Positions 1 through 24,915 of a stretch of DNA of 24,915 bases are shown here, one piece after another. The notes beneath the pieces are model-generated. The model was not told where the DNA came from and ran no database searches. It worked only from the letters and a program-made list of their open reading frames with translations. The first letter of the stretch is position 1, and every line of letters starts with the position of its first letter. The translations under genes and the position numbers were made by a program. Source of the stretch: a virus; IMG/VR virus record IMGVR_UViG_3300008267_000482, positions 1 through 24,915 of that record. One strand, 5' to 3'.

Positions 1-23
1 ATAGTCAAAATTTAATCCTAACC

Positions 24-31
24 TATTTATT
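24..31 (+). promoter_or_regulatory. TATTTAT-type leader motif, copy 1
   Basis: CCTATTTATTG lies 12 bases before the ATG at 44, in the leader of the first gene. It is a one-base variant (final T for A) of the TATTTATA found in the three other larger gaps. It could be the -10-like element of a phage late promoter or part of an A/U-rich initiation region. The function is inferred only from recurrence and position. Confidence 0.3.
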
Positions 32-43
32 GTAAAAGACGTT

Positions 44-388
44 ATGGATAAAGATCAGATACTATTTGACGATAAGTCTTTCTCAGATTTGATGAGAGAC
101 ATTTACATGAACACCAAGAAAAAGGAAACTCAGATCACTGGCTTAATCGAACAGTTAAAGCCTATGATTCGTAATATGACTGACGCATCAATGATGGTAC
201 CGCTAATCAAAGAGTACTTAGAGGTGTCTGTTAAGAATGATGACAACTTAGTCAAGCTTACAGCTATTGTACAGCGTTTATTGGTTTCTAGTAGCAAAAA
301 CACATCAGCAGATGATGGTGGATTATCTGAAGAAGAAAAGCAACAACTCCTAGCAGCTGCACAAGACCTGCTAGATCAAACTAACTAA
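44..388 (+). CDS. Small helical phage protein, function unknown
   Basis: A 114-residue acidic protein, predicted to be almost wholly alpha-helical. It has Met- and Leu-rich heptad-like stretches (about residues 30-85) and an acidic, Gln-rich C-terminus (SEEEKQQLLAAAQDLL). No family is recognised. The ATG is supported because an in-frame stop lies at 2-4 and no better start intervenes. The leader has no Shine-Dalgarno sequence but carries TATTTATT at 24-31. The stop lies two bases before the next start, so it probably shares a transcript with the gp5-like gene. From its place at the head of the hub/spike cluster it could be a small baseplate component or an assembly chaperone, but that is inference from position only. 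Confidence 0.8.
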   Translation: MDKDQILFDDKSFSDLMRDIYMNTKKKETQITGLIEQLKPMIRNMTDASMMVPLIKEYLEVSVKNDDNLVKLTAIVQRLLVSSSKNTSADDGGLSEEEKQQLLAAAQDLLDQTN

Positions 389-390
389 AC

Positions 391-1539
391 ATGGCGATAT
401 TTACTGGAATGGATGGCTTCTTTGGGAAGGGTTCGACAGGAACCATTCCTCAGTATGTTCCTACACCTAAGGTTATTGTAGGACACGTACTTGAGGTGTG
501 TCTTGATGCAAACTCACCATTATACAAAGGCACCGATGAAAACATTGGAGCAATTCGCTTTCGAGATATATTTGGACCACCAACAGTAAACATTGCGAAG
601 GAAGACGGAACACTAGCATATCCAGCAGATCGCACTAACTTCAAACTACCACTACCAGGTGAGCAGGTTATTATATACACAGCATATACAGATAGAGTAA
701 CACCAACAAACAATCTTGCTCCAGGTTATTTTTATGCAAGCGTTATCACTAATACAGCAAACGTAACTAGCAATTCGTCTCCATTCGCTGGAATCTCACC
801 AACACTACTCAAACCAGGATTAAAGCAAGCTACATATGCTCAAGTTGAGAAGCGCTTTGATAAGCGTATTCAAAATTTAGAAATCTTTAAAGATGCATCT
901 AGCAACTTTAAGCCGGTTATACATAAGCAACTGAAACCATTTGAAGGAGATTATATCATTCAAGGACGTTACGGAAACTCGATTAGATTTGGAGGAACAC
1001 CAACAGATAGAAATGCCGATGCAGGTCCTATTTGGGGATCAAACCGACGAGGTAAGCCTGGGGATTCTATTATTGTAATGAGGTTGAGTAACGAAACAAT
1101 TAAGGCAAGTCAAGTTAAAAACAATCTCTATGACATAGAGGATATTAACGAGGATGCTGCTTCAATATATATGACCACTACTCAAGAGGTACCTATGAAA
1201 TTGGCTGTTCCAGATAAAGGACAGAGAGAGCATCCATTGGCGTCTTGGGCATACACTTATGGAATTTCGTCACCAAACATACTACCTAGTGAAACGCATA
1301 TGTTTGACGGAGAAGCTGCAAGAGAGGGAGCAGATAAGAAGTCGGAGAAGATTGTTACTGATCCAAAGAACTTTGAAACCAATCAAACTTCAGCACAAAA
1401 TAATCCAACAGCCACAGGTAATCCAACTGATCCAAACGCAACTAATACTGCAGGTGGAGGAACGTTTACAATCCATGGTGAGCCGGTTGGAACTCCAGAT
1501 CAAGGACAGCAAGAGACAAATTCAACAAACCAAAACTAA
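391..1539 (+). CDS. gp5-like baseplate hub/spike protein, OB-fold part
   Basis: A 382-residue protein that looks like the OB-fold half of a T4 gp5-type baseplate protein. The N-terminal part (about 25-125) is beta-rich (GHVLEVCLDANSPLYKG, then LPLPGEQVIIYTAY), as expected of the OB fold found in gp5/gpV/VgrG spike proteins. Residues 191-202 hold QGRYGNSIRFGG, and 253-266 read NEDAASIYMTTTQE. From memory, both motifs occur in gp5-like proteins of marine T4-like phages, where a beta-helical spike section follows them in the same chain. Here the chain ends in a Thr/Asn/Gln-rich low-complexity tail (about 310-382), and the spike section appears in separate downstream genes. No lysozyme domain is visible. 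Likely role: base of the central spike, joining the hub to the spike paralogs. The OB/gp5 assignment is fairly firm; the split architecture is inference. Confidence 0.7.
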   Translation: MAIFTGMDGFFGKGSTGTIPQYVPTPKVIVGHVLEVCLDANSPLYKGTDENIGAIRFRDIFGPPTVNIAKEDGTLAYPADRTNFKLPLPGEQVIIYTAYTDRVTPTNNLAPGYFYASVITNTANVTSNSSPFAGISPTLLKPGLKQATYAQVEKRFDKRIQNLEIFKDASSNFKPVIHKQLKPFEGDYIIQGRYGNSIRFGGTPTDRNADAGPIWGSNRRGKPGDSIIVMRLSNETIKASQVKNNLYDIEDINEDAASIYMTTTQEVPMKLAVPDKGQREHPLASWAYTYGISSPNILPSETHMFDGEAAREGADKKSEKIVTDPKNFETNQTSAQNNPTATGNPTDPNATNTAGGGTFTIHGEPVGTPDQGQQETNSTNQN

Positions 1540-1541
1540 TC

Positions 1542-2735
1542 ATGGCACGCGCATCGTCAGCTATAGTAAAAGAAATGTTACCACTCATAGATTCAACCTA
1601 TGCAGTTCGAGTAAAGTCTATTCTATTAAATTCTATATCACTATACAAAGATAATACTAAAAAAGAATGGTTTGAGAGTGCAATTGGCGTGACTGGTGCT
1701 AAGTCAGAAGTAGAGACTAAAGCTGCGCTTTTAGCTGATTATACCGCTGCATCAATAGATGCACTTACACGTTTTGATATTTTTGAAACCATCATGTGGC
1801 CGAAGATATCAGCATATGCACCTGGATGGGCAGATCATCCTAGCGACGTAGAACCACCACAAGGATCGAGTATGAAGGGGGTGGTATATTCTACGGTGTT
1901 TAAGGGTAATCCTAGTACTGATTTTTCCACAGACTTTCATAAGCTATTTGGAGAAAAGGTTGATCTTACATTACCACAGACCGGTTGGCTGAACCAAACA
2001 ACGCCTCTAGCTACAGACTTTAAAAAACTAAAAGAACTTAGCTTAGAATTGGGTAGAAACTTTAGTTACGATTTAAGTGGCTATGAAAACATTAACAATA
2101 AAAAAGCGTTATTAAATGATTTATTTAGTAATGAGAATGCTGTTAAGTTGTGGTTTGTAGAAACGGTTTTATTAAACCAATCATTTGCCAATCCGTTTAG
2201 TGCAATGGGAATTGATCCATACTTTGGATACTTGCTGATGTTTATGGGATGGAAAGGTGGTACAAAGATTTTTGCTGACATTAGAGGTAAGATTGTGTAT
2301 CAAAATAGTGAGCAAATAAAAAGTTTAAAACATATTGTAAATGGGGCTATAAACGGACAATGGCTTAGTGGAGTTGATACAGACAATCCAACCTCTGGTA
2401 CACCTACTAATGTAAACTGGGCTGTAGAAGTTGCTCCATCTGACGGAAAAGAAAACTCTGTACGCGCATACATACCAAATTACGCTACTAAATTTCTAGA
2501 ATGTTATGCAGCTTGGTTGCAGGGTATTAAAACAGAAAAACCGGAGTACTATAAAGATTGGTATGATAAGTTGATTACTGACAGATTTAGTCTTATTAAT
2601 ATGTTAGTGCTTGTTAATGAGTTGGTAAACATACCAGGAACTGCAAACCGATTTGTTTACAATCCAGTAGCCGGACAATACTTAGCAGCCCTCTCAGAGA
2701 AGTATAAAACTTTTGAAATAACAATAGGTGATTAA
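1542..2735 (+). CDS. Unrecognised hub-region protein, 397 aa
   Basis: A 397-residue protein of mixed but mainly helical character, rich in aromatic residues. Distinct segments are FETIMWPKISAYAPGW (about 80-96), a hydrophobic FGYLLMFMGWKGG stretch (about 226-240), and a helical C-terminal part with EYYKDWYDKLITDRFSL (about 330-348). There is no signal peptide or convincing transmembrane helix. I do not recognise the family. It starts two bases after the gp5-like gene and its stop overlaps the next start (TAATG), so it is probably translationally coupled to the spike genes. Position suggests a hub or tail-tip component, perhaps filling the role of T4 gp27 or another adaptor, but no sequence motif proves this. 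Confidence 0.8.
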   Translation: MARASSAIVKEMLPLIDSTYAVRVKSILLNSISLYKDNTKKEWFESAIGVTGAKSEVETKAALLADYTAASIDALTRFDIFETIMWPKISAYAPGWADHPSDVEPPQGSSMKGVVYSTVFKGNPSTDFSTDFHKLFGEKVDLTLPQTGWLNQTTPLATDFKKLKELSLELGRNFSYDLSGYENINNKKALLNDLFSNENAVKLWFVETVLLNQSFANPFSAMGIDPYFGYLLMFMGWKGGTKIFADIRGKIVYQNSEQIKSLKHIVNGAINGQWLSGVDTDNPTSGTPTNVNWAVEVAPSDGKENSVRAYIPNYATKFLECYAAWLQGIKTEKPEYYKDWYDKLITDRFSLINMLVLVNELVNIPGTANRFVYNPVAGQYLAALSEKYKTFEITIGD

Positions 2736-3757
2736 TGCCAAAGTTTTCTTACGATACAATTCTTAGCAGTGTTGAAGACAGCTGTGCTCTGACTCAACCC
2801 CTAGTGAGTCCTAGGCCTGAGGTTGTTCCGCAAACTCGACCATCACGAACTACAACTCAACAAGAAGTAGAAACTCCACCCAGCGCATCTGCAAGCGGAT
2901 CAGCTATACAGGTCGACAATGTGCAAGTTAATGGTGGTCAATTAACTGGTACTGTCCAGATTGATTTAAAGCCATTTCAACAAGCTCTCGAATCTTTAGA
3001 CTTTAGTGCAACAAAGGATGGAGATATTGCATCAACAATAACATCAACCAAAGTAAAACCGTCACTAGATGCACAAATGGGTGTCGATGCGTTGGGTAAC
3101 AGTGTGTACACAAACACATCTGCTGGTAGTGTTATGATAAACAGTGATCGAGTTATTATAAACTCCAAGCAGCAGTTGTCAATGTTATTAGGACAAAAGG
3201 GTGTTGCAATTGCGTCACCAGGAAAGGTCAACATAGATGCTGGCGAGAGTATTACTCTAGCATCTTATGGAGATGCAGATGGTGGATTATTTCTTGGTGT
3301 GCCAAATAAAGGCGTTCAATATACTACAACTAAGCAAACACAAATAGGTGCATCGAAGGGATCGCCAACGTCTGATCAACCCTATGAGCCACTGGTGTTG
3401 GGTATAAAATTAGCAAACCTCTTACAAGACTTTTTATTTGTATTAAAGAGTGCTGAAGGAGTGGACGCGCTGAGTCCAGTTAAATTTCAACCAGACGTTC
3501 AAGCGGAGTTTGCTTTGCTAGCAAACCGTATACCGGAGATGTTAAGTAACTACGCTTATATAGATGGGATGTCGCACGGAAGTGTGGATATGGATCAGTT
3601 AGCTGCCATCGAATCTGCAAGAGCTGAAACACCAAACTATGCTCCACCAGCAAGCTTGACAGGATCTATCCAAGGTCAGTTTACAATAGCAAATACTGCA
3701 GGTGGTTTAGATTTTGGTGGTCCAGGACTTGACCCTATTAAAAATCTTAAGTGGTGA
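2735..3757 (+). CDS. Spike paralog A, core module
   Basis: A 340-residue protein, the first of three tandem paralogs. After a short N-terminal motif shared with the others (KFSYDTIL) and a Pro/Thr/Ser-rich insert (about 20-60), it has the common core at about 68-310. The core includes LTGTVQIDLKPFQQAL, a beta-repeat zone with SVMINSDRVIINSKQQ (132-147) and GVAIASPGKVNIDAGESITL (156-175), then a helical zone with PLVLGIKLANLLQDFLFVLK and ANRIPEML. The beta-repeat zone resembles the C-terminal spike repeats of gp5/VgrG-like proteins, which trimerise into a needle. Unlike its two paralogs it stops soon after the core, at TGA 3755-3757. The expected C-terminal enzyme domain lies in the +1 frame immediately downstream, so the real product may be a longer fusion. 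The start overlaps the upstream stop (TAATG). Confidence 0.8.
   Translation: MPKFSYDTILSSVEDSCALTQPLVSPRPEVVPQTRPSRTTTQQEVETPPSASASGSAIQVDNVQVNGGQLTGTVQIDLKPFQQALESLDFSATKDGDIASTITSTKVKPSLDAQMGVDALGNSVYTNTSAGSVMINSDRVIINSKQQLSMLLGQKGVAIASPGKVNIDAGESITLASYGDADGGLFLGVPNKGVQYTTTKQTQIGASKGSPTSDQPYEPLVLGIKLANLLQDFLFVLKSAEGVDALSPVKFQPDVQAEFALLANRIPEMLSNYAYIDGMSHGSVDMDQLAAIESARAETPNYAPPASLTGSIQGQFTIANTAGGLDFGGPGLDPIKNLKW
3711..3757 (+). other. Frame-break window joining spike A to muramidase
   Basis: In this 47-base overlap both the spike-A frame and the muramidase frame are open; the muramidase frame has a TAG at 3708-3710. A +1 change of frame anywhere here fuses the two products. Three candidate sites are visible: the TTTT run at 3712-3715, the AAAAA run at 3740-3744 (one A fewer gives DPIKILSGES), and CTT-A at 3746-3749. 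At the last site a CUU-decoding tRNA could slip forward onto UUA (giving DPIKNLSGES), as in the CUU-A site of the yeast Ty1 element. Programmed shift, true mutation and an indel in the assembled sequence cannot be told apart from this window. Confidence 0.55.
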
Positions 3758-4367
3758 GAGTTTTGGTGGCGACTACGATGTATATAATTTTAGCACTCCA
3801 TCAAAGTCTAGTGGTGGTGGGGGTATTAGAACTTCAAATGCAACAGGTGGTGCCAAGGCGTTTTATTCGACTAAAGCTGTTAAGTTGACAGACAAGACAG
3901 TATCACAAATTATTGCACTACAAAACGGACCGGAAGATTTATTTGCTGTTGGAAAGTATCAAACAATACCAGGTACCTTAAAATCAGCCGCTACTGCATT
4001 AGGTTTACTAAACAGTTTGTTTGATCAAGCTACTCAGGAAAAAATTGGAGATCGATTAATGTTAACATCAAGACCGCGTTTAGGAAGTTATTTAAAAGGA
4101 ACCAACGAAGGTACGGTTACAGACTTAGAAAATGCGGTGCAGGATCTTGGACAAGAGTTTGCATCCTTTCCAATCATAACAAAAGGTGGTACAAAATATG
4201 GTGACGTAACCACGGGAACAGGAAACAAAGCGTACTATGGAGGTTCCGGACCTAATCCAGATTCTGTGAAAAAGACAGTAGGAGATGTAGTTAAGATGCT
4301 AATAAAATCAAGAATCCAGTTTTCATCAAAACAACCATCATTCATCCCAACATACTATACTCCGTAG
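3714..4367 (+). CDS. Muramidase / lytic transglycosylase domain (lambda R-like)
   Basis: The 217-residue reading frame encodes a peptidoglycan-cleaving domain that resembles the lambda R/COG4678 muramidase group. SGESFGGDYDVYN (13-25) holds the probable catalytic glutamate, Glu15. FAVGKYQTIPGTLKSAATALGL (78-98) matches the GRYQ...LGL block, FDQATQEKIGDRL (103-115) follows it, and LENAVQDLGQEFASFP (138-153) matches the helix ending in WASLP. It would cut the glycan strands during tail penetration. The only in-frame starts before the catalytic region are TTG 3714, GTG 3717 and TTG 3729, all inside spike gene A and none with a ribosome site. Because both downstream paralogs carry their enzyme fused to the spike core, a frameshifted spike-muramidase fusion is more likely than independent translation. 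Its stop overlaps the next start (TAGTG). Confidence 0.7.
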   Translation: MVVQDLTLLKILSGESFGGDYDVYNFSTPSKSSGGGGIRTSNATGGAKAFYSTKAVKLTDKTVSQIIALQNGPEDLFAVGKYQTIPGTLKSAATALGLLNSLFDQATQEKIGDRLMLTSRPRLGSYLKGTNEGTVTDLENAVQDLGQEFASFPIITKGGTKYGDVTTGTGNKAYYGGSGPNPDSVKKTVGDVVKMLIKSRIQFSSKQPSFIPTYYTP

Positions 4368-5848
4368 TGGCGCAAACAATAACATATCAACAATTATATG
4401 ATAAGCTACAAGCTGATGGAGCATTTAATGCAGCTAGCAGCTTAACTTTCAATCTTACTGGTACTGTTACTATTGATTTAAAGCAGTACCAAGACGCTGT
4501 ATTAAAACTCGACTTTAAAGAATTTACAGATTCAACATTCACTAGTGAAGTTACAGCTACAGCAGCAGATCCATCGGTAGAAGATATCATGCATATTACT
4601 AAGCGTAAGGTGAACAAATACATTCCGGATGCAGATGGAGGTAGTATACTAATGAATGGTGATCGAATTGTAATAAATGCTAAGTCGGATTACGCAATGC
4701 TCTTCGGTCAGAAGGGTGTAGCTATTGCATCACCAAGCAGAGTTAACTTTGATGCGGGCGATTCTATTACACTATTTGGTCATGCTAATCAAGGGGTGTT
4801 TATTGGATTACCAAACAAAGGATTACAAATACCAAAAACGCTAGCTACACAAACAGCTTTAGGTGTAACCAAAGGAGACCCAACACCAGACTACTCGTAT
4901 GAGCCAGTCGTATTAGGCGTAAAGCTTGCTAATCTCTTAGAAGACATCTTATTTGTATTACAAAATGCCGATATGGCTTCAAGTTTATCTGAAGCAAAAT
5001 GGCAACCATCGACAGTAGCTGAGTTTGCCTTATTAGCAAATCGCATACCGGAAATCTTAAGCACCTACGCATACGTTGATGGAATATCTCACGAATCTGT
5101 TGATCAAGATAGACTACAAAAACTAATAGAGCAACAAAAGAAAGCAGCTCCATATGTTCCACCAACTAGCTTAACAGCTGTAGTCGAGGGTACAATCGCG
5201 CCACCTATGACTGGAACATCACCATACTCACCTCCCAATCCAAGTGCAAGCCCAATTGGACAAACCACAACAGTTCCTGGTGGTGGTGGATTTGCATTAA
5301 ATGAAAGTAGTAGGAATTTTATTAATAAGTACTGTGGAGGTGTTGCTCCGGTGACTCTGTATGCTGACGGTACTGCTGTGGTAATTCGAACAGAGAATGG
5401 GGGTGCAAGATCAATCTTAAAACCAAATCCATCTTATCAGGCGGCATTAGCAACTATAAAAATGCCTTTCAAAGGAAAGCCAGGTGGACAAGGTTTAGCA
5501 GTGCATCCAGACTTTGCTGCAAAACTAGCTCCAGCCTTTGCTGAAATAACAGCAAATGGAGGAGGAGAGTATATAGAATCGTTTGCAGGTTCATACTACC
5601 CAAGAAACGTTACTGGTGGATCAAGGCTATCACACCACTCATATGGATTTGCATTTGATATCAACACAACTAGAGGAGGTACATTTGGTTATGGCGTTCA
5701 CTGGAATCTTGAAAAACAAACGGTTGGTGGTAGACCTTGGACAGATTGGGAAAGAACCTTTTACGAGAAGGTAGCATCCGTAATGGTTAAGCATGGAATA
5801 ACGTGGCTATATGGAGGTGACCCAATGCACTTTTCAATTTACGAATAA
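4367..5848 (+). CDS. Spike paralog B fused to M15 peptidase
   Basis: A 493-residue fusion. Residues 1-270 form the shared spike core, with SILMNGDRIVINAKSDYAM at 93-111 and GVAIASPSRVNFDAGDSITL at 117-136. A Pro/Thr/Gly linker spans about 275-308. The C-terminal domain (about 310-493) is an M15/VanY-like peptidase: Ser422-x-His424-x-x-Gly427-x-Ala429-x-Asp431 fits the SxHxxGxAxD zinc motif, and GGDPMHFS (483-490) supplies His488 and a likely catalytic acid, Asp485. Such enzymes cleave peptide cross-bridges or stems (D,D-carboxypeptidase or L-Ala-D-Glu peptidase); exact specificity cannot be read here. The GTG start is backed by alignment of MAQTITYQQLYDKL with MAKYTYNDIYESL of paralog C, and it overlaps the muramidase stop. 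Likely acts at the spike tip during cell-wall penetration. Confidence 0.85.
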   Translation: MAQTITYQQLYDKLQADGAFNAASSLTFNLTGTVTIDLKQYQDAVLKLDFKEFTDSTFTSEVTATAADPSVEDIMHITKRKVNKYIPDADGGSILMNGDRIVINAKSDYAMLFGQKGVAIASPSRVNFDAGDSITLFGHANQGVFIGLPNKGLQIPKTLATQTALGVTKGDPTPDYSYEPVVLGVKLANLLEDILFVLQNADMASSLSEAKWQPSTVAEFALLANRIPEILSTYAYVDGISHESVDQDRLQKLIEQQKKAAPYVPPTSLTAVVEGTIAPPMTGTSPYSPPNPSASPIGQTTTVPGGGGFALNESSRNFINKYCGGVAPVTLYADGTAVVIRTENGGARSILKPNPSYQAALATIKMPFKGKPGGQGLAVHPDFAAKLAPAFAEITANGGGEYIESFAGSYYPRNVTGGSRLSHHSYGFAFDINTTRGGTFGYGVHWNLEKQTVGGRPWTDWERTFYEKVASVMVKHGITWLYGGDPMHFSIYE

Positions 5849-7209
5849 TGGCAAAGTATACCTACAACGACATATACGAATCACTAAAAGCATCAGGAGC
5901 CTTTGATGCAGGATCCACTACATTCTCATTTACTGCCACTTTTGAAATTGATCTAAAACCGTATCAAGATGCCGTAATGGCACTAGATTTTAAAGACTTT
6001 AAAGACGATCAGCTTGTAAGTGAGATTAATGCCACCGCAGCATCGCCAAGTCTCGATCAGCTAATTGGTGTTAATACAAACGGAGAAAACTCTCACATAC
6101 CAAATGCTAGTGACGCTAGTATTATGATAGCAGCAGATCGTGTAATCATTAATGCAAAGAAAGATTTTGGTATGTTATTTGGCCGAAAAGGAGTTGCATT
6201 AGCATCACCAAGCAGAGTCAATATCGATGCAGGACAGAGCATAACTTTGTATGGACATGAAAGTGTATTTCTTGGCATACCAAACAAAGGTAATGCAGTA
6301 AAAGAAAAGCAACCAAACCTAGGAACAACCAAAGGACACCCAACTCCTGATCAAGAATATGATCCACTCGTTCTAGGTTATAAGCTTGCAAACCTTTTGG
6401 AAGATATCCTATTTGTATTAAAAAGCGCAGAGCTAGTGTCAGGTATTAGTCCAGTTAAATTTCAACCAAGTACACAAGCAGAGTTTGGTTTATTAGCAAA
6501 CCGCATACCAGAGATATTGAGCAACTATGCATTTGTAGACGGCATAAGTTATGAACAAATTGACAAAGCACAACTAGAAACGCTGAAAGCTCAACAAAAG
6601 AAAGTTAAAAAGTTTGAGCCACCAAAAGAGCTTGTTGGAACTCTAACGGGAACTGGTACTGGTGTACCAGGGTCAACAACTACGCCTGCAGGATTTACTC
6701 CAGTTCCTAGTAGTGTAGCACCAACATCGGATCAATACATATTAGTAGAAGGTGGTCATGGAGGTTACTGGCCAAACGGTAATCCATACTCAAATACACC
6801 AGATCCTAAATTAGGTGCTGGAGATGGTGACAACCTGCACTCGTTTACGTCTGATATTAGAGCTCATAAGGGAAGAACAATGGACATTCAAATAGAAGCA
6901 GGACTAAAAGAGTTTAAACAAAAGTTCAATAAACCGGCTGATATAGTGGGAATGACAGTGCAGATGAATGAGAAGGCATCTACAAGGCAGGTTGTGTGGA
7001 AAGCGCTAATCCAAGAAAGTAAGGATGGTATTCATAGAGGCAGCTTTACCGCAAGAGGTTCAGCTAAGGATCCTGCAGGATCACTAGCAAGTACAACTGA
7101 TCAAATGGATTCTTGGCTAGCAAACAAAATCGATGCTAAAAAAATATATTTATTTGAGCATAGCATAGGCAGCTTGCTTATTACCCAATTATTTGCTTTA
7201 TATAAATAA
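5848..7209 (+). CDS. Spike paralog C with unidentified C-terminal domain
   Basis: A 453-residue protein. Residues 1-265 form the spike core, closest in layout to paralog B (KYTYNDIYESLKASGAF; DRVIINAKKDFGMLFGRKG at 97-115; SPSRVNIDAGQSITL at 120-134). A Thr/Pro/Gly linker (about 266-295) leads to a C-terminal domain of about 160 residues that starts YILVEGGHGGYWPNG (297-311). The GHGG motif with surrounding hydrophobic strand and Gly recalls the first zinc ligand of N-acetylmuramoyl-L-alanine amidases (Amidase_3). The usual second Glu and the SIHAN-type block are not evident, so the match is weak. The fusion pattern of the neighbouring paralogs makes a third wall- or surface-acting domain plausible. 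The start overlaps the previous stop (TAATG). Spike core confident; C-terminal function unknown. Confidence 0.75.
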   Translation: MAKYTYNDIYESLKASGAFDAGSTTFSFTATFEIDLKPYQDAVMALDFKDFKDDQLVSEINATAASPSLDQLIGVNTNGENSHIPNASDASIMIAADRVIINAKKDFGMLFGRKGVALASPSRVNIDAGQSITLYGHESVFLGIPNKGNAVKEKQPNLGTTKGHPTPDQEYDPLVLGYKLANLLEDILFVLKSAELVSGISPVKFQPSTQAEFGLLANRIPEILSNYAFVDGISYEQIDKAQLETLKAQQKKVKKFEPPKELVGTLTGTGTGVPGSTTTPAGFTPVPSSVAPTSDQYILVEGGHGGYWPNGNPYSNTPDPKLGAGDGDNLHSFTSDIRAHKGRTMDIQIEAGLKEFKQKFNKPADIVGMTVQMNEKASTRQVVWKALIQESKDGIHRGSFTARGSAKDPAGSLASTTDQMDSWLANKIDAKKIYLFEHSIGSLLITQLFALYK

Positions 7210-7214
7210 ACAAC

Positions 7215-10200
7215 ATGCCAATTAATTTTGAATTAAACTTTGTACAACCATTACTGCTAGATATCCAAAATGGCAACATTCCGGATGCAGATACTTTTTC
7301 AGCAAAAATAGCAGAATACTACGAACGTACAATACTCCAAGGCATGCCACAAGGTATTCCACCTTCACTACCAGCACCGGCATTACAAGGAGCACCTGGA
7401 GTTATAAGTACTGGGGTAGACAACTATATTAGACCTGCAAGCTTAAACAGCTCCTCTAAGATGTATCGAAACATAGCAAGGTATTACGTTAACCGAGAAT
7501 TGATACAGGGAGAGCAGGATGCCGAGTCAGCTATAGACACACTCGAAGCTGTTATACGTAAACAAAGCTTTAACCTAAAGCGTATACAAGTTTTTGTAGA
7601 TCAAGCAAAAAAAATAAGCGGTCAGTTGGCAGAAATTCCAACTAAAGCTCAAAACCTAAAATTACTAGCACAAGACATTATTGCGGATTATAAAAAATTA
7701 CTAGAAGCGGTTAGAGCAGAAATTACTTCACCAGACTTTGCTGATAGGGTTCAGCAAGCAGCAAACGAGACGGCTCCAAACCTATTTGCAGAAGAGTTGG
7801 CAATCATTGATACAATTACAAACTTAAAATTTAACAATCCACAGAACATTACCCAAGCAGTACAAGCGATAGCTAATTACAATAGAAGGTTAACAAGAAT
7901 ATCAAACAGTACTAGGGAACAACAAAAGGCCCTGGTTACAGCTAGAATAGCTACAACATTAAAACGTATTCAAGAAGCGGCTTCTGCGTTTGCAGAACCA
8001 ACAGCATTTGGCCCCTTCTTAGCTAGACTTACTAGTGATAAAGCTGAAGTGCAGTCGAGAATCGATCAAGCAAGAGTGACTTATCTAGAAATTAAACAAA
8101 TGGAAGAAGTGCTGCGACCTGCACTCATTGAATTGGAGCGTAAAATAATTGAAGAGAAGAAAAACCTAGAAACGATTGTTAAGAATAAAATAAAAGACAT
8201 AAAAGAACGCATTGCAGAAAAGCAGGCAGCTAATGCCGAAAGACGCTTACAAAAGCAGGCACTACAACCTCCTAAGATTCCAAAAAAGTCACCTCTTATT
8301 GATTTGTTTGAACAAAAGAAAGAGGATGTGAAAACGTTTCGAAAAAACAACGAAGAGAATGTCAAGATTCTACGAAGAAAACAAAAAATAGTAAGCAAGG
8401 TTATTGCTGAGAGCTCTGCTCTAATTAATGCTGCCTACGCGTTACAAGATACAATAATCAACACCGAGGTACCGCTCATAACCGCCAAGTTTAACCAGGC
8501 TACCGGCAGTCTCCAAAATACGTTTGGTGAAGGAGGACAGCTTGACCAAGCAATCACACAAGCTAGTGCATCGATTGCTGCCAATGAAGGTAGAGTTGTA
8601 GGAAGCATAGTAACACCGGTAGATCCAGGCTACCAACTAAAGAAATTTGCTACAACCTCAGAAGAAAAGTATATTAGAAGGTATTTTAAAGAGCAGGGGT
8701 TGACTTCTGTTGCCGAGCCATTTGTGTTAATAGCAACTCAAACAAAAGTATCTTTTCAAGACTTTAGGGTATTTGTAGAGCAAACGGATAAAAAGTATGA
8801 TCAGTATGCAGAGGTTGTTTTATCTTTCCGTCCGCGTTTAAAAAGGATTATTGACGACATTAAACGATTAGACGATGAAAAGATATTCATAGAGCCAGTT
8901 GATATGGATTCGCAATCTCGTAACGAACGATATCGAGCTCGATTAGAAAGGGTGAGAGATAGAGAGCTACGTGAACTAGAGCCAAGACCAAAGTTTACTA
9001 TTATTTCAATCTTAAAAGAGATAGCAGAGTTTGTACAGTTTATTTACGGTTGGGTGGTAAAGATTGTCAAGAAGATAAAAAAATACATCAAGAAGCAAGT
9101 AGACAATGCTTTACGAATTAAGAAGCAGATTGAAGAGGCTGTGATCGCATCCCTACCTATTCCTACTGCCAGTGCAGATATCAAAACAAGAGCTGAAGCG
9201 GCAAAAGAAAAAAAAGAAACCATTAAGCAATATAAGCAGAAGGTGCTGAATTATCGTAAGAAAGGAGAGGCTATCGCCTTAGTTGGACAAGCAGCAGGCC
9301 CGCTTCTTAATAATATAGCTGCTGGAAAACTTAGAGCATCTGAAAATGAAAAATGGATCAAGCAAATTGGTCTAGGAAAATTTAACTATAATACAGTGGG
9401 GTTAGAGACGGCGAGTCCACAATACGTTAAGGAGGAGGCTGAAAAGAGAGCATTTGAGGATAACGTAAATAGTTTACGCATTATTGAAACCTACGTTGAT
9501 CTAATTATTACAGTATATAAGGATATTGAAGACTCAAAGGGTAAAGCTAAAGCTATTGTAAATACTACAACAAATTCAGTCTCACAATTTGGATTGGGAT
9601 TTATTGAAGATATAAAGCAAGCAGCAATCCAAACAGCTAACAATAAGATAGGGAAGCAACCTGATGGTACAGTTGGAGTAGTAGCCGATCTAGCTAGTAA
9701 TCAAATAATCTCAATCATTGTTAGTATGTTTGAAGGAGAGCCTAAATTTGATTCCATTTTAAAAAAACTAAAAAAAATCCGAACTGAATTAAAAGGCAAA
9801 GTATTAACCTCGGTCTTAAAGTCAGTAGACTTCACGCAGTTGTTTATTAGTGTAGAACAAAAGTATTTATTTGGAACCTCAGCAGCAATTAAAAAGATTG
9901 TAGGCCGAATAGAGCCTACAGAGACTATTGAGGAGGAGAAGGAAACTAATGAACAAAATGTAATTAGAAAAACTGACGCAGAAATAAGAAAGAGAGCAAA
10001 GCAGCAAGCAGAAGCAGCAAAGGCAAGATTACGGAAGCTCAACATAAAGGGATTCAACTTTTACGATGAGATGATAAAGTTAGATAGACTTATTAACAAA
10101 CGCCAAGGATCATTCTTGGCTGCTTTGATTGATCGATTACTGTATGCAATAAATGATTTTGAACAACGTATACGTAAGCAAGTGAAAGAGTGGTTAAAGA

Positions 10201-10562
10201 AAACCAAACTCGAAATAAAGGAAAAAATTCAGAAAGCAGCTCAAGAGCATAGTGATAAGTTGGATAAAATAAGAACAAAGCTTGCGAATGCAGATGCCAT
10301 AGTTCAGACAGCAGTACTAGGCTTGAGTGCTAGAGCATTCTGGACAGGCGTAACTTGGCAGAACACAGTAGGAACAACCTTTCAAGTAATAAGCATTGGA
10401 CAATTCCCACGACTGAAGAGTAACGGATTAACAGATGGTGGCGAGAGTGTTGTTCGAGAGATTGCAAGTAACTTTGAAAAACAGCTTAAAGGTATGCAAG
10501 GCATTTACATACCAAATCCATCACTCGGAATCCCTCTTCAAACTTTTAAAGGATACGCATAA
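7215..10562 (+). CDS. Large coiled-coil-rich virion structural protein
   Basis: An 1115-residue protein dominated by long charged helices (Lys/Glu/Arg/Gln/Ala-rich). The densest coiled-coil stretches lie near 100-190, 295-400, 630-680 and 900-1035. An extended N-terminal segment with PxxP-type prolines (about 40-65) precedes them. Residues 594-628 form a hydrophobic-then-basic helix (VQFIYGWVVKIVKKIKKYI) that might contact membrane. The last 75 residues (1041-1115) are different: compact, aromatic- and Gly/Pro-containing (AFWTGVTWQNTVG...SLGIPLQTFKGYA), and probably a folded docking domain. I do not recognise a named family. It lies between the spike genes and the wedge genes. By length and helicity it could be a tape measure or a hub-associated rod, but T4-like phages normally encode the tape measure elsewhere, so this is tentative. 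The start follows AACAAC with no Shine-Dalgarno sequence. Confidence 0.8.
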   Translation: MPINFELNFVQPLLLDIQNGNIPDADTFSAKIAEYYERTILQGMPQGIPPSLPAPALQGAPGVISTGVDNYIRPASLNSSSKMYRNIARYYVNRELIQGEQDAESAIDTLEAVIRKQSFNLKRIQVFVDQAKKISGQLAEIPTKAQNLKLLAQDIIADYKKLLEAVRAEITSPDFADRVQQAANETAPNLFAEELAIIDTITNLKFNNPQNITQAVQAIANYNRRLTRISNSTREQQKALVTARIATTLKRIQEAASAFAEPTAFGPFLARLTSDKAEVQSRIDQARVTYLEIKQMEEVLRPALIELERKIIEEKKNLETIVKNKIKDIKERIAEKQAANAERRLQKQALQPPKIPKKSPLIDLFEQKKEDVKTFRKNNEENVKILRRKQKIVSKVIAESSALINAAYALQDTIINTEVPLITAKFNQATGSLQNTFGEGGQLDQAITQASASIAANEGRVVGSIVTPVDPGYQLKKFATTSEEKYIRRYFKEQGLTSVAEPFVLIATQTKVSFQDFRVFVEQTDKKYDQYAEVVLSFRPRLKRIIDDIKRLDDEKIFIEPVDMDSQSRNERYRARLERVRDRELRELEPRPKFTIISILKEIAEFVQFIYGWVVKIVKKIKKYIKKQVDNALRIKKQIEEAVIASLPIPTASADIKTRAEAAKEKKETIKQYKQKVLNYRKKGEAIALVGQAAGPLLNNIAAGKLRASENEKWIKQIGLGKFNYNTVGLETASPQYVKEEAEKRAFEDNVNSLRIIETYVDLIITVYKDIEDSKGKAKAIVNTTTNSVSQFGLGFIEDIKQAAIQTANNKIGKQPDGTVGVVADLASNQIISIIVSMFEGEPKFDSILKKLKKIRTELKGKVLTSVLKSVDFTQLFISVEQKYLFGTSAAIKKIVGRIEPTETIEEEKETNEQNVIRKTDAEIRKRAKQQAEAAKARLRKLNIKGFNFYDEMIKLDRLINKRQGSFLAALIDRLLYAINDFEQRIRKQVKEWLKKTKLEIKEKIQKAAQEHSDKLDKIRTKLANADAIVQTAVLGLSARAFWTGVTWQNTVGTTFQVISIGQFPRLKSNGLTDGGESVVREIASNFEKQLKGMQGIYIPNPSLGIPLQTFKGYA

Positions 10563-10569
10563 ACCCACA

Positions 10570-10577
10570 TATTTATA
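10570..10577 (+). promoter_or_regulatory. TATTTATA leader motif, copy 2
   Basis: ACATATTTATATT occupies the 28-base gap between the coiled-coil gene and the small structural gene, 13 bases before the ATG at 10591. It is an exact TATTTATA. It may mark the start of a transcript covering the gp25-gp6 group. No hairpin terminator is visible in this gap. Confidence 0.4.
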
Positions 10578-10590
10578 TTAAACTACATTT

Positions 10591-11067
10591 ATGAAAGCAT
10601 CAGATTTTGCACAAATTTTAAGAAAACTAATTAAGGAAGAGGTACGCTCAGTCATTCGTGAAGAGTTGAAATCAGCACTTACTCCAGTTCTATTAGAACA
10701 AAAAAAGATGAAAGGACAGGCAATTACCAACAGAACAACAGCCAATGCGCCAATGCCTCTTCCTAAACAAAAACCATCGAAGGATTTTGGAATTACAATG
10801 AATGGGCCACTTGGAGATATTCTTCGTGAAACTGCAAACGATTTGAGAAGCGGAAAGTCGGCACCAATACAAGAAGCAGCAGGTAACGACTGGTCTAGTA
10901 TGGGCCATTTTGACGCAAGCGATGCAATGAATTTTGGTCACATGCAAGAAGATACTGACTATGATATGGGTATGTCTGCACAGTTCTCCAATGATCCGAC
11001 AGCAGCTTTTATAAAAGACTACTCAGGAGTATTGAATAGCTCTTACGAAAAAAGCGGAATGAAATAA
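10591..11067 (+). CDS. Small phage structural protein, unknown role
   Basis: A 158-residue protein. Residues 1-40 are a charged amphipathic helix (DFAQILRKLIKEEVRSVIRE), followed by a Pro/Lys-rich disordered stretch (about 50-75) and a Met/Asp-rich acidic middle (about 105-130). It ends in a conserved-looking helix DPTAAFIKDYSGVLNSSYEK (about 133-152). From memory, similar architecture occurs in uncharacterised structural proteins of marine T4-like phages, but no function is known to me. The 28-base gap before it contains TATTTATA at 10570-10577, so it may begin a new transcript that continues through gp25 and gp6. Its stop overlaps the next start (TAATG). Confidence 0.8.
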   Translation: MKASDFAQILRKLIKEEVRSVIREELKSALTPVLLEQKKMKGQAITNRTTANAPMPLPKQKPSKDFGITMNGPLGDILRETANDLRSGKSAPIQEAAGNDWSSMGHFDASDAMNFGHMQEDTDYDMGMSAQFSNDPTAAFIKDYSGVLNSSYEKSGMK

Positions 11068-11543
11068 TGAAGTTAAAGCAAGTATTGCGTGATATTATAC
11101 TAGAGGGTAATCTATCGGATTTTGATGGACCAAACACTCCTGCAGCTTTAAAAAAGGAAAAAGAGATTGGCAATAAGAGCGTCAAACCTCACGATGCTAT
11201 CGAGGATTTAGACCTTAATACATTAAACCGCAATGTAACCATCAAGGAGTATCGCTATGGCCCAATCAATCCTGCTGATGAGAGGGGATCTGCTCAGTTT
11301 TGGGAAGATAAAGCTAAGATGTGGGACACTACAGTAGAAGCAGCAAAGCAATCTCGTTGTTCAAATTGTGGAGCATTTAATCAAAAACCAGACGTTATTA
11401 GTAAGATAACAAAGGCAATTGGAGAAGAGGGTGATGTAATAGCAAAAGAAGCAAACCTAGGTTTTTGTGAGTTCTTTTGGTTTAAGTGTGCTGGTGCTCG
11501 AACATGCGATGCATGGGTGAGTGGAGGACCTATAAAAAAATAA
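11067..11543 (+). CDS. Five-cysteine metal-binding-like protein
   Basis: A 158-residue protein with a charged N-terminal half that carries no recognisable domain and a C-terminal cysteine cluster: Cys98-x2-Cys101 (RCSNCGAF), Cys134, Cys141 and Cys147 (GFCEFFWFKCAGARTCDAW). The spacing suggests a bound metal, either zinc or an iron-sulfur cluster. The C..C ... C ... C-x-A-W ending loosely recalls high-potential iron-sulfur proteins. From memory, related CxxC...C...C proteins occur as hypothetical proteins in T4-like cyanophages. The start overlaps the upstream stop and the gene lies directly before gp25, so a baseplate or tail role is likely. The biochemical role is unknown. A double stop (TAATAG) ends the gene. 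Confidence 0.8.
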   Translation: MKLKQVLRDIILEGNLSDFDGPNTPAALKKEKEIGNKSVKPHDAIEDLDLNTLNRNVTIKEYRYGPINPADERGSAQFWEDKAKMWDTTVEAAKQSRCSNCGAFNQKPDVISKITKAIGEEGDVIAKEANLGFCEFFWFKCAGARTCDAWVSGGPIKK

Positions 11544-11546
11544 TAG

Positions 11547-11972
11547 ATGGCAATAGAGATAAAAAAACCGGTACTAGATTCAGAGCTTAATGTAGCTATT
11601 GGAATTGACTTGCCTACGAGTTCAAAGCAAGGATCTCTATTTCAATTAAACTATCTTACTATTGATCAGATGGTAGCAAATGCCAAAAACTTACTACTAA
11701 CTAATCATGGTGAACGTCCAATGCTGCCAAACTTTGGTTGCAATTTGCGCAGAGTATTATTCGAAAATGCAACAGAGGATCTCGTTGAAGTGATCCAAGA
11801 TACTATTCAAGAAAACTTTCAAATATGGCTTCCGTACATATTTATTAATGAGCTAGTGGTTGATGCTCCTGAATTTTCTCCAAACAGAATTAACATAAAC
11901 ATGAGTATCAGTCTAGTTGGAAACAAATTCGATACACGATCCATTCAACTTGAACTAGATACAACTCAATAA
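11547..11972 (+). CDS. 25: Baseplate wedge protein, GPW/gp25 family
   Basis: A 141-residue protein, close to T4 gp25 (132 residues). The family signature is clear at residues 46-73: AKNLLLTNHGERPML followed by PNFGCNLRRVLFE, ending in a long helix (DLVEVIQDTIQENFQIWLPYI) and a C-terminal beta section (INMSISLV). In contractile tails gp25/GPW sits in the inner baseplate core bundle, linking the wedge to the hub and helping to start sheath assembly. Despite the old name it is a structural protein and has no established lysozyme activity. It is immediately followed by gp6, a gene pair conserved in contractile-tail phages and related injection systems. The start is three bases after the upstream stop, with no Shine-Dalgarno sequence. 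Confidence 0.93.
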   Translation: MAIEIKKPVLDSELNVAIGIDLPTSSKQGSLFQLNYLTIDQMVANAKNLLLTNHGERPMLPNFGCNLRRVLFENATEDLVEVIQDTIQENFQIWLPYIFINELVVDAPEFSPNRININMSISLVGNKFDTRSIQLELDTTQ

Positions 11973-11981
11973 TAGATTAGT

Positions 11982-13907
11982 ATGTATACACCGCCATCGA
12001 AAGATATAAAGTATTTAGGTAGAGATTTTGATAGTATCAAACAAGGTCTAATAGACTTTGTTAAAACCTACTATCCAAATACATACAACGACTTCAATGA
12101 AGCATCACCAGGAATGATGTTCTTGGAGCTTGTGGCGTATGTCGGAGATACACTCAACTACTATATTGACTCCCAACTAAAAGAGTCTTTATTATTACAA
12201 GCAACAGAAAAAAAGAACGTGTTAGCTATTGCAGCTGCAATGGGATACAAGCCAAAGATTAGTGTACCATCTAACGTGACTTTGGACGTATATCAACTCA
12301 TGCCTGCCACAGGAAGTGGCGTAAATGCTGTACCAGACACACGATATACTTTGCGAATTAATCCTGGTATGCAGGTTAGGTCAACTGTAACTACCAACAT
12401 ACCAACCGCAGCTGAGATCGTTCCAGTAAACTTTTACGTTCAAGACATTGTAGATTTTGCAATTGATACTGCAGACGATCCGGTTGAATACTCAGTGTAC
12501 ACAATTGACGCAAACGGTAGTCCAGAGTACTACTTAGCTAAAAAGCAAGTAAACGCGGTATCAGCAGCTCCATACACTACAACCGTTGACGTTGGTGCAC
12601 CAACAAAGTTCTTTAAATTCAAAATACCCTTCGACACTACTCCAGCTGATTTTATTGGAATTGACACTATTGTAGATTCAGACGGAAACACGTGGTATGA
12701 AGTGCCTTACTTAGCTCAAGACACTATCTTTGAGCAAGTAACCAATACCGCTTTTAACGATCCAGATGCAGCAGTCTACAGTGATGAGATTCCTTATTTA
12801 CTAAAACTAAAAAAAGTTCCAAGAAGATTTGTTACACGCATATTGGATGACGGAATTGAAGTTCAATTTGGTGCTGGAATAAGTACTTCGGAGGATGAAG
12901 AGTTGTTACCAACTCCTGATAACATTGGCGTTAATCTTCCAACAGGAAAGATCGATATGGATCCTTCTATAGATCCAAACGCACCAGGGATAACAAAGGC
13001 ATATGGTGTTGCTCCATCAAACACAACGCTTACAGTAACCTATTTGAGAGGTGGTGGTGTTACATCAAATGTAGCTAGCAATGTAATTACAACAATCACT
13101 GGAGTTGATACAAGCATTGTTAATTTTCCAACAAACACGCCAGTACTCAACACGACAATTTTAAACTCTTTGGCAGTAAACAATCCACAAGCTGCTACTG
13201 GAGGACGTGCTGAAGAAACCTTAGATGAGATTAGACAAAACGCTCTCAAGCAACTGTCATCACAAAACAGAGCTGTAACAAGAGAGGATTACATTATTAG
13301 AGCGTTAGCTATGCCACCTGAGTTTGGTAGCGTAACTAAGGTGTTTATTACACCAGATGAGCAGAATAATTTACTTACTGGAGATAGCGGAGACATAGTT
13401 GCTAATCCGTTAGCAATGAATATGTATATTTTAGGATACAACGAAGACAGACAAATTACAACTGTAAACCGTGCTGTTAAAGAAAATCTCAAAACATACA
13501 TATCACACTATCGTATGCTCACAGATAGCATTAACATTCGAGATGCATACACAGTTAACATTCAAGTTAACTTCGATATTATACCACTGAGAGATCGCAA
13601 TGCTAACGAAGTGTTGCTGACATGCGTGAATGCCATGAAAGATTATTTCAACATTGATAGATGGCAGATCAATCAACCAATAATGCTCTCAGACATATAC
13701 AACATGCTACTAACTCAACCAGGAGTTCAAACGGTAACTAAGATTGATATTTCAAACTTAAACGATTCATCTCTAGGATACAGCAATATCTTCTACGGCA
13801 TAAAACAAGCAACACGCAACGGAATTATATATCCAAGTATGGATCCTATGATTTTTGAAGTTAAGTTTCCAGATAATGATATAAAAGGACGTATAGCAAC
13901 ATACTAA
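11982..13907 (+). CDS. 6: Baseplate wedge subunit gp6
   Basis: A 641-residue protein, close to T4 gp6 (660 residues). The N-terminal region is characteristic: YLGRDFDSIKQGLIDFVKTY, then NEASPGMMFLELVAYVGD, LNYYIDSQLKESLLLQAT and AIAAAMGYKP (residues 10-95). A central beta-rich part follows. The C-terminal half has the helix-rich J-like section (AEETLDEIRQNALKQLSSQ, VTREDYIIRAL) and ends with DPMIFEVKFPDNDIKGRI. gp6 forms the continuous iris-like ring around the baseplate and drives its change from the compact to the star form. It directly follows gp25 and ends one base before the next start. Identification is firm on overall pattern and context. Confidence 0.93.
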   Translation: MYTPPSKDIKYLGRDFDSIKQGLIDFVKTYYPNTYNDFNEASPGMMFLELVAYVGDTLNYYIDSQLKESLLLQATEKKNVLAIAAAMGYKPKISVPSNVTLDVYQLMPATGSGVNAVPDTRYTLRINPGMQVRSTVTTNIPTAAEIVPVNFYVQDIVDFAIDTADDPVEYSVYTIDANGSPEYYLAKKQVNAVSAAPYTTTVDVGAPTKFFKFKIPFDTTPADFIGIDTIVDSDGNTWYEVPYLAQDTIFEQVTNTAFNDPDAAVYSDEIPYLLKLKKVPRRFVTRILDDGIEVQFGAGISTSEDEELLPTPDNIGVNLPTGKIDMDPSIDPNAPGITKAYGVAPSNTTLTVTYLRGGGVTSNVASNVITTITGVDTSIVNFPTNTPVLNTTILNSLAVNNPQAATGGRAEETLDEIRQNALKQLSSQNRAVTREDYIIRALAMPPEFGSVTKVFITPDEQNNLLTGDSGDIVANPLAMNMYILGYNEDRQITTVNRAVKENLKTYISHYRMLTDSINIRDAYTVNIQVNFDIIPLRDRNANEVLLTCVNAMKDYFNIDRWQINQPIMLSDIYNMLLTQPGVQTVTKIDISNLNDSSLGYSNIFYGIKQATRNGIIYPSMDPMIFEVKFPDNDIKGRIATY

Positions 13908-13908
13908 G

Positions 13909-15027
13909 ATGGTACTAAGATTTTATCCAACAAAAGACGCCACTCTATATGAATCAGCACCTGAGCGAAACACAGGCATTGATCAGATACTAGAGCTGCA
14001 AGTATTAGCTGCTACTGGATCGGCAGGAGCCGCTGCAACAGCAAGCTACGTTTCTCGCATCGCATTGAATTTTGATTACACAGCTATCTCAGCTAGCATT
14101 GTTGCCTTAGGTTACAATCCCAATAACTTTAACTATGGTTTGAAACTGTATGCTACAGAACCGCAACAAATACCATTAGACTATACAGTAGAAGCTCGTC
14201 CACTAGCCAACTCTTGGGATATGGGGTTAGGTAGATCCAACACAACACCAGCAACAACAGAAGGTGTCAGTTGGTATTACAGACAAGGAAAAAACACACC
14301 TTCCACAGCATGGACTACAAGCTCATTCACTAGCGGAACTACTGGATCGTGGCAAGTAAAGCCAGGAGGAGGAGTGTGGTATACAGCAAGCGTAGCCTCA
14401 CAATCTTTTAGCTATACAACAGCAGATATTGATATGGACATCACACCTATTGTTCGTCAGGTGCAAAGCGGATCAATTACGCTAAACGGTCTTATAATAA
14501 AGAGAACAGCTGCTAATGAGTCAAATCTGAGTACAACATACTCTTCTTTAAAATTCTATAGCAAAGACACAAACACAATATACAGTCCCGTAATCGAAGC
14601 TAAGTACGATGATAGTATCAATGCAGGAATTGTAAGCACTATTGACACAAATCAAGAGTACAACCTTCTTGCTGCTAATTTAAAAGCAGCGTATAAAGAA
14701 GATAGTAGACCAAGATTAAACATAAGTCCAAGGTACCGCTATCCAACTATGACCTTTGCAACCTCTTCAGCATACTTGAATATATACAAACTACCAACTG
14801 GATCTCAGTATGCTGTTTATCTTGCAAAATCAGACGATGCAATTATCAACTTTAGTAGCTACACAAAGGTCAGCTCAGACAGCAACGGTAGTTATGTTCG
14901 CTTAAATTTAAGTAGCTTTCAACCAGAGCAATACTATCGTCTTTTATTTAAAGTACCTCAAAATGATGGTGTAAGTTATGATATATACGACGACAATTTT
15001 GTCTTTAAAATTGAACGTAACCAATAA
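13909..15027 (+). CDS. Beta-rich baseplate/tail protein with DNRLRE-like domain
   Basis: A 372-residue, mostly beta-sheet protein rich in Thr, Ser, Tyr and Asn. The N-terminal 220 residues resemble the DNRLRE/CBM96-type beta-sandwich: PTKDATLYESAPERNTGIDQ at the start (aDAtly...NtG pattern), SRIALNFDYTAI (the SR-l-rFD pattern), then a TADIDMDITPIVRQVQSG strand pair and GLIIKRTAANE. In other proteins this fold binds glycans or stabilises extracellular assemblies. The C-terminal 120 residues form a second beta domain ending in DDNFVFKIERNQ. It lies one base after gp6, where T4 encodes gp7 and gp8, so it may be a peripheral wedge protein. The domain match is by pattern only. The role, attachment or wedge decoration, is inference. 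Confidence 0.75.
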   Translation: MVLRFYPTKDATLYESAPERNTGIDQILELQVLAATGSAGAAATASYVSRIALNFDYTAISASIVALGYNPNNFNYGLKLYATEPQQIPLDYTVEARPLANSWDMGLGRSNTTPATTEGVSWYYRQGKNTPSTAWTTSSFTSGTTGSWQVKPGGGVWYTASVASQSFSYTTADIDMDITPIVRQVQSGSITLNGLIIKRTAANESNLSTTYSSLKFYSKDTNTIYSPVIEAKYDDSINAGIVSTIDTNQEYNLLAANLKAAYKEDSRPRLNISPRYRYPTMTFATSSAYLNIYKLPTGSQYAVYLAKSDDAIINFSSYTKVSSDSNGSYVRLNLSSFQPEQYYRLLFKVPQNDGVSYDIYDDNFVFKIERNQ

Positions 15028-15035
15028 GTTAATAA

Positions 15036-17567
15036 ATGGAATACGGTGAAAGATATACACTGTATGCAGCTTCTGGACAGTTCACTAAACTAGACGGAAC
15101 ACCATACATAGGTCCTTATCATATAATGGAGCAAGGACTTCCTATGACAGAGGCTGAACACACTCCAAATTCCGTTGTATTAATTCCTGTTCAACAGACA
15201 CAGACAAGACAGACCTCATCTATTTCAGCTCCAGATCCTAATACAACACTAGACGAGAACGCAACAGTTTACGATCTAATTCCAGTAATCATAAACAAAC
15301 CACCAGTAGTGGTTAAAGCAGTAGCTGAAGCCTCAACTCCACCAATTAAACCCTTTGCAGCAGCCGACGCTTCTGGTGATTTTATGTATCAGTTTGATGA
15401 TGGAACAGTACGCATACATCAAGCCACTTCTATAGTGCTGCGAGCAGAAGCAGTTCAACCAGATGTCCTTAATGTAGAAAATGGAATACTAGAATACAAG
15501 CCTAGTGATGCAGAATTAGTATACTCCTGGACGTTTGATGGTGAATCTATTAGTGGATTAGACTCTGATGTACTTACTGGTGCACAAAGGAACGTTAGAG
15601 GTAATGAAATTATTCTCACAAGAGTGCAGCCAAGATATGCAGGCACATATACGTGTACTGTCAGTAACGATATTGGAAGTACTGATGCAGGAAGCGTTAC
15701 ATTAGAGATTTACAACTCAAATGTAGATTCATTTTTTTATCAAAATCTACTCGTTAACGGCGACGGATCTGACGATACCTTAGGATGGGAGAGTATTAAT
15801 GACGGCTTCGTATCTTCACAGCTGAGTAGAATTAATGCTCAAACACAAAAGAGTATTGTGGTTAATCCGTTTAATGAGCCATTTGCATGGACTGCAGAGA
15901 TGTTTAATCCGAGACCATATCAACTAAATTACGGAAGTCTCAGACCAACAAATAATCCGGATGCAGTCAATAATATGGCTAACACAAACCTAAAGTTGAG
16001 TACATACTTTACTAGAGTACCATACACATACACCATAAACAACAACATTCCAGTTATTAGAGCATATCAAGATATTGACTTATCTGGAGAGCTTGAGGCA
16101 CACATAAAGGGTGCAATATATGGAGTAGAGGGTTTAAGAGGAGTGTTGTGTGGATATATTGGAAACGCAATCTTTAACTATGAGCTTACGGATGAGTTTA
16201 TTACAATATCAGATCGCAACGACCCGTCTTCCTATTATTTAGGAGCACCCAGAGTTAGTGTAGAAAACTTCAGTAAGGCCGGACCAGGATTTGTAGCAGA
16301 AAAAGTCACTATTACTCTTCAGGAGTTTGCTAACAACCAACCTCTAGAGAGTCGAATCCTTATGGATAATATGACTGAAACCAAAGGCATACTAACATTA
16401 ATGGATCCCTGGACTAAGCGCTTATCAAAATACAAAAACCGCGTTTACTATCAAGGAGACAAAGGATACACTGTTCCAGACAAACCAAGCTTAGGAGATA
16501 GCCGAGATGCACACCTATTTGTTGCAGATGAACTAATGCCAGACTACAGAGAGAGGTATGCGTTTGGTCAATATGCTGAGTTTAATAAGCAAGTTATTGA
16601 ACGCCTAGATCCTCGCACGAATAAGATTAGAATAACTATAAACATAGAAGCACCAGAACTTGGTGTTATGTTTAGAGAGCGTGGAGGTAATGAGTTGACA
16701 TCTGTATCCGATAAGCTAAAGCTGTGGGAAACTTTACCATGGATGTCTACGTGGCCTTCAAGATCGTTTGGAGTTAGAAACAACGATGGCTTCCCAAACG
16801 AAGATAGTGCATACAATCAGTTGAAAAACGATCCTAATATAGAATCTACTGATCTTTTTCAAAAGATACCACAAATAGGTGAGTCCAGAGCGTTAATTTC
16901 GGGTCTCACATTCGCTTTAGTACCAATTTACAAAGGTCGAGTAGGAATAACAAACGATGATGTTAATTCTATCTTTTTACAACTAGAGGAATACACGGAG
17001 GATGTGCCATCTCCAATTCAAACCGATTTGCCACCATATAATGCACTACAAGAAGTAGAAGAAAAACAAGCACAAGAAGCGCAAGCTGCTATACCACTGC
17101 CTGTTCCTGCAAAATACAAACCATCTGCTGCTCAACGAGTTGGTGAAAACGATACAACTATAGACTTTAGTGTAGTAACAGAAGGCCCACCACAACCAGT
17201 TAAAAACGCATTTACAGTAACGCAGGGATTGGTAGAGGCAGGTCGAGATGTGACCCTTAGTGTAACAATTCAAACTTATCACAATGATAGAAACAACTCA
17301 GAGCTTAAGTTTGGAGTTTACGAGTATAGCGGAAAAGACGAGTTAATAGGTCGAATTAGCTCTTGGGTATATCCTGAAGGAGTTAACTCAAATAACAAAG
17401 TAGAGAAAAAACAAAACTATACCACTAACTTTACAATCACAATTCAATCGGAAAAGCTCACAGTTGGTAACTACTACAAGATTATAGGTAATGCAGATGT
17501 AAATAGAGATGGACACAACCATACAGTACTACCCAATACGTCCTTTATGCTAGCAAACTTTGCATAA
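15036..17567 (+). CDS. Large Ig-domain tail/baseplate protein, paralog 1
   Basis: An 843-residue protein. An I-set-like Ig domain spans about 110-228: core Trp165 (YSWTFDG) and F-strand YAGTYTCTVSNDIGS with Cys207. The usual B-strand cysteine is absent, so no canonical disulfide forms. Right after it comes NLLVNGDGSDDTLGW (237-251), which recurs in the next gene and opens a beta-rich region of several hundred residues. A Glu/Ala/Gln-rich helical hinge (about 665-690) precedes a final beta-sandwich (about 705-843) ending HTVLPNTSFMLANFA. Phage Ig domains are known as surface-exposed accessory domains on virions, often thought to bind glycans weakly. Likely a peripheral baseplate or adsorption protein. 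No family name can be given for the main body. Confidence 0.78.
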   Translation: MEYGERYTLYAASGQFTKLDGTPYIGPYHIMEQGLPMTEAEHTPNSVVLIPVQQTQTRQTSSISAPDPNTTLDENATVYDLIPVIINKPPVVVKAVAEASTPPIKPFAAADASGDFMYQFDDGTVRIHQATSIVLRAEAVQPDVLNVENGILEYKPSDAELVYSWTFDGESISGLDSDVLTGAQRNVRGNEIILTRVQPRYAGTYTCTVSNDIGSTDAGSVTLEIYNSNVDSFFYQNLLVNGDGSDDTLGWESINDGFVSSQLSRINAQTQKSIVVNPFNEPFAWTAEMFNPRPYQLNYGSLRPTNNPDAVNNMANTNLKLSTYFTRVPYTYTINNNIPVIRAYQDIDLSGELEAHIKGAIYGVEGLRGVLCGYIGNAIFNYELTDEFITISDRNDPSSYYLGAPRVSVENFSKAGPGFVAEKVTITLQEFANNQPLESRILMDNMTETKGILTLMDPWTKRLSKYKNRVYYQGDKGYTVPDKPSLGDSRDAHLFVADELMPDYRERYAFGQYAEFNKQVIERLDPRTNKIRITINIEAPELGVMFRERGGNELTSVSDKLKLWETLPWMSTWPSRSFGVRNNDGFPNEDSAYNQLKNDPNIESTDLFQKIPQIGESRALISGLTFALVPIYKGRVGITNDDVNSIFLQLEEYTEDVPSPIQTDLPPYNALQEVEEKQAQEAQAAIPLPVPAKYKPSAAQRVGENDTTIDFSVVTEGPPQPVKNAFTVTQGLVEAGRDVTLSVTIQTYHNDRNNSELKFGVYEYSGKDELIGRISSWVYPEGVNSNNKVEKKQNYTTNFTITIQSEKLTVGNYYKIIGNADVNRDGHNHTVLPNTSFMLANFA

Positions 17568-17572
17568 AAGAC

Positions 17573-17580
17573 TATTTATA
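17573..17580 (+). promoter_or_regulatory. TATTTATA leader motif, copy 3
   Basis: An exact TATTTATA, within ACTATTTATAGT (a 5-base inverted repeat around TT), lies four bases before the ATG of the second Ig-domain gene. The very short distance would give a nearly leaderless transcript if this is a -10 element. An alternative is a translation-initiation enhancer. Confidence 0.35.
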
Positions 17581-17584
17581 GTAG

Positions 17585-20335
17585 ATGAGTAAGAGTCAGA
17601 TTTTATTAAACAACTACAACGCCGATGAAGCTTTGCGTGTAGGTGATTTTGCAATGTTACCTATTAATCCAAAGCCACCGATAATAACATCGCACCCCCA
17701 TCGAAATTTAGCTCAAAGCACTTTTACAACTTTCCTTGCAACCGCAACAGGAGGACCAACTAATACAGCAGGCCCAGCGCCTTTAGTCTCAGTGTTTAAT
17801 CGATTCTATATTAGAAGAGGAACTGCACTCAGTTGGACAATGTTTGTATTGGATCCATCCAACATTAACAATCCTGCTGATACATCCAATATAAATTATA
17901 CCTGGAAGCGAGATGGTATACCAGTGTATTCGTTAAACAGACAAAACAATGGTAAGGGAACTCCTTCTGTTAGTTTTACTGAGGAACAAGTTACAGAGGA
18001 ACTCTCAGGAGAGTATATCTGCGAAGTTAGTAATGAATACGGAATAGCAACAACTTCACCGTTTGTCTTAGATATTATTAATTTGGATAATCATCCGTCA
18101 TTCTTTGCTAATCTAGTAAACAACGGAGATGGAGACGGTGGATTAGATGGCTGGATTGACTTAAATGGCGCTTTTCATACGAGTGTAGTTAATAAGGAAA
18201 CTCTTGCATCGGCAGACTCAACTATAGGTGAGTTTAACATAACAACCGGATCAGCCAGCATACCACCATACCCTTTTAGGTTTAATGCACTATCTCAAAA
18301 CTATCTGTTTTACCCAACTTATTACAAACTAGTCAATGCTAATCCAGGATTTGCAGATATTACAGTACCAATACCAACTGATGCATCAGGCACACCAAAT
18401 GGCTTAGCAGACTGGGAGTGGTGGTTTCAAACCGCTGCCCTTCCACCAATTATTGCAAACGAGGATTTAAACAATTACAAGAGCGTTCAGGGTTTTTTCC
18501 CGGGACCAGCATGGATAGATCAATACAATAACAACCTGCAAGCAAAGGGTTCAGCAAACTATCGAACATTAGTAGATGAGCTTGGACTCGAAAGTCCAAG
18601 CATATCTTACTTCACAAGAAATAACCTAAAATTTGGGGATCAGCCTGAAGCAACTTTGCAACAAAGTGTTAACATCACAGATGCAGCACCCTTTGTTGAC
18701 AACCAAGTAGCGGGGGTTGATTTTATTACAGGGCAGTTTTTTGCTTACGTTGGTTTAGCGCTCTCCAGGTATATTATACACTACACAGAAGGTGGAGTAA
18801 AAAAATCAATAAACTGGTACGTTAAAGATATTACAACATACAGAAGGTACTTGGCTGGAGTTGCTAAAGCCACTACTAAAATCACTCCGGATACTGGAAC
18901 AGATATAGAAATTGAACCAGTAGCTGATGATAGGATTAAGGTCAATCTCGAGCATCTTGATAGTGTTGGAAACGTTATTGGCCTAGCAATACCCGTGACT
19001 ACTCCAACAGTAAGAGAGTTGTGGGCAGCAAAAGAGAAAAGCTACTTCCCACTAACATTATATCCTATATTTGCCTTCTTTAATCCGGCAAGCAATCCTA
19101 TAACAGTGTTTGGCACAAAGTATACACACACCGATGCACTACTTCCGTTAATGTTAAACCAAATTAGCGACACTGACACAGATAATCAAGTTGCAGATTT
19201 AGATGCGCAAATTAACACTATCAGTACAAATATCCAAAACTTAACAAACTTTTTGAACATTGTTGATGGTTGGAGAAACACAATAAAAGCCTACACAGAC
19301 CTTCGTGCAGCAGCTGACGCAAGCACAGAATCTGGAATTACCCAAGATGAGCTTAAAGATGCCGAAGATGCAGCAAATGTAGCGAGAGCCAATCTAGATG
19401 CTAGTCCAGAAGGTTCAACACTGACAAATGACCAGCTATATACTCCTAGAGTAACTAGCCGTTCAAACCAAATAAAGAAGAAGGAAGAACTCGAAACACA
19501 AAGAGCATTTATACAGTCAGATTTAGGACGGCAGATTTATGCAGGGACTAGTGCGCTAAGTCCTTCAAGAATCTCATCAGCAGCCTTAGAGCCAGGCTTA
19601 GACCGCAATGCTGCCTTTTTAATGAGCAGGTATGGACAAGGTTATACTCGCAATGGACGTATATATCCAACAGAAGTCTGGGAGCCAGTAATAAATACAT
19701 TTGGCGATGTCTTCTACGAAGATGCAATACAAGTACCCGGAGTAAGAAATAGAGCTTTATTTGATCCTGGTGCAAGTGCGTTTTTTGCTGTACAGAATGA
19801 GGCTGTAATACCAAGAGGAACAAGATTAGTTCGTATTAGTGTTATCGCAGAACACGCCTCAGATACAATAGAAGATACACAACCACAAGCAAAGGGATGG
19901 CAGAGTGATGAAATATACAATCTACTATACAATATAGATCCAATTGACCCTGCAACAAAGGAGCCTACACCAACAACTAACCCACACTATGCTTATCGTA
20001 ATCCACGCTGCAGCATTACAAAGATCAAGTTCCAGTTAATTCCAAACAACGAAACAAGATCGGAAAAACACATTACCTATCAACTACCACCTAGTAATAA
20101 TACGGTAATTGGACTTGCAAGGGATTTAATGATTTCAGATGCTATGGATACTTCACAGCCTGGTCAATTTCAATATAAATTAATAATGCCAGAATACCCT
20201 TCAACACCTCCAAATAATAATGGATCTAAAGAAGAGGCTGACATGCAAAAAGAACAATATGAGGTAATTGAGAATGGTCCAAAAACAATACCACCAAACA
20301 CTCAACAACCAAAAAACGAAATCAAGGCAAAGTAG
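17585..20335 (+). CDS. Large Ig-domain tail/baseplate protein, paralog 2
   Basis: A 916-residue protein with the same opening architecture as its upstream neighbour. An Ig-like domain (about 70-164) has Trp107 (YTWKRDG) and SGEYICEVSNEYG with Cys146 and no B-strand partner. It is followed by NLVNNGDGDGGLDGW (176-190). The middle is beta-rich. A long helical, probably coiled-coil insert lies at about 535-645 (VADLDAQINTISTNIQNL ... KKKEELETQRAFIQSDL), which is missing in paralog 1. After it come a beta section with RLVRISVIAEHASDTI and a disordered Pro/Asn/Lys tail (about 875-916). Probably a second surface-exposed baseplate or fiber-like subunit that arose by duplication and then diverged. 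The leader holds TATTTATA at 17573-17580, only four bases before the ATG. Confidence 0.78.
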   Translation: MSKSQILLNNYNADEALRVGDFAMLPINPKPPIITSHPHRNLAQSTFTTFLATATGGPTNTAGPAPLVSVFNRFYIRRGTALSWTMFVLDPSNINNPADTSNINYTWKRDGIPVYSLNRQNNGKGTPSVSFTEEQVTEELSGEYICEVSNEYGIATTSPFVLDIINLDNHPSFFANLVNNGDGDGGLDGWIDLNGAFHTSVVNKETLASADSTIGEFNITTGSASIPPYPFRFNALSQNYLFYPTYYKLVNANPGFADITVPIPTDASGTPNGLADWEWWFQTAALPPIIANEDLNNYKSVQGFFPGPAWIDQYNNNLQAKGSANYRTLVDELGLESPSISYFTRNNLKFGDQPEATLQQSVNITDAAPFVDNQVAGVDFITGQFFAYVGLALSRYIIHYTEGGVKKSINWYVKDITTYRRYLAGVAKATTKITPDTGTDIEIEPVADDRIKVNLEHLDSVGNVIGLAIPVTTPTVRELWAAKEKSYFPLTLYPIFAFFNPASNPITVFGTKYTHTDALLPLMLNQISDTDTDNQVADLDAQINTISTNIQNLTNFLNIVDGWRNTIKAYTDLRAAADASTESGITQDELKDAEDAANVARANLDASPEGSTLTNDQLYTPRVTSRSNQIKKKEELETQRAFIQSDLGRQIYAGTSALSPSRISSAALEPGLDRNAAFLMSRYGQGYTRNGRIYPTEVWEPVINTFGDVFYEDAIQVPGVRNRALFDPGASAFFAVQNEAVIPRGTRLVRISVIAEHASDTIEDTQPQAKGWQSDEIYNLLYNIDPIDPATKEPTPTTNPHYAYRNPRCSITKIKFQLIPNNETRSEKHITYQLPPSNNTVIGLARDLMISDAMDTSQPGQFQYKLIMPEYPSTPPNNNGSKEEADMQKEQYEVIENGPKTIPPNTQQPKNEIKAK

Positions 20336-20356
20336 GGTAAATCACCATCCTCTACA

Positions 20357-20364
20357 TATTTATA
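20357..20364 (+). promoter_or_regulatory. TATTTATA leader motif, copy 4
   Basis: ACATATTTATACG lies in the 38-base gap before the GTG of the 1506-residue gene, nine bases upstream of that start. It shares the ACATATTTATA context with copy 2. No competing ribosome-binding sequence is present in the gap. Confidence 0.4.
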
Positions 20365-20373
20365 CGAAAGTAA

Positions 20374-23300
20374 GTGGCAAAGTTCAAAATAGATATTGCA
20401 AGTTCTCCAGTTGACCCCGCAAAACCACAGGTTCTGCAGGTAAGCGCTAAGCAGAATGATACATCAAAAGAAGTTGGTGCGGTTGTTAATGTAAAAAATC
20501 CAATGCAATCAAAACCAGCTCCTGCACTTACATCCTCTGTTAGTATAGGGCCAGATCCAATACTCGACACAATTACTATTAACGTAACCCAAGCAGAGGG
20601 TCCAGTGGAACCTTTTGGCGCTAAAGCAAATAGGCCAATCTATGCATATCCAAACGATGTTGTTAGATTTGATTTATTTAACGCAAACAACGCATACTTA
20701 GGTACCAACTATCGCGTGGAAGATTTTGTGTTTCAACAAACAACACAAGGTCAGTCTGTTATTCTAAAGGTCGAGGAGAACGTTCGTGCGCTAGGTTACC
20801 TAGCAGGTCGATACAACTTTTCTTACAAGTTTCACCGCAACATACTAGGTGCTGGAGATGCTCATAAGCTATCCATTCAAGAGATTAGCTTTAATGGATT
20901 AGAACTCAGAGTTCGACCAGTATATTCTACAACACTACCAAACGACGGTTTTTTAGATCAATTCAGAAATGGATTATTTAAGACTAAAAAGAGTCAAATA
21001 ATAACTAATCTATTCTTATTTAAAGACGAAGCAACCTCGTTTCAAGTCTTTGACTATGTTCAAGATAGATTTACAATAGGCGATCCTGACTATAGCATCA
21101 TATTCAAGCTCACAGCCCCACTTCCAGCTGGAGTTGTAGTTGGAGATGAGTTGTGGCTTGCACAGCAGGTTAGTAATGATTATAATGATCAGGTCACACT
21201 AACGCCACCAAACCTAAGACCACCAGTAAGACGTATCTCAGGCGCAAACTTTGATATACTAGCTCGTTTAGGTACAGGTGTTTCTTCAAACTACAAAGAT
21301 AAAGAGGACCTAATATCAACCAATAGTTCTGTTCAATATCAATTACAAGATAAACTCACTAGCTCGTCGCTTGTAGAGGGAATTAACCTTAATCAAGATT
21401 TTCGTAAGTTTGAAAACTTCATTAAGTATTCGTCTGCAACGAGCAGATTAGAAGGGTTCTATTATAAGTTAAGACAGATTGAATCGTACGATAATCGTAT
21501 CAATCAACTTACAATCGATCTAAACGGACTGCCAAGCTCGTCAGCATCAAGTAGCGCTGCATTTACTGCCAACATTAATGGTGCTAAGAGTAGACGAAGT
21601 GCGCTTATCGGGGGGTTTGATGCATATGAAAGGTACCTATACTATCAATCAGCCAGCTATGAGACTTCTAGTTATGGTGAGTTTTGGCCAACAACATGGC
21701 CAAAGGCTAATAGCACAAAACCGTATACTAATGTGTCTCCGACTTCTTCGATGGGGATTGAGTGGTATGAGGGAGCATTGGCATCTGCTAGTGTATTTGA
21801 CACAAGTAACGATAATTCTATAAACAGACTAACTCCAGCACACATTGTTGAAGATAGCGATAATGAAAACTACTTAACACTATTAAGTGCTGTAGGTCAT
21901 TATTTTGATGACGTTCTACCATACGTAGAGCAGATGACTTCCACATACAATAGACAGCAGTCTATATCAGAAGGATTAAGCAAAGACCTCCTATATGTAA
22001 TTGGTGAAAACTTAGGATTTGAGTTTGAGAATGGTAGTACATTAGACGATTTATGGTCATACGCTCTAGGAGTGGATGCGACTGGTAGCGTCAATACGAG
22101 CTACGAGACAACTACCGAGGATACTATGAAGGAGATATGGAAGAGGATTGTAAACAACCTTCCGTATTTATTAAAGACAAAAGGAACTGAGAGAGGTCTT
22201 CGTGCATTAATAAACTGCTTTGGTATTCCTGACACGATTTTACGAATCCGCGAATATGGTGGACATGAAGCTACTTTTGAAACTAAAACAGATTACACGT
22301 TTAATCGCTTTTACTATAGCTTGAAAGTTGGATATAATGGCCAAACAGCAGGTAATCCAAATCAATCAATAAAAGTTCCGTGGCAAGCAGTGTCTCAAAG
22401 CGGTCTATTTCCAGAGACAGTTGAGTTACGTGTTAAAATGGCACCTAACCAAACCAAAAATCAAACGGTATTCGAAGTACCGGATAAGTGGAAAGTTCAA
22501 GCGTTTGCTAGTGGTGGTTATGATTACTTAGGATTCTTCCTTAGTGGTAGTCAAGGTTGGGCCACAGCAAGTGTAAGTTCTTCTATTTACGATGGTAACT
22601 GGCATAGCATCTCTTTGCGTCGAGAAAATAGCACAGACACAGCTACAGACAATCAAACATATACACTCGTATCAAAAGTAGCAAATTACTTAAAGATTGT
22701 TGTCACAGAATCTTCATCATTAAGCATAAACGGAGCAATCAGCTCATCCTACAATAATAGCTTTGTAACGCCAGGCAATTTGTGGATACCAGGAAGTGGA
22801 TCATTTACAATTGCGCAGTCACACTCAATGGAGGTGTTCTCCGGAAGTGTACAGGAGCTAAGGTATTGGGCATCAGCCTTAACTAGAGATATCCTCGACA
22901 ACCACACACTAGCACCGACAAGTTATCAAGGCAATACAGATGGTGTTTTCACCGGAAGCACATCAAGTTTTGATACATTAGCATACAGACTTAGTCTAGG
23001 TTCAGATAGCCAAAAAACAATTGATACAAGCTACCCAGCAACTTCGAGTTTCAATTCACAGCATCCTGATCAAACGAAGGCTATGCCATCAGCATCTTTC
23101 TATAACTTTACAAGTTCAGCGTATCTTGCGGTTATAGAAGAAAATTCTCTTGAATGGCCTGATTTAGGTGCCAATAGAAGTGTTGGTAATAAAGTGAGAA
23201 TTGATAGTACGGTTTTATCGGGCAATCAACTGTATACTGATAGTAAAGCAGAGCGACCCTTAACAGATAGCTACCCTCCAGACAGTCCACGTTTGGGTGT

Positions 23301-24894
23301 ATATTTGTCCCCGGCAAATGAAATCAACCAAAACATAGCAGAACAGTTTGGTGGCATAAGCATAGATGATTACATAGGAGATCCAACCTACCTCGAATTA
23401 GACAATTACCCAGCATTAGCGCAACTACAACGAGAGTATAGCAAAAAATACGCGAATCCAAACAAACCAAATCAGTACGCTCGATTGCTTGATAAGTACA
23501 ATGCTGCTCTCTTTCAGTTGATTAAACGATTTGTACCATATAGAGCAAATACACAAGTAGGTTTAGTAGTAGAGCCGTTGTTAATTGAACGTAGCAAGTT
23601 TGCAATAAAGCAACCGGTTTCTAGCAATCTACTTTACACAGCTTCAATTGACTTGGTAAACCCCTTTCCTCCAAGTGGTGAAGTAGAAGACCCAACAAAC
23701 ACTCCACTTGAGAATTACGTGCAAGAGGCTACAATTGGAGGTGATGAGTCGGATTATCTTACAATACAAGGAGATGCTCAACAAATCATGCCAATCAATA
23801 CTGACGGAATTGATGTGTATAGCTTTGTTAACAGGATTGGAAACGGAAGCGAGTTTTTTGAAGAAGTAGATGGTACAATTGATTTAGGAATTAATGCGGC
23901 AGGTTGGAATGCGCGTTATCAAGGTTCAAAGTATGTTTATATGACTTACGCTTCTAGTGGAAGTAACCCTAGAGTGTTAACATATATTACTTCTAGTCGA
24001 TACGATGAGTATGAGGCACTACCACCTGCAATAATGAAAAGCGCATATAGCTCTCAATTTGCACCAGCAAGACAAATGTACGATCGGGATGTATATAACA
24101 ATAAAGCATTCACCGGACAAAGAGCGCTTACAGCATCAGCTGAATTTTCTTCATCACAGGGTGCAACTAGTAATCCATGGACAAACAACTATGGTTTACG
24201 ATTATCGTTAACATACTCAGGTAGTAGTGCCGGAGGTGTTTATGGGACTAGTGTATATGGATCTAGCATTTACGGTAGTGGTGGTGCAAATGCAATTGCA
24301 CCTCTAACATCAAGCGTTTATTGGTCACTAAACAACACCAACGGCTTATTTTTCAAACCATATACTGCAGGTACGGGATTATACACCGGATCGCTTGCAA
24401 TAGATGCTTTTATGTACGAACCCCAAGATGCTCATACGTATGACTACTTATATCGAGTAACTATTACTACAGAGCTTACTGGTAGTTCGGGTAATCCAAC
24501 ACTTGTAGCATATTTTGGTGGATTTGATTCACCGCTATCACAAAGCTACACACTATCTGGAAAGCAGGTAACATCTTATGTAACAAAAGCAACTGGAACA
24601 GAGCTTGCTATAGCAGTTCAAAAATCAAGCTTTTCTAATACTGAGTTTATTAAAATAACGGGGTTGAAAGTTGAACCATTAAACTACAGAGCACAAGTGC
24701 AAGACTATCATCTCACCTCTGCTAGAGGAATGATTAATGCAAGGTACGAGGGGTGTAAACTAACATCAACTGACTATAACGTTGACAGTCCCGACACAGT
24801 AGATAACGGACCGGTAATTACAGTCACACTGGTAGGTGGATCAACATTTACATCTTCACCAGCAACTCAGCAGGGAACTTTCCAAATTAGATAG
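20374..24894 (+). CDS. gpI/gp7-like baseplate protein with LamG-like insert
   Basis: A 1506-residue protein. After a beta-rich N-terminal third, residues 486-632 form a tail-protein-I-like block (AHIVEDSDNENYLTLL..., then NLPYLLKTKGTERGLRAL at 595-612 and IPDTILRIREYGG). The LP-x-LL-x-x-KGT pattern is the hallmark of P2 gpI and related baseplate proteins, the family to which T4 gp7 is structurally linked. A concanavalin/LamG-like domain sits at about 679-850: YDGNWHSISLRR (739-750) and FSGSVQELRYWASAL (822-836). A second helical block follows, with DDYIGDP at 998-1004 and VVEPLLIERSKF at 1065-1076. The C-terminal 400 residues are Ser/Tyr/Gly-rich beta structure with a short repeat. Likely a wedge backbone protein that also displays a sugar-binding-type domain. 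GTG start; MAKFKIDI reads as a natural N-terminus. Confidence 0.78.
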   Translation: MAKFKIDIASSPVDPAKPQVLQVSAKQNDTSKEVGAVVNVKNPMQSKPAPALTSSVSIGPDPILDTITINVTQAEGPVEPFGAKANRPIYAYPNDVVRFDLFNANNAYLGTNYRVEDFVFQQTTQGQSVILKVEENVRALGYLAGRYNFSYKFHRNILGAGDAHKLSIQEISFNGLELRVRPVYSTTLPNDGFLDQFRNGLFKTKKSQIITNLFLFKDEATSFQVFDYVQDRFTIGDPDYSIIFKLTAPLPAGVVVGDELWLAQQVSNDYNDQVTLTPPNLRPPVRRISGANFDILARLGTGVSSNYKDKEDLISTNSSVQYQLQDKLTSSSLVEGINLNQDFRKFENFIKYSSATSRLEGFYYKLRQIESYDNRINQLTIDLNGLPSSSASSSAAFTANINGAKSRRSALIGGFDAYERYLYYQSASYETSSYGEFWPTTWPKANSTKPYTNVSPTSSMGIEWYEGALASASVFDTSNDNSINRLTPAHIVEDSDNENYLTLLSAVGHYFDDVLPYVEQMTSTYNRQQSISEGLSKDLLYVIGENLGFEFENGSTLDDLWSYALGVDATGSVNTSYETTTEDTMKEIWKRIVNNLPYLLKTKGTERGLRALINCFGIPDTILRIREYGGHEATFETKTDYTFNRFYYSLKVGYNGQTAGNPNQSIKVPWQAVSQSGLFPETVELRVKMAPNQTKNQTVFEVPDKWKVQAFASGGYDYLGFFLSGSQGWATASVSSSIYDGNWHSISLRRENSTDTATDNQTYTLVSKVANYLKIVVTESSSLSINGAISSSYNNSFVTPGNLWIPGSGSFTIAQSHSMEVFSGSVQELRYWASALTRDILDNHTLAPTSYQGNTDGVFTGSTSSFDTLAYRLSLGSDSQKTIDTSYPATSSFNSQHPDQTKAMPSASFYNFTSSAYLAVIEENSLEWPDLGANRSVGNKVRIDSTVLSGNQLYTDSKAERPLTDSYPPDSPRLGVYLSPANEINQNIAEQFGGISIDDYIGDPTYLELDNYPALAQLQREYSKKYANPNKPNQYARLLDKYNAALFQLIKRFVPYRANTQVGLVVEPLLIERSKFAIKQPVSSNLLYTASIDLVNPFPPSGEVEDPTNTPLENYVQEATIGGDESDYLTIQGDAQQIMPINTDGIDVYSFVNRIGNGSEFFEEVDGTIDLGINAAGWNARYQGSKYVYMTYASSGSNPRVLTYITSSRYDEYEALPPAIMKSAYSSQFAPARQMYDRDVYNNKAFTGQRALTASAEFSSSQGATSNPWTNNYGLRLSLTYSGSSAGGVYGTSVYGSSIYGSGGANAIAPLTSSVYWSLNNTNGLFFKPYTAGTGLYTGSLAIDAFMYEPQDAHTYDYLYRVTITTELTGSSGNPTLVAYFGGFDSPLSQSYTLSGKQVTSYVTKATGTELAIAVQKSSFSNTEFIKITGLKVEPLNYRAQVQDYHLTSARGMINARYEGCKLTSTDYNVDSPDTVDNGPVITVTLVGGSTFTSSPATQQGTFQIR
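24238..24282 (+). repeat. Short coding tandem repeat, YGxS type
   Basis: Three consecutive 15-base units inside the 1506-residue gene encode VYGTS, VYGSS and IYGSG (residues 1289-1303). The units differ at the DNA level by silent and conservative changes. This is likely a short beta-turn repeat or flexible hinge in the C-terminal beta region, with no evidence of mobile-element origin. Confidence 0.6.
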
Positions 24895-24915
24895 TTTTCT
24901 AAAACATGATATATT

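Follow-up and report, generated by a model that had tools for sequence, protein, structure and literature searches.

A phage baseplate cassette with a split central spike and three needle paralogs carrying different C-terminal domains

The DNA window analysed here (IMGVR_UViG_3300008267_000482, positions 1-24,915; 24,915 nt) encodes a contractile-tail spike in separate genes, with the distal needle present as three adjacent paralogs that end in mutually unrelated domains. We take positions 391-7209 to make up one split spike and, by a modest preference, consider it most likely that the needle paralogs (A, B and C) would join 1:1:1 in a single trimer. Its OB-domain base (391-1539) and a probably inactive GH108-type subunit (1542-2735) would be topped by the tripled distal needle, with A, B and C occupying three equivalent positions on the trimeric base, such that one needle would hold one of each payload. 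As this needle enters the periplasm, glycan strands would be cut by A and peptide stems by B at the same spot, while C would contribute a third payload domain.

A central spike in separate genes

The first-pass annotation had delimited the cassette to 2735-7209. Three genes do lie there, yet the unit is larger, as the genes at 391-1539 and 1542-2735 (plus strand, like all features below) belong to the same split spike. The former encodes the OB-domain base of the central spike, corresponding to the N-terminal part of gp5, as a separate gene. Its homologs are the N-terminal halves of ~60 fused proteins from relatives, in which the core of A, B and C sits behind a gp5/VgrG-type OB domain within one polypeptide. 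The latter gene encodes a GH108-type muramidase subunit, whose orthologs L016 and L017 match PF05838. In an alignment of 28 family members, the catalytic Glu motif EGGW, retained by most single-needle relatives, reads APGW in the window; the gene lacks the EGG(W/Y) signature with its catalytic Glu that marks GH108 muramidases, and its product is probably now structural and inactive. In a further relative (L206), GH domain and core are fused. The spike parts thus follow, as individual genes, the T4 gp5 domain order of OB, muramidase (here GH108) and needle.

We assign the shared core to the distal portion of a contractile-tail central spike; the spike assignment, already made in the first-pass annotation, gained support from the OB-fused relatives, from structural matches and from the neighbouring gp25 and gp6 genes. 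The ten best Foldseek matches of a fused OB+core protein were all contractile-tail spikes, each with a weak E-value (0.009 or higher), and its long VIA alignments (140-164 residues) were all to VgrG, P1, PVC, AFP, pyocin and CIS spikes. Searching PDB sequences with profiles of the muramidase, of the core and of the fused spike yielded no useful match, and single-chain models were of low confidence (mean pLDDT 49 and 55), including the needle region. Of three hallmarks of a central spike in the broad sense, the third being an intertwined trimeric needle, two are present, namely an OB-fold base with a needle C-terminal to it and a location within a baseplate cassette. A strict-sense T4 gp5 would carry an active lysozyme between OB domain and needle, whereas the domain found there is of the GH108 type, not GH24, and has lost its Glu motif in the clade of the window. 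Besides, VxGxxxxxVxG octapeptide repeats were found neither in the three paralogs nor in the OB gene nor in those fused relatives that were tested, and because runs of VxGxxxxx octapeptides are absent, we set the spike of the window apart from gp5 in the strict sense.

The cassette is framed by conserved genes. A 114-aa gene (44-388) precedes it in all relatives and provides a left-side anchor, and a protein of ~1000 aa (7215-10562) always follows it, providing the right anchor. Further on lie the baseplate wedge genes gp25 (11547-11972; PF04965, E 1e-10; phrog_261) and gp6/J-like (11982-13907; PF04865, phrog_6; 48.8% to Microcystis phage Mel-JY01).

The needle paralogs and their payloads

The needle cores are encoded at 2735-3757 (A, core residues ~70-314, behind a slot-specific N-terminal extension, DSCALTQP), 4367-5260 (B) and 5848-6700 (C), in genes that begin at 1-nt stop/start codon overlaps at 2735, 4367 and 5848. 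That the three would share a colinear core of about 250 residues had been proposed from the letters alone, and BLASTP agrees, with 50.6% identity for A-B (249 aa, E 4e-80), 54.6% for A-C (240 aa, E 3e-83) and 56.4% for B-C (264 aa, E 2e-99), i.e. 51-56% overall. Alignment scores of 623-771 compare with 36-40 (sd about 6) for shuffles, the core motifs quoted previously are present, and the cores share the same strand register. Beyond the core, the C-terminal domains (muramidase-like in A, an M15 peptidase in B and an EGGHG domain in C) are unrelated to each other; the payload parts of B and C align with a score of 27 vs 30, which is chance level.

It had also been claimed that all three paralogs are armed with wall-attacking domains, which is only partly right. 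The payload of B (5612-5836) matches Peptidase_M15_4 (PF13539, E 7.2e-7, 30.1 bits vs a cut-off of 25) and contains the zinc-ligand motifs of family M15 (H424-x6-D431 and D485-x-x-H488). The muramidase-like payload of A (3714-4367) matches the endolysin family phrog_90 (E 1.2e-7 in the window, 1e-7 to 3e-10 across homologs) and has homologs in L003 and L007; the Glu of (S/V)ES is invariant in three homologs. The family match and the conserved Glu are those of a phage muramidase/endolysin; Pfam and PDB sequences gave no match to this domain. In the window, however, the payload of A is out of frame. For the payload of C (6733-7206), Pfam, PHROGs, NCBIfam and PDB sequences gave no match, to curated hydrolase families or otherwise. 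Its family comprises five members, all in slot C, and of the GHGG motif initially highlighted, which is GHGA in relatives, the part conserved in an alignment of four homologs is EGGHG, along with other invariant His, Asp and Glu residues. The idea that GHGG is an amidase motif was backed by none of these libraries. Matches of the domain at E 0.3-0.7, to an ORF131 protein and to hyaluronate lyases, were counted as chance; the model of C was unreliable (mean pLDDT 49), and the Foldseek match kept was a single uncharacterised phage protein with 27% identity.

As sequenced in the window, a frameshift cuts gene A short at a stop at 3757, giving 340 aa, and the muramidase resides in an overlapping ORF of another frame, for which there is a possible TTG start at 3714. 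In the sister contig L003, A is one intact protein of 541 aa (6376-8001), to which the homology of the muramidase ORF begins at about 3750; A is intact in L006 too. Relative to L003, the window has a 5-nt gap at the core/payload junction, while the remainder of the core ORF and the muramidase ORF is 94% conserved. We disfavour a programmed frameshift because L003 reads in frame, with a 5-nt difference at the junction; that A is a 340-aa protein next to an unrelated lysozyme gene is ruled out by the single fused protein of L003. A pattern scan for further contigs spanning the junction gave 0 matches, i.e. no third contig beyond the window and L003. With the A muramidase out of frame in this contig, the genome of the window may therefore be without this domain, unless the gap reflects the assembly or strain variation.

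Triplication in relatives and the make-up of the needle

The three-gene order, whose search in related phages had been suggested at the outset, was found there. Needle genes number exactly three in 4/4 complete needle-tripled loci, and in a different phage clade it is the OB gene that occurs exactly three times (7/7 complete OB-tripled loci), each copy with a different payload; needle and OB are never both tripled in one locus, and L092 is an exception with two OB genes. Among 50,697 phage records there was no isolate with tripled needles, and a contig search gave one relative. The needle slots A/B/C form separate clades (100/99, 98/96 and 91/74) in fixed order, as do OB slots 1/2/3 (100/100), and the two triplications are therefore separate events in different genes. 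For the needle, the clades indicate a single tripling whose three slots stay distinct. As for a possible third independent triplication, in L230, the AU test left unrejected a placement of all three OBs together (p 0.29), of slot 1 (0.17) and of slot 3 (0.30), and rejected that of slot 2 (0.03). The loci are not independent and reflect about two triplication events, so that a copy number of three is supported by two events.

Payload domains have been exchanged between slots, the cores keeping their order and slot features, and all 13/13 triples carry three unrelated payloads, with no payload family occurring twice in one triple. All needle slots keep the invariant residues and the indel-free strand stretch of the single-copy needle, and the three OB slots of one locus share that locus's N-terminal peptide. 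Slot-specific residues, amounting to three fixed differences only, were uninformative as evidence for a heterotrimer.

We infer that the proteins would be present in the virion, that their enzymes would be active and that A, B and C would form a heterotrimer. This is our best reading because of the second triplication, of the OB gene, to exactly three, the slot clades, the payload swaps and the 13/13 unlike triples; the separate tripling of the neighbouring OB piece in a related group points to a spike with three unlike arms. Counting against it are the two OB genes of L092, the non-independence of the loci, the frameshifted A of the window and the low confidence of the models. With somewhat less confidence, and tentatively, we extend the heterotrimer reading to at least two independent conversions of a homotrimeric phage spike into one that is obligately heterotrimeric, through tripled needle genes in the window's clade and tripled OB base genes in another, with exactly one copy each of three different wall-attacking domains per virion and payloads exchangeable on fixed positions.

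Of the alternatives, the strongest, albeit unlikely, is that each of A, B and C makes a homotrimer of its own, with three copies of one payload, and that these are stacked along the spike or sit at different baseplate sites. Specialised homotrimers would equally give slot clades, payload diversity and features peculiar to one slot, e.g. the N-terminal extension of A, and a second, non-spike position is compatible with the sequence. Yet the docking features of the single-copy protein are kept in all slots, which suggests equivalent places, the core directly follows a single OB ring in the fused relatives, and homotrimers at separate sites leave the copy number of exactly three in two genes unexplained. 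Random co-assembly, or assembly of the paralogs in different virions, whereby particles would vary in payload mix as a form of population hedging, appears less probable still: cores of 51-56% identity in the same strand register make mixed trimers physically plausible, but random mixing would not explain why the slots have remained distinct and in fixed order over long divergence, nor would it account for the needle-tripled clade never having fewer than three needles. We consider it very improbable that some of the proteins are late-released lysis enzymes that merely share an anchoring domain, in line with the PHROGs annotation of payload families as endolysins, given that the genes reside in a baseplate cassette with gp25 and gp6 and that the same core is fused to a spike OB domain in relatives. 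Equally remote is a decaying copy in the window, with two payloads left or the A muramidase made from its own TTG start, as the junction gap and separate ORF would allow, for in this single metagenomic contig the 94% agreement with L003 elsewhere leads one to expect either an assembly error or a change that happened very recently.

Relation to known spikes and implications

Known systems resemble this arrangement in parts. T4 gp5 is the tail lysozyme and central spike (PMC3004832), and the shared features are the order of OB domain, muramidase and needle (presumably trimeric here as well), the position in the baseplate hub and a spike-borne muramidase; here, in contrast, each of the three parts is a gene of its own, the needle exists in three versions with the payloads behind it, the middle muramidase is without its Glu motif, and octapeptide repeats are absent. 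The type VI secretion spikes VgrG-1, -2 and -3 of V. cholerae are paralogs that differ in their C-terminal effector domains and are believed to combine in a single trimer (PMC8668125, PMC3166118), although a VgrG precedent hinged on effectors and did not require a strict heterotrimer (PMC8668125). The genes found here likewise encode paralogous spike subunits that end in different domains. However, VgrG genes encode full spikes (hub, OB and needle) scattered in the genome, whereas in this phage the tandem triplication concerns a single part of a split spike, and the payloads are directed at the wall. The hub protein gp15 of Anabaena phage A-1(L) is a phage baseplate hub that also combines several wall-degrading domains, of glycosidase type and peptidase (PMC10966104), but all on one polypeptide of a homotrimeric hub, whereas here they are spread over three needle paralogs. 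Microcystis phage Mel-JY01 and Flavobacterium phage immuto possess a homologous baseplate cassette (gp6 49% and 42% identical) with recognisable OB and core, yet these form one single-copy protein without triplication; in Mel-JY01, an adjoining separate gene is annotated as putative chitinase.

It is customary to regard phage tail spikes as homotrimers that bear a single type of enzyme. The largely open-access literature searched held no example of a heterotrimeric phage spike, needle or hub. The heterotrimer reading predicts A:B:C = 1:1:1, with three needle chains per virion. As for its origin, the relatives suggest a route: in lineages with enzymes on three subunits, the muramidase gene that others have in single copy is either gone or stripped of its catalytic motif. 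Should one-of-each spikes exist, glycan and peptide bonds could be severed in the same puncture, by a spike that acts as a three-socket carrier with exchangeable payloads. Phages and type VI secretion would then share a heterotrimeric spike solution, in parallel to VgrG.

Three needle paralogs and their payloads

The first-pass annotation had described three adjacent genes (paralog A, 2735-3757; B, 4367-5848; C, 5848-7209) as sharing a colinear core followed by three different wall-attacking domains. The core is borne out: over some 240-265 residues the three genes are 51-56% identical (E 4e-80 to 2e-99), its alignment scores of 623-771 compare with 36-40 (sd about 6) for shuffles, and the motifs quoted for it are found in A, B and C. 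Beyond the core, B and C score no better than chance when their C-terminal parts are aligned. As to wall attack, the description holds for B, whose payload (the domain behind the core) is PF13539, the sole one of the three above a curated Pfam cut-off, whereas the muramidase-like payload of A, assigned through PHROG endolysin matches, is out of frame and that of C had no match among the curated families searched. Gene A ends after 340 codons in the window, and an overlapping ORF in a different frame holds its muramidase-like part (3714-4367). The ortholog in a sister contig (L003) is one unbroken protein of 541 aa, relative to which the window has a 5-nt gap at the junction of core and payload. 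At the level of sequence, the window shows a tripled needle with three different payloads, that of A being out of frame.

The core as part of a tail spike

A profile search with the core yielded about 60 viral contigs that encode it as the C-terminal half of a protein of ~400 aa, whose other half, at the N terminus, is a homolog of the window gene 391-1539. One of these fused proteins was modelled from 45 sequences. The structure model is of modest confidence (mean pLDDT 55): a barrel at residues ~28-110 is partly confident, and confidence is low for the needle, as expected when an intertwined trimer is predicted as a single chain. In a Foldseek search against the PDB, each of the model's best ten matches was a contractile-tail spike or a baseplate spike chain, including those of Anabaena CIS, two VgrG structures, AFP, P1, A-1(L) and R2 pyocin (E 0.009-0.39, weak singly and consistent as a set). 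In the VIA re-examination, alignments of 140-164 residues were obtained only to VgrG, P1, PVC, AFP, Streptomyces CIS and pyocin spikes; unrelated entries matched over an OB barrel alone. The fusion of the core behind the OB part and the spike matches together argue that 391-1539 encodes the OB base of a spike to which the paralogs supply the distal needle. Downstream lie gp25 and gp6, both baseplate genes, and the cassette very probably specifies a spike.

Between OB and needle genes, a predicted GH108-type pseudoenzyme (1542-2735) is retained whose Glu motif is lost; its orthologs in L016 and L017 match GH108 (PF05838; E 2e-7 and 4e-6). The Glu of the EGGW motif is catalytic in GH108. In an alignment of 28 middle-gene proteins, EGGW is kept in most single-needle relatives, replaced by APGW or SPGW in the window clade, and gone from the L012 clade too. 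The gene order OB, muramidase, needle mirrors the domain order of T4 gp5 (PMC3004832). In one relative, L206, GH and needle are joined in one protein. Elsewhere the spike is partitioned with different enzymes: L098 has OB-VanY and then the core, and L153 and L159 have OB, an M15-like gene (assigned from motif only) and then the core. In L080 (1929-3758), an OB protein carries an amidase-like domain (IDYIFIHTTAGS, by eye) and the core is a separate gene, so that the spike here has putatively been split independently once more.

At least 590 viral contigs, those of Flavobacterium and Microcystis phages among them, share a conserved 114-aa protein (44-388) encoded immediately upstream of OB; judged by gp6, the closest isolates are phages of Microcystis and Flavobacterium. 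The cassette is always followed by a conserved ~1000-aa protein (7215-10562), which had no family match and may be part of the baseplate, for instance a hub. Two adjacent large proteins (15036-17567 and 17585-20335) have in common a region of ~114 aa (29% identity) that looks Ig-like.

Separate triplications of needle and OB base

Across 35 loci delimited by the 114-aa and ~1000-aa genes, OB/needle copy numbers were 1/1 in 23, 1/3 in four (including the window), 3/1 in seven and 2/1 in one, the two being tripled together in none (0/35). A tree built from 56 needle cores resolves slots A, B and C (positions in the triple) as separate clades (100/99, 98/96 and 91/74), each slot clade holding across three lineages that are themselves divergent; the single-needle phages of L012 type are their closest outside relatives, and the needles of 3/1 loci are placed elsewhere. 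In the OB tree, slots 1, 2 and 3 likewise each have a clade of their own (100/100 for all three), represented in six or more loci; L230 admits more than one placement. The slot clades in both trees indicate that the needle was tripled once and OB separately in another clade, both stopping at three, a number that rests on about two triplications, as locus counts are not independent events.

The OB-tripled clade (L018, 2851-7657; L090, 10342-15222; L197, L208, L209, L221, L224 and L230) has one needle and three tandem OB-base paralogs with unlike C-terminal payloads (GH19, GH24, M23, VanY and a YSAGCQ domain common with crAss-like phages). L092 (8819-11262), the sole two-copy case seen, has two tandem OB paralogs, with VanY on one and absent from the other. 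A search of 50,697 phage records gave nothing closely homologous to the tripled needles, and no phage with a three-payload split spike was found described in the searchable literature.

Assembly of the paralogs and exchange of payloads

A heterotrimer of A, B and C, as raised in the first-pass annotation, is the leading mechanism and, judged from the genes, a moderately probable one. The invariant residues of single-copy needles are preserved in every slot, the strand-rich GS-to-SITL stretch has no insertions or deletions across slots, and needle A retains its own N-terminal extension regardless of payload; each locus also keeps its version of a short N-terminal peptide in its three OB slots (e.g. 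MSSLNK, 3/3 in L230). One-base stop/start codon overlaps at 2735, 4367 and 5848 favour coupled translation. Such features would fit three fixed, equivalent places within one trimer, yet the paralogs may instead form specialised homotrimers, with which the same residues, extensions, peptides and codon overlaps are compatible. For the heterotrimer, type VI secretion offers a precedent in VgrG: a heterotrimeric VgrG complex was reported as required in Vibrio cholerae (PMC8668125, PMC3166118), while in Aeromonas dhakensis the requirement turned out to be effector-dependent and not due to the heterotrimer itself (PMC8668125). Phage A-1(L) carries several wall-degrading domains on one hub polypeptide (PMC10966104), in contrast to the three paralogs of the window.

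Payload modules were swapped between positions, as judged by an all-against-all comparison of C-terminal parts. In L007 it is slot C that bears the muramidase of window A (61% identity). VanY was seen on needle A and gene X as well as on OB1 and OB2, Phage_lysozyme2 on OB1 and needle A, and M23, GH24 and GH19 on OB slots, and needle B and gene X can carry an SGNH-like domain (GDSIA, motif call only); in none of 13 triples did one payload family occur twice. In L010/L177 (879-2684, contig cut), gene X has SGNH-like and DUF5675 domains, and the needle next to it belongs to the slot-C clade. Complete needle-tripled loci are without gene X and their GH108 is degenerate, and OB-tripled loci are without the GH108 gene and have a gene X without its VanY part. 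Given this loss or decay in tripled loci, the wall-attacking load has apparently shifted from genes in single copy to the three subunits.
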